In this document: one piece after another, positions 1 to 46,939 of the stretch | How positions within the stretch are numbered: the first letter of the stretch is position 1 | How the letters are laid out: every line of letters begins with the position of its first letter | Source of the DNA: Methanoregula sp. | Lineage (GTDB): Archaea > Halobacteriota > Methanomicrobia > Methanomicrobiales > Methanospirillaceae | Reading direction: 5' to 3' | DNA length: 46,939 bases | NCBI GenBank assembly: GCA_003141335.1 | Contig: PLLR01000026.1 | Span: 21,695 to 68,633, forward strand | The notes under the pieces: model-generated | Database searches by the model: none | What the model was told of the DNA's origin: nothing | What the model saw: only the letters and a program-made list of their open reading frames with translations | Translations under genes and position numbers: made by a program

Positions 1-818
1 TTCTGATTGGATTCAAGGATCGCTTTCGGATTTGCTCCGATCATAATGCCATACGATGTATCCCCGATCCCGTCACCATTTTTATCCTTTCCACGGTAAT
101 CACTCCAATAATTACCCATGTAACTCTGTTTATTAAGGCCAAGGTAGGTATACGTAAATGGATCAGGAGAAGACCAGACCGAAATCGCGCTCTTGGAGAT
201 TACGTTCTTGGGGTTGTCAAAATTGTTCCGGTAAATCAAGTTTGAGAGGGAATACTTGTCAAGCTCGATCCCGATTGAATTTTTTGATACTATATTTTCT
301 TCAATCAGGTTATTGTTTGAGGCTTCAAGTGCAATTCCGAACTGGCTGCTGTTAGTAATGGTGTTACCATAAATGGTATTCTTCATCGCTGACACGAGAA
401 AAATTCCTTCGGTATTGTTCAGGAAAGTATTGCGTCTGATGGTGTTCATACTGGTCTTGACGCGGATGCCATTGAGTAACTCAATGTTCTGGATGGTAAA
501 TCCTTCAACTCTGCAGCCATCGGCAAGAATTTCAATCGCGTTCCCTTTTTTTACCGGATCTATTATTGGGGCCCCACCTCCGCTGTCAACCCCGATAAGA
601 TCTATCTTTTTATCGAGCAGGAGATTTTCCCCATAGGTGCCACTTTTCACAAGAATGGTATCCCCTGGAAAAGCCCGGTTAATCGCCGCCTGAATGCTGG
701 TAAATTCGGCACCTGTGGGGGCAACGGTGTATTCAGTGGCATCTGCTGCAGGTATACTTGTAATTGAAATGAGAGTAATGATAACAAGGTAGCAGAAAAG
801 GCGGTGTATCGGAATCAT
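1..818 (-). CDS. NosD-like secreted right-handed beta-helix protein (partial, C-terminus beyond left edge)
   Basis: Read from an ATG at 818, this frame stays open to the window edge, so only the first ~272 residues are visible. An N-terminal hydrophobic stretch ending near an Ala-Ala-Asp-Ala site looks like a Sec signal peptide. It is followed by the typical beta-helix opening (TEYTVAPTGAEFTSIQAAI) and then by many short Asn-rich turns such as N-x-I-x-x-N, as in the periplasmic copper-binding NosD and PbH1 repeat family. Toward the edge a GNYWSDY motif and a Gly-Asp-Gly-like DKNGDGIGD stretch (possible calcium loop) appear, both common in methanogen surface proteins of this type. It is probably exported; no substrate can be deduced. 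Confidence 0.8.
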   Translation of the reverse strand, partial: MIPIHRLFCYLVIITLISITSIPAADATEYTVAPTGAEFTSIQAAINRAFPGDTILVKSGTYGENLLLDKKIDLIGVDSGGGAPIIDPVKKGNAIEILADGCRVEGFTIQNIELLNGIRVKTSMNTIRRNTFLNNTEGIFLVSAMKNTIYGNTITNSSQFGIALEASNNNLIEENIVSKNSIGIELDKYSLSNLIYRNNFDNPKNVISKSAISVWSSPDPFTYTYLGLNKQSYMGNYWSDYRGKDKNGDGIGDTSYGIMIGANPKAILESNQ

Positions 819-918
819 AAGCAGTGAATTTTTTTTCTTGTTGTTTTTTTGTCTTGTTGAATTGAAGTTTTGGTTATTTTTTTCTTCCCTTAAGTGCAGA
901 GAATAGTCTATGCATGTG

Positions 919-1704
919 TTAGTTACCCTGCGGGATGATCATGAGAAGTTTAACACCAAATACTCCTTTTGAGAGCTCAATGAGATCTCCATCATGGATG
1001 GAAATACGTGTATTTTTTTCAAGTCGCTTGTTGTTGAGCCTGGTACCTCCCGTGCTCCCACAGTCTTCGATATGCCAACCCTTATTATTACGAAGAAACT
1101 TGCCATGGGGTTTTGACACCCGGGTCACCGCCGTATAGCCATCAGAAAAGATGATATCATCGTCAGGAGAAAACGCAGCCAGGTTCTCTGGATCGATCCT
1201 GCCAATACGGATTTGATCATGTTTCAGCATGAACACTTTCCCATCGTCAGGACCGCCAAGCACGATGGCTGTGGGAATATTTCCCAGAACCTCTTTGGAA
1301 AGGGAGTTTTTTACCTTTTCTAGACGGCGGGAAATCTCGCTTTCCATGATCTGCACCCGCGTGTTGGAAAAGATTCCCAGATTCCTTATGATGGCTTCAA
1401 GCCCACCGGGCACAATGGAATATTCCCAGACCGGGTGAATACCCTTGGATGTGGGGGCACCCAGTCCTGCCTCTTTTTTGATCACACCTATACTTAGTAG
1501 CTTGTCAAGATGTTTTTTTGTATTTTCATAGCTGGTCTCGATCTCCTTTGAAATGGCACGGACGTCCTGGGGCTTTTTTTCGAGAAATTTCAATATCCTG
1601 AGCCGCACGCTACTTGAGAGCACATCGAGATACTCTGATAGTTCTTCTAGTGAATCTGAATCTTCATGAACAATAGTTGTCGGACATTTGTCCGCAGGAT
1701 TCAT
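919..1704 (-). CDS. Winged-helix plus FHA-domain regulator
   Basis: The 261-aa protein has an ArsR-like winged helix at about residues 20-100 (LSSSVRLRILKFL, then a helix-turn-helix around SKEIETSYENTKKHLDKL) and a C-terminal FHA domain at about 150-255 (RIGR, then HGKFLRNNKGWHIEDCGSTG and GTRLNN). FHA domains bind phosphothreonine peptides, so a DNA-binding protein controlled by a phosphorylated partner is the simplest reading. A strong GGAGG lies 7 nt before the ATG and an AATATAAA box at 1777-1784 (minus strand) fits a promoter. No kinase is encoded nearby. The combination occurs in methanogens; the regulon is unknown. Confidence 0.85.
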   Translation of the reverse strand: MNPADKCPTTIVHEDSDSLEELSEYLDVLSSSVRLRILKFLEKKPQDVRAISKEIETSYENTKKHLDKLLSIGVIKKEAGLGAPTSKGIHPVWEYSIVPGGLEAIIRNLGIFSNTRVQIMESEISRRLEKVKNSLSKEVLGNIPTAIVLGGPDDGKVFMLKHDQIRIGRIDPENLAAFSPDDDIIFSDGYTAVTRVSKPHGKFLRNNKGWHIEDCGSTGGTRLNNKRLEKNTRISIHDGDLIELSKGVFGVKLLMIIPQGN

Positions 1705-2082
1705 TGCACTCCTCCAAGGTTACATCTAATTTGTTTTCCATAACCCTATGGTAAATAGATTATAACGCCGTGACGGTTTATATTCTCTCCCTGTAGTGTC
1801 AATCCTTTTTGTTCGTAGAAATAACTCATAGGTTCAATACTTCAACCATTATGATTTTGGGTATTTATCAGGACTTACCTTTAAAGTAGATACTTAGGTG
1901 ATACACGAAATGTATTCGGGGTGTCGCCGACAATGCACATTGAACCAGATCAAAAGCCCATACTTCAAGACAACAAAGGAACGTTCAAAACAAAATCTCA
2001 CTCCAGAGTCAGAGGGATCCTCATCCCCTCTGTAATCATACATTAAAAGCAACAAATAATTTTTTTTTAAAAAGAGAAAGGT
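1705..2082 (-). promoter_or_regulatory. Intergenic region with FHA-regulator promoter
   Basis: The 378-nt gap holds no credible gene. On the minus strand AATATAAA at 1777-1784 can serve as TATA box for the regulator starting at 1704, giving a leader of about 50 nt. An imperfect hairpin at 2010-2032 (CAGAGGGAT against ATCCCCTCTG, one bulged C) and a run of A/T at 2058-2075 lie just past the stop of the upstream secreted-protein gene and may end its transcript. Confidence 0.5.
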
Positions 2083-3042
2083 TTAGTTCTTTTTCATCCT
2101 GTAAAGAACACCATACACACCAACAATACCAAGTGCCGCGATCGCAAGGATACCTGCAGAAGGTGATGGAGGTGTATCGGTGGGGTAGGGTGTTGGCATA
2201 ATAATGGTTTGTTTTGGGGTTGGTATTTTAGTCGGGGTTGTCGTGACTGTTGTTCCTTGGGTAACTTCTGTTGGCATGGTTGTTACTGCAGCAGGAGTGG
2301 TGAGCCGGACATTGTCGATATATCCCAATGCGTAAATATTCATCATGCCATAGTCACCCTTGGAGCCCACATATATCCTGTTCATTCCGTTCAGGTTCTC
2401 GGCAGTATTCAGGTAATAACTCCAGATCTCCTTTCCGGTTATCTTTTCACTGACCGTCATACTGAGGATCTTGCGATCATCCTCGTATTTTACCGTAACA
2501 TGGTAGGTTTTGTTTAATTCGTACTTTACCGTCGGTCCGTTATAAGCAGTTGGTCCCATTTCCACTGCCGCATGCTGGCTGTTCACTTCCATCAGCTTAC
2601 TGCCGGGAGTCACCAGGTGAAGCCACATGATCTGCCCATATTTATCATTGGTAAACATTGAGAGGACATTAGGACTCTTGGATGGATCCATCTCACTTCC
2701 GGATAAACCGAACCTGAACGTCGCCCCCTCATCTACTTTGGTGAGGATGAGATCATAATCAAAGGTAAACGAACCTCTCTCATAATCGACAACCGTGTAT
2801 GCGTAACCGCCAGTACTCGGTTCAATAGAGAAGTGGTACATACCCTGGTTCGGATCCCAGTAATTGGTTGAAGGATTGTTTGTTGTCCAGCGGGGATCTG
2901 AACTGAACGAAGTCTGGTAAATTACGTTGACGGAATTATCATCGGAAAGAGCCTGCAGGGATGGGATTAATGCCAGCAGGCTTACAGCAATGATAAGGCA
3001 CATAACATATTTTCGTATCTTCATAGTGTTTCGTATCTTCAT
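2083..3042 (-). CDS. Secreted protein with C-terminal membrane anchor
   Basis: The start is set at ATG 3042, which follows a GGAGAG site by 6 nt; an upstream extension to 3189 is open but has no signal peptide. The 319-aa product begins with KIR-rich basic residues and a hydrophobic signal peptide (VMCLIIAVSLLALIPSLQA). A ~200-aa extracellular part follows, which looks like a concanavalin-like beta-sandwich (YVGSKGDYGMMNIYALGYIDNVRL at its end, as in laminin-G-like sheets). A Thr/Pro-rich linker then leads to a final transmembrane helix and a short basic tail (RMKKN). This layout is typical of methanogen S-layer-attached proteins. Function unknown. The first codons are a duplication (MKIRNTMKIRKY). 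Confidence 0.8.
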   Translation of the reverse strand: MKIRNTMKIRKYVMCLIIAVSLLALIPSLQALSDDNSVNVIYQTSFSSDPRWTTNNPSTNYWDPNQGMYHFSIEPSTGGYAYTVVDYERGSFTFDYDLILTKVDEGATFRFGLSGSEMDPSKSPNVLSMFTNDKYGQIMWLHLVTPGSKLMEVNSQHAAVEMGPTAYNGPTVKYELNKTYHVTVKYEDDRKILSMTVSEKITGKEIWSYYLNTAENLNGMNRIYVGSKGDYGMMNIYALGYIDNVRLTTPAAVTTMPTEVTQGTTVTTTPTKIPTPKQTIIMPTPYPTDTPPSPSAGILAIAALGIVGVYGVLYRMKKN

Positions 3043-3452
3043 AGGGAACTCTCCGGTTTGATCTTTTGTTATCCTGGTATAAGTCCAACCTGATTTTTCA
3101 AAATCCCGCTGTCCAGCGGAACATTCATAATTACTCTGAGGTTGATTAGAATGCCGATATAAATATAGTATACATATGCTGTCCAGCATTGCTTAAAAAT
3201 ATCGAACGTCCCTGGGAAAACCGGATTGTGTATCCAGAAACGGATAATGTTTCTGCGGCTGTTCTCCAAAGTCCGTGAGGGAAAAATCTGGAATCGGGAA
3301 AACTCTTCAGGGTTCTTTAAAAGTTTTTATACTTCCCAATCTCCAGAACCAGCCATAATGTAAATTAATTTTTTAGCTTGTCTGAAACGATTGCGTAAAC
3401 ACTATATTTATCTTTAAAATCACGCAATATTAGAGCGCAGAAAAGTGAGGAC
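3043..3452. promoter_or_regulatory. Intergenic promoter region with paired GCTGTCCAGC palindromes
   Basis: No gene is seen in this 410-nt gap. A minus-strand TATA-like stretch (ATATTTATAT, about 3158-3170) could drive the secreted protein. It lies between two identical copies of the palindrome GCTG-TC-CAGC at 3108-3117 and 3178-3187. On the plus strand ACTATATTTA at 3401-3410 is a good TATA box for the tRNA-Gly transcript. A second box, TTTTTATAC at 3323-3331, is followed by T-rich sequence near 3367. Confidence 0.45.
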
Positions 3453-3523
3453 GCGATAATAGTCTAGCGGTAGGACAGGAGCTTCCCAAGCTTCTAACCC
3501 GGGTTCGATCCCCGGTTATCGCA
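3453..3523 (+). tRNA. tRNA-Gly (anticodon CCC)
   Basis: The cloverleaf folds fully. The acceptor stem GCGATAA pairs with TTATCGC (3516-3522) with discriminator A at 3523. The D arm holds AGCGGTAGGA, the anticodon arm GGAGC-TTCCCAA-GCTTC gives anticodon CCC, and the T arm reads CGGGTTCGATCCCCG. No intron and no encoded CCA. A TATA box lies about 45 nt upstream. Confidence 0.95.
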
Positions 3524-3531
3524 TTGGTTAT

Positions 3532-4215
3532 ATGATGATGGAACCCGAACGCTGTGCAATACGGATCATCGCGGAGAACCGCAAGGGTGTCTTGCGGGAC
3601 ATCGCAACTATAGTTGCTGAGCACGAAGCAAATATCGTGATGATCAACCAGGAAGTGTTCGATTCCGGACCCTATACAGGAATGGCGGAACTCTATTTTG
3701 AATATGATGCTGGTGAGGGGAGCGACCGCGATCGGCTTATTGAGGATTTGAGCAGTATTCCTTCGATCAGGAATGTTAAGGCATACCAGCCGTTCGGCCA
3801 TATCTTCGGGTCACGGGTCATTATCATTGGCGGTGGAGCGCAGGTTGCGCAGGTTGCACTCGGTGCAGTAAATGAAGCGGACCGGCACAATATCCGTGGT
3901 GAGCGGATCTCGGTGGACACCATCCCGCTTGTCGGTGAACGGACACTTGCACTCGCAGTGGATGCCGTTGCACGACTTCCCCGTGCATCCATTCTCGTCC
4001 TCGCCGGATCTATTATGGGTGGCGAGATTTCACGGGCAGTCGACAGGGTTCGCGAAGCGGGGATCCCGGTCATTGCACTAAAGATGGCGGGAACGGTACC
4101 CGAGCATGCTGACCTTGTCGTCACAGATCCCATCCAGGCCGGCGTTTTTGCGGTGATGCACATCAGCAGCAAGGCAGTCTTTGACATAAATCGCGTCCGC
4201 GGACGTGAGTTCTGA
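3532..4215 (+). CDS. ACT-domain / DUF5612 protein
   Basis: This 227-aa protein has an N-terminal ACT domain (residues ~6-80, starting RCAIRIIAENRKGVLRDIA), a ligand-binding fold common in amino-acid-controlled regulators. A C-terminal DUF5612-type region follows with a glycine-rich IIIGGGAQVAQVALGA stretch. Family members occur almost only in methanogenic archaea and their role is not established. The gene starts only 8 nt after the tRNA-Gly gene, so no independent promoter or ribosome site fits. Three ATG codons in a row (3532, 3535, 3538) leave the exact start open. It overlaps the next gene by one base (TGATG). Confidence 0.85.
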   Translation: MMMEPERCAIRIIAENRKGVLRDIATIVAEHEANIVMINQEVFDSGPYTGMAELYFEYDAGEGSDRDRLIEDLSSIPSIRNVKAYQPFGHIFGSRVIIIGGGAQVAQVALGAVNEADRHNIRGERISVDTIPLVGERTLALAVDAVARLPRASILVLAGSIMGGEISRAVDRVREAGIPVIALKMAGTVPEHADLVVTDPIQAGVFAVMHISSKAVFDINRVRGREF

Positions 4216-4787
4216 TGGATATCATCGATAAAGCCGTTTCTGTGCTGATGCATAACGGGACTATCATCTATCCCACAGAAACAATCTACGGTCTTGGCGC
4301 CGATGCATTTTCTGATGAGGCAATTTTTAAAGTCTACGAGGCAAAGAAGCGCCCTCTCGGGATGCCCATTTCCGTTGCTGTTTCTGATTTTGATATGCTT
4401 GCATTGGTTGGCCGTGTTGAGCCCTTTATGCATGGGTTCATCGAGACATTTCTTCCCGGCCCGGTAACGGTAATTCTTGCCGCACGCAGACTTGTACCGG
4501 ATATCCTTACCGGGGGTACCGGCATGATCGGCATCAGGATGCCAGCACATGATCTTGCATTGCAGATCATCGAACGGTTCGATGCGCCTATCACTGCGAC
4601 AAGTGCCAACCTCCATGGCGGTAAAGACCCGCAGGTACCAGAGGAGTGTACAGTACCACACGAGCTTTTTATTGACGGGGGCAGGCTGCCAGGTACTCCC
4701 AGCACCGTTGTCGACCTTACGAGAAAAATAATCCTCCGCAAAGGCGCACAGGCAGAAGCGGTCGAAGCGTTCTTTGCAAAACTCTGA
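4215..4787 (+). CDS. Threonylcarbamoyl-AMP synthase, Sua5/YrdC family
   Basis: The 190-aa product is a single YrdC/Sua5 domain, close in length to bacterial TsaC. Visible motifs are the N-terminal YPTETIYGLGADAF, the KRPLGMPISV substrate loop, PGPVTVIL and the SANLHGG near residue 130. The family joins threonine, bicarbonate and ATP to threonylcarbamoyl-AMP for the t6A modification at position 37 of ANN-decoding tRNAs. It lacks the C-terminal Sua5 domain of longer archaeal forms. One-base overlap with the gene before suggests translational coupling. Confidence 0.9.
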   Translation: MDIIDKAVSVLMHNGTIIYPTETIYGLGADAFSDEAIFKVYEAKKRPLGMPISVAVSDFDMLALVGRVEPFMHGFIETFLPGPVTVILAARRLVPDILTGGTGMIGIRMPAHDLALQIIERFDAPITATSANLHGGKDPQVPEECTVPHELFIDGGRLPGTPSTVVDLTRKIILRKGAQAEAVEAFFAKL

Positions 4788-4795
4788 GTTTTTTT

Positions 4796-5719
4796 ATGAT
4801 GCCTCTCCGCCTGCGCGATTTTATTGAGGATGCCGATGGCTGGCTCTATGCAGTATCTACCTACGATAATGATGAGAAAGTTGGCTGTGTTCTCAGATAT
4901 GTTCCCGATGAAAGTGGCGAACGCGTAAACCCTTCAGGCGCGCGATACAAGAAATATGATTTTGAAGATGCCTACGCGTTCATCGCAAACAATAAACCAT
5001 ACTATTCAAATCTCGTCCAGCGCATCCCGATCCATGATGTAAAAAAGGTGTTAAAACCTGATGTGGAGATTCCACGTATCGCCCATAATCACTTCCGGGT
5101 GCAAAAACTGCTCGATCTTTTCAGGCTTCCGCCAAGGACCATCGGCTGCACAGGTTCTCTCCTGTGCGGGCTGGAGAACGAGACTTCGGATATCGACATG
5201 GTTGTATACGGCAGGCACTGGTTTACCGCTCAGGCACTGGTCAGGCAGGGAATCCTTAACGGGAAGTTGGAGGGGCTCTCCCCTGATATGTGGCGGAAAG
5301 TATACGAGAAGCGTAAACCGGAGATCTCCTATGACCATTTTGTGCTTCACGAGCTGCGGAAATGGAACCGGGGGCAGATAGAGGGCACCTATTTCGACAT
5401 TCTCTATACACGGTCGTATGATGAACTGAAAAGTGCACCAACAGGAAGAGGAGCCGTAATTGGCAAGATGGATATAGAGGCTAAGGTAACCGATGCGTCC
5501 CTTGCATTTGACAGCCCGGCAGTGTATGAAGTGGAGCACGAATCGGTGAGCCGGGTCCTCTCATTCACCCACACCTATAGCGGACAGGCGGTTGCTGGTG
5601 AGACGATCGAAGCATGCGGGATCTGCGAGCAGCATGGTAGTGAACACTGGCTGGTTGTGGGGACGACACGCGAGGCACGGGGGGAATATATTATTTCAAA
5701 AACGCTTTTGGATCAATAG
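4796..5719 (+). CDS. Nucleotidyltransferase-fold protein (Pol beta superfamily)
   Basis: Of 307 residues, the central part carries the nucleotidyltransferase signature GS (120-121) followed by SDIDMVVYG with the metal-binding Asp pair D132 and D134. The N-terminal ~100 residues (DGWLYAVSTYDNDEKVGCVLRYVP) and the C-terminal part (SFTHTYSGQAVAGE) look like separate small domains and are not recognised. Homologues in methanogens are annotated only as DNA polymerase beta domain proteins. Placement after the t6A enzyme and a tRNA suggests an RNA-related role, but that is inference. Its stop codon directly abuts the stop of the next gene on the other strand. Confidence 0.8.
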   Translation: MMPLRLRDFIEDADGWLYAVSTYDNDEKVGCVLRYVPDESGERVNPSGARYKKYDFEDAYAFIANNKPYYSNLVQRIPIHDVKKVLKPDVEIPRIAHNHFRVQKLLDLFRLPPRTIGCTGSLLCGLENETSDIDMVVYGRHWFTAQALVRQGILNGKLEGLSPDMWRKVYEKRKPEISYDHFVLHELRKWNRGQIEGTYFDILYTRSYDELKSAPTGRGAVIGKMDIEAKVTDASLAFDSPAVYEVEHESVSRVLSFTHTYSGQAVAGETIEACGICEQHGSEHWLVVGTTREARGEYIISKTLLDQ

Positions 5720-6391
5720 CTAGAGCAGGTCAGACAACCGCCGTCCACTACTGCTCTCGCACCGCTCCTTGAATTTACACCGGTTGCAGGGAGCGTTGAA
5801 CGGGTGGAGGGGCATATCTCCTTTGTAGATTGATCGGATTTTGTGCAGGGTGGCAATCACCTGCCTTCGGTCACGGGGCTGGACGGTGTGGAACCGTGAT
5901 ACCCCCTCGGGAATATATTCCACATTTCCTCCAGTCACCTCGTTTCCCGTCATTTCTTCGAGGCAGAACGCAACACATGCAATCCGCAACCGATCTGCCG
6001 CATAAGTACCAAACGGCATGGCACCGGCAGCTCGTATGATGGAATATGTGCCATCATCAGCGATGCGATCCAACATACCAACCATACCTTGTTTATCTGA
6101 AATCACCCGGACATCTGACTGGACTGCTGGTTTCCACTCAGTTTTATTGCAGGAGGTGATACAGATCTCCAGAAATGATCGAAGGTCAGTATCAATCCTG
6201 GGACGAACCGCGAGTACCTCACTCCAGATCATTTCTGAATCGAGAGGATTGCCGAGATGATAGGAGAGCTGTTTGCAGATCACGTACCGGTCGGATTCGG
6301 TAATGGGGTCATTTTGTTCGTAATAAAACCGGACCGGGCATGCGGAAACCCGCACCAGAGTCGAGATCGCGACATGTTCCCTCTGTTCCAT
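5720..6391 (-). CDS. Cas4/Dna2-like Fe-S protein, nuclease site eroded
   Basis: The 223-aa protein matches the Cas4/RecB-nuclease layout. It has an N-terminal Cys in SACPVRFYYE, a central helix RLRIACVAFCLEEMTG equivalent to the QxxxY region, and a C-terminal cysteine triplet CNRCKFKERC that with the first Cys would hold a 4Fe-4S cluster. In active members an Asp is followed by E-x-K. Here GMLDRI retains an Asp but the expected E-x-K position reads IIRAAGA. The nuclease is therefore probably inactive, although the Fe-S fold is kept. No cas gene or CRISPR array is in the window. Start ATG 6391 has a GAGGA site upstream. Confidence 0.75.
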   Translation of the reverse strand: MEQREHVAISTLVRVSACPVRFYYEQNDPITESDRYVICKQLSYHLGNPLDSEMIWSEVLAVRPRIDTDLRSFLEICITSCNKTEWKPAVQSDVRVISDKQGMVGMLDRIADDGTYSIIRAAGAMPFGTYAADRLRIACVAFCLEEMTGNEVTGGNVEYIPEGVSRFHTVQPRDRRQVIATLHKIRSIYKGDMPLHPFNAPCNRCKFKERCESSSGRRLSDLL

Positions 6392-6528
6392 CAGGATGAT
6401 TCCTCATACAAGTGTGGGGAACCGGGCTGATTATACTTATTGAATCGATATCTGCCGCACTGTAGCAAGGTGCACCCGGGAAATCCCTGGCCAACGTATT
6501 TCATACAAGTAATGCAAATCTGATTATC

Positions 6529-6825
6529 ATGACAGGACAGGAAATATCAGTCAATATCCCCCCCACCCTCGATCCGGTATATAGCAACATGATCCAGATC
6601 GCCTATAAGGATGATGAGTTCACGTTTATGTTCCTCCACCAGCTCCCTCAGGTGAACCAGGCACGGGCAAAGGCGATTGTTTCTATCACACCAGCTCACG
6701 CAAAAAACCTGCTTGGGGTGCTGACAAAGACCGTTGCTGACTACGAGTCAAAATTTGGTACCATCTCCGCCCCGAAAGAGACGCAGGGTACCGAGAAGGT
6801 TTCCACGCTGCGTGGGTATTCCTGA
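6529..6825 (+). CDS. DUF3467 family protein
   Basis: A 98-aa protein with the DUF3467 pattern: Y-S-N-M-I-Q-I-A-Y near residue 18, F-T-F-M-F then the conserved A-I-V-S-I-T-P-A-H-A-K-N-L that closes the domain. The family is small, soluble and widespread in bacteria and archaea, with no proven function. The gene stands alone, upstream of a tRNA gene whose TATA box begins right after the stop codon. Confidence 0.85.
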   Translation: MTGQEISVNIPPTLDPVYSNMIQIAYKDDEFTFMFLHQLPQVNQARAKAIVSITPAHAKNLLGVLTKTVADYESKFGTISAPKETQGTEKVSTLRGYS

Positions 6826-6829
6826 AACA

Positions 6830-6840
6830 CATATTTTATT
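6830..6840 (+). promoter_or_regulatory. TATA box for tRNA-Thr
   Basis: CATATTTTATT starts five bases after the DUF3467 stop and sits about 35 nt before the mature tRNA end, the usual spacing for an archaeal tRNA promoter with a short leader. Confidence 0.6.
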
Positions 6841-6870
6841 ACAGCACAGGTCGATATTGTGAGGTATTGC

Positions 6871-6942
6871 GCCGCCGTGGCTTAGCGGCATAGCGGCTGA
6901 TTCGTAATCAGCAGGTCGAGGGTTCAATTCCCTCCGGCGGCT
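6871..6942 (+). tRNA. tRNA-Thr (anticodon CGT)
   Basis: Acceptor stem GCCGCCG pairs with CGGCGGC (6935-6941), discriminator T. The D arm contains AGCGGCATAGC, the anticodon arm GCTGA-TTCGTAA-TCAGC gives CGT, and the T arm is GAGGGTTCAATTCCCTC. No intron and no encoded CCA. Confidence 0.95.
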
Positions 6943-7062
6943 TTAAACGTTCATGTTGTAATCAATTTAACGTTTTTAAAAAAAAAACGGTATACTATCC
7001 CGACACTTTGTTTTCCCGTCGCTTCCCGATCGACTTGAAGGAGATTGACCTGCGGCTACCTG

Positions 7063-7662
7063 TTAGTTCAAACCCATTACCGGAGTTATGGTTGCCGGAA
7101 CAGACCGGGAAATAAATATCTGATTTTTATCCGGCAGATGAATGAGGATAAGGAACCGGGACATCGGAGAGAGCGGTGTTGAAGGATAGACCAGGATCTC
7201 ATATGACTCATAGGGTTCAAGAATATTGTCCTGATCAGCGTATTCGAAAGGCAAAATACCAGTTTTCTTCGTGATGGTCCAGCCGGGTTTTATCATCGGA
7301 CGACGGGAGTTTTGTAAAAGTGTCTCCGACCCGGATGGACTGACAAAAATCACGGTTATCTTATCGATATCGATGCTCATATCGCTCATGAAAAACGCAC
7401 GGTAGGAATTAAGCGACAACCTGAACGTTACTGCACCCATCTTCTGTGATTCAGGGATAGAATTACTGACTTCAGTATCACCGATTTTGCCCAAATCAGC
7501 TGCATATCCGGTAACATATCCGGCATTTACAGAATTATCTGACATTCTGAGGGGTTGGGCAAAATCTAAGCTCCCATCGAAGACCACCCCGACAATAGGT
7601 GCCAAATAGAAGGACAATATGATAGACAGGGCAATAATGAGAGCAGTAATCACTCCATTCAT
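7063..7662 (-). CDS. Archaellin/pilin-like protein with single N-terminal membrane helix
   Basis: The 199-aa protein starts with a hydrophobic segment, G-V-I-T-A-L-I-I-A-L-S-I-I-L, that resembles the mature N-terminus of archaellins and FlaF/FlaG proteins. A beta-rich extracellular part follows, with FVSPSGSETLLQ and the ILEPYESYEILV phrase common in archaeal flagellin and pilin heads. The basic prepilin leader that a class III signal peptidase would cut is missing from this start. The upstream in-frame sequence is open but shows no better start. It stands alone without other archaellum genes, so a structural filament role is uncertain. Confidence 0.55.
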   Translation of the reverse strand: MNGVITALIIALSIILSFYLAPIVGVVFDGSLDFAQPLRMSDNSVNAGYVTGYAADLGKIGDTEVSNSIPESQKMGAVTFRLSLNSYRAFFMSDMSIDIDKITVIFVSPSGSETLLQNSRRPMIKPGWTITKKTGILPFEYADQDNILEPYESYEILVYPSTPLSPMSRFLILIHLPDKNQIFISRSVPATITPVMGLN

Positions 7663-7809
7663 TGATCCGTCACCGGCAAGAAACGCACAATCATTCGCAT
7701 TTTTAATTTCTGGTCGTGAAGATAAAAAGAGTTCCCTCTTTTGATTCCAGGGATATAAACCCGATCTTTATGATTATTATACCATTCAGGACCATCTCTT
7801 ACCTACTGA

Positions 7810-8349
7810 ATGAATAATTTTTTTTGGCATAAGGGAATGGCAGGAATTTTAAAAATCGCACTCATCCTGGTAACGGGAGTCCTGGTAATACCACTCGTTA
7901 TTGGTTTTTACCACAATATTACCCTGACAGAGATTCTCGGACTGGTCGCATCAATCCTCATTCTCCAGCCTTTTGCGGTGGTTGTCGGACTCGGGCTGGG
8001 CATCAATCCCTTTCCAATGATGCTCATCATGTGCTCGATCGGACTTTCAGTTATTTTTGTGTTGTTTGGAACCTGCGACATGTTTGCAAACCGGTCAGAA
8101 TGGCTTTGCCAGCATCTTGAAAAAATCGAAGCGATCACACAAAAATCCGAACTGTTCGGAAAATATGGAATCGTTACACTAATCCCTTTCATCTGGGTAC
8201 CCGGAGTCGGGCTTTATGGATGCGTGCTGATTGCATGGCTGTTCAAATGGCGGGGAGCACTGGCAGTCACAATACTATTTGCAGCATGGGTTCTTGCGAC
8301 ACTTATTGTCCTGCTGACATCAATCGGGATTTTGGCAGTTATTCAATAA
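7810..8349 (+). CDS. Small multidrug-export-like membrane protein (PF06695 type)
   Basis: A 179-aa protein with about five hydrophobic segments and a basic cytoplasmic-looking loop in the middle (LEKIEAITQKSELFGKYG). The loop and the following GIVTLIPFIWVPGVGLYG motif match the putative small multidrug export family, whose transport role rests on annotation and not on experiment. GATATAAAC at 7749-7757 may be its promoter; no clear ribosome site precedes the ATG, so leaderless translation is possible. Confidence 0.7.
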   Translation: MNNFFWHKGMAGILKIALILVTGVLVIPLVIGFYHNITLTEILGLVASILILQPFAVVVGLGLGINPFPMMLIMCSIGLSVIFVLFGTCDMFANRSEWLCQHLEKIEAITQKSELFGKYGIVTLIPFIWVPGVGLYGCVLIAWLFKWRGALAVTILFAAWVLATLIVLLTSIGILAVIQ

Positions 8350-8424
8350 ATAAGAAAAATTCAGGAAGAATCTGACTGCCTGCAAGGGGGTTTCCCAGAT
8401 GCAATTTTTTTACGGTGAGTTCAC

Positions 8425-8811
8425 TCAATCTTTTGCTTTCAGAACAATCCAATTCTTCTCACCAGCTTTTTTGAACCGGAGGAGGACGTACTTTCCTGAA
8501 AATTTCGTCCCATGAAGGATGACTTCAATCCGGTCACCGCTCCAGATCAATGGTTCACAGGTTCCGGTATCGCGTATTTTCACGTCACCGGCACCATACT
8601 CACCTTCCGGTATTGTGCCTTCAAAACCGATATACTCAATCGGGTGATCTTCCACCGCGATTGCAAGTCGTCGTTCACCGGACTTTTCCGGTAATCCCTT
8701 AGGCACCGCCCAGCTCTTCAGCACTCCTTCACGCTCAAACCGTAGATCGAAGTGATGGTGTTTTGAGAAATGTTCGTGGAGGACAAAGCGGGGGTTCTGA
8801 TTACCGGTCAT
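8425..8811 (-). CDS. Stand-alone LigD-type 3'-phosphoesterase
   Basis: The 128-aa protein is a complete phosphoesterase (PE) domain, as at the N-terminus of bacterial LigD. It shows RFVLHEHFSKHHHFDLRFE with the catalytic His and Asp, SWAVPKGLP, the HPIEYIGFEGTIPEGEYG loop and a C-terminal W-I-V-L-K-A-K-D. PE domains trim 3'-phosphates and ribonucleotides from DNA ends; archaeal single-domain forms exist. No ligase or primase domain is attached. It starts inside the stop of thiE (ATGA overlap), so it is expressed with thiamine genes, which is odd for a repair enzyme. Confidence 0.9.
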   Translation of the reverse strand: MTGNQNPRFVLHEHFSKHHHFDLRFEREGVLKSWAVPKGLPEKSGERRLAIAVEDHPIEYIGFEGTIPEGEYGAGDVKIRDTGTCEPLIWSGDRIEVILHGTKFSGKYVLLRFKKAGEKNWIVLKAKD

Positions 8812-9446
8812 GATCTCATTTTCTCCCTGCTGTCAGTGACCAGCTTCCTGAGTTCCCGTACTGCGGCTGTGATATCCGGACTCCCCACCACAACAGATAT
8901 CACCGCCACACCATCCGCTCCTGCCGCTATGACATCGCGCACATTGTCCCGGTTAATCCCACCAATAGCAATGACAGGTACAGATACGTTCCGCCGGATT
9001 TCCTGCAGTACACCAAGACCGCGACCGGTTCCTGCATTGTTCTTTGACGCAGTGGAAAATACCGGGCTAAGGGCGAGGTAGTCCGCCCCTTCCTGTTCTG
9101 CTATGACCGCCTCATCAACAGTCCCCACTGAGACTCCGATGATGAACCCGGGAGGTGCGATCTGCCGGGCAACTCCTACACGGATGTCGTCCTGACCGAG
9201 ATGAACACCATCTGCATCGCAGGCAAGCGCCACGTCAAGACGATCATTGACGATGAACAGCGTCCCGGTTTTTCGGGTAATCTCGCGGAGAGTCCATCCG
9301 ATCCGATTGAGCTCCGGACACCCGCACACCTTGTCTCTTAACTGGATCACATCTGCACCACCGGCGATTGCCCGCCGTGCTATCTCAGCATGGGGCAGAC
9401 CACCTGCTATCGCCTCATCGGTAATGACATACAGGTCGTACTTCAT
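8808..9446 (-). CDS. thiE: Thiamine-phosphate synthase
   Basis: A 212-aa TIM-barrel enzyme joining hydroxymethylpyrimidine diphosphate and thiazole phosphate. Visible family motifs are VIQLRDK (strand 2), FIVNDRLDVAL with the Mg-binding Asp, DGVHLGQDD, LSPVFSTASK and the phosphate-binding AIGGINRDN. It lies 10 nt after thiM and overlaps the phosphoesterase gene by 4 nt. Confidence 0.95.
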   Translation of the reverse strand: MKYDLYVITDEAIAGGLPHAEIARRAIAGGADVIQLRDKVCGCPELNRIGWTLREITRKTGTLFIVNDRLDVALACDADGVHLGQDDIRVGVARQIAPPGFIIGVSVGTVDEAVIAEQEGADYLALSPVFSTASKNNAGTGRGLGVLQEIRRNVSVPVIAIGGINRDNVRDVIAAGADGVAVISVVVGSPDITAAVRELRKLVTDSREKMRS

Positions 9447-9456
9447 GATACAACGA

Positions 9457-10257
9457 TTATCGTATACTTATCCTGGCACCAGATGCAAGATCCTCAGGTT
9501 TCAATGCAGCCATTTCATCGAACAATGCGATCTTAAACGAATATGGACCCCGTGCACCTGCAGCTGCTTTCTCACCCGCGATCCCAAATGCTGCAAGGGC
9601 TGCTGCTGATGCGATGACGGGATCATCAGCTACTGCAGCAAATGCCCCTGTTACGGATGCTGCCATACAACCGGTACCGGAAATACTGCCCATCATCGGA
9701 TGACCATTTTCAACAAGAAGAATGCGTTTGCCATCGGTTACAATATCAGTTGCACCGCTGATGACTACCGTCAAACCTGCCCGTTTTGAATAGTGTTGGG
9801 CTATCTTTACCAGATCTCCGGTTACCCCGTGAGAATCCACTCCTCTCACGTTTGCTTCTGCACCGGCAAGAATCCCAATCTCTCCTGCATTACCCTTGAG
9901 AATCGTGATCTTCAGTTCATCAAGCAAACGCTGTGCACTATCGGTCCTGAACCGGGTCGCACCAGCTCCTACGGGATCAAGAATAATCGGGATCCGCCGA
10001 TCGTTTGCCATCCCTCCCGCAAGCAACATGGATTCTATCTGTCCTTTGTTGAGCGTACCGATATTGAGGACAAGGGCACCGGCGAATGTGACCATCTCAC
10101 AAACCTCCTCTGGAGCATCCGCCATGACTGGCGCGGCACCTAAAGAGATCGTGATATTGGCACAGTCATTGACCGTGACATAATTGGTGATATGGTGGAC
10201 GAGCGGGCGCTTCTCCCGCACAAGGGCGAACAGATCAGAGATTGCTTTGTTTTTCAT
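9457..10257 (-). CDS. thiM: Hydroxyethylthiazole kinase
   Basis: A 266-aa ribokinase-like enzyme that phosphorylates the thiazole moiety for thiamine salvage. It has the starting [38 protein letters not shown] and the [14 protein letters not shown] active-site motif with the catalytic Cys that is typical of ThiM. It is the first gene of a thiM-thiE-phosphoesterase operon. The 141 nt upstream show no fold resembling a TPP riboswitch, so control is probably at the promoter. Confidence 0.95.
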
Positions 10258-10398
10258 CGGGATTCTCCAGTATTTTAAATTTTATTATGTGTGAAGGGAA
10301 ATCAAAGAATATTTTTGAGGGGGGATTATTAAATTGTTCCAGCGCCAGGTGCAGGGACATAAGGAAAACCAGTGTAGTGATTTGACACCGTGTTCCGG

Positions 10399-13041
10399 TC
10401 ACCGCGTGAGTTCCTGGAGTGTCGCGATGAGCATATCAATTTCGTGCTCTGTGGTATAGAGCGCAAGACTCGCCCGCACGGTTCCTTCAGATAATCCGAG
10501 CTGTTCCATAAGCGGCTGGCAGCAGTGGTGCCCGGATCGCACCATGATGTCCGCAGACTCATCGAGCTGCTGCGCAACTTCATGCGGATGGATTCCATCT
10601 ATGGTGAACGAGACAACACCGATGCGGGGAACTGGTTTTTCAGGTGCATAGACATGAACCCGTTTGATCTGGGCAAGCCCGTCAATCAACCGTTCTGTAA
10701 GCGCTTCTTCGTAGATCTGGATCTTTTCCATGCCAATTTTCTGGAGATACTCAGCAGCAACTCCAAGACCGATTCCCCCGCCAATGTTGGGAGTTCCGGC
10801 TTCGTATTTCTGGTAGCCTTCTGCGGTTGTGAAGCCCGTCCCGGTAACCGTTTCGACCATCCCACCACCGTATTGTACTGGTTCAAGCACAGGCTTTTTC
10901 ATCCAGAGGACACCGGTACCGGTAGGCCCGAGCATCTTATGACCGGAAAAAGCAAAAAAGTCACAGCCCAGACGGGCAACATTGACCGGCATGTGAGGTA
11001 CTGATTGGGCGCCATCAACCAGCAGCAGGAGGCCCTTTTCATGGCAGATCTCTGCAATTTCTGAAATCGGTGTAACCACACCGGTAACGTTCGAAGCATG
11101 AGAAATTGCGATGAGCCGGGTGGATGGTGTGATTGCACTTTTCAGTGCATCAAGGTCAATTGAATAGTCGGCGTTAATACCGATGACATCCAGCCCCACA
11201 CCCTGTCTGGCGAGATTCCTCCACGGCAGCAGGTTTGAGTGATGCTCGACAATGGTAGTGATTACACGGTCTCCGGATTTCCAGACAAGCCCCTGCGCAA
11301 CCATGTTGATTGCTTCAGTGGTATTTTTGGTAAAAACCGTGACTCCATCGTTACCTCCAATGAACTGCGCGACTTTGTCGTGGGCGTGCCAGTAACGCTG
11401 TGAGGCAATCTGGGTGAAACGATGTATACCCCTTCCGACATTTGCACGATAGCGGTGTTCAAACTCGACCATTGCTTCAATAACAGGCTCTGGGGAAAAG
11501 CTTGTTGCTGCGTTGTCGAGGTAAATGATGTCTCCGAGAATCGGGAAATCCTTACGGATCTCGTTAACCGCAAATCCTGTAACATCCTGTTTTTTCATTT
11601 TCGTTTCCATACTTTTTCCTGCCTTCTTTTCAACCGTCACCCGAGGTACCCGTACCGGCCCAACCCGCAACGTATAATCATCATTGATGAGGATGCCCCT
11701 TGATTTGCACAATTCTCTCATCTTCGGGGGCAATGCACGCCAACGCCAGAGACCCCATGTACAAAAAGCCCCCGGAAGTCCTTTTTTATCTGCCCATGTT
11801 TCGAGGAATGCATCCCAACGCCTGGCAAACTCTGGCTGAATAATCCGGAGTTCTTCATACTCGCTTTCAAGCATCGCGGGGCAAAGGTAGCACCCGATGC
11901 GTTCAAGCCCTTTATCGTAGAGCGGATTAATTTCCGCCTTCTGCCACCAGAGGTAGAGGAACACCTCAAGCGCCCGCCAGTTCCTTATCGGGGAGAGGTT
12001 GAGCTGAAGCGGATTGGCCGGGTTCTGGCTCGTCTCGTCAAGGTCAGCCCGGTTCCATGATTCATACCAGCGGTTCCCCTGCACGGTGACACAAGGCCCA
12101 ACCCCGGCAAGGTAGATCTTAAGCGGGTGTAATTTCAGCAGTTTGCAGCACCATCGATTATCCTTTCCTGGCGGGCCCGCCTTCTCCACTGCCTGCCAGA
12201 AGTCTCCTGCTTTCTGGATGACCTCGACTCCCTGAGATTGTACGAATGCCACAGTTTCGGGAAATTCGATACCGGTGTCAATGAAGAACGCTTTAGTCAC
12301 GCCGGCTTTTCGCGCAAGATGGAGAACTGCGGTGCTGTCCTTACCCCCGGAGAACGAGACATTTGCAGTCGGTCGGTCATTGATGTGCTGTTTAATGGTA
12401 CGAATTGCATTCCGTTCCAGGTTTTTAAGGTGATACCGATTCTTTTCGATTGCCACATCCCAGCCGGGATTTGGCGGTGTTCGGGGAACAACGGCAATGA
12501 GCTCTTTGACTTTAATCGAGCCATCTTTGACCATACCGGTCCCGAACCGGTTTTTATATTTCACAATCACCATGCCGTCAGGAGCCGGGATTTTGAGGGG
12601 GATCCTTTTACCACCAATCCGTCCCTGTTCTTTCCTGGCATCGGTCTGGAGGTCGAGATCCACGATACCCTGCTTTACATGCGGCAGGATATACGGGAGC
12701 GCTTCCGGCGCGATATCAAGACTGAATTTTCTCGTTACAGGATCAAATGTGAGCCAGCCGAACCGTTCGCCGTGCATGATCACCAGATCCGCACGATCAA
12801 CACCGCCGGTTTTGTTCAGGAGAAGAATTTTTGCGAGCGGGACGGTGCCAAACCGCTCGCACACAAGTTTTTTGATACGGGCATCGTCCGCTGCAAGTGC
12901 CGGGCGTACGTCATAGGGCTGGAGGAGCTCGATCTTTTTCCCCTCCTTGCCACATGCACAGCTCTTTGCAATCAGCGGGACATTGCAGTTCTCGCACCAG
13001 TAGAGGATCTTTTTTACCGGCGGCTCGCGTAACACACACAT
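10399..13041 (-). CDS. PAPS-reductase-like / SufS-type cysteine desulfurase fusion
   Basis: One 880-aa frame joins two sulfur enzymes. Residues ~14-31 form a zinc ribbon (CENC and CACG), ~140-190 a PUA-like domain, and ~225-400 a PAPS-reductase-like adenylyl domain with the PP-loop SFSGGKDS (229-236). A WCC pair and CYLC around 297 and 390 may bind an Fe-S cluster. From ~residue 490 a full SufS-type desulfurase follows, with DNAATS, the PLP Lys in SGHK (about 702) and the catalytic Cys of RSGHHC (about 840). The desulfurase part would release sulfane sulfur; the PP-loop part may use it or reduce an oxidised sulfur compound. The Met codons after residue 475 could also allow internal initiation. 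No frameshift is visible. Confidence 0.9.
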   Translation of the reverse strand: MCVLREPPVKKILYWCENCNVPLIAKSCACGKEGKKIELLQPYDVRPALAADDARIKKLVCERFGTVPLAKILLLNKTGGVDRADLVIMHGERFGWLTFDPVTRKFSLDIAPEALPYILPHVKQGIVDLDLQTDARKEQGRIGGKRIPLKIPAPDGMVIVKYKNRFGTGMVKDGSIKVKELIAVVPRTPPNPGWDVAIEKNRYHLKNLERNAIRTIKQHINDRPTANVSFSGGKDSTAVLHLARKAGVTKAFFIDTGIEFPETVAFVQSQGVEVIQKAGDFWQAVEKAGPPGKDNRWCCKLLKLHPLKIYLAGVGPCVTVQGNRWYESWNRADLDETSQNPANPLQLNLSPIRNWRALEVFLYLWWQKAEINPLYDKGLERIGCYLCPAMLESEYEELRIIQPEFARRWDAFLETWADKKGLPGAFCTWGLWRWRALPPKMRELCKSRGILINDDYTLRVGPVRVPRVTVEKKAGKSMETKMKKQDVTGFAVNEIRKDFPILGDIIYLDNAATSFSPEPVIEAMVEFEHRYRANVGRGIHRFTQIASQRYWHAHDKVAQFIGGNDGVTVFTKNTTEAINMVAQGLVWKSGDRVITTIVEHHSNLLPWRNLARQGVGLDVIGINADYSIDLDALKSAITPSTRLIAISHASNVTGVVTPISEIAEICHEKGLLLLVDGAQSVPHMPVNVARLGCDFFAFSGHKMLGPTGTGVLWMKKPVLEPVQYGGGMVETVTGTGFTTAEGYQKYEAGTPNIGGGIGLGVAAEYLQKIGMEKIQIYEEALTERLIDGLAQIKRVHVYAPEKPVPRIGVVSFTIDGIHPHEVAQQLDESADIMVRSGHHCCQPLMEQLGLSEGTVRASLALYTTEHEIDMLIATLQELTR

Positions 13042-13209
13042 TGATTGCGCGCTTCAGGAGATAAGAGAAACGATCGGGGAAGATTTTCCGTTGGGGGATT
13101 CTCACCCGAATAATGAATCACGGAATATGAACAACGATCTGCACCGGGAGATTTTTTGACGCTAAAGTATATACGAATGGAATCCTGAAGGAAGATTGGT
13201 GAAGGTACC

Positions 13210-13614
13210 ATGGTGAAATTAACCGCAGAGATGAAAGAGGCATTCAGGAAGATGAAGATTTTCCCGGTTGCCACTGCAACAAAGGATGGGACGCCAAACG
13301 TAATCCCCCTCGGGATTGCCGAGCTCGTGAGCGATGACACTGTCTGGTTTGTGGACAATTATATGAACAAGACGCTTTCCAACCTGAGAACCAATCCCAG
13401 GATCGCGTTTTATCTCTGGGGGCCGGAGATCAAGGGTTGTTACCAGGTCAAGGGTGTGGCTGCTATCAAGACAAGCGGCAAAGAGTACGAGGAGATGAAG
13501 GCAAAGATGAACATAAAGAATCCGGCGCTCCCGGCACGTTCCCTCGTCGTCGTGAAGATCACAGAGATCTTCGAATGCAAGCCCGGCCCGACAGCAGGTG
13601 CAAAAATTCTCTGA
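13210..13614 (+). CDS. Pyridoxamine-5'-phosphate-oxidase-like flavoprotein
   Basis: The 134-aa protein is a split-barrel FMN-binding domain. It opens with FPVATATKDGTPNVIPLG, then DDTVWFVDNYMNKTLSNLRTNP, and ends with a basic Y-Q-V-K-G barrel strand. Members reduce or bind F420 or FMN; the small methanogen ones are mostly uncharacterised. A GGTGAAGG site precedes the ATG. It is single, convergent with the DUF169 gene, and its transcript likely ends in the T-rich run at 13615-13630. Confidence 0.85.
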   Translation: MVKLTAEMKEAFRKMKIFPVATATKDGTPNVIPLGIAELVSDDTVWFVDNYMNKTLSNLRTNPRIAFYLWGPEIKGCYQVKGVAAIKTSGKEYEEMKAKMNIKNPALPARSLVVVKITEIFECKPGPTAGAKIL

Positions 13615-13632
13615 TCTTTTTATTTTTTATTC
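13615..13632 (+). terminator. T-rich terminator
   Basis: The stretch CTTTTTATTTTTTATT directly after the stop codon is the kind of oligo-T end at which archaeal RNA polymerase stops. Confidence 0.45.
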
Positions 13633-13759
13633 GCTAACCGTTAGGCAATACGAGGGATTTTTCGGGGCTCTGCCGGTCGATCGGTTCATAGTATAACGTA
13701 ATGAATACCCGATGAAATCCAAAAAAAATATCGTAGATTGACTGCTTTTACTTCGACTT

Positions 13760-14485
13760 TTACTTCAAACCGGGCTTTGAACCCGGAGCAGCTGCTACCA
13801 CTTTGAGCGATTCGGTAATTTCGGGGAGTAATTCAGCCGGTATCCCGATCACCATATCTCCATCGTCTATACCGGAAAACTTCCGTGAGCCATCGCATCC
13901 CAGTGAGAAGTTCACCTGCCCGTTTAAGTATGTCTGGGCGCATGCATCGGAACATACCGACTGGATCCCAGCAAATTCCGCGTTGATCCGCCCGCCAACC
14001 CGGAACAACACGCTTTGGGCGAATTTCAGCATCGCCCACGGACTCGCAACAATAAGGACAACCTGCGGATCAAACGGTGTCTTCTCCAAGGGGGCATAGA
14101 GTGTGGCATACGTTTCAAGGGTCTTGAGGTGTGGAACGCGGTCGATGGTCCGCTTACAAGCAGCGGAACTTTCGAATTTTCCCAGTTTAAAGTAAAAGTC
14201 ACCTGTCTTCAGGCTGTCGGTTATTTCCCTGAGACCCAGCGCCCATGCACCACCATTGCATTCATGCTTGCCGGCCGTTGAAAAAAAGATCCGCCCTTCT
14301 TTGCGCGCCAGGCCAACCATGGAGCAGTGCCGGATGGTCTTGTCGAGCTCCTGCATTCCTGCGGGAATGTCTTCTTTCTTTGTCGCAAACCTGAATGCCA
14401 CGGGGGATCCGGAAAGCTTCAGGTATTTTTTCAGGGTCTCGGATGCCTCAGCATAATTGATCGGGATTTTCATAGCTGTTGTCAT
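13760..14485 (-). CDS. DUF169 family protein
   Basis: A 241-aa protein of the DUF169 type common in methanogens: GSPVAFRF near the start, a Cys in RHCSMVGLARKEG, HECNGGAWALGL, CKRTIDRVPHL and the late IQSVCSDACAQTY. The repeated Cys suggest metal or thiol chemistry, but the function is unknown. ATG 14485 has a GAGGTT site six bases upstream and is preferred over the second ATG four codons in. Confidence 0.85.
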   Translation of the reverse strand: MTTAMKIPINYAEASETLKKYLKLSGSPVAFRFATKKEDIPAGMQELDKTIRHCSMVGLARKEGRIFFSTAGKHECNGGAWALGLREITDSLKTGDFYFKLGKFESSAACKRTIDRVPHLKTLETYATLYAPLEKTPFDPQVVLIVASPWAMLKFAQSVLFRVGGRINAEFAGIQSVCSDACAQTYLNGQVNFSLGCDGSRKFSGIDDGDMVIGIPAELLPEITESLKVVAAAPGSKPGLK

Positions 14486-14630
14486 ACGCTTAACCTCAAA
14501 CGTCCTCTGCGTAAAGGATTCTACATCTAGACCATGTGACGGGAATTATTTAAACATAGTGACTGTTCCGGAAAGGTTTTTTTAAGATTGCCTTCCGGCC
14601 TTTGTGGGCAGGTCAGGAATTCACAGGAGG

Positions 14631-14849
14631 TTACTCTCGAATACTGATAATTTGCACCGGGCAGAGATCTGAAGATTCCTGTGCACAGGCTTCAAGCTCC
14701 TCTGTGGGTGTTCCCTCAGCAATATTGCCATTAATCCGGTATTTTTCGATGATCCGGCTGAAAGAGTCATCCGGGTCCTGCTCAAACAATCGCGGGCAGG
14801 TTTCCCAGCATGAACCGCAGCTCACACAGGTCGCACGTTCAATAATCAC
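14631..14849 (-). CDS. Single-cluster 4Fe-4S ferredoxin
   Basis: A 72-aa ferredoxin starting with GTG 14849 (GGAGA lies 13 nt upstream). Ligands are C8, C11 and C14 of CVSCGSC plus the late Cys of DLCPVQII; C18 and one more Cys are extra. The linker with EQDPDDSFSRIIEKY is longer than in clostridial 2[4Fe-4S] forms and fits the one-cluster archaeal type. It is monocistronic, so its electron partner is not shown by context. Confidence 0.85.
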   Translation of the reverse strand: MIIERATCVSCGSCWETCPRLFEQDPDDSFSRIIEKYRINGNIAEGTPTEELEACAQESSDLCPVQIISIRE

Positions 14850-15028
14850 GTTCAGGGGTATTCTCCTTGATTACTGGTGCATAGTAAAGCCGATACAATA
14901 TAGATATCTGTCATACTGACAAGCTGTCTTTTTGTGAAGCGGGTAACATTACTACACTGCGGATTTTAGCACCCGAACTGGTGCAAACCCTCACATCTCC
15001 ACAATGATAGAGATCTTCAGGTGAGCGA
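14850..15028. promoter_or_regulatory. Divergent promoter region
   Basis: This 179-nt gap separates the ferredoxin and the DUF4013 gene. ATACAATATAGATATC around 14892-14907 is AT-rich and may hold the TATA boxes. No longer repeat is seen. Confidence 0.3.
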
Positions 15029-15760
15029 ATGGATTTTGGAACGATGCTGGATGATGCCTTTGCTTATACAAAGCAGGGTGTTTTTGAAAATGCGAACAGA
15101 TGGCTAAAACTGATCATTGCGATCCTATGCCTGGGTATTCCCATGAACGGATATGTCATGCGGATTTACCGGGGTGAACACCCTGCACCGGAGGTTGATA
15201 ACTGGGGAACCCTGTTCGTTGACGGCCTGAAGCTGATGATTGTTGGACTCATCTATACGATCCCTGTTTTTATCATCTGGGCGATTGCGTATGGCAGTAT
15301 ATTCCTAGCGGTATTGTCAGGTAGTACTGGTCATATGGACTCCGCCATGGTGTCAGGATGGACACCCCACATTGGGCTTGTGCTGCTCATGTATCTGGTT
15401 GAGATCGTTCTCGGGCTGATTGTACCCGTTGCATCCATCCGGTTTGCCAGAACCAATAATTTTTCAGAAGCCTTCAACTTCAGTGCAATCCTTGCAACCA
15501 TTAAGAAAATCGGCTGGATCAACTATATCCTTGCTCTCGTCCTTATTGCGCTGATTATCGGAATTCCGATCGCAATCCTTGTCTTTGGTTTCATCCTGCT
15601 GGGGGGGATCATAATGTTCATGTTCAAAGTCAGCACCATTGCAATCCTCGGCTTTATTATCGCACTGGTCATCATAATCCTGACCCTGGCACCGCTTTTT
15701 ACCGTCTTCCAGGCCCGGTATATGACACGGGTGTATGACAGCGCTGTACCTGAAGGATAA
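15029..15760 (+). CDS. DUF4013 membrane protein
   Basis: The 243-aa product begins with DFGTMLDDAFAYTKQGVF and the conserved GYVMRIYRG of DUF4013, followed by about five or six hydrophobic segments and a final TVFQARYMTRVYD. Members are common in methanogens, often in several copies, with unknown role. It is a single gene; T-rich sequence at 15761-15781 likely terminates it. Confidence 0.8.
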   Translation: MDFGTMLDDAFAYTKQGVFENANRWLKLIIAILCLGIPMNGYVMRIYRGEHPAPEVDNWGTLFVDGLKLMIVGLIYTIPVFIIWAIAYGSIFLAVLSGSTGHMDSAMVSGWTPHIGLVLLMYLVEIVLGLIVPVASIRFARTNNFSEAFNFSAILATIKKIGWINYILALVLIALIIGIPIAILVFGFILLGGIIMFMFKVSTIAILGFIIALVIIILTLAPLFTVFQARYMTRVYDSAVPEG

Positions 15761-15781
15761 TTTTTTTAAACAGTTTTTTTT
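15761..15781 (+). terminator. T-rich terminator
   Basis: Two T runs (TTTTTTT and TTTTTTTT) separated by AAACAG follow the DUF4013 stop, in a short convergent gap before fwdC. Confidence 0.45.
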
Positions 15782-15876
15782 GATAACCATTCTGGCAATA
15801 ATCACAAAACCGTTATTGGATCATCCTTTTGTATGTACCCAGGACTCCACCAGAGCGTTGCCGTCTTACCCGGGGA

Positions 15877-16647
15877 TTATACTGCACCGGGATTTTTTAT
15901 CATCAATGTACCTTTCCCCCGGTTTGCTACGTCGCCTTTGTACACATCTGCGGTGATCTTCCATTCAGGAAGCACCCGCTTGTCGATCTTTTCAAATGTG
16001 GGAATCATGTCATGAACCGTTCCAAGAATCACGCATGAACCCTCCTTCATGTTCGCGCAGGGACGGGTGGCATCCCCTTCGATAGTCAGCTGTCCACCCC
16101 GCATCTCTACACCGGGGAAATCTCCGGTGCTGCCATGGATATGCACCTCACCACCTGCAAGATATTCAGCACAGAAATCTCCGGCATTACCAAACACCTC
16201 CACTTTACCTCCCTGCATCCCTTTCTTCTCACCCCGGTATCCTGTTGCACAATAATGGCCGGCATTGCCCCGGCAGAGAATCGTCCCGCCCCGCATTTCG
16301 CGCCCGAGCCACGAATCGGCATTGCCAAGGATCTCGATCGTCCCGCCGCTCATGAAGTTCCCGCAGTGCATGCCGATGTCCCCTTCAATCACGATATTGC
16401 CGGTGTCCATGTATTCCCCGACGCGCTTTATCCGCGAAGTATCTCCTTTGAGCACAACTTCGATATTTTCCGGGGAGACGGCTGTCCCTTCGACAAAGAT
16501 CCAGAATAGTTCGGAGAGCGTGCGTTCCTTGTTACCCTCGAACACCACAAGGTCTGTACCTTTCAGGAAATTGCGGGGGATAATCGCTTCTGCTTCGATC
16601 GGGAGGTTGGGCTTACTGCGCACCTTGCTCTCGAGGATCACTCTCAT
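15877..16647 (-). CDS. fwdC: Formylmethanofuran dehydrogenase subunit C
   Basis: The 256-aa subunit is a beta-helix built of G-x-x-x-x-G-x-(V/I)-x-I-x-G-N-A repeats, as in the GltS alpha-subunit C-terminal domain, and packs FwdA and FwdB together in the known complex structure. Start ATG 16647 (MRVILESK) overlaps the fwdA stop by ATGA and has GGAGG upstream; an earlier in-frame start at 16671 lies inside fwdA. It is the last gene of the long hydrogenase-fwd unit. Confidence 0.95.
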   Translation of the reverse strand: MRVILESKVRSKPNLPIEAEAIIPRNFLKGTDLVVFEGNKERTLSELFWIFVEGTAVSPENIEVVLKGDTSRIKRVGEYMDTGNIVIEGDIGMHCGNFMSGGTIEILGNADSWLGREMRGGTILCRGNAGHYCATGYRGEKKGMQGGKVEVFGNAGDFCAEYLAGGEVHIHGSTGDFPGVEMRGGQLTIEGDATRPCANMKEGSCVILGTVHDMIPTFEKIDKRVLPEWKITADVYKGDVANRGKGTLMIKNPGAV

Positions 16648-18344
16648 GTAAATGCCTCCGTCTCTATGCACCGCCCGCGGGGGAGGTACACGTCCTGCAC
16701 CGGGTAATTGCTCATTCTCACGGTGTAGAACTGCTCAAATCTCTTGATAAATTCTGGATCGTTCTCCATTCTGAGATCCTCTGGTACCTTCGCATTCACC
16801 CAGAAAGTAGCGTTTGCACCATCAACAATGATCTCCCCGTCCCGCGATACCACACGCCCCCGCTTGATCGTGAAGCGGGTCTTCTGGAACCCTTCCACTA
16901 CTTTGCGGTATTCCCGTGCAGGGTCTACGGAATCCGTCCGGATCGGGTAGATGGCAATATCGGCTTCCGCACCGATTCCCAAGTGTCCTTTGCCCTGGTT
17001 GATGATGCCCAGTGCCTTTGCCTGCCCTGCCCGGGTCATGACTGCAATATCATGCCAGTCCATCTCCCGCTCAAGAGCACAGAGTGATGTCCTCCCCTCA
17101 GTGTCAGCATGGAGCGTAGCACATTCCTCATCACGGTACCGCTTGCTCATCAGGAGCCCGATCACTTCCGGGTACTTCACGAAGGGAGCGCCATTGGGAT
17201 TGTCCGTTTCGAGCAGGCACTGCCATGGACTTTTTGTGAGAAGCGCCAGTTCAAGACCGATTGCCCACATTATGCAGTTGACCGCACTCTTCTTGGAGTA
17301 CGTTACCGGTATGATACCGGATCCTGTTTCCAGCTCCACATCATGGTTGCTCCACTTGTTATGGTGAAGGCAGTGCAGATTAAACTCCATAGGGCCGTCA
17401 GCGGTCATGGTCATGGTCCGGCAGAACATGATCTGGCCCATGTCCATGACAATCTGGGGTTTGCTATTGACCGAACGTGTAATTTCTTCTGCCTTTGAAC
17501 AGATGTTGCGCCATGTCCCGCCACCGTATGCGTGGAACTGCACATGGGTGGCATACAGGGTCTGGCGGTTGGGATTTACGTCGGGTACGAGATCAAACGT
17601 GTCGAGCGTGGTCTGGTAATTCCCAGGCTTTCCGAGGTTATTGCAGTGCAGGTGGACCGAATGGGGGAGCTTGAGGAGTTCGTTTGCCTGGATCATGGTG
17701 GTAATGATCTCGGCAGGCGTCACATCAAAATGCGGGACCATTTCATGGATGCTGGTTACGTCCTCACCCCAGCCCCATGCCTCGGTTCCGCCAGGGTTGG
17801 TGAGTTTGATCGCGTAGCCTTTGACCGCGTTGAGCGTCCAGCCGACAATAGCAGCTGCCTTCTTTATGTTCTTCTCCCGTACGGCATCCATGACTGCCCA
17901 GTTGCCGTCGAAAAGGGTGTTTGCCAGCATGTCCTGGTGGGGGGTCGCCGTAAACTCTTCATGGGTGTGCCGGGCTTCAAGCGGTGCCATTGCACCTTCG
18001 AGCAGGGTCGTATAGCCCATGGCGCTGTACCGGTAGCTGTTCCCGAATGTAGTGGGGACGTAGTAACCGCTCGTTACATGCATCTTTCCGCGCCGCTGCG
18101 TCCTTCCCGCCCGCATATCCTCGGGGCTCATGTACCTCCCGAAGTTCACCTTGGTACCGCAGACATGGGTATGTGAGTCAATGCCACCGGGAAGCGTGAG
18201 GCACCGATGGGCATCAATCACCTCTGCCCGATCGGAAACTGATTCCACGATCCGACCGTCCCGGATCGCGATGTCCATGATATCACCGTTGATACCCCGG
18301 ATTGGGTCAATGACGCAGGCGTTTTTCACCAACAACTCAGTCAT
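16644..18344 (-). CDS. fwdA: Formylmethanofuran dehydrogenase subunit A
   Basis: A 566-aa amidohydrolase that transfers formate, made in FwdB, onto methanofuran. Visible are the metal-binding H58 and H60 of DSHTHVCG and a candidate carboxylated Lys in NAVKGYAIK (K175 or K180). Also present is the later EVIGLLMSKRY region. Length matches the family. It overlaps fwdB upstream by 8 nt and fwdC downstream by 4 nt. Confidence 0.97.
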   Translation of the reverse strand: MTELLVKNACVIDPIRGINGDIMDIAIRDGRIVESVSDRAEVIDAHRCLTLPGGIDSHTHVCGTKVNFGRYMSPEDMRAGRTQRRGKMHVTSGYYVPTTFGNSYRYSAMGYTTLLEGAMAPLEARHTHEEFTATPHQDMLANTLFDGNWAVMDAVREKNIKKAAAIVGWTLNAVKGYAIKLTNPGGTEAWGWGEDVTSIHEMVPHFDVTPAEIITTMIQANELLKLPHSVHLHCNNLGKPGNYQTTLDTFDLVPDVNPNRQTLYATHVQFHAYGGGTWRNICSKAEEITRSVNSKPQIVMDMGQIMFCRTMTMTADGPMEFNLHCLHHNKWSNHDVELETGSGIIPVTYSKKSAVNCIMWAIGLELALLTKSPWQCLLETDNPNGAPFVKYPEVIGLLMSKRYRDEECATLHADTEGRTSLCALEREMDWHDIAVMTRAGQAKALGIINQGKGHLGIGAEADIAIYPIRTDSVDPAREYRKVVEGFQKTRFTIKRGRVVSRDGEIIVDGANATFWVNAKVPEDLRMENDPEFIKRFEQFYTVRMSNYPVQDVYLPRGRCIETEAFT

Positions 18345-19632
18345 GGTCCCATCCCCCCCCGTTTAGGCGGTCATAGATCTTTTTTAAGAGTTCTGCGTCA
18401 TCGGGATACCCGCGTTCAATCACTTTTTTCAACCGTATGGGCACCCCGTCCATCCGGTACGCTGTTCCTGCGGCGTCAATGCCCGCTGCAGTGCAGGGAA
18501 TATGAATGCGGGAGAGGGCGGTTGTGGCATTCACATGCGGATCAATAATCACTGTTGGAATTTTTGCCAGGTGGGCAGCAGCAAGCCGGGGAAAGTTTGC
18601 TCCCGGGTCACTTGCCACGATAAGTGCGGCATCGCATTCACCCCTCCGCAGGATGTCAACAGCGGTCGTTTCACCCGGGTTGTAGAATGCAATGCCCCGG
18701 GCAAAATCGACAGCGAAGGGATACCCGGTCATCCACGTGAATACTTCATTGGAACCATAGACATTCCCGTGCCCCCTCATGGGTGAGATGACAAATTTCG
18801 TATGCCGGTTGAGTTCATCGGTGAGTTCAATGGCGTTCCTGACATTCTTGTATTTCCCCCGGCTCATGGTCAGCCCGAGACCGAAAAAGATCGCCCCGAA
18901 CTTTGCGTTTTTGCAGATCCCGGCAACCCGGATCAGCTGCTCTTTTGCAATACCGGCAACTTTTTTGGGGATGACTGACTCTTTCCCCCTCACGATTGCC
19001 CTCAGGGCGGAAAGAACGGCATAATCGCCTCCGGGTTCAACCTGCAGGAATTCATCGGCAATATTGGTGGTGTCATTCCTGCGGGTATCAACAACGATAA
19101 CCGTGCGTTCCCGCTGTGCCTCCGGAACAAAGAAGCCCGTAGCAAACGTAGTATACCTGCTCATGTGGCGGGGATGTGCCTCAATCGGGTTGCATCCCCA
19201 GTAGATGATCACATCAGCCCGGTTTTTTACCTGCCCGAGAGTACAGCCGGGATGGCCAACTTCCTGGATTGCAAGGATGGACGGGCCATGGCAGACGGTG
19301 CTCGTATTGTCGATAACCGCTCCGATCAGCTCAGCTATATGCACACCCACGCTCTGGGCTTCCCCGTGGGTGCTGCTCCACCCGTACAAGAGGGGCCTGT
19401 CTGCTTCTTTTAGGATATCTGCGGTCTCTTTAATCGCCTCATCGTACGAGATATCCTCCCAGCCGGTTTTGGTGCGCCGGATGGGGGTTGGCAGCCGGGT
19501 ATCATTCATGAACGTTGCCTCGGCAAGGGAGCAGCCGTTCTGCACCCGCACGACCCTGTCTCCCTCAACCTCAAGTTCGAGGTCATCGCAGAGACAACCG
19601 CAGAACGGGCAGACCACATCACTGACGATCAT
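18337..19632 (-). CDS. fwdB: Formylmethanofuran dehydrogenase subunit B
   Basis: The 431-aa catalytic subunit reduces CO2 to formate at a tungsten- or molybdenum-bis-pterin centre. Residues C8, C11, C15 and C34 form the 4Fe-4S site, and C114 in STVCHGP is the metal ligand, Cys here and not selenocysteine as in some methanogens. Sequence alone cannot distinguish W from Mo. Its downstream overlap with fwdA is 8 nt. Confidence 0.96.
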   Translation of the reverse strand: MIVSDVVCPFCGCLCDDLELEVEGDRVVRVQNGCSLAEATFMNDTRLPTPIRRTKTGWEDISYDEAIKETADILKEADRPLLYGWSSTHGEAQSVGVHIAELIGAVIDNTSTVCHGPSILAIQEVGHPGCTLGQVKNRADVIIYWGCNPIEAHPRHMSRYTTFATGFFVPEAQRERTVIVVDTRRNDTTNIADEFLQVEPGGDYAVLSALRAIVRGKESVIPKKVAGIAKEQLIRVAGICKNAKFGAIFFGLGLTMSRGKYKNVRNAIELTDELNRHTKFVISPMRGHGNVYGSNEVFTWMTGYPFAVDFARGIAFYNPGETTAVDILRRGECDAALIVASDPGANFPRLAAAHLAKIPTVIIDPHVNATTALSRIHIPCTAAGIDAAGTAYRMDGVPIRLKKVIERGYPDDAELLKKIYDRLNGGGWDHD

Positions 19633-20011
19633 AGCGCAGCCCCCCGATCTCTTCCATCAGTTCTCCGACACTCCGTATCGGCTCTTCGGTCGGCTCCACG
19701 TCTACGGACTGGCTTTTGAAGTCCGGCATGCCGGTGCCATGGGTTTCTGAGGAAATGATATGGTTGGCATACGGACCGATCGTCACAAAAATCTCACCCC
19801 GTGTTACGCCCTCTGCTGAACGGGCGCTCAGTACGACATGACCGGTAGGGGAGGTGATTCCGACCCTTGCTCCGTTCTCGATACCCAGTATCATCATATC
19901 CACAGGATTGAGGAAACAGGCAGAAGCAACGGCACGGTACGTATCCGATCCCTTATGTTCGACTGCTATTCCCTGCGGGACGGTGCGCCCGGTATTGAGG
20001 ATGCACTTCAC
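19619..20011 (-). CDS. fwdD: Formylmethanofuran dehydrogenase subunit D
   Basis: A 130-aa protein of the molybdopterin-dinucleotide-binding fold that completes the pterin site of FwdB: LNTGRTVPQG at the start, NPVDMMILGIENGARVGITSPTG, and GEIFVTIGPYANHI. It overlaps the preceding polyferredoxin by 4 nt and the following fwdB by 14 nt. Confidence 0.93.
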   Translation of the reverse strand: MKCILNTGRTVPQGIAVEHKGSDTYRAVASACFLNPVDMMILGIENGARVGITSPTGHVVLSARSAEGVTRGEIFVTIGPYANHIISSETHGTGMPDFKSQSVDVEPTEEPIRSVGELMEEIGGLRYDRQ

Positions 20012-20625
20012 TGCGATCCCTCCTGCACGGGCTGCTGGTATCCTTCAAGGATCCGGGCAATCCGGATGGCACCTGTCGGGCAACTGACTTCGCAGGTCTT
20101 GCAGCCTGTGCATTTATCCTCATGGATTACCACAATATCCCCTTCCTGCACCCGCATGATCACCTCATCGTTCGACGAATGCCCGCCTGCTCCCATCTGG
20201 GCGTCGATCCCCTTGTTGACCGGGCAGGCTGTGCAGCAGTTCCCGCAACCCGTGCAGAGTTCGAGGTCTATAGCGATGCGGAACGAAAAGAGCAGTGATG
20301 TCCCTTCGCGCTCCATAGTCTCAAGGATCCTCCCGCTTTTCAGCACCCCGTTCGGGCATGCCTCCACGCAGAGCCCGCAGCGGATGCAGTGCCCTTTATG
20401 GATCCGGGGCATCCAGCCGTCGCCGGCATGCACAACCTCAATCGCTCCCGGCGCCGGACAGGCCATCATACAGAAGAGAGCATGCTGGCAGGTCTTTCCG
20501 GTCGGTTCCGGAAATCCCCGGAAGTGTGAGGGGGTTACCAGCGGGGCGGTCTTTGCAAACAGGAACTTTTTAATCCACTCCGTGCGGGCGAATTCTTTCA
20601 GGTACCAGATCAGCGAAAGCCCCAT
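20008..20625 (-). CDS. Four-cluster polyferredoxin linking Eha hydrogenase and Fwd
   Basis: The 205-aa protein starts at ATG 20625, three bases past the stop of the large-subunit gene. It has four Cys groups: CQHALFCMMACP (near residue 46; unusual spacing), CIRCGLCVEACP, CTGCGNCCTACP and CTGCKTCEVSCP, thus room for three to four 4Fe-4S clusters. The N-terminal segment FARTEWIKKFLF resembles NuoI/EchF membrane-docking helices. In position it corresponds to EhaP/EhaQ of other methanogens, and also to FwdF/FwdG. It probably receives electrons from the hydrogenase small subunit and hands them to FwdB, or to soluble ferredoxin. Confidence 0.88.
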   Translation of the reverse strand: MGLSLIWYLKEFARTEWIKKFLFAKTAPLVTPSHFRGFPEPTGKTCQHALFCMMACPAPGAIEVVHAGDGWMPRIHKGHCIRCGLCVEACPNGVLKSGRILETMEREGTSLLFSFRIAIDLELCTGCGNCCTACPVNKGIDAQMGAGGHSSNDEVIMRVQEGDIVVIHEDKCTGCKTCEVSCPTGAIRIARILEGYQQPVQEGSQ

Positions 20626-20626
20626 G

Positions 20627-21712
20627 TTACCGCTCCGTACACGCGATACAGGGATCTGCAGAAACAAACGTCGATGTGACATCGGCTATCGAATCTGCCC
20701 CTATGATCATCTCGTGGCAGCAGGCCTCGATGTTCATGATGGACGGGGTCTGTATCTGGATATCAACGATCCGACCGAACTCGTCGCTCTTAATAAAGTA
20801 CGTCAGCTCTCCGCGGGGCGCCTCGCCGCTGTATCTCGTCTCTCCCGCTTTGCAGACACCGCCGCCCCGTATGACTCCTGCGGGGAGATCCTGCAGGCAT
20901 TTCCTGATAAGGCCGATGCTCTGGAAGACCTCATCGAACCGGACCATCACCCGCGCAAAGTTATCGCAATCCGTACGGCTGACCGGCACAAACCCGAGTT
21001 GCCGGTAGGTTGGATGGTTGAGCCGGCAGTCAGCTGTAATCCCGCTTGCCCGTGCGGTTGGGCCGACAACATGGGCCCGCTGTGCTGCTTCCTGCGTGAG
21101 GATCCCGACACCCCGGCTGCGCAGTGCGATCATCGGACCTTCGGCAAACATCCCCGAATACCTGCGCAGATCCCGCTCGATCCGGTCGAGCGATGCTTGT
21201 AACAATTCTGCATCATTGCGGGGAATATCACACCGGACACCCCCGGGAATTATGTAGGCACACGTTACACGGGCACCGGTCAGGCGTTCAAGCTGATCCA
21301 TCACCTGCTCCCGCAGGTCGAGCAGGTACATCCCCAGTGTCTCGTGCTCGATGGTGTAGCAGTACGAGAAGTTGGCAAGAAGGTGACTCTGCATCCGGTC
21401 AAGTTCATTAACGATCACGCGGAGATATGCGGCGCGTGGTGGGACGGAAATACCGCTGATCTGTTCCATTGCCTCGATAAAGACCATATTATGGATGACT
21501 GAGCAGATCCCGCAGACACGTTCTGCAAGGAACATGACTTCCTGCCACGGGCGACCTTTCATGATCCGCTCGATCCCCTTCTTCATGTATCCAAGCTCCA
21601 CTTCGGCACCGACAATGCGTTCGCCTTTTGCCTCGCACTTGAGCCGGGCCGGTTCTTTAAAGCATGGATGAATGGGGCCCAGAGGAATATTGACATCCAC
21701 CGTCCGCTTCAT
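20627..21712 (-). CDS. ehaO: Energy-converting [NiFe] hydrogenase large subunit (Eha type)
   Basis: A 361-aa subunit with both Ni-ligating pairs: C67 and C70 in RVCGIC, and C355 and C358 in DPCIAC. It ends three residues after the last Cys, so no cleavable C-terminal extension is present, as is usual in group 4 hydrogenases. IPLGPIHP at the start and GGVRCDIPRND are group 4 features. Presence of all four Cys argues for real hydrogenase activity, unlike NuoD. It overlaps the small-subunit gene by 4 nt. Confidence 0.93.
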   Translation of the reverse strand: MKRTVDVNIPLGPIHPCFKEPARLKCEAKGERIVGAEVELGYMKKGIERIMKGRPWQEVMFLAERVCGICSVIHNMVFIEAMEQISGISVPPRAAYLRVIVNELDRMQSHLLANFSYCYTIEHETLGMYLLDLREQVMDQLERLTGARVTCAYIIPGGVRCDIPRNDAELLQASLDRIERDLRRYSGMFAEGPMIALRSRGVGILTQEAAQRAHVVGPTARASGITADCRLNHPTYRQLGFVPVSRTDCDNFARVMVRFDEVFQSIGLIRKCLQDLPAGVIRGGGVCKAGETRYSGEAPRGELTYFIKSDEFGRIVDIQIQTPSIMNIEACCHEMIIGADSIADVTSTFVSADPCIACTER

Positions 21713-22164
21713 GGGTGACTTTCCTCCCAGTTGGCAAAGACCGAATCACGCACAGAAAGGATCGCCTGAAGGATCTCGGTGGGTCGGGGTGGGCAGCCCG
21801 GTACTTCTGCTGCGATCGGGATATGCTTTTTTACCGGCGGGTCAACAAAGGATCCCCTGCGATTGAACAGGCACCCGGAGATCGGGCAGTTGCCGATGGC
21901 AACTGCTGCTTTGGGATCGGGAATCTTCTCCCAGACCATGGCAAGTTTCTCCTCCCATCCGGGGGTATAGGCACCAATGACAAGGAGGACATCTGCCTCC
22001 CGCGGGTTATTGTGGACAAAGATACCGTACTGTTCGATGTCGTAGCGGGGTGCTAAGCAGGCAAGCACCTCGATATCGCAGCCATTGCAGGAGCCGACAT
22101 CAACATATGCCACATGGATTGAGCGTGCCCTGACCATGTTTTTTATCCGCTGGAGAAGGGTCAT
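21709..22164 (-). CDS. ehaN: Energy-converting [NiFe] hydrogenase small subunit
   Basis: The 151-aa NuoB-like subunit carries one proximal 4Fe-4S cluster. Ligands are C26 and C29 in GSCNGCD, the Cys of IGNCPISG and the Cys of VPGCPPRP. It passes electrons from the Ni-Fe centre to the polyferredoxin. It starts within the stop of the DUF1959 gene (ATGA). Confidence 0.92.
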   Translation of the reverse strand: MTLLQRIKNMVRARSIHVAYVDVGSCNGCDIEVLACLAPRYDIEQYGIFVHNNPREADVLLVIGAYTPGWEEKLAMVWEKIPDPKAAVAIGNCPISGCLFNRRGSFVDPPVKKHIPIAAEVPGCPPRPTEILQAILSVRDSVFANWEESHP

Positions 22165-22550
22165 CTTCGCAATTCCTCCCGTATCCTTTCCCTGCCATAC
22201 GCAATGGCATCTTCCATGGCAGTACCTGCACGTACACGGTCGCTTACTGCATGGAAAATGGATTCCATTGCGGCACCGGACATAATCTGGAGATACAGGG
22301 TATATTTTTCCCGTCCCAGTACCAGTGCAACCGGATCATCCTGATCAGCATGAGCATCAGCCATTTCAACTCTGGCCGGGAGGTTTTCCAGCAGGATCAT
22401 GTCAAAATGCTCGATCAGGTATCTTCGTAATTCCTGGACCGGGATATCCAGTTCCGTTGCGATCTGACGCACCAGAATATCATGCCGATAAGCAACGAGA
22501 ATCCGGTATTTCTGGGGCACAAGATCTTTCTCATACAGGTAGGTGGTCAC
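22161..22550 (-). CDS. ehaM: DUF1959 hydrogenase accessory subunit (EhaM-like)
   Basis: A soluble, charged 129-aa protein without Cys clusters or membrane helices. The DUF1959 signature is seen in KYRILVAYRHDILVRQIATEL and in the C-terminal helix MEDAIAYGRERIREEL. In other methanogens this family is encoded in the eha operon just before the small subunit, as here. The function is unknown, and it is a good marker that this complex is Eha and not Ech or Mbh. Confidence 0.85.
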   Translation of the reverse strand: MTTYLYEKDLVPQKYRILVAYRHDILVRQIATELDIPVQELRRYLIEHFDMILLENLPARVEMADAHADQDDPVALVLGREKYTLYLQIMSGAAMESIFHAVSDRVRAGTAMEDAIAYGRERIREELRR

Positions 22551-22789
22551 AGAACCCCCCCGAACTTCAGCAGAGCGTAGACCATGAACAGCAGCACTGC
22601 GGCCCAGAGCGCAACTATCTCCGACATATGGAGCCGGTGTTCATCGTGGATCAGATAATAGGCTGTGGCAATGGCGAGGACAATTGCAACAACAATTCCT
22701 TCAGACCAGATTGCCGGCCGGTCGAGGATCTGGGCGATGCTGATAAGAATATACATTGCCCCCCCGAAGAGAATTGCTTCGCGGATCAT
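22547..22789 (-). CDS. Small membrane subunit of Eha complex (EhaK/EhaL-like)
   Basis: Read from ATG 22789 (ATGA overlap with the ehaJ stop) this gives an 80-aa protein with two or three membrane segments (AILFGGAMYILISIAQIL; GIVVAIVLAIATAYYL; ALWAAVLLFMVYALLKF). The longer frame to 23017 is only read-through over ehaJ. Position matches EhaK and EhaL, of which only one is present here; I cannot tell which. Confidence 0.75.
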   Translation of the reverse strand: MIREAILFGGAMYILISIAQILDRPAIWSEGIVVAIVLAIATAYYLIHDEHRLHMSEIVALWAAVLLFMVYALLKFGGVL

Positions 22790-23634
22790 GGATGCACCAC
22801 CACCAGAACAACCGCTGCATAGACCAGCATCAGACCGGTTACCATCATCTGGATGGTCACCGAATCGAAGGGGGACATCATCGGGGTGATCGCACAGGAA
22901 AAGGCGAGGAGCACAATAAGGACGATCATACCTGCCAGGAGCCAGGGCAGGGTCAGCGGCCCGATAAATACGGTAAGGAAGACAGCGAGCAGGACATAGG
23001 TTTTCAGACCATTGCAAACCTCGAGCCCGGCGCGCCAGATACCGAAATGTTCGGTCTTGTACCCGCTCACCAGTTCCTTTGCCTCAACTATGGAAAAGGG
23101 GCCAAAGGGCATTTTGGAGAGAATTACCAGAAACATTGCGCATGCTGCGGGAAATGCAGTAACGAGCAGTGGGCCGGATACCTGCTGGTACTGCATGATG
23201 GAAGAGAGATCCAACGAGTGCGTGAAGACAGCGATCACCGCAACACTGACAAAGAGGGGAATCTCCGATGCTGCTGAGATGACCGACCTGACACCGCCAT
23301 ACTTACCATAGGGCGATCCCGAAGAGAGCCCAAAACCGTGTTCTACGATCTTGTGGAGCATATAGATCCCCAGAATGACCAGCAGGCTCCCGCCACTGAC
23401 CAGCACATAAAATGCTGCAGACCAGATACCGATGGCGATCAGCACAACACCGACAAAGAGAGTCGGACTCGCGGTTATGGGAACCCAGGTAGTCTTGAAG
23501 GAGAACTTGAGCATATGCAGGATCTCCTGCCATATTGGCGGCCCGGGCCGGCGCTGGATCCGGGCGATCAGTTTCCGATGGATCCCAAGGAGGAGCAGGC
23601 CAAAGAGCGTGGCAAGGACAAGTTCTGCGATCAT
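22786..23634 (-). CDS. ehaJ: Membrane subunit, NuoH/EchB-like (EhaJ)
   Basis: The 282-aa protein has seven to eight membrane helices and the NuoH hallmark R-I-Q-R-R-P-G-P-P near residue 30, the later E-I-P-L-F loop, and F-S-I-V-E-A-K-E-L-V-S-G-Y-K-T-E, the quinone-loop region in complex I. This subunit couples the hydrogenase module to ion flow. ATG 23634 is two bases after the ehaI stop; a GTG at 23661 is also possible. Confidence 0.9.
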   Translation of the reverse strand: MIAELVLATLFGLLLLGIHRKLIARIQRRPGPPIWQEILHMLKFSFKTTWVPITASPTLFVGVVLIAIGIWSAAFYVLVSGGSLLVILGIYMLHKIVEHGFGLSSGSPYGKYGGVRSVISAASEIPLFVSVAVIAVFTHSLDLSSIMQYQQVSGPLLVTAFPAACAMFLVILSKMPFGPFSIVEAKELVSGYKTEHFGIWRAGLEVCNGLKTYVLLAVFLTVFIGPLTLPWLLAGMIVLIVLLAFSCAITPMMSPFDSVTIQMMVTGLMLVYAAVVLVVVHP

Positions 23635-23635
23635 A

Positions 23636-23845
23636 TCAGTACCCGATGAAAGGTATGTCACCTCCAGATTGTCCTGCCATCCACCAGAAAAAGAGCGCTA
23701 AGACCGTGACGGGGAATGCCACGACAAGCAGGGCTGCACAGACAGGGAACGGTATCAATCCCGTGTAGTATAAGCCCGATGAGATCATGCAGGTACCCGC
23801 ACCCGCCCAGAAAATCCGTGCTGCCGTCGTTTTCTTCATTCTCAT
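23636..23845 (-). CDS. ehaI: Small membrane subunit (EhaI-like)
   Basis: A ~69-aa protein of basic N-terminus (MRMKKTTAARI) and two hydrophobic segments ending with WWMAGQSGGDIPFIGY. The start is one of ATG 23845, ATG 23839 or GTG 23848; all overlap or touch the ehaH stop. Assignment to EhaI is by place in the operon. Confidence 0.7.
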   Translation of the reverse strand: MRMKKTTAARIFWAGAGTCMISSGLYYTGLIPFPVCAALLVVAFPVTVLALFFWWMAGQSGGDIPFIGY

Positions 23846-24501
23846 CACCCCAGCATTACAACCTCAACAACCCGCAAAAAGATCAGGAGCGAGGAGAGCG
23901 AGCACATGATCACGTAAGGAGCTCCCGGGGCGCGGAACATCTCTGCTTTTGCCGCGTAGAACGGGGCCATTCCCTCACCAATCACCCCGATCACGAGCAT
24001 CGCCTTTGCTATCAGCGGAACAGTAGGTAGTGTACCATTCATCAGCTCAATCATAGAGAGCGAGCCGGTCGCCGCTGCGTAGACTGCTGCACCCGCAAAG
24101 AGGGGGACCGTTGCCGCGAGAGCAACAAGCCCGTACTGGTACGCGGCATCCTGCACGTGCGGGCTTTTTACTGCAGCGACAATGCCGACGTTGGTAATCC
24201 CGACCATTGCGGTGAAGAGGGTGAAATTGAAGATATCCCCGGTCACCATCGCACCCATCGAGGCAAGACCGCAGGCGATCGCCATGAAGCGCCGGAACCG
24301 CATTTCAGAAATACTTATATCCTTTGCCCGGTATGCATCCCCACCGAAGGCGATGTCTACCTGTTTTTCCGGACGGCTGATTATGACGAGGACAGTAAAT
24401 GTCAGCGCAAGGAGAAAGAGCGTGATTGTGTAAGGTGTGAAGTACACGAGTTCATCGCCGAACTCGAGGATATAGTAGGGTATGCCACCGATGCTAGTCA
24501 C
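23845..24501 (-). CDS. ehaH: Membrane subunit, ion-pump type (EhaH-like)
   Basis: About 218 aa with six or so helices. Proton-pumping NuoN/NuoL-like traits are GDIFNFTLFTAMVGITNVGIVA, a Lys in LIAKAMLVIGVIGEG and the helix-break EGMAPFYAAKAEMF. It is much shorter than NuoL, as is EhaH. The start chosen is GTG 24501, because GGTGATC, complementary to the 16S 3' end, ends three bases earlier. It overlaps ehaG by 8 nt. Confidence 0.8.
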   Translation of the reverse strand: MTSIGGIPYYILEFGDELVYFTPYTITLFLLALTFTVLVIISRPEKQVDIAFGGDAYRAKDISISEMRFRRFMAIACGLASMGAMVTGDIFNFTLFTAMVGITNVGIVAAVKSPHVQDAAYQYGLVALAATVPLFAGAAVYAAATGSLSMIELMNGTLPTVPLIAKAMLVIGVIGEGMAPFYAAKAEMFRAPGAPYVIMCSLSSLLIFLRVVEVVMLG

Positions 24502-25102
24502 GGTGATCACCCCACATGGTACCCACAAGGGACATCTTGACGGTCACCTTGAGTACTATACCTACGGCAGCACCCATAAGAGCGATGAACCAGTATTGCG
24601 GGAGGAACATAAAAACAAAGAAAGCAAAGATCCAGATTGCCCATGAGATGCCGCTTGCCATCTCGAGCATATTCAGGTTCTCCTTGTATCCCCGTGACAT
24701 GAAGTAGAACACAAGCCCGAGCCCGGCGACACCTCCTCCGGTAAATCCTGACAACAGCAACCCGTACACGACAAGAAATACCGAGATTATCATCGGTGCG
24801 TCCGCCATTTGGATCACCTCAATGTTCAGTCCCTTAACCGGTCGTTCTTTTAATCGTTCCTTGGTGATGTAGATCTGGGAAAGGGCAAGGAGTTCTGCAA
24901 TCCCTACGGTCAGCCCGGGGAGGACGAGCGCCTCGGCAAGGTCAGTGCCCAGCAGGGCAATTACACCCAGTGTCGTGATCTCAACAAGGTCAAGGAGCAG
25001 CAACCGGTGCAGGTCATCGGTCTCGATGGCAAGTGCCACAAACCCGATCACCCCGGAGATCATGACAATCAGCAACCCGACGTTGTACTGCCCCCACATC
25101 AT
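24494..25102 (-). CDS. ehaG: Membrane subunit (EhaG-like)
   Basis: A 202-aa protein with about five to six hydrophobic helices and a charged loop (YITKERLKERPVKGLNIEVI). DDLHRLLLLDLVEITTLGVIALL is typical of the EhaG family. Two ATG codons (25102, 25099) overlap the ehaF stop; AAGGTGG just before acts as ribosome site. Confidence 0.8.
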   Translation of the reverse strand: MMWGQYNVGLLIVMISGVIGFVALAIETDDLHRLLLLDLVEITTLGVIALLGTDLAEALVLPGLTVGIAELLALSQIYITKERLKERPVKGLNIEVIQMADAPMIISVFLVVYGLLLSGFTGGGVAGLGLVFYFMSRGYKENLNMLEMASGISWAIWIFAFFVFMFLPQYWFIALMGAAVGIVLKVTVKMSLVGTMWGDHRD

Positions 25103-25542
25103 CCCACCTTCCGGTAAAGGAATGAAGCGATCGCAAACGCGATCAGCAATATCGTTGGTTCCACTACGGTATCGAGCCCGCGGGTATTATAGAGGATTTC
25201 GTCAATGATGCCCCCCGGGTGGGCAACAATCGTTGTCCCGAGGTGCTGTGTCGTTTGAGCAAGGTAGAAGGAGAATGGGGTGAGATACGAAGTTACCAGT
25301 CCGGCAGTAGGCGAGTTCTCAGGGTATTGGGCATGGATCGTGACCTGGGTAAATGGCGGCCCTCCACGATCGTACGGGTCAAGGGTGCTATTGCGGTCTA
25401 TTGTCTTGGGGTAAAGCTGGTTTTGTTGGTAGCTGAGAGGCAGCATCAGAATGCCAGCGAGAAAAATAATGGCGCAGGCACCCGCAAAGAGCGGCACGAT
25501 ATTTTCATAGTTGCACAGGAAGTGTGAGATCCGCCGTATCAT
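25099..25542 (-). CDS. ehaF: Membrane subunit with extracellular loop (EhaF-like)
   Basis: The 147-aa protein has an N-terminal helix (IVPLFAGACAIIFLAGILML), a long polar loop with LDPYDRGGPPFT and HLGTTIVAHPGGIIDEILYNTRGLDTVVEP, and a C-terminal helix. This two-helix layout is the one found in EhaF. ATGA overlaps on both sides. Confidence 0.78.
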   Translation of the reverse strand: MIRRISHFLCNYENIVPLFAGACAIIFLAGILMLPLSYQQNQLYPKTIDRNSTLDPYDRGGPPFTQVTIHAQYPENSPTAGLVTSYLTPFSFYLAQTTQHLGTTIVAHPGGIIDEILYNTRGLDTVVEPTILLIAFAIASFLYRKVG

Positions 25543-25793
25543 CCAATACCCTCCTTCTTCTGCATAACGCGTACGAAGATATATGTTGAGAGAACGGATA
25601 CTGCAGCGAAGGTAAAAAGCGCGAGTGCCTCATTATAATGAAGCATGACCAGCAGTAGTCCCCATCCCGGGATCTCCAGGTTGATCAGCTGAGTCAGGTA
25701 ATTTTTTGGCCGGGGGAAGGCAGCGGCGATAGTTCCTGCGAACAGGACAAGAAGCCCTATAACGAATTCCGGGGTGTAGAGTTCCGCGGTCAA
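25539..25793 (-). CDS. ehaE: Small membrane subunit (EhaE-like)
   Basis: An 84-aa protein of two to three helices with FPRPKNYLTQLINLEIPGWG between the first two. It overlaps both neighbours by 4 nt. The identity rests on order in the operon and on similarity to small Mrp/MnhG-like subunits. Confidence 0.75.
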   Translation of the reverse strand: MTAELYTPEFVIGLLVLFAGTIAAAFPRPKNYLTQLINLEIPGWGLLLVMLHYNEALALFTFAAVSVLSTYIFVRVMQKKEGIG

Positions 25794-26020
25794 ACCTGCA
25801 CCCTCCGGCAGACCATCAGGGTAAATATCGTAGAGAGCGGTGCAATGAGCGCAATGGCTATGGCAACGTCAAGAAAACCCCGTTCAACTATGAAGGGGAA
25901 AACTCCTGCGATAAGAACCGAAAGCGAAATAAGTTTGTCGAAAGGGTCACGGTTGAAAATTGCCGCAGTCATGCCTGTCAGGATGAGTATAACTGACGCA
26001 ATCATCACGATATCATTCAT
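25790..26020 (-). CDS. ehaD: Small membrane subunit (EhaD-like)
   Basis: A 76-aa protein, start ATG 26020 inside the ehaC stop. It contains NRDPFDKLISLSVLIAGVFPFIVERGF, a pattern of the MnhF/MnhC-like small antiporter subunits and EhaD. Three membrane helices. Confidence 0.75.
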   Translation of the reverse strand: MNDIVMIASVILILTGMTAAIFNRDPFDKLISLSVLIAGVFPFIVERGFLDVAIAIALIAPLSTIFTLMVCRRVQV

Positions 26021-26259
26021 GGTCTTTTGAGGCCCCCTGCCCATGTGCTTGCAATTGCATTTGATTCCAGCGTAGATCCGACAAAATACGCAGCTGCTGC
26101 TGCGATGGTGAGTGGGTGTGGTAACAGGAGTGCAATAATCCCGGTAACAGCAAACGAGACCACATTCAGAAAGGGGAGTTTGCGCATGCTATTCCGCTCG
26201 GTAATAACCCGCAGTGCTGCATACACCGCAATTACTGCACATATATAGAGTGCGATCAT
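26017..26259 (-). CDS. ehaC: Small membrane subunit (EhaC-like)
   Basis: An 80-aa protein starting with MIALYICAVIAVYAALRVITERN, then KLPFLNVVSFAVTGIIALLL and a final ALESNAI-like stretch (STLESNAIAST). ATG 26259 overlaps the ehaB stop (ATGA); the longer open frame is read-through over ehaB. Confidence 0.75.
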   Translation of the reverse strand: MIALYICAVIAVYAALRVITERNSMRKLPFLNVVSFAVTGIIALLLPHPLTIAAAAAYFVGSTLESNAIASTWAGGLKRP

Positions 26260-26765
26260 GTGCACCCCCGCAACAACCGGCACCTGATCTTCCAGAGCCA
26301 CGCAATAAGCCTGCTCGCATGGACAGAAGATAATCCCTGGATAGTAAGGATGGCAATCACCATACCGGCGATGAAATCGGAAGCTGCAAACCACCCTGAC
26401 TGGACAGCCCCGTATACGATGAAGGTGGCAGTGATACAGCCTGTTGTTCCGGCATAGCCGGGATCGTAACAGATCCGGTTACCGATATAGACGAGCAGTG
26501 CGGCAAAAAGGCCACCGGGCAGACCTGCGCAGTATACACCGCAGCCTGCAAGAAGGGTTCCCGCCGATGCATCGGGGGAGGAGACGATATTACCCATCAT
26601 GTACCCCCCGTTCAGCTTTCCACCGCCTTTTTCAACTTCCTGTGCGATTGCGGTTGCCCCGGAAACACCCCCACGCTCCGGTAGTTTGAAGATCAGGTCA
26701 ATGATCATGAAGTTGAACCAGCAGATGAGAGCGGCAATAAGAATCCGGATGGGTTCATCAAGCAT
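26256..26765 (-). CDS. ehaB: First membrane subunit of the unit (EhaB-like)
   Basis: A 169-aa protein with four to five helices and a polar segment (QEVEKGGGKLNGGYMMGNI) before a Gly-rich core AGTLLAGCGVYCAGLPGGL. ATG 26765 is preferred over the GTG nine bases earlier, since GGTG then sits at proper spacing. No EhaA-like gene is seen upstream, which makes this the first gene of the operon. Identity as EhaB is by order and size. Confidence 0.7.
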   Translation of the reverse strand: MLDEPIRILIAALICWFNFMIIDLIFKLPERGGVSGATAIAQEVEKGGGKLNGGYMMGNIVSSPDASAGTLLAGCGVYCAGLPGGLFAALLVYIGNRICYDPGYAGTTGCITATFIVYGAVQSGWFAASDFIAGMVIAILTIQGLSSVHASRLIAWLWKIRCRLLRGCT

Positions 26766-26845
26766 GGGATGCACCGTAAAACTCTGGTTAACACTGTAGA
26801 TCAGAAGGAAAACGGATAAAGGTTCTGATATTGACGAATTCCTTT

Positions 26846-26860
26846 TCCTTTTATAGGATA
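26846..26860 (-). promoter_or_regulatory. Promoter of the eha-fwd unit
   Basis: On the minus strand CCTATAAAAGGAAAAGG (TATA box at about 26849-26857) lies about 85 nt before ehaB, giving a leader of roughly 55-60 nt. It is the only good TATA box in the gap between arsR and ehaB. Confidence 0.6.
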
Positions 26861-26928
26861 TTGAACATGGGAAAAACAGGATTCATTTGGTATATTACGC
26901 GGTCTTCATAGTGAATCAGGTTCATTAT

Positions 26929-26954
26929 CACCACACTCCTTCACCACACTCCTG
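26929..26954. repeat. Two tandem 13-bp repeats at the 3' end of arsR
   Basis: CACCACACTCCTT (26929-26941) is followed at once by CACCACACTCCTG (26942-26954), six bases beyond the arsR stop on its downstream side. Unknown role. Confidence 0.6.
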
Positions 26955-26959
26955 CTCTT

Positions 26960-27358
26960 TTATTTTCCTATGCGTTCCGTACATTTCAGCGCCTTGCGCC
27001 CTCGATCGGTGATGCTGTAGATGATCCAGTTACCCTGCTGTTCGCCGGAAATAAAATCCTGCTCTTTGAGAATGTTGAGATGGTACGAAAGTTTCGAATC
27101 TGCAATATGAACCACACCCTTGATGACACAGACGCAGAGTGGTTGGGAGAGAAGTGAGTACATGACAGTGAGCCGGATGGGGTCAGCCAGTGCCTGGTGG
27201 AGCCGGCTGCCCGCATGAAGTGCAGATGCATCCGGTATCCGTGCGAGGAGCCCTTCCATCCCGCCCTGTTTTTCGAGTTCCTTTTGTATGGTATCCGGGA
27301 GATCTTTGGAAAAATCGCAGCATTTTACCTTTGGAGAAGGTGTCAGTTTCTGTACCAT
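26960..27358 (-). CDS. arsR: ArsR-family arsenic/metal-responsive repressor
   Basis: The 132-aa protein has a winged helix at about residues 50-125 and the Cys pair C75-V-C77 (QPLCVCVIK) at the place of the ELCVCDL As(III) site of ArsR. Two more Cys (C13-C14) lie near the N-terminus and C126 near the end. SKLSYHLNILKEQ is the recognition helix. As(III) or Sb(III) binding is expected to release DNA. It is divergent to the island it likely controls; the gap holds two copies of TTCA-N8-TGAA, one between its own TATA box and start. Confidence 0.92.
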   Translation of the reverse strand: MVQKLTPSPKVKCCDFSKDLPDTIQKELEKQGGMEGLLARIPDASALHAGSRLHQALADPIRLTVMYSLLSQPLCVCVIKGVVHIADSKLSYHLNILKEQDFISGEQQGNWIIYSITDRGRKALKCTERIGK

Positions 27359-27364
27359 AGAAGA

Positions 27365-27380
27365 TTCAAATTAATATGAA
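27365..27380. promoter_or_regulatory. ArsR operator candidate A
   Basis: TTCA-AATTAATA-TGAA, a palindrome with 8-nt spacer, lies just downstream of a minus-strand TATA-like ATTATATAT (about 27388-27396) for arsR, where a bound repressor would block the arsR start (autoregulation). Confidence 0.65.
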
Positions 27381-27416
27381 ATGGTAAGATATATAATCTT
27401 GCCCTGCTCACATTAA

Positions 27417-27432
27417 TTCAATAAAATTTGAA
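27417..27432. promoter_or_regulatory. ArsR operator candidate B
   Basis: TTCA-ATAAAATT-TGAA has the same arms and spacing as copy A. It overlaps the AATAAAATT box that would drive the FTR-like gene, starting 34 nt downstream. Confidence 0.7.
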
Positions 27433-27466
27433 ACACTAACTGTGAAGTAAAGGAATTTTTGATACT

Positions 27467-27835
27467 ATGGATAACGATCGAAAAGAAAAATCCTCATCGG
27501 ATACCAATGCCGCGGATCCTGTATCCCAGCCTTCAGCCGATAATCTGATAGAAAAGATCACATCATGGGCTCACCGGTATGCAGAAAAAAACGGCTGGGT
27601 GCTGAATCCCGATGAGCAGGAACGCACGACCGTACTTCACGGGCTTGCATCAAACCGTGCACAGTTCGGCAAGCAGTACTGTCCCTGCCGGCTGCGGAGC
27701 GGGGATTTGGAGAAAGACAAAAAGATCATCTGTCCGTGCATCTATCACCGTGATGAGATTGCAAAGGACGGGCACTGCCACTGCCGGCTGTTCTTCAAAG
27801 ACGATGTAACCCCATCTCATGAGGTGTCTAAATGA
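27467..27835 (+). CDS. Ferredoxin:thioredoxin reductase catalytic-subunit-like protein
   Basis: A 122-aa protein with the full Cys set of the FTR catalytic subunit: CPC, 14 residues, CPC, 12 residues, CHC (plant forms have 16 and 8). Four of these Cys hold a 4Fe-4S cluster and two form the redox disulfide. The ~40-residue N-terminal part is polar and Ser-rich. FTR passes electrons from ferredoxin to thioredoxin; here the likely receiver is the CPNC thioredoxin-like protein at 29855. It is the first gene of the island, behind operator B. Confidence 0.88.
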   Translation: MDNDRKEKSSSDTNAADPVSQPSADNLIEKITSWAHRYAEKNGWVLNPDEQERTTVLHGLASNRAQFGKQYCPCRLRSGDLEKDKKIICPCIYHRDEIAKDGHCHCRLFFKDDVTPSHEVSK

Positions 27836-27874
27836 TACAATGGACGTGGTCGAATCGCCCGGTGAGGTGTACTG

Positions 27875-28837
27875 ATGTTGCCTGATTATTTACAGCAATT
27901 CGCCGACTGGCTTACCTACGCGGTCTTGGGGCTCTCCCGGAACAGCCCGCTCGCATCGTCCGTGAACTTCTTTGTCTATGACTCGCTCAAGGTCACGCTC
28001 ATGCTCGCGATCATTGTCTTTGGAGTTGCGATTGTCCGCACGTACATCACCCCGCAGAAGGTGAAAAAGTGGGTGGCGGGTCGCACCGAAGGAGTTGGCA
28101 ACGTGCTTGCCGCCATTCTCGGTATTCCCACGCCGTTCTGTTCTTGTTCGGCGGTTCCGCTCTTCATCGGGTTTGTCGAGTCTGGTGTGCCGCTCGGGAT
28201 CACGTTCTCGTTCCTGATCGCATCTCCTCTCATCAACGAGATCGCCGCTGCAATGCTGCTCGCCATGTTCGGCTGGGAGATCGCGGCGCTCTATATCATA
28301 TCGGGTCTGATTATCGCGATTCTCGCGGGGATCATCATCGGCCGTCTCCACCTTGAGGGCGAGGTTGAGGAGTTTGTGTACAAGTGCAAGCTGCATGATC
28401 TTGCAGAAAAGGAGATGACCTGGAACGACCGGCTCATGTTTGCCAAGAACGAATCGAAAGACATTACACTCCGGGTCTTACCGTATATCCTGCTCGGTAT
28501 CGCCATCGGAGCGGTCATCCACGGATATGCCCCTGCGGACTTCCTTGCAAACATTGCCGGGCCGGACAATCCATTCGCCGTTCCGATTGCGGTGTTGATC
28601 GGCATCCCGCTCTATGCCAATGCAGCAGGAATGATCCCGATCATGGAAGTACTGACCGCAAAAGGGATGGCAATGGGCACGGCACTTGCGTTTATGATGG
28701 CGGTGATCGGGCTCTCTCTGCCTGAGATGATCATCCTGAGAAAGGTTCTCAAGATCAAACTGCTGGCGATCTTTGCAGGAATCCTGTTCGTCGCGTTCAC
28801 GCTGACCGGCTATCTGTTCAACGCAGTGCTCGGGTGA
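27875..28837 (+). CDS. ArsP/DUF318-type permease
   Basis: A 320-aa protein with about eight helices and the family signature TPFCSCSAVPLFIGF (adjacent Cys for metalloid passage), then SPLINEIAAAMLLAMFGWE. The long loop 165-200 is charged. The ArsP group exports trivalent organoarsenicals such as methylarsenite, which fits the ArsM methylase in the same island. Other members of COG0701 have unknown cargo. Confidence 0.85.
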   Translation: MLPDYLQQFADWLTYAVLGLSRNSPLASSVNFFVYDSLKVTLMLAIIVFGVAIVRTYITPQKVKKWVAGRTEGVGNVLAAILGIPTPFCSCSAVPLFIGFVESGVPLGITFSFLIASPLINEIAAAMLLAMFGWEIAALYIISGLIIAILAGIIIGRLHLEGEVEEFVYKCKLHDLAEKEMTWNDRLMFAKNESKDITLRVLPYILLGIAIGAVIHGYAPADFLANIAGPDNPFAVPIAVLIGIPLYANAAGMIPIMEVLTAKGMAMGTALAFMMAVIGLSLPEMIILRKVLKIKLLAIFAGILFVAFTLTGYLFNAVLG

Positions 28838-28875
28838 CGGGGAAAAGGAGCAACAAGAAAAATACAGTGATCCTG

Positions 28876-29127
28876 ATGGCAGACAAACCGTGCTGTCCCG
28901 CTGATGCGCTCCGGAGGATCCGCTAGATCAATGTGAACGGGATTCCCACAGGTATCATCATGCTGGATGAAAGCATTTGCGAGGTGAGGGAAGTTGGGCT
29001 AACCGGTGAACGTGAGATCCGGGAAGCGCTCATGAAGCGGGTGAAGATCTACAACTATATTCCGCCCGGTGTGGCTGATGCGTATGCGGAAGCGATCATG
29101 AAGGAGTATCATGCCGCAAAAAAGTGA
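28876..29127 (+). pseudogene. Small island gene interrupted by in-frame TAG
   Basis: From ATG 28876 the frame reads MADKPCCPADALRRIR, meets TAG at 28924-28926, and goes on without further stop for 66 codons (INVNGIPTGIIMLDESICEV... EYHAAKK). The two parts are in the same frame and only a single base change would join them. The second part could be made alone from GTG 28933, with GGAGGATC 14 nt before it. The Cys pair and the later Cys suit a metal-linked island protein, but I do not recognise the family. Alternatives are a young nonsense mutation, read-through, or a sequencing error. Confidence 0.6.
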
Positions 29128-29251
29128 GGACGACCGAGTGGGTGAAAGTTTGGTGATACCTCCAACCCGGCTGGGTGATATCTGCAATCCCTGCTACAGG
29201 AAGTTTCCGGGATTCATGAGCGGAGAGATGGAGATGAAATTACATGACTGA
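29111..29251 (+). CDS. 46-aa Cys-pair small protein
   Basis: ATG 29111 opens a 46-codon frame overlapping the previous gene by 17 nt and the DUF2703 gene by 8 nt, so the genes are nested as in an operon. The product has ICNPCYRKFPG near residue 24, a CxxC pair. Family unknown. Length and overlap support a real gene, but without comparison this is moderate. Confidence 0.45.
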   Translation: MPQKSEDDRVGESLVIPPTRLGDICNPCYRKFPGFMSGEMEMKLHD

Positions 29252-29687
29252 AGGAGCAAATAACCCTGAAACCGGAATCGTACAGCCTGGGGGTACACCA
29301 ATAAAACGGCTGGTCATTGAATGGCGTCACCTTGTTGTAGACGGTGCAACCTGCGAGCGGTGCGGGGCAACGGGCAGCGAGGTCAGGACAGCAGTCGATA
29401 CTCTCACAAAAGAACTGGGTGCACTTGGCATCAAAGTCGTAATCAAAGAGACTCCGCTTGGCACGGATCAGCTGAAGGAATCTAATAAAATCCTGCTGAA
29501 CGGTAAACCGCTTGAGGATCTCATCGCCGGGGGCGTAACTGAGACTCCCTGCAATTCCTGTTCGACGTTGATCGGGACTTCGGCATGCTGCCGGGCGGTC
29601 GAAGTTGACAAACAGCAGTATGAGGAGATCCCCGCCTGGCTGATCACGCGGGCGGCGTACCGTGCTGTTGGACTTCGGGAAGGATGA
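29244..29687 (+). CDS. DUF2703 protein
   Basis: The 147-aa protein has the DUF2703 layout: WRHLVVDGATCERCGATG, IKVVIKETPLG, then PCNSCSTLIGTSACCRAVE. The paired Cys groups and its thioredoxin-like size suggest a thiol or metalloid-binding job. Family members often sit with ars genes. A T10 run at 29707-29716 after it may end the transcript. Confidence 0.85.
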   Translation: MTEGANNPETGIVQPGGTPIKRLVIEWRHLVVDGATCERCGATGSEVRTAVDTLTKELGALGIKVVIKETPLGTDQLKESNKILLNGKPLEDLIAGGVTETPCNSCSTLIGTSACCRAVEVDKQQYEEIPAWLITRAAYRAVGLREG

Positions 29688-29703
29688 TGGTGAAGGCAGG
29701 GTG

Positions 29704-29718
29704 TGCTTTTTTTTTAGT
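29704..29718 (+). terminator. T-run terminator
   Basis: A long T tract (CTTTTTTTTTTAG) lies 20 nt after the DUF2703 stop and before the next promoter with its operators, dividing the island into two transcripts. Confidence 0.5.
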
Positions 29719-29742
29719 GTTCCCCAATCACCAAAGCGATGC

Positions 29743-29762
29743 GTTTCAAAATAGTATGAAAC
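29743..29762. promoter_or_regulatory. ArsR operator candidate C
   Basis: GTTTCA-AAATAGTA-TGAAAC is the best palindrome of the set, with 6-base arms and the same 8-base spacer, in front of the thioredoxin-like gene. Confidence 0.75.
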
Positions 29763-29790
29763 AGTTACCTTTATCATGTATTCTTCCTTA

Positions 29791-29808
29791 GTTTCAATAA
29801 AATTCAAA
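29791..29808. promoter_or_regulatory. Promoter/operator half-site D
   Basis: GTTTCAATAAAATT repeats exactly the 12-mer TTCAATAAAATT of operator B, but the right arm is CAAA, not TGAA. AATAAAATT probably also serves as TATA box for the gene at 29855. Confidence 0.55.
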
Positions 29809-29854
29809 ATACTTTCAGATTCACAGAACATACCATTCACAATTTCAGGATGCG

Positions 29855-30106
29855 ATGAAGATCATGGTAACCATTGAAGTACTCGGAACCGGCTGTCCAA
29901 ACTGCAAGCGACAGATGAGCAATGTTGAAATGGCGGTCAAACAGCTCGGCATTACTGCAGAGATCAAAAAGATCGAGGAGATCTCCCAGATCATGGAACG
30001 CGGGGTGATGATGATGCCGGCGATTATTGTAGATGGAGATTTGAAGGTCTCCGGAAGGATCGCTGATGTGCCGGAGATTAAGAAGATCCTGACCGGGGGT
30101 GCGTAA
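29855..30106 (+). CDS. Thioredoxin-like small CPNC protein
   Basis: An 83-aa glutaredoxin/thioredoxin-fold protein of the methanogen small redox disulfide group: GTGCPNCKR at residues ~12-20, a cis-Pro in MMMPAIIVDG, and a short C-terminal helix. It probably accepts electrons from the FTR-like enzyme and reduces arsenate or protein disulfides. That link is inferred from co-regulation by operators B and C. It is the first gene of the second island transcript. Confidence 0.85.
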   Translation: MKIMVTIEVLGTGCPNCKRQMSNVEMAVKQLGITAEIKKIEEISQIMERGVMMMPAIIVDGDLKVSGRIADVPEIKKILTGGA

Positions 30107-30107
30107 G

Positions 30108-30569
30108 ATGGCAGAAACACCTACCTGCTCCTGCGGAGCGAACGAACCGAAACGGATCATCTTTCCCTGTGCCGGTCAGGCAAATGTTGGCCAGCTCACC
30201 AACCTTGCAGCTCTCCAACTGACTGAGGAAGGATATGGCAACATCGCCTGCGTCGCACTGCTTGCCATCGGTACTGAGACCCTGATTGCGAATGCAAAAA
30301 ACGTCGATGAAGTTGTCATCCTTGACGGATGCCCGATGCTCTGTGCAAAAAAGATTGCAGATGCCCAGGGAGTCACTGTTGCACAACACCTTGTCATGAC
30401 CGAACTCGGCATCACCAAAGGACCATCGAAGAACTATACTGATGACGATATCGAGAAAATCGTCTCTGCCTGCTGGGGCGGAGAAGGCAAGAAGAAGAAG
30501 GTTGTTGCAAAACCCTCAAAGAAAACCGTGGGGCCGGACAGCGGGTGTGGATGCGGCGACAGCTGCTGA
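30108..30569 (+). CDS. DGC-domain putative zinc-binding protein (1)
   Basis: Start ATG 30108 lies one base after the preceding stop. The 153-aa protein has the DGC pattern: FPCAGQANVGQLTN, VVILDGCPMLCAKKI (hence D-G-C), and a Lys-rich tail ending GCGCGDSC. The N-terminal TCSCGA adds two more Cys. Such proteins occur in metal resistance loci; the actual ligand is not known. Confidence 0.82.
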   Translation: MAETPTCSCGANEPKRIIFPCAGQANVGQLTNLAALQLTEEGYGNIACVALLAIGTETLIANAKNVDEVVILDGCPMLCAKKIADAQGVTVAQHLVMTELGITKGPSKNYTDDDIEKIVSACWGGEGKKKKVVAKPSKKTVGPDSGCGCGDSC

Positions 30570-30587
30570 TCTTGGAGCACTGATACT

Positions 30588-31772
30588 ATGCCAGGCGAAT
30601 CTTGTGTAACAAAAGAGCCGAAAGGGCTGGGATTTTTCGAGAAGTACCTGACCGTGTGGGTATTCCTGTGCATCGGTCTTGGCATCCTGCTCGGGCGGTT
30701 TGCGCCGGAGGCTGCAAAGTACCTCGACAGCCTGTCGATCTACATCGGAGAAGCACCTGTTGTTTCGTTCCCCATAGCTGTCTGCCTTTTTTTCATGATG
30801 TACCCCATAATGGTGAAGATCGATTTTGCCGAGGTTCTCAAGGCAGGTAAAAACATTAAACCCGTGAGCCTTACCCTCTTTGTCAACTGGGCTATCAAGC
30901 CATTCACTATGTATGCGATCGCCCTTTTTTTCCTCGGGACGCTGTTTCTCACATTTATCGGCCCGGATGCAATCGACCTTGTGAAGATGCCGTTCGGGCT
31001 TGACCTGCCGTTGGGTGCCACGTACGGGGTCGGAACTGTTGTCCTTGAAGGTGGCGTAAAAATGCTCGCGGTCCCCCTCTGGCGGAGCTATCTTGCGGGA
31101 TGTATCCTGCTCGGGATTGCGCCCTGCACCGCCATGGTGCTTGTCTGGGGGTACCTGGCAAAGGGAAACGACGGCCATACTCTTGTCATGGTGGCAATCA
31201 ACTCGCTTTCCATGCTCTTCCTCTACGGTTTGCTGGGCGGTTTCCTGCTCGGCGTGGGCCAGCTCCCTGTCCCATGGGAGGCACTCGCGCTCTCTATCGG
31301 GATTTACGTCGCACTCCCGCTGATAGCGGGATACATCTCGAGAAAACTGATCATCAGGGCGAAAGGTGAGGAATGGTTCAACGAAAAGTTCGTCCACTAC
31401 CTCACGCCAATCACTATTACGGCACTCCTGATAACGCTCCTCCTCCTCTTCAGCTTCAAGGGAGAGGTGATCCTCACGCAACCGCTCACCATCCTCTGGA
31501 TCGCGATCCCGCTTTTTATCCAGACAATCCTCATCTTCACCATCGGATACGTCCTTTCGAAGGGAATTCCCCTCAGCTACGAGGATGCGGCACCATCGGC
31601 GATGATCGGGGCATCGAACCATTTTGAGGTGGCGATCGCGACCGCGACGATCCTCTTCGGGCTCTCTTCAGGTGCTGCCCTTGCAACAGTGGTAGGTGTA
31701 CTGATTGAAGTACCGACAATGCTCCTGCTGGTCAAGATATGTCTGAGAACAAGGGGCTGGTTCGCAACATGA
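30588..31772 (+). CDS. acr3: ACR3-family arsenite efflux transporter
   Basis: A 394-aa permease of ten helices. The key ACR3 motif [12 protein letters not shown] with the essential Cys is near residue 180, and [18 protein letters not shown] and [12 protein letters not shown] near the end are family hallmarks. It expels As(III) using the proton gradient. It follows the DGC gene by 18 nt. Confidence 0.95.
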
Positions 31773-31948
31773 AGAAAGAGTTGGTGGGGGCATGACAACG
31801 CTTCGGAAAGGATGTGTTACGTAAGATGCGCGGAAACGAGTGGTGCGATAGTCGGGGTGATAGGGTGCCTCCGGGTGAAAGAGCGCTGATACATCAATGC
31901 AGGTGAATGCAGATACTGCACAGCACTGTGATTAGGGGGAAGTGAGCT
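31773..31948 (+). other. Short intergenic stretch
   Basis: The 176 nt between acr3 and DUF166 hold only frames of ten codons or less. No TATA box or operator-like palindrome is visible, so DUF166 may be co-transcribed. Confidence 0.35.
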
Positions 31949-32656
31949 ATGGCAGAAACGTTGAAAATCGGGATTGTGAGTGACGGGCCGTTCGGGGAAC
32001 GGGCATTTGAAAACATCAAGCGGCAGTTTCCGTGCGAGTGGATTTTAGTCCCGTATTCCGCCTCACCCATCATGGACGATGTCGAGCTCGATCTGCCTGC
32101 ATGTGATCTGTTTATCTCATATGCGAGGCATCCGGATGTGATTCTCACTCTTGTCGAGCACAAAATACCCGTCGTGCTTGGCGTCACCCCAGGGCCGGGC
32201 CTCGTCCGTCAGGCAAAAGAGATCAATCCTGCGGTTGTTGCCCCCCCGACCATGTGTTCACTCGAACCGACGACCGGATGCAAGGAGATCGACCTGTACG
32301 CAGAACGGTTCGGGCTTCCCGGGTTTCAGACCATTATAGACAATGGACAGATCGCCCGGATGGAGATTATACGGGAAGCACCGTGCGGTTCGACGCGGGG
32401 AGCTGCTGCTGACTGCACAGGTATGCCGCTCTGCACCGGAACGCTGCAGCATTTCGGCCTGCGGATCTGCCATCACTGTGTTGCCCCCAGATTTGGCAAA
32501 ACCTGCGACAAAGAAGTGTCAGGGGCCCTGCATGTCCGGCAATTGCTCCATAGCATCCCGGAAGAAGCAGTGGCTGCCGCCCGACTGGAAACATTCCGGG
32601 ATGAGATAGATCGTATCCTCGAACAGCACCGGAAAAAACAGGCTGGTCTTGGGTAA
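31949..32656 (+). CDS. DUF166 family protein
   Basis: The 235-aa protein has the DUF166 layout: IGIVSDGPFGERAFENI at the start, CDLFISYARHPD, then PPTMCSLEPTTG and the Cys-rich CTGTLQHFGLRICHHCVAPRFGKTCD. The family is mostly limited to methanogens, sometimes named thymidylate synthase without proof. The Cys cluster suggests a metal site. GGGGGAAGTGAG precedes the ATG. Confidence 0.82.
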   Translation: MAETLKIGIVSDGPFGERAFENIKRQFPCEWILVPYSASPIMDDVELDLPACDLFISYARHPDVILTLVEHKIPVVLGVTPGPGLVRQAKEINPAVVAPPTMCSLEPTTGCKEIDLYAERFGLPGFQTIIDNGQIARMEIIREAPCGSTRGAAADCTGMPLCTGTLQHFGLRICHHCVAPRFGKTCDKEVSGALHVRQLLHSIPEEAVAAARLETFRDEIDRILEQHRKKQAGLG

Positions 32657-32661
32657 CTGTC

Positions 32662-32739
32662 ATGCTTAAACTGCCGCCACACCCGGACTACCCACACGAG
32701 GAAGGATTGCCTTCGGAAGAGCCAGGCCCTCCTCAGTAG
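32662..32739 (+). CDS. Possible 25-aa proline-rich peptide
   Basis: An ATG five bases after the DUF166 stop opens 25 codons (MLKLPPHPDYPHEEGLPSEE and five more). No clear ribosome site of its own; translation could be coupled. Kept only as a candidate. Confidence 0.2.
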   Translation: MLKLPPHPDYPHEEGLPSEEPGPPQ

Positions 32740-32816
32740 TGCTCATCATTAAATATCGGATAGCACCATGCAAGGTATCGAATTCTGAATAAAGAAATCA
32801 GTTGAGGTGAATGACC

Positions 32817-32975
32817 ATGCCAGAAGAAAAGAAGAAAAAAGGATTTTTATCGGCGATTAAGGAATCGATGAACAAGAGCGGTGGCTGCTGTGGCGCCGGG
32901 GAAACCTGTGGCGGGACAACTCCATCGGGATCGGAGAAATCCGGGGGAAAGAAAAAGACTCCTCCTGCACACTGA
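32817..32975 (+). CDS. 52-aa Cys- and Lys-rich small protein
   Basis: ATG 32817 sits six bases after GAGGTGA, a good ribosome site, and a second ATG at 32811 is too near it. The product has a Lys-rich start (EEKKKKGFLSAIKESMNKS), then SGGCCGAGETCGG and a Lys/Pro tail. The CC-x5-C group is like metal-binding tails in the island's other proteins (ArsM CGCCGPSSCC, DGC GCGCGDSC). It directly precedes the P1B ATPase, which has no metal-binding domain of its own, so a loose metallochaperone is an attractive guess. Confidence 0.6.
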   Translation: MPEEKKKKGFLSAIKESMNKSGGCCGAGETCGGTTPSGSEKSGGKKKTPPAH

Positions 32976-33056
32976 ACTGTTCAATGAGATTGCCTGGTTG
33001 TTACCCTTCGAGTACGGCAAGAAATACATGTTTAGTGAATTGAGGTAACAGAATCT

Positions 33057-34970
33057 ATGGATAATAATCAAACAGAAACACCCGTATACTGGGATGCCCT
33101 GGTGTTTGGACTTGTACCGATTATCGTCGGTATTCTCATCATCACCAGCTGGGCCCTCTCGTTCTTCGAGATAGTACCGTTCTACGTGAGCGGCGGTATT
33201 GCCCTCGCAGCCACTCTTTTTGGAGGATACACGCGTTTTGTCTCGGGGTTCCGTGATATGTACCACAGGAAAATCACGGTCAACGTCTTTGTCACCGTTG
33301 CCCTTATCGCTACGATGGCGGTTGGTCAGTTCCTGTCAGCGGCACTGATCGTATTTATCATGGCCGTTGTGGGTGCATTCGAGTCCTATACGCTCGACAA
33401 AACGAAGAAAAATATCCGGAGCCTGTTGAATTTCGCCCCGAAGATGGCGAATGTGCGTCGCGGCACCGAAGAAGTTACCTTGTTGGCCGCAGAGGTCCAG
33501 ATAGGCGACATTGTAATCATCAGGCCCGGAGAACGGATTCCGGTCGATGGGGTCGTCATTACTGGTGCGAGCAGTGTAAACCAGGCCCCCATTACCGGGG
33601 AATCGATCCCGGTCGAGAAGACCTTTGGCAGCGAAGTATTCAGCGCGACTATGAATGAGACCGGATACCTTGAGGTCCGTACAACACGGGTCGGTGAAGA
33701 CACCACCCTTGCCCGGATTGTTCACCTTGTTGAAGGTGCACAGGGTACGAGGGCCCCGATTCAGGGGATTGCCGACCGGTTTACAACCTGGTTCCTCCCG
33801 GTAGTCCTCGTTATTGCTGCGATCGGATATCTCCTGTCAGGAAAAGTTCTCGTCTTTGTTTCCATCCTGCTGGTTGCATGCCCCTGTGCGTTCGCGATTG
33901 CTACCCCGACTGCGGTCACCGCCGGGATTTCAAATCTGGCCCGGCGTGGTGTCCTGATCAAGGGAGGCAGTTTTCTCGAACTTTCAGGAAAACTTGACAC
34001 GCTTCTGGTGGACAAGACAGGGACATTTACCCTCGGCAGACCAAAGGTCGTAGAAGTCATTGCCCTCCCCGGATATCAAGAAGCGGATGTGGTCCTTTTT
34101 GCAGCCACCGGTGAAAAATTCTCGGAACATCCCCTTGCCCGGGCCATCCTCGCAGCTGCCGGTGCCCGGAACATTACCGTCCCGGACCCTGACGAATTCA
34201 AAAGCGAAACAGGCATGGGTGTCACCGCACGGTCGGGTGAACACAACCTGATTATTGGTAAACCGGAATTTCTCGAGATGAAAGGTGTGCATCTGGGAGA
34301 AAAAGTCCTCGGCATCATCACAAAACAGATGGACCTGGGAAGAACCGTCATCATGGTCACCCGTGATACTACGGTCACGGGACTGATCGCCATTGCGGAT
34401 GAAGTCCGCCCGGGAACTGCCGAGGCCATTACCGCCTTAAGGAAGATGGGGGTGAAGAACATCGTCATGCTCACCGGGGATAATGCGACGGTTGCAAAGG
34501 CAGTGAGCTCCTCGATCGGTATTGACGGCTACCAGGCAAACCTCCTCCCGGAGCAGAAACTCGATGTGGTAAAGGAACTCCAGGCGAAGGGGCAGATTGT
34601 GGGGATGATTGGTGATGGAATCAACGACGCTCCCGCCCTTGCAAAAGCAGACGTTGGCATCGCGATGGGTGCGACGGGCACGGATGTGGCGATCGAGATC
34701 GCAGATGTCACTCTCATGAAGGACGATCTCTGGCAGTTCGTGGACTTTGTCTGGATGTCCCAGAAAGTCATCCGACGGATCAAAATCAATATCGGGCTCT
34801 CTATGGTGTACAACGCGATCGGGCTTTTACTCGGTGTGCAGGCCCTGCTCTCACCGATAACTGCGACCATCTACCAAGAGGCGGGATGTATCTCTGTTGT
34901 ACTGAGTTCGACCCTTCTGCTCTGGGCAAAACCGGGTTTTAGTCATACGACAGGAAGCGAGAAGAAGTAA
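33057..34970 (+). CDS. Heavy-metal P1B-type ATPase
   Basis: A 637-aa pump with the membrane CPC motif (ACPCAFAIATP), phosphorylation DKTGTFT, HPLARAI of the nucleotide domain, actuator TGES, and hinge GDGINDAPAL. No N-terminal heavy-metal-associated domain is present: the protein starts 12 residues before the first helix. CPC occurs in Cu- and Zn/Cd-type pumps, so the metal is not settled; the last membrane helices lack clear type-specific residues. Confidence 0.93.
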   Translation: MDNNQTETPVYWDALVFGLVPIIVGILIITSWALSFFEIVPFYVSGGIALAATLFGGYTRFVSGFRDMYHRKITVNVFVTVALIATMAVGQFLSAALIVFIMAVVGAFESYTLDKTKKNIRSLLNFAPKMANVRRGTEEVTLLAAEVQIGDIVIIRPGERIPVDGVVITGASSVNQAPITGESIPVEKTFGSEVFSATMNETGYLEVRTTRVGEDTTLARIVHLVEGAQGTRAPIQGIADRFTTWFLPVVLVIAAIGYLLSGKVLVFVSILLVACPCAFAIATPTAVTAGISNLARRGVLIKGGSFLELSGKLDTLLVDKTGTFTLGRPKVVEVIALPGYQEADVVLFAATGEKFSEHPLARAILAAAGARNITVPDPDEFKSETGMGVTARSGEHNLIIGKPEFLEMKGVHLGEKVLGIITKQMDLGRTVIMVTRDTTVTGLIAIADEVRPGTAEAITALRKMGVKNIVMLTGDNATVAKAVSSSIGIDGYQANLLPEQKLDVVKELQAKGQIVGMIGDGINDAPALAKADVGIAMGATGTDVAIEIADVTLMKDDLWQFVDFVWMSQKVIRRIKINIGLSMVYNAIGLLLGVQALLSPITATIYQEAGCISVVLSSTLLLWAKPGFSHTTGSEKK

Positions 34971-34998
34971 CCATTACGGAGGAATTATAGGGTAAACC

Positions 34999-35829
34999 AT
35001 GACCGACGAACACGAGATACGGAAGATAGTACGGAAGAGCTACGCAAAAGTGGTTGAAGAGGGCTGCGGGTGCTGCGGCCCCTCCTCCTGCTGCGTGGGA
35101 GCGGATACTGCAGAACAGATAAGCGGAAAGATCGGGTACTCGTCCGAGGAGATGGATGCAGTTCCGGATGGCGCGAACCTCGGGCTTGGCTGCGGGAACC
35201 CGCTTGCCCATGCGGCGATTCGTGAAGGGGACACCGTTCTTGATCTTGGATCCGGTGCCGGGTTCGACTGCTTCCTTGCTTCCAGAAAGGTCGGGAAGAC
35301 GGGGCGGGTCATCGGTGTTGACATGACACCCGAGATGCTGGCCCGTGCACGGCAGAATGCAAAGAAGGCGGGTATCACGAATGTCGAGTTCCGCCTTGGT
35401 GAAATCGAGTCGTTGCCGGTCGCTGACTGCGCAGTCGATCTTATCATCTCGAATTGTGTTATCAATCTCTCGCCCGATAAGGCACGGGTCTTTTCTGAAG
35501 CCTTCCGGGTGCTCAAACATGGTGGCACGCTCATGATCTCGGACATCATTCTGGAACGGGATCTTCCGGCGGCAGTTCTCTCATCAGTCGCTGCGTATGT
35601 CGGCTGCCTTGCCGGTGCGGTGCGGAAAGGAGTGTATCTCGACCTGATCCGCGGGGCCGGATTTTCAGACGTTGAGGTGCTTGAGGAGTCAACCTACCCG
35701 ATTGAGCTTATGGTGAACGATCCCACGGCCCAGGCAGTCCTTGCCAACCTTTCTATCCCCAAAGAAGAGCTGCGCCGGATCGGGGACTCGGTGCGGAGTG
35801 TCAAGGTGAGCGCGGTTAAAAGAAAATGA
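34999..35829 (+). CDS. arsM: Arsenite S-adenosylmethionine methyltransferase
   Basis: The 276-aa enzyme has the ArsM start (IRKIVRKSYAKVVEEG), an N-terminal GCGCCGPSSCC group, the SAM site VLDLGSGAGFDC, the mid Cys of SNCVINLSPDK and a later Cys in YVGCLAGAV. Three conserved Cys bind As(III) in known ArsM. It makes methylated, in part volatile, arsenic. It is followed by the second DGC gene. Confidence 0.93.
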   Translation: MTDEHEIRKIVRKSYAKVVEEGCGCCGPSSCCVGADTAEQISGKIGYSSEEMDAVPDGANLGLGCGNPLAHAAIREGDTVLDLGSGAGFDCFLASRKVGKTGRVIGVDMTPEMLARARQNAKKAGITNVEFRLGEIESLPVADCAVDLIISNCVINLSPDKARVFSEAFRVLKHGGTLMISDIILERDLPAAVLSSVAAYVGCLAGAVRKGVYLDLIRGAGFSDVEVLEESTYPIELMVNDPTAQAVLANLSIPKEELRRIGDSVRSVKVSAVKRK

Positions 35830-35868
35830 TGGATGGATTAATGCCAGGTTCTGGAAAATTGCCACAAG

Positions 35869-36234
35869 GTGAGAAAAATTACTGACGAAAGCCCACTGAT
35901 CCTCCTCACCTGCTCAGGGGTCTCCAATACCGGGAAACTTACAACACAGGTCGCGGGAATCCTTGCGCAAAAGGAACCAGATCTGTTCGAAGGACACCTG
36001 CATGCAAAGCAGTCCACCCGGGATATGGAAGCGGTGATCAACGGTGGGAAGGTGGTGGTGATTGACGGGTGTGGTGATCACTGCGCAGCAAAGAAACTGA
36101 AAAGTCTCTGTATTACCCCCCACATCCATATCATTGCGACCGAAGAAGGAATCGAAAAGAAAGGTATGGCAGACCCGCTGTTCGATGAGATTGAAACGCT
36201 TATCGCTGCGGTTCTCAGGAAGGTCCGGCAATAA
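35869..36234 (+). CDS. DGC-domain putative zinc-binding protein (2)
   Basis: A 121-aa protein with LTCSGVSNTGKLTTQ and VVVIDGCGDHCAAKKL, the same DGC pattern as the protein at 30108 but without its Cys tail. GTG 35869 is the only usable start; upstream ATG frames end at once. Its position after arsM suggests a metalloid-linked role. Confidence 0.78.
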   Translation: MRKITDESPLILLTCSGVSNTGKLTTQVAGILAQKEPDLFEGHLHAKQSTRDMEAVINGGKVVVIDGCGDHCAAKKLKSLCITPHIHIIATEEGIEKKGMADPLFDEIETLIAAVLRKVRQ

Positions 36235-36271
36235 TCCGGCCGGATGCGATGAATCGGAGGATTGAAGATCT

Positions 36272-36589
36272 ATGGAAAATGGTGAAAGAATAATAAATCT
36301 CCTGAACGCAACGGAATTTTCCCGGCAGGGCCCGGTCAAAAAAGATCTGATGAAAACGGCAGGGTCGAACATAGTACTCGTGTGCCTTGAAAGCGGGCAG
36401 GTGATCCCGCCTCACCCGGAGCCATACGCAGTGGTGTTCGTCGTTCTGCAAGGCGAGGGCATTATCACTTCAGGAAGTATCGAGTATCCCGTCAAACCCC
36501 TGCATCTTGTTTCCGTGGGGAAGGATGAGAACCGGGGGATGCGGTGCAACCAGCGGATGGTCCTCCTTGGTATCCGCGATGACGTATGA
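36272..36589 (+). CDS. Cupin-domain protein
   Basis: A 105-aa single cupin: GQVIPPHPEPYAVVFVVLQGEGIITSGS and then a second barrel part around KPLHLVSVGKDENRGMRC. The first motif has one His (PPHPEP), while the second motif lacks the usual His, so metal binding is doubtful. Possibly a sensor of small ligands. Confidence 0.75.
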   Translation: MENGERIINLLNATEFSRQGPVKKDLMKTAGSNIVLVCLESGQVIPPHPEPYAVVFVVLQGEGIITSGSIEYPVKPLHLVSVGKDENRGMRCNQRMVLLGIRDDV

Positions 36590-36604
36590 AGAGATGAGAA
36601 CCCT

Positions 36605-37534
36605 ATGACTGCTGTAATTCATGCTTCAAATCTGACGAAAGTTTTTGGTAACAGCACCGCCGTAGACCATATCTCGTTCGATGTCCGACAGGGAGAGATC
36701 TTCGGCTTTCTCGGTCCGAACGGTGCGGGCAAGACTACCACCACCCGGATGCTGACCGGTGTCATTCCGCTGGACGCCGGGACGGCCACGATACTCGGCC
36801 ATGATATCCATTCCGAACCAGTGCTGGCAAAACAGGGATTTGGGGTCGTACCGGAAACTTCCAATGCCTACACCGATCTCACCGCATGGCAAAACCTGAT
36901 GCTGATGGGTGAGCTGTACGGGCTTGAACGTACCCGGGCAGAACATCGCTCTTCCGAACTGCTCGGTATGGTGGGGCTCCTGGAGAGAAAGGACCAGAAG
37001 GTGCAGGAGTACTCCAAAGGCATGAAGCAGCGGCTCATCCTCGCAATGGCGCTCATTCATGAACCGGAACTCCTCTTCCTAGATGAACCCACGAGCGGTC
37101 TCGATGTGCAGAGCACGCAGATGATCCTCTCACTGCTCCGTGACCTGAACCGGCAGGGAACTACGATCTTTCTCACCACGCACAACATGGAGGAGGCAAA
37201 CCGGCTCTGCCACCGGGTCGGCATCATCCGCGGCGGGAAGATGGTAGCGATTGATGCACCGGAAAAACTCAAGACGGCAATCGACCGGGTGCACAAGATC
37301 GAAGTGAGTTTTGACCGTGAGGTATCCGGCGACGCCCTTGCCGGGCTTACCGGTGTGACCGGTGCGAACCGGACCGGGGATAAATGGCAGATTACCACAC
37401 AGAATAAAGATGCCACCATCCGGTCCCTGGTGACCTTTGGGCAGCAGAACGGTGCGGCGATTGTCACCCTGAACACGCTGGCACCCTCGCTCGATGAAGC
37501 GTTCCTCCGGCTGACGCAGGAGGATAAACCATGA
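36605..37534 (+). CDS. ABC exporter ATP-binding protein
   Basis: The 309-aa protein has Walker A GPNGAGKTTTTRML, signature YSKGMKQR (a variant of LSGGQ), Walker B LLFLDEPTSGLD and the H-loop TTHNMEEA, with a C-terminal regulatory part typical of the DrrA/CcmA group. It overlaps the permease gene by 4 nt. Cargo unknown. Confidence 0.92.
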   Translation: MTAVIHASNLTKVFGNSTAVDHISFDVRQGEIFGFLGPNGAGKTTTTRMLTGVIPLDAGTATILGHDIHSEPVLAKQGFGVVPETSNAYTDLTAWQNLMLMGELYGLERTRAEHRSSELLGMVGLLERKDQKVQEYSKGMKQRLILAMALIHEPELLFLDEPTSGLDVQSTQMILSLLRDLNRQGTTIFLTTHNMEEANRLCHRVGIIRGGKMVAIDAPEKLKTAIDRVHKIEVSFDREVSGDALAGLTGVTGANRTGDKWQITTQNKDATIRSLVTFGQQNGAAIVTLNTLAPSLDEAFLRLTQEDKP

Positions 37535-38286
37535 ACCCGGCAGGATTTTTTGAACAGGTTCGGCGGGCATGGGCGATTGCAAAGAAGGATATCCGCATCT
37601 ATTACTTCAAGGGTCCCGTCCTCATCTTCGGGGTCTTCATGCCGGTCTTCCTGTTCCTCGCCTTCTTTATGGGAAGCAGACAGCTCCCCCTGTCGTTTCT
37701 CATTTCAGGGCTGGTCGGGATGACCCTCTTTTTCACTGCCACTGCTGTCTCTCCCGCCATCTTTCCGTGGGAGGGGTCGGCAAAGACCCTTGAGCGGCTC
37801 GCTTCGTGCCCGATTACGATCGAGGCGATTGTCTTGGGTGACATGATCGCATCCATCCTCTTCGGCATCGGGATTACGGTTGTTACGGTCATCATCGGGC
37901 TGTTACTCGGGCTTTCGCTTCTCCACGGCATCACACTGCTTGCCGCAATCTTCCTTGCCGCATGCTGCTTCTCTGCAATCGGCATGCTGCTTGCGGTGCC
38001 GCCAACGAACGTGCCGTCGAATATCATGATGCTCTCCTCGCTGATCAAGTTCCCGCTCGTCTTCATCTCCGGCATATTCATCCCGCTGGAGCAGATGCCG
38101 GCATGGGGACTGGCGCTTTCCGTCTGCTCCCCGCTCACCTACTTCACCGATCTTGTTCGATACGCGTTTACTGACGCACACTATTTCCCGGTGATGATTG
38201 ATATCGCAGCACTTGCTGTATTTACCGTGGTCTTTACAGTAGGAACGATGTATTTGCACAAGAGGACCATGCCACGGAGGATGTAG
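37531..38286 (+). CDS. ABC-2 type exporter permease
   Basis: A 251-aa protein of six helices, with FAWEGSAKTLERL-like SWITCH (PWEGSAKTLERLASCPI), and FPLVFISGIFIPLEQMPAWG that mark ABC-2 permeases of the DrrB/NodJ type. It forms a half-transporter with the gene before. No marker links it to metals except the location. Confidence 0.9.
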   Translation: MNPAGFFEQVRRAWAIAKKDIRIYYFKGPVLIFGVFMPVFLFLAFFMGSRQLPLSFLISGLVGMTLFFTATAVSPAIFPWEGSAKTLERLASCPITIEAIVLGDMIASILFGIGITVVTVIIGLLLGLSLLHGITLLAAIFLAACCFSAIGMLLAVPPTNVPSNIMMLSSLIKFPLVFISGIFIPLEQMPAWGLALSVCSPLTYFTDLVRYAFTDAHYFPVMIDIAALAVFTVVFTVGTMYLHKRTMPRRM

Positions 38287-38323
38287 CCGGTTTGCGTTTT
38301 GGGTAACACAGGGCAACAAATGT

Positions 38324-38339
38324 TTCAACTATTTTTGAA
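38324..38339. promoter_or_regulatory. ArsR operator candidate E before the tungsten enzyme
   Basis: TTCA-ACTATTTT-TGAA, preceded by GT as in copy C, lies 46 nt before the oxidoreductase start. Its spacer likely overlaps the promoter box. Arms and spacer length equal those of copies A, B and C. Confidence 0.65.
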
Positions 38340-38385
38340 TAATCTTTATGTACAATAACCATGAAGTAACCAATTGGTAATTATC

Positions 38386-40161
38386 ATGGATGGATATGCA
38401 GGAAAGATGGTTTATGCCGATCTCTCGGCAAGGAAGGTTACGATCAAGCCCACGCCAATGGAACTCAAAAAGCAGTACCTTGGCGGGCGGGGGTTTGGCA
38501 TCCGGCTTCTGACCGACATGGTTGATCCGAAGATCGATCCGCTGAGCGACAAGAATGTCGTCGTGTATGCAGCCGGACCGCTCACCGGCACCGGTATTCC
38601 GCTGGGGAGCCGGTACGAGGTCTCGACAATCTCACCGCTCACGGGGACCGCGATGAGTGCCAACAGCGGGGGGGTCTTTGGATGGAAGATGAAGAAGGCG
38701 GGATTCGATGCGGTTGTCGTGACCGGAAAAGCGAAAAAACCGGTTTACCTCCTGCTGGACAACGGGAAGGCCGAACTCCGGGATGCTGCACATCTCTGGG
38801 GTAAAACAACCGGACAGACCACCGACGCGATTATGGAAGAACTCAAGGATGATAAGGTTCGTGTATCCTGTATAGGACCGGCAGGGGAAAAACTCGTACT
38901 GTTCGCCTGCATCATCAACGAGAAAGCGCGGGCTGCCGGGCGCGGGGGTGTCGGGGCGGTGATGGGCTCGAAGAACCTGAAAGCGATTGCAGCCCGGGGA
39001 GACCTGCCCATCAAGGCAGCGGATGAAGCGCAGCTCAACGTGGTCAAGGACCGCGTGCGCAAGAAGATCGAGGAGAACGGGATCGAAAAGGCCCTTCACA
39101 ATTACGGTACGGCGGTACTCATCAACATCATTAACGAGAACTACGTTTTGCCGACCCGGAACTTCCAGACCGCCCACTTCCCGAATGCGGAGAAGGTTTC
39201 CGGTGAAACAATAGCAAAAACCATTCTCAAGAAACCCAAGGGCTGCTTTGCCTGCATCGTGCAGTGCGGCCGTGTCCATGAATTCGATGGTGAGTCCGGG
39301 GAAGGTCCGGAGTACGAACCCGACTGGGCATTCGGGCCGGATTGCGGGATCGATGATCTCAAGGCGGTCGCACGGGCGAACAACATCTGCAACGAGTACG
39401 GGCTCGATGCGATCTCGGCGCCGGCCACCATCGCCTGCCTGATGGAGATGGCAGAGAAAGGTTATGTCAAGCACCCGATCCGGTTCGGTGATGCCAAAGG
39501 GATGCTGAAACTGGTGGAGCAGATCGCGAAGCGTGAAGATATCGGCAATGAACTTGCCGAAGGCTCCTTCCGGTTTGCCACGAAATACGGGCATCCCGAA
39601 TTCTCGATGAGTTCCAAAAAACAGGAACTGCCGGCATACGATCCCCGGGGAATCCAGGGATACGGACTTGCGACTGCCACATCGGTCCGTGGAGGCGACC
39701 ATGTGTATGGGTACATGATCTCTCCCGAAGTGCTCGGGGCGCCGGAGAAACTGGACCCGTACGTGACCAAGGGAAAACCGCAGTGGGTCAAGACGTTCCA
39801 GGACCTTACCGCGTCCATCGATGCATCGGGCATGTGCCTGTTCAGCTCGTTTGCGCTGGATGCACAGGATTATGCGGATCTACTCACCGCGACTACCGGC
39901 ATGAAGATTGACCCTGCCGAACTGCTGAAAATCGGTGAACGGATATGGAACCTCCAGAAACTCTACAATATCAAACGCGGACTGGGCCGCAAGGATGACA
40001 CGTTGCCGGCCCGTCTCTTGAACGAGCCGCTCAAGGAAGGTGCACCCACAGGACAGGTCTGGAAACGGGATGAGATGCTCGATGAGTATTACACCCTGCG
40101 GGGCTGGGATGCCGAAGGGACTCCGACAAAGGAGAAACGCAAAGAACTGGGTCTTGCATAA
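38386..40161 (+). CDS. Tungsten-containing aldehyde:ferredoxin oxidoreductase
   Basis: The 591-aa enzyme starts with MDGYAGKMVYADLS, the usual AOR opening, and YLGGRGFG. Cys ligands for the 4Fe-4S cluster are C-F-A-C-I-V-Q-C near residue 285 plus the late DASGMC; GAVMGSKNLKAIA and YDPRGIQGYGLATATSVRGG are pterin-binding motifs. The family oxidises aldehydes with ferredoxin as acceptor. The substrate of this one is not known. It is followed by ThiF- and MoaD-like genes, typical partners of AOR genes for cofactor sulfuration. Confidence 0.93.
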   Translation: MDGYAGKMVYADLSARKVTIKPTPMELKKQYLGGRGFGIRLLTDMVDPKIDPLSDKNVVVYAAGPLTGTGIPLGSRYEVSTISPLTGTAMSANSGGVFGWKMKKAGFDAVVVTGKAKKPVYLLLDNGKAELRDAAHLWGKTTGQTTDAIMEELKDDKVRVSCIGPAGEKLVLFACIINEKARAAGRGGVGAVMGSKNLKAIAARGDLPIKAADEAQLNVVKDRVRKKIEENGIEKALHNYGTAVLINIINENYVLPTRNFQTAHFPNAEKVSGETIAKTILKKPKGCFACIVQCGRVHEFDGESGEGPEYEPDWAFGPDCGIDDLKAVARANNICNEYGLDAISAPATIACLMEMAEKGYVKHPIRFGDAKGMLKLVEQIAKREDIGNELAEGSFRFATKYGHPEFSMSSKKQELPAYDPRGIQGYGLATATSVRGGDHVYGYMISPEVLGAPEKLDPYVTKGKPQWVKTFQDLTASIDASGMCLFSSFALDAQDYADLLTATTGMKIDPAELLKIGERIWNLQKLYNIKRGLGRKDDTLPARLLNEPLKEGAPTGQVWKRDEMLDEYYTLRGWDAEGTPTKEKRKELGLA

Positions 40162-40162
40162 C

Positions 40163-40276
40163 ATGGCAGAGTGTGCAGCAGAACCCGCCACGGCGATCCA
40201 GTTTGCAGAGGACAGAGATAACCCGAGGGCAAAAGCCCAGCCGCCGATCAAGGAGCGAAACGTGCTACTGCGGTAA
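40163..40276 (+). CDS. Possible 37-aa small protein
   Basis: An ATG one base past the oxidoreductase stop opens 37 codons (MAECAAEPATAIQFAEDRD and on). No match known to me. Kept as weak candidate because of the tight spacing. Confidence 0.22.
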   Translation: MAECAAEPATAIQFAEDRDNPRAKAQPPIKERNVLLR

Positions 40277-40336
40277 AGAAAAACTGAAAATGATGCAGAG
40301 TTGAAACTCCTTAAAAAAGAACAATCGTGGGGGTGC

Positions 40337-41101
40337 ATGGCCGTGCTGAGCAAAGAGCAAAAGGAGCGGTACCGGCGACAGATTGCCGTTGTCGGTGAGG
40401 ATGGGCAGGAGAAGATCGGGAGAACCCGGCTGCTCATTGCCGGAGCTGGAGGACTTGGTAGTACAGCTGCCCTCTTTGCTGCCATGGCAGGGTTTGGCAC
40501 CATCCGTATCATCGACCCTGATTGCATCGAAGAGACAAACCTGAACCGCCAGTTGCTGTACCGGGAGGCAGATATCGGCAGACCGAAGGCGGACACCGCT
40601 GCAAAAGCGCTCCATGCCATGAATTCATCCATTGATGTTGAACCGGTTACAGCAGCAATCGGTACCGCTCCTGCCCGGGACCTTATACGCGGTATTGATC
40701 TGGTCATCGACGGGCTCGATAATTATCCGGCCCGGTTCCTGTTGGCTGATGCTGCATGGAAATGCGGGATACCGTTTATCCATGGCGCAGTCGAAGGGTT
40801 CTATGGACAGGTCTGCACCATCCTTCCCAAAACATATCCCTGCCTCCGCTGCATTGTCCCAAACCCGCCACCGGTACGGGAGACTCCCATCATCGGCGTT
40901 ACGACCGGGGTAATCGGGTGCATCCAGGTCACTGAAGCGATTAAACTGGCAACCGGCACCGGTTTGCCCATTAGTGATCATTTGTGGCTCTGGGATGGCA
41001 TCAGACAAAAATCGGATCGGCTCAAGATTGAACGTATCCCAACCTGTCATGTCTGCGGTAAGGATGAGTATCAGATACCAACAGGAGAGAGAGTGCGATG
41101 A
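40337..41101 (+). CDS. ThiF/MoeB/HesA-like E1 enzyme (1)
   Basis: The 254-aa enzyme adenylates the C-terminal Gly of a MoaD/ThiS-like carrier. It has the ATP site GAGGLGS, DPDCIEETNLNRQ, and zinc pairs CLRC and CHVC. ATG 40337 lies after GGGGGTG; the upstream TTG is less likely. It overlaps the MoaD-like gene by 4 nt. It is similar over its full length to the paralogue at 44128. Confidence 0.9.
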   Translation: MAVLSKEQKERYRRQIAVVGEDGQEKIGRTRLLIAGAGGLGSTAALFAAMAGFGTIRIIDPDCIEETNLNRQLLYREADIGRPKADTAAKALHAMNSSIDVEPVTAAIGTAPARDLIRGIDLVIDGLDNYPARFLLADAAWKCGIPFIHGAVEGFYGQVCTILPKTYPCLRCIVPNPPPVRETPIIGVTTGVIGCIQVTEAIKLATGTGLPISDHLWLWDGIRQKSDRLKIERIPTCHVCGKDEYQIPTGERVR

Positions 41102-41376
41102 AGGTCCACGTCAAGGCGTTCGCCACATTCCGCGAGGTTATGGATAGTCAATTCGACATGGATTTCCCGAAGGGTGCAACCATCCACACACTTCTCGCTG
41201 AGCTCACCGGAAAGTTCGAAGGGTTGGGCGAGCTGATGTTTGCCGCTCCGGGAACACTCCGGGACTTTGTCAATATTCTCAAGAACGGCAGGAATGTACA
41301 TTTTCTGGCCGGGCTGGACACCCCGCTTGATGATGGGGACGTGATCGCGCTGTTTCCGCCGGTTGCTGGCGGGTAG
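41098..41376 (+). CDS. MoaD/ThiS-like sulfur carrier (1)
   Basis: A 92-aa ubiquitin-fold protein that ends in ALFPPVAGG, with the free Gly-Gly needed for thiocarboxylate formation. Together with the gene before it is probably dedicated to the pterin cofactor of the tungsten enzyme. It resembles the carrier at 43853. Confidence 0.92.
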   Translation: MKVHVKAFATFREVMDSQFDMDFPKGATIHTLLAELTGKFEGLGELMFAAPGTLRDFVNILKNGRNVHFLAGLDTPLDDGDVIALFPPVAGG

Positions 41377-41413
41377 GGGCGCAAACACACGACCTGCACC
41401 TGCAAAGGATACC

Positions 41414-42310
41414 ATGACGCACGATACGGTCCGGGATTACCGGAAATCCATGAAGATCGCGCTCGTCATCACCCTTATCTTCTTACTCGTGGAGATCGCC
41501 GGGGGACTGCTCTCCGGATCGCTCGCGCTCATCAGCGATGCAGGACACATGTTCAGCGATGTCCTTTCACTCCTTCTCTCCCTCGGAGCAATGACCCTTG
41601 CTCTTCAGCTTCCCACCAAGGAGCGGACCTACGGCTACCACCGTGGGGAAATCTTCGCGGCCTTCATCAACTCCCTTCTGCTGATCGGGGTGAGTACCGG
41701 TATCCTGTGGGAGGCATACCAGCGGGCAGTCAACCCGGCCCCGGTGCAGGGCGGGCTCATGTTTATCGTGGCCTGCATCGGTCTTGTCGCAAACCTGGGT
41801 GTCGTCATCCTCCTCCACGGGAGCCATAACCTGAATGTGCGGAGCGCCTTTCTGCATGTGCTGGGGGATACAATCTCATCGGTGGCAGTGATAGCTGCCG
41901 CAGCGTGGATCACCTTCACCGGGCAGGTGATCGCGGATCCCATCCTTTCCGGCATCATCGCGATCCTGATTGTGATTTCATCCGTAAGGATACTCCGCGA
42001 GACAATCACGATTCTTCTCCAGTTCACGCCGCAATCGGTGGATTTTGATGCGGTTATTGCTGACATGACCTCCGTAAAAGGGGTGGATGGTGTGCATCAT
42101 GTCCATCTCTGGAGTCTCTGTTCTGATATCAACGTGCTCGATGCGCATGTGTACTCCTGCGAACGGGATGCAGAAAAGATTGAACAGATGAAACAGGAGA
42201 TCAAAGAACGGCTGAAGAAGTACCGGATACTCCATTCCACGCTGGAGTTCGAATGCGAAGAGTGCAAAGACTGCGCCATTGTGCAGCATATAAAGGAACA
42301 TCCCGGTTGA
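41414..42310 (+). CDS. Cation diffusion facilitator (CDF) metal exporter
   Basis: The 298-aa protein has six helices with DAGHMFSDVLSLLLS (helix 2 HxxxD metal site) and the later HVLGDTISSVAVI (helix 5 HxxxD). The helix-5 pair suggests zinc or a related divalent metal. A C-terminal cytoplasmic domain with HHVHLWSLCSD and FECEECKDC (possible metal sensor) follows. ATG 41414 is preferred over an earlier in-frame start within the MoaD gene. Confidence 0.9.
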   Translation: MTHDTVRDYRKSMKIALVITLIFLLVEIAGGLLSGSLALISDAGHMFSDVLSLLLSLGAMTLALQLPTKERTYGYHRGEIFAAFINSLLLIGVSTGILWEAYQRAVNPAPVQGGLMFIVACIGLVANLGVVILLHGSHNLNVRSAFLHVLGDTISSVAVIAAAAWITFTGQVIADPILSGIIAILIVISSVRILRETITILLQFTPQSVDFDAVIADMTSVKGVDGVHHVHLWSLCSDINVLDAHVYSCERDAEKIEQMKQEIKERLKKYRILHSTLEFECEECKDCAIVQHIKEHPG

Positions 42311-43417
42311 TCTTCTGGCGAAAAGAAAAATGTCGATGATGTTTGGAGGTCGATGCTCAACGGGGCTGTCGCCCCTCACCCCGTGGTTTTTCCTTGACCT
42401 GTCAAGGACCGCAAAGATCTTCAGTTCTGCAGCGCTTCGGTCAACCTACAACGGTTCGTTACTAAAGTCCCATAACCGGTGCTGACCTTGAGCGAAATGA
42501 AAACGGTCGAGACTCTTCGTCTTTGCTAAACTATGGCTCTTTTTGTACACCTGCGTTCCGCTCCGCTCACGGACTCTTCCTTCTCTTTATCATCATTGTA
42601 ATATCAGCTCCTTTCACGTGAGTCCACGTTCATAAATGAAATCCGTACACTTGCTGCAGTAATTACCAATCGGGGTGAAGTCCGGTCGTCAGAGGTTTTG
42701 AAATAATACCAATTTGCCCGCATCAGTACACCTGTTATCTGTTTATACCAATTTTTTATCATCCTGATTCCCAGAAATAAAAATTGAGAGAAGTGGTATG
42801 AAAAAGATATCATAATAGACTCGTGGACAGCGGCTGCCTGATACCATTCATCCCCCACCAAAATCAAAGCCCGGAATCGAAGCTGGAAGGTGTTGATCTG
42901 CAGTCAACTGCGTGGCCACCCCGCCACTCTGGTACATATTTCCCCATAGTGAAATTACAAAAATAGTTAACAATAGTGAATATTTATTGATTGAAGGGTC
43001 GCTGTGTTTTTCATAAGCCTCAAATATGGCCAAGGAAGATCTCATCACCAATACGCCCTATACGGGCTCCTTTTGTCAATCCGGGCAAGGTGTTTTTTTA
43101 TGCAGTAGAAGTGGTGTCCATGCTCACGGAAAATACTGTTTTAATCGGAGTTTTTGGGGAAATAACCTTACAAAATGGATTTTGATCCTGCAATTTTGCG
43201 GGCTTCCGGCAGCCCCTTTTTTGGGGGAGTAGTTAAGACCATCAGGATGAAAAGAAGGGCGTTTTTGGGGGTTTTTAGTGGAAGGTAGGGTTGTACAAAA
43301 TTTGGCACATGGAAATGTCAAGATGATCAAACCTCGCTAACAAATCATAACCTTCTTTCAGGATTAGCATATCAATGCTGCCCGGTGTTCTATTACCTTT
43401 GCAATGACAACGCCCGT
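42311..43417. other. 1.1-kb stretch without convincing gene
   Basis: The region between the CDF gene and moaE has only frames under 90 codons, none with a recognisable motif. It contains two neighbouring hairpins (GGGGC-TGTC-GCCCC at 42362-42375; TCCTTGAC-CT-GTCAAGGA at 42391-42408), a purine/T-rich part near 43140-43270 with repeated TTTTTGGGG, and an AT-rich promoter-like GTGAATATTTATTGATTG near 42976. It may hold the remnant of a lost gene or a non-coding RNA. Confidence 0.45.
42362..42408. terminator. Two hairpins downstream of CDF gene
   Basis: A 5-bp GC stem with 4-base loop and an 8-bp perfect stem with 2-base loop lie 50 and 80 nt after the CDF stop, with TTTTT just between them. They may end or protect the transcript. 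Confidence 0.45.
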
Positions 43418-43840
43418 TTATGATGTTTTTGGCTTCCCATGCCCATGCTCGCCCGGTACCCACCGCCCACCATCTTTTGTCAGCTCCTTCTTCCAGATCG
43501 GGACACCGGCCTTGATCGCTTCAATGATAAACCGGGATCCGGCGTAGGCCTCTTCCCGGTGTCCTGCGGCAACAATGATCATCAGGATATTCTCACCCAC
43601 CGCGAGCCGTCCGATCCGGTGGATGATATCGACATGCAGGAGCCTGAACTGCTCTGTCGCGTTTTTGGCAATCTTATCGAGTTCCTGTGTTGCGACATCC
43701 TCATAAGCTTCTAGTTCCATCTCGGTGATATCATCGTCACGGACGACACCATCGAAGACAACCACGGCACCCGTCCCATGCTTCTTTGCTGCAATGATAA
43801 GGGCACCGATATCGACATCATCTGTCTGGATCACAATCAT
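43418..43840 (-). CDS. moaE: Molybdopterin synthase large subunit
   Basis: The 140-aa subunit has GAVVVFDGVVRD, LHRIGRLAVGE-like DIIHRIGRLAVGENI, VAAGHREEAY and the Lys motif PIWKKEL of MoaE. It takes sulfur from the MoaD thiocarboxylate to make molybdopterin, needed for both Fwd and the tungsten enzyme. GGTGAACC lies before the ATG. Downstream gene in a thiF-moaD-moaE unit. Confidence 0.95.
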   Translation of the reverse strand: MIVIQTDDVDIGALIIAAKKHGTGAVVVFDGVVRDDDITEMELEAYEDVATQELDKIAKNATEQFRLLHVDIIHRIGRLAVGENILMIIVAAGHREEAYAGSRFIIEAIKAGVPIWKKELTKDGGRWVPGEHGHGKPKTS

Positions 43841-43852
43841 GGTTCACCTGAT

Positions 43853-44131
43853 TTATCCACCCGCAACCGGCGGAAAAACTGCGATCTCGTCGCCGTCCGC
43901 AACCGGTGTCTTTGCCGCATCAGCGATATCGATCCGTTTACCGTTCTTCATCAGGATCACGAACTCGCGGAAGGCGCCTTTCTCATCAAAGATAGCAGCG
44001 TATCCCTCGGGATTTTTCTTTGCGATGGTGGTAATCAGCGAGGTAAACATCGTCCCTGTTACCACGTCAGTCATAATATCGGCCCCGAACAGTTCGCGGA
44101 ACCGTGCAAAAAACCGGATCTTAACGGTCAT
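43853..44131 (-). CDS. moaD: MoaD-like sulfur carrier (2)
   Basis: A 92-aa ubiquitin-fold carrier ending AVFPPVAGG. ATG 44131 overlaps the ThiF stop (ATGA); the longer frame up to 44173 is inside that gene. With MoaE 12 nt downstream it is the general molybdopterin synthase small subunit. Confidence 0.92.
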   Translation of the reverse strand: MTVKIRFFARFRELFGADIMTDVVTGTMFTSLITTIAKKNPEGYAAIFDEKGAFREFVILMKNGKRIDIADAAKTPVADGDEIAVFPPVAGG

Positions 44132-44883
44132 TTCTTCTTCCTCGCTGTTGTCTTCTTTACCATACCACCGCACGCTTCGCAGGCAGGGTTGCGTTCCACG
44201 CAGATCTCCTCTGCGTGCGCCTGCATCCCGTCCCAGATGAAGAGCCGGTTGGTCAGCAGTTCACCGGTGCCAAGCAGGTACTTGATCACTTCGTTGGCCT
44301 GCACCGTGCCGATAATTCCTGGTGTCACGCCCACCACGGGGAACACTTCCATGGGAGGTGCTTTGGGGAAAATGCATTTCAGGCACGGGGTCGTTCCGGG
44401 AATGATAGTAGTTGCCTGCCCGTAGAATCCCCGGATACCGCCATGGAAGAGCGGGATCTCCTTTGCGATCGCGACCTCGTTGAGCAGGTAACGGGTCGGG
44501 TAGTTGTCCATGGCATCCACAATACCATCAGCTTCCCCCACCAGATCGGCAGCGTTGGTTTCATCGATCTTCACGTCGATGGCATTGACCGTGATGTCCG
44601 GGTTTATTTCCTGTAATTTTTCTTTGGCTGAGGCGGTCTTCTTCCTGCCGATATCCCGGTCGAAGTGGAGGATCTGGCGGTTTAAATTCGTCTGGTCAAC
44701 CATATCCATATCGACAATCGTGATCGTCCCTACACCAGCGACAGCAAGGTAGAGAGAGACTGGTGATCCGAGACCACCGGCACCGGCAATGAAGATATGT
44801 GCTTTTTTGAGCCGCTCCTGTCCTTCATCTCCGAAGAGCATCATCTGCCGTTTGTATCGTTCGCGTTCGCGTTCTGAAAACAT
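44128..44883 (-). CDS. moeB: ThiF/MoeB/HesA-like E1 enzyme (2)
   Basis: The 251-aa paralogue of the enzyme at 40337: GAGGLGSPVSL, DMDMVDQTNLNRQ, DNYPTRYLLN, and zinc pairs CLKC and CEAC, with a Lys-rich tail. It should activate the MoaD encoded just after it. Between the two paralogues the same motif blocks occur in the same order. Confidence 0.92.
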   Translation of the reverse strand: MFSERERERYKRQMMLFGDEGQERLKKAHIFIAGAGGLGSPVSLYLAVAGVGTITIVDMDMVDQTNLNRQILHFDRDIGRKKTASAKEKLQEINPDITVNAIDVKIDETNAADLVGEADGIVDAMDNYPTRYLLNEVAIAKEIPLFHGGIRGFYGQATTIIPGTTPCLKCIFPKAPPMEVFPVVGVTPGIIGTVQANEVIKYLLGTGELLTNRLFIWDGMQAHAEEICVERNPACEACGGMVKKTTARKKK

Positions 44884-44921
44884 TGTTCACCAGAATTTCG
44901 GATTTGGGCATGCAGTCTTGC

Positions 44922-45356
44922 TTAATGATCGCATGTGAGATCTTCAGTATGATCATGTGAATGGGGATTTTTCTCTACCCATTGTAAAAGACCATGTTTC
45001 TTCCGGTAATCGTTGATTGCCGTGTGAATGCCTTCCTCAGCCAGAACCGAGCAGTGCATCTTGATCGGGGGAAGCCCGTCCAGCGCCTCGGCGACTGCCT
45101 TATTCGAGAGCTCCCACGCCTCCTCGAGTGTCTTTCCCCTGACAAGTTCAGTTGCCATGCTGCTGGATGCAATCGCTGCACCGCAGCCGAATGTCTTGAA
45201 CTTTGCGTCAACCACTACGTTGTTTTCAATCTTCAAAAAGATCTTCATGATGTCCCCGCAGACCGGGTTCCCGACCTCGCCGACCCCGTCCGGGTTTTCT
45301 ATCTCGCCTACATTACGAGGGTTCTTGAAATGATCCATCACCGTGTCACTATACAT
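44922..45356 (-). CDS. iscU: Fe-S cluster scaffold IscU/NifU-N
   Basis: The 144-aa protein has the three scaffold Cys with Asp (NPVCGD, FGCGAAIASS, IKMHCSVLAEEG) and starts as usual with MYSDTVMDHFKNPRNVGE. A His-rich tail (SHDHTEDLTCDH) is extra and may bind metal. It overlaps iscS by 8 nt. Confidence 0.95.
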   Translation of the reverse strand: MYSDTVMDHFKNPRNVGEIENPDGVGEVGNPVCGDIMKIFLKIENNVVVDAKFKTFGCGAAIASSSMATELVRGKTLEEAWELSNKAVAEALDGLPPIKMHCSVLAEEGIHTAINDYRKKHGLLQWVEKNPHSHDHTEDLTCDH

Positions 45357-46545
45357 TGCATCCCCCTTCTTTTCCGTTCTTCTGGTAGAGTGGGGACATG
45401 TCCCGCAGTTTTTTTACGACTTTGGGAAGAACTTCGAGCACAAAATCCACATCCCCTTCCGTATTCACATCACCCAGCGTGAGCCGGAGCGAGCCGTGCG
45501 ATATTTCTACCGGAAGTCCTGTCGCAAGCAACACGTGCGACGGTTCAAGGGAACCGGATGTGCAGGCACTTCCTGTAGATGCGCAGATCCCCTCATCGTC
45601 CAGCCACAGCAGCATCGATTCGCCTTCGATAAACTCAAAGCTCACGTTGAAGTTTCCCGGCAGGCGCTTCTCCGGGTGGCCATTGAGGCGGGAGTTGGGA
45701 ATTTTTTCCAGCACGCCTTTGATGAGCCGGTCACGCATCGCTTTGATCGTTGCGTTATGTCCCGGGATATCCGCAGTGGCAAGTTCAATCGCTTTCCCCA
45801 AACCGACAATGCCGGCAATGTTTTCTGTACCTGCACGCCGTTTACGCTCCTGGCCTCCACCATGAATCAGGTTCTCGATCCGCACACCTTTTCTGATGTA
45901 AAGTGCCCCGACACCTTTCGGGCCATAGAATTTATGAGCGGAGAGTGAGAGCAGGTCGATGTTCTGCCCTTTCACATCGATTGAAACATTCCCTATCGCC
46001 TGCACCGCATCAGTATGGAAGTACACCTTGTGCTTCCGGGCGATTGCACCGAGTTCCGCGATAGGCTCTATTGTTCCAATCTCATTGTTGGCATACATAA
46101 CCGAGATCAGGATCGTCTTGTCCGTGATCGCCTTTTCCAGATCCACAGGGTCAACAAGACCGTACTGGTCAACCGGGAGATACGTAACTTCAAAACCTTC
46201 CTTTTTGAGAAACCGGCAGGTCTGGAGCACCGCATGGTGCTCGACCTGTGTCGTGATGATGTGGTTGCCGCGCTTCCGGTTCGCCAGCGCCACACCCTTG
46301 ATCGCCCAATTGTCTGATTCACTCCCACCTGAGGTAAAATAAATCTCGTCAGGGTCAGCACCCAATGCCTTTGCGGTCTGCACCCGTGCCGTATCAATCG
46401 CCTTTTTCGAATACCGGGCGATGCCGTAAATGGAGGAGGGATTGCCAAAATGTTCCGTGAAGTAGGGGATCATGGCCTCTAACACCTCCGGTTTTACATA
46501 CGTGGTTGCCGAGTGATCCATGTAGATTGTGCGCTGTGCTCCCAT
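45349..46545 (-). CDS. iscS: Cysteine desulfurase, IscS/NifS type
   Basis: A 398-aa PLP enzyme. The PLP Lys lies in LSLSAHKFYG, the catalytic Cys in ASTGSACTSG on the long loop typical of IscS. Start ATG 46545 follows a GAGGG; a GTG 18 codons earlier is possible but would add a non-conserved tail. It supplies sulfur to IscU, and perhaps to MoaD through the E1 enzyme nearby. It differs from the SufS-type domain at 10399. Confidence 0.95.
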   Translation of the reverse strand: MGAQRTIYMDHSATTYVKPEVLEAMIPYFTEHFGNPSSIYGIARYSKKAIDTARVQTAKALGADPDEIYFTSGGSESDNWAIKGVALANRKRGNHIITTQVEHHAVLQTCRFLKKEGFEVTYLPVDQYGLVDPVDLEKAITDKTILISVMYANNEIGTIEPIAELGAIARKHKVYFHTDAVQAIGNVSIDVKGQNIDLLSLSAHKFYGPKGVGALYIRKGVRIENLIHGGGQERKRRAGTENIAGIVGLGKAIELATADIPGHNATIKAMRDRLIKGVLEKIPNSRLNGHPEKRLPGNFNVSFEFIEGESMLLWLDDEGICASTGSACTSGSLEPSHVLLATGLPVEISHGSLRLTLGDVNTEGDVDFVLEVLPKVVKKLRDMSPLYQKNGKEGGCNV

Positions 46546-46699
46546 GCGTTCCCTCGTACCTGAATATGTGCGTTGATTAGGGGGATTATTCTTTTCCACC
46601 CTGTTTATACCAGAGACCGTACTGGCAGTTCCCGAAAAGACGGGACGCGGTATTTTTCTGACAGGTCACAAAGATTGTTGTAGTTTCACGATGTAAATA

Positions 46700-46736
46700 A
46701 CAATTGTGAATGCAATATATTATGTGACAATTGTGA
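46700..46736. promoter_or_regulatory. Twin ACAATTGTGA repeats in the iscS / regulator promoter region
   Basis: ACAATTGTGA stands at 46700-46709 and again at 46727-46736, 27 bp apart, flanking the AT-rich GCAATATATTATG that may be the TATA box of the regulator at 46758. Each repeat has a CAATTG core, and the second extends to TGACAATTGTGAT, a near palindrome (TCACAATTGTGA type). This fits an operator for the HTH protein itself. Confidence 0.6.
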
Positions 46737-46757
46737 TAATTTAAACGATGTGATAGT

Positions 46758-46939
46758 ATGGAATCCCCCTGTCAGAAAATAGTCTGGGACGTTCTGCCGG
46801 CAATCCGGGCAGCAATCGCGGTGGAGCTCGTCAGGTGCGGGGTCTCCCAGGTCGAAGCAGCACGAATGCTGGAGATTGCACCATCAGCGGTCTCGCAATA
46901 CCTATCAGGCAAGCGAGGGTACCGGATCGAGTTTGAAGA
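46758..46939 (+). CDS. HTH transcriptional regulator (partial, right edge)
   Basis: Sixty codons are visible from ATG 46758. A Cys-containing start (MESPCQKIVWDVLPAIRAAI) is followed by a Cro/XRE-like helix-turn-helix, GVSQVEAARMLEIAPSAVSQYLSG. This resembles the archaeal COG2522 regulators whose C-terminal half usually binds an Fe-S cluster, but that part is beyond the edge. Divergent from iscS-iscU, it may sense Fe-S status. Confidence 0.75.
   Translation, partial: MESPCQKIVWDVLPAIRAAIAVELVRCGVSQVEAARMLEIAPSAVSQYLSGKRGYRIEFE

Follow-up and report, generated by a model that had tools for sequence, protein, structure and literature searches.

The window, a stretch of 46,939 nucleotides of Methanoregula sp. 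DNA, encodes an operon in which an Eha hydrogenase and the formylmethanofuran dehydrogenase subunits FwdD, FwdB, FwdA and FwdC are linked by a ferredoxin, pFd, which combines an N-terminal half of the EhaP/NuoI type with a C-terminal half that is, judged from its sequence, a FwdG domain and resembles FwdG more closely than it resembles other 2[4Fe-4S] ferredoxins. Eha supplies electrons of low potential for the first step of methanogenesis, a delivery usually drawn as free ferredoxin, and FwdG is the subunit through which electrons enter Fwd. Because pFd fuses one electron-carrying part of each machine, it suggests a built-in electron wire and not a loose carrier. We put at about 70% the probability that the operon encodes a membrane-bound, ion-driven H2:CO2/methanofuran oxidoreductase, similar to formate hydrogenlyase, with pFd as its internal wire, an assembly which we infer.

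Organization of the operon

Open reading frames and family profiles place 18 genes in the operon, all on the minus strand, from the ATG of ehaB at 26765 to the stop codon of fwdC at 15877 (Table 1); alternatively, ehaB may start at a GTG (26774). An earlier note on this DNA had described about 18 genes with mostly overlapping junctions, and 15 of the 17 junctions do overlap (eleven by 4 nt, two by 8 nt, one by 14 nt and one by 1 nt), the other two, ehaI/ehaJ and ehaO/pFd, being gaps of 1 nt. For the ferredoxin gene the start is corrected here from 20682 to 20625. All six Eha-specific membrane families of Pfam (DUF2105 to DUF2109 and PF10125) are present, in order.

Since pFd and fwdD overlap by 4 nt (GTGA, 20008-20011), there is no room for a separate promoter in the junction itself, a statement that concerns the junction only. 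A scan for the promoter TTTAWATA gave no match close to the operon. About 90 nt upstream of ehaB lies CCTATAAAAGG, a candidate promoter, as yet unproven.

Table 1. Genes of the eha-fwd operon, with positions in the window and the evidence for each assignment
Gene	Product	Position	Strand	Evidence
ehaB	169-aa membrane protein	26256..26765	-	Position and conservation within the order; no Pfam match
ehaC		26017..26259	-	PF09882 DUF2109, E 1.4e-30
ehaD		25790..26020	-	PF09881 DUF2108, 6.7e-22
ehaE		25539..25793	-	PF09880 DUF2107, 2e-24
ehaF		25099..25542	-	PF09879 DUF2106, 9.1e-57
ehaG		24494..25102	-	PF09878 DUF2105, 2.2e-65
ehaH	NuoN/antiporter-like fragment	23845..24501	-	PF10125, 7e-85
ehaI	Small membrane protein	23636..23848	-	Position and conservation only; no Pfam match
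ehaJ	NuoH-like	22786..23634	-	PF00146, 4.1e-31
ehaK/L-like	Small membrane protein	22547..22789	-	Position only; no Pfam match
ehaM-like	DUF1959	22161..22550	-	PF09218, 1.7e-09
ehaN	Hydrogenase small subunit	21709..22164	-	NuoB family, 6.2e-30; conserved cluster cysteines
ehaO	[NiFe] large subunit	20627..21712	-	Complex1_49kDa and NiFeSe_Hases; conserved ligand motifs
pFd	205 aa; EhaP/NuoI-type ferredoxin (~aa 1-112) and FwdG (~aa 113-205)	20008..20625	-	PDB search per half, FwdG profile rank, FwdG HMM, AlphaFold and Foldseek, tree
fwdD	Molybdopterin dinucleotide-binding	19619..20011	-	PF01568; NF042908, 1e-30 (below cut-off)
fwdB	W/Mo-pterin CO2-reducing subunit	18337..19632	-	TIGR03129, 3.6e-184 (over curated cut-off)
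fwdA	Formyl transfer to methanofuran	16644..18344	-	TIGR03121, 2.5e-235 (over curated cut-off)
fwdC		15877..16647	-	TIGR03122, 8.6e-71 (over curated cut-off)

The ferredoxin pFd

An independent FwdG HMM, built from six FwdG proteins of other archaea which all come from fwd clusters, gave the C-terminal domains of pFd a median of 67.3 bits (n=77), with the bona fide FwdG of Methanomicrobiales lying below them (median 57.9 bits, n=52) and all non-FwdG ferredoxins scoring less than 32 bits (FwdF 23.5, HdrA 18.4, class I EhaP 15-20). When a profile of the order's FwdG was run against eight whole genomes, pFd came second after FwdG in six; it was third in M. hungatei and was not among the matches listed for M. 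marisnigri. In the genome of the window, one of the six, pFd scored 45.4 bits with the same profile, compared with 38.6 bits for FwdF.

Among short two-cluster PDB chains the best matches of the C-terminal half are FwdG proteins (9sfi_U, 1.2e-15; 5t5i_G, 1.5e-13). The AlphaFold model of pFd (pLDDT 89) was matched by Foldseek to FwdG 5t5i_G with a TM of 0.85 and 2.1 A at 39% identity over 80 residues, whereas an ordinary 2[4Fe-4S] ferredoxin domain (9bt4_H) reached only 0.59. Moreover this half and FwdG have in common the insert GxGxxxxDxVIMxVxxG between the two cluster motifs. In the tree it is placed among FwdG, with moderate support (90/84) for the FwdG-plus-pFd clade, which also includes two outsiders on long branches (one is an EhaP module of class I). 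The gene occupies at once the slot after ehaO, that of EhaP in class I, and the fwdG slot before fwdD; the order fwdG-fwdD is seen in two other loci (L157, L167), and the gene order of Methanothermobacter is fwdHFGDACB (PMC3087415).

A chance ferredoxin likeness of the C-terminal half is ruled out by the independent HMM, the rank in whole genomes and the fold match. The low scores of class I EhaP likewise rule out that a FwdG domain is present in all Eha ferredoxins.

The N-terminal half of this four-motif ferredoxin follows directly on the large-subunit gene ehaO, as the EhaP/NuoI type does. Its best PDB matches are HycF (7z0s_F, 3.9e-9), NuoI and MbhN, and in the tree it falls together with the first EhaP module of class I (100/76 with L217; 86/0 with L218). 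Of the two cluster motifs expected in this half one is incomplete, the second Cys of motif 1 being Ala in the window; across 76 pFd sequences this position holds Cys in 49, Ala in 16 (including Methanoregula), Glu in 6 and His in 5. Ala in place of a Cys ligand in the first cluster is odd for a low-potential wire and counts against this role.

The linkage itself is already known. The eha genes were reported to adjoin fmd/fwd in Methanocorpusculum, Methanoculleus and Methanospirillum (Anderson 2009, PMC2686161), in M. parvum the linkage was found together with a second, Hdr-linked fwd set (2017, PMC5563889), and the locus is also present in a Methanoculleus MAG (PMC11201294). These papers concern the same type of locus and propose a shared or dedicated ferredoxin, a ferredoxin being the electron carrier assumed in the first two, and the parts of the three papers available to us make no mention of a FwdG fusion or a direct complex. 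Another paper speaks of "different ferredoxins" in Eha (PMC9635834), and FwdF is known to dock on the electron-transferring subunit G (PMC11656701). We found no report of an EhaP-FwdG fusion in the open-access literature, and the fusion is the new part of this work. One structural group states that FwdG is not usable as a BLAST query (PMC11493965), and FwdG may have been overlooked because of its likeness to so many ferredoxins.

The genomic part of the earlier reading, in which supplier, wire and consumer are placed in one operon, was thus right, but the linkage had been in print since 2009. Its idea of a physical complex gains a specific argument, as a wire made of an EhaP/NuoI-type ferredoxin fused to FwdG suggests such a complex.

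Catalytic subunits and fwd sets

The RxCGxC and DPCxxC ligand motifs of EhaO and the cluster cysteines of EhaN are 100% conserved in 77 aligned rows. The CxxCxxxC motif and active-site Cys of FwdB and the metal-site motifs of FwdA (HxH, Lys, His, Asp) are 100% conserved as well. In FwdB of Methanocalculus-type genomes (G012-G014) an in-frame TGA was considered as a selenocysteine codon and rejected, since it is an ordinary stop in an over-long alignment (L094).

The fwd set of the operon is incomplete. Genes D, B, A and C are present; fwdF and a separate fwdG are missing, here and in every linked locus examined, and above 22 bits the linked loci hold no further FwdG-like gene. For the third fwd set, in which FwdD and FwdB are fused, a FwdG of its own nearby found no support. 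As evidence against a direct complex the earlier note had named a second complete fwd set, if it were the major one, combined with a lack of Fwd in the membrane fraction. On the former point, the genome of the window does contain a second, complete set (fwdG-F-hdrCBA-mvhD-fwdDBAC-mcr), which carries the only genuine FwdG and FwdF and is probably the major one.

This single pair could serve both sets, which fits a reading where Eha reduces a soluble ferredoxin of the ordinary kind, as has been proposed (PMC2686161, PMC5563889), the operon provides co-regulation only and FwdDBAC borrows FwdG and FwdF from the Hdr-linked set. The loss of eha-fwd linkage in some genera is also in agreement with it. 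Nevertheless we consider it unlikely, as it leaves unexplained why the FwdG domain of a hydrogenase ferredoxin outscores the order's own FwdG, and why pFd stands in the fwdG slot of a set that, in all linked loci covered, lacks fwdG and fwdF.

Conservation in Methanomicrobiales

A comparison of gene order across other Methanomicrobiales had been proposed in the earlier note, and the order is conserved: together with the 4-nt pFd/fwdD overlap it recurs in 56 of the 63 linked loci, which come from six families, and the arrangement is for this reason more than chance. A close FwdB is present in 106 of the 107 genomes with Eha (the exception is G199), and the Eha-type FwdB is missing in 27 of 28 Eha-less genomes that are at least 90% complete, the exception (G095) being at a contig end. 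This co-occurrence is partly shared ancestry, because the operon is conserved vertically. The linkage is not obligatory, since pFd remains with eha in genera whose fwdDBAC lies elsewhere (L098-L104), and likewise in Ca. Mnemosynella (L168, L169, L215), where no fwd is adjacent.

The retention of pFd in Ca. Mnemosynella would also fit a FwdG domain that docks on FwdB2, of the Hdr-linked Fwd, or on the Hdr supercomplex; Eha would then supplement the main bifurcating machine, and the operon's own FwdDBAC would be a spare isoenzyme. Moreover in three loci (L112-L114) the Eha-type fwdDBAC adjoins an Hdr-type set. The chances of this are slim, because the short overlap joins pFd to fwdD1 in most loci and it is FwdB1, not FwdB2, that tracks the presence and absence of eha.

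Proposed function

In the oxidoreductase that we favour, H2 would be oxidised at EhaO/N, inward ion flow via EhaH/J would push the electrons to about -500 mV, and CO2 would be converted to formylmethanofuran at FwdBD/FwdA. The N-terminal half of pFd would act as the 2[4Fe-4S] module docking on the Eha hydrogenase and its C-terminal half as FwdG, handing electrons to FwdB, so that Eha and FwdDBAC would be joined by one covalent four-cluster wire which replaces separate FwdG and FwdF and avoids free-ferredoxin exchange. The analogy is an ion-driven formate hydrogenlyase whose formate is handed to methanofuran. Its likely role is anaplerotic, topping up formylmethanofuran independently of the Hdr-bifurcation set, which would serve bulk methanogenesis. 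A mainly reverse function, as a formylmethanofuran:H+ hydrogenlyase making H2 and pumping ions under a surplus of formyl-MFR (for instance on formate), is highly improbable. All modules should be reversible in principle and formate hydrogenlyase works in that direction, but the order lives by CO2 reduction and the role ascribed to Eha is an anaplerotic, reductive one (Lie et al. 2012, cited in PMC5563889).

We also lean towards a wider proposal, namely that Methanomicrobiales have a second route into methanogenesis without bifurcation or ferredoxin, in which Eha and Fwd form one membrane-bound, gradient-driven "formylmethanofuran hydrogenlyase" wired by the EhaP-FwdG fusion; a related fusion in Ca. 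Mnemosynella suggests that FwdG may be an exchangeable plug that connects Fwd to different electron sources. With the EhaP-FwdG fusion, direct wiring becomes a specific hypothesis that can be tested in the cultured carriers M. marisnigri and M. hungatei. If true, such wiring would determine the stoichiometry of the anaplerotic step and its energy cost, would explain the presence of two or more fwd sets per genome, and would provide a natural H2-to-formylmethanofuran enzyme of interest for CO2 conversion.

Comparison with known systems

The Eha of group 4h from Methanothermobacter and Methanococcus has the same gene order (B-C-D-E-F-G-H-J-...-N-O), and there too the protein after ehaO begins with a ferredoxin module. 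In class I, however, the protein in this place (346-407 aa) terminates in polyferredoxin repeats of a generic type, which score 15-20 bits with the FwdG HMM, whereas pFd of Methanomicrobiales has a FwdG domain at its end and the operon runs on into fwdDBAC. With FwdABCDFG (5t5i, 7bkb) the Eha-linked set shares FwdA, B, C and D with full catalytic motifs as well as the FwdG domain, but it has neither FwdF nor a free FwdG, this domain being fused to the hydrogenase ferredoxin module.

Formate hydrogenlyase (HycBCDEFG-FdhF) also unites a group 4 membrane [NiFe]-hydrogenase, HycF-like ferredoxin domains and a pterin enzyme acting on CO2/formate. Eha-Fwd differs from it in its Eha subunits, in a fused FwdG instead of HycB, in its product, which would be formylmethanofuran made via FwdA, and in its direction, most likely CO2 reduction; that it forms one physical complex we infer solely from the fusion. 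The F420-reducing Fwd of Ca. Ethanoperedens (8rja, PMC11493965) similarly has a dedicated electron module in place of FwdF, which there is an F420 reductase (FwdI) and in Methanomicrobiales is a hydrogenase ferredoxin fused to a FwdG domain.

Gene organisation

In the window, the genes of the membrane [NiFe]-hydrogenase Eha (group 4h) and of formylmethanofuran dehydrogenase (fwd) form an uninterrupted run of 18 genes, 15 of whose 17 junctions overlap, 11 by exactly 4 nt. This bears out the single overlapped operon of about 18 genes, from ehaB to fwdD-B-A-C, proposed in the earlier note. The genome is Methanoregula-like, the closest loci that carry a name being those of Methanoregula MAGs.

Features of the operon and of the region upstream of it
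Feature	Position	Strand	Remark
Operon	26765-15877	-	ehaB to ehaJ, two small Eha genes, ehaN, ehaO, pFd, fwdD, fwdB, fwdA, fwdC
ehaN		-	hydrogenase small subunit
ehaO		-	hydrogenase large subunit
pFd gene	20008-20625	-	205-aa ferredoxin
pFd, first cluster motif	20455-20490	-	aa 46-57
Metal/metalloid-type cluster	26960-30106		upstream of operon; by inspection
ArsR-family regulator	within 26960-30106	-	first in order; by inspection
Predicted permease	27875-28837	+	by inspection
Small thioredoxin-like protein	29855-30106	+	by inspection

Comparison with other Methanomicrobiales showed this gene order kept in 63 linked loci of six families, the window counted, with the 4-nt pFd/fwdD overlap in 56. 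Two departures recur. In Methanocorpusculum pFd is followed by fwdA and fwdC, and a fused FwdD-FwdB gene lies directly upstream of ehaB in loci L109, L207 and L209 (Methanocorpusculum/Methanocalculaceae relatives); in a Methanoplanus/Methanolacinia-like group ehaO-pFd is kept and the Eha-type fwdDBAC adjoins the Hdr-type fwd set. The linkage is conserved and partly known, the adjacency having been published in 2009 (PMC2686161) and again in 2017 (PMC5563889) and 2024 (PMC11201294), with ferredoxin given as the carrier.

This genome has two FwdB genes. The second lies in the order fwdG-fwdF-hdrC-hdrB-hdrA-mvhD-fwdD-fwdB-fwdA-fwdC-mcr, with ftr divergent upstream, and this fwd set is probably the major one, since it is complete and placed with the bifurcating reductase and mcr. 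The earlier note had named a second, complete and major fwd set, together with no Fwd in the membrane fraction, as evidence against its proposal; of this, the complete and probably major second set was found. The question therefore becomes what feeds the FwdB of the Eha-linked set, which lacks both fwdF and a separate fwdG.

The C-terminal half of pFd resembles FwdG

By sequence and predicted structure, pFd is a fusion of a hydrogenase-type ferredoxin (N half) and FwdG (C half). The best short two-cluster PDB proteins for the C half were the FwdG chains 9sfi_U (1.2e-15) and 5t5i_G (1.5e-13), and the match extends to the insert that separates the two cluster motifs in FwdG. FwdF (7bkb_K), a long polyferredoxin, ranked higher, but solely because numerous weak repeats add up, the best of them at i-E 0.005.

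Given the general likeness among ferredoxins, four stricter tests were run. In searches of eight whole genomes with a FwdG profile, pFd came second behind FwdG in six and third in one; in the other it was not among the matches listed. An independent HMM was built solely from six FwdG sequences, all of other archaea and each taken from a fwd cluster. It gave pFd C domains a median of 67.3 bits (n=77); the order's own FwdG reached 57.9, FwdF 23.5, HdrA 18.4 and class I EhaP, the protein following ehaO in class I methanogens, 15-20. The AlphaFold model (pLDDT 89.1) matched 5t5i_G with TM 0.85 at 2.1 A; for other matches, the pyruvate oxidoreductase ferredoxin 9bt4_H among them, TM was 0.59. In a tree of two-cluster modules the C domains fell among FwdG with moderate support, on few columns and with two long-branch modules joining them.

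Outside Methanomicrobiales, a pFd-profile scan of GTDB genomes hit almost solely eha loci and fwd clusters. The gene occupies two slots at once: it follows ehaO, as EhaP does, and it precedes fwdD in the place of fwdG, the latter as in the order fwdHFGDACB (PMC3087415).

The N half (aa 1-112) matches HycF, NuoI and MbhN, the docking ferredoxins of group 4 hydrogenases and complex I, in the PDB sequence search, and clusters with the first module of class I EhaP. At the second cysteine position of its first cluster motif, 49 of 76 sequences carry Cys, 16 Ala, 6 Glu and 5 His; the residue in Methanoregula is Ala.

Distribution and related fusions

The comparison took in 135 genomes of the order with a completeness of 90% or more; Eha is present in 107 and absent from 28. 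In 27 of the latter the best FwdB match, at E about 1e-130 to 1e-147, is solely of Hdr type; G095 alone differs, with an Eha-type FwdB at a contig start. The match table gives a close FwdB match in 106 of the 107 (exception G199); for Methanocorpusculum and a small number of other genomes this match may be to the fused FwdD-FwdB form. This co-occurrence is not independent of ancestry, and joint loss of linked genes is easy. In the window's genus Eha is patchy, 12 of 38 genomes having both Eha and Eha-type FwdB and the rest neither; several without Eha are single contigs (e.g. G158, G159).

Since some genera, as well as Ca. Mnemosynella (Archaeoglobi; L168, L169, L215), retain pFd with no adjoining fwd, fusion and operon are separable in evolution. 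In Ca. Mnemosynella, whose clade's Eha is discussed in PMC9635834, the Eha cluster with its EhaP-FwdG fusion neighbours ftr (L168) or hdrC/hdrB-like genes (L169). The FwdG domains of Methanomicrobiales pFd and of the Ca. Mnemosynella fusion formed no single clade in the tree, and FwdG may have joined separately in each.

Another EhaP-FwdG-type fusion, a 256-aa ORF at L252:8773-9540 (G197, C1 about 2224772-2225539), has 50% identity to pFd, 66 bits with the independent HMM and neighbours that are neither eha nor fwd genes. In a third Fwd type (L115, L254, L255, L256, L257, L258) FwdD and FwdB are apparently one ORF of 589-658 aa, near which no FwdG-like gene was seen; it is this type that precedes ehaB in L109, L207 and L209. 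Two loci from Eha-less genomes of the window's genus, L157 (G191) and L167 (G159), hold additional fwdG-fwdD-B-A-C sets next to an FdhA-like gene, which suggests that every fwd set in the order has its own electron source.

Proposed electron route

Across 70-77 aligned sequences, every motif examined, whether [NiFe], cluster, pterin-enzyme or amidohydrolase, has its ligand or catalytic residues 100% conserved. Electrons would pass from H2 through EhaO, EhaN, the N and C halves of pFd and the FwdB cluster to the W/Mo-pterin. The formylmethanofuran produced would top up the pathway whenever bifurcation is insufficient; the role assigned to Eha is anaplerotic. H2 oxidation is unable to fuel Fwd directly (PMC11656701) and, as H2 alone is not reducing enough, an ion gradient through Eha would have to drive the reaction. 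Assembly of the complex, its direction and ion coupling are what we infer.

In known Fwd the electron-transferring subunit G is the docking site of FwdF (PMC11656701), and in Ca. Ethanoperedens an F420 reductase takes the place of FwdF (PMC11493965). The simplest reading is that in Methanomicrobiales FwdF and free FwdG have been replaced by a FwdG-bearing hydrogenase ferredoxin.
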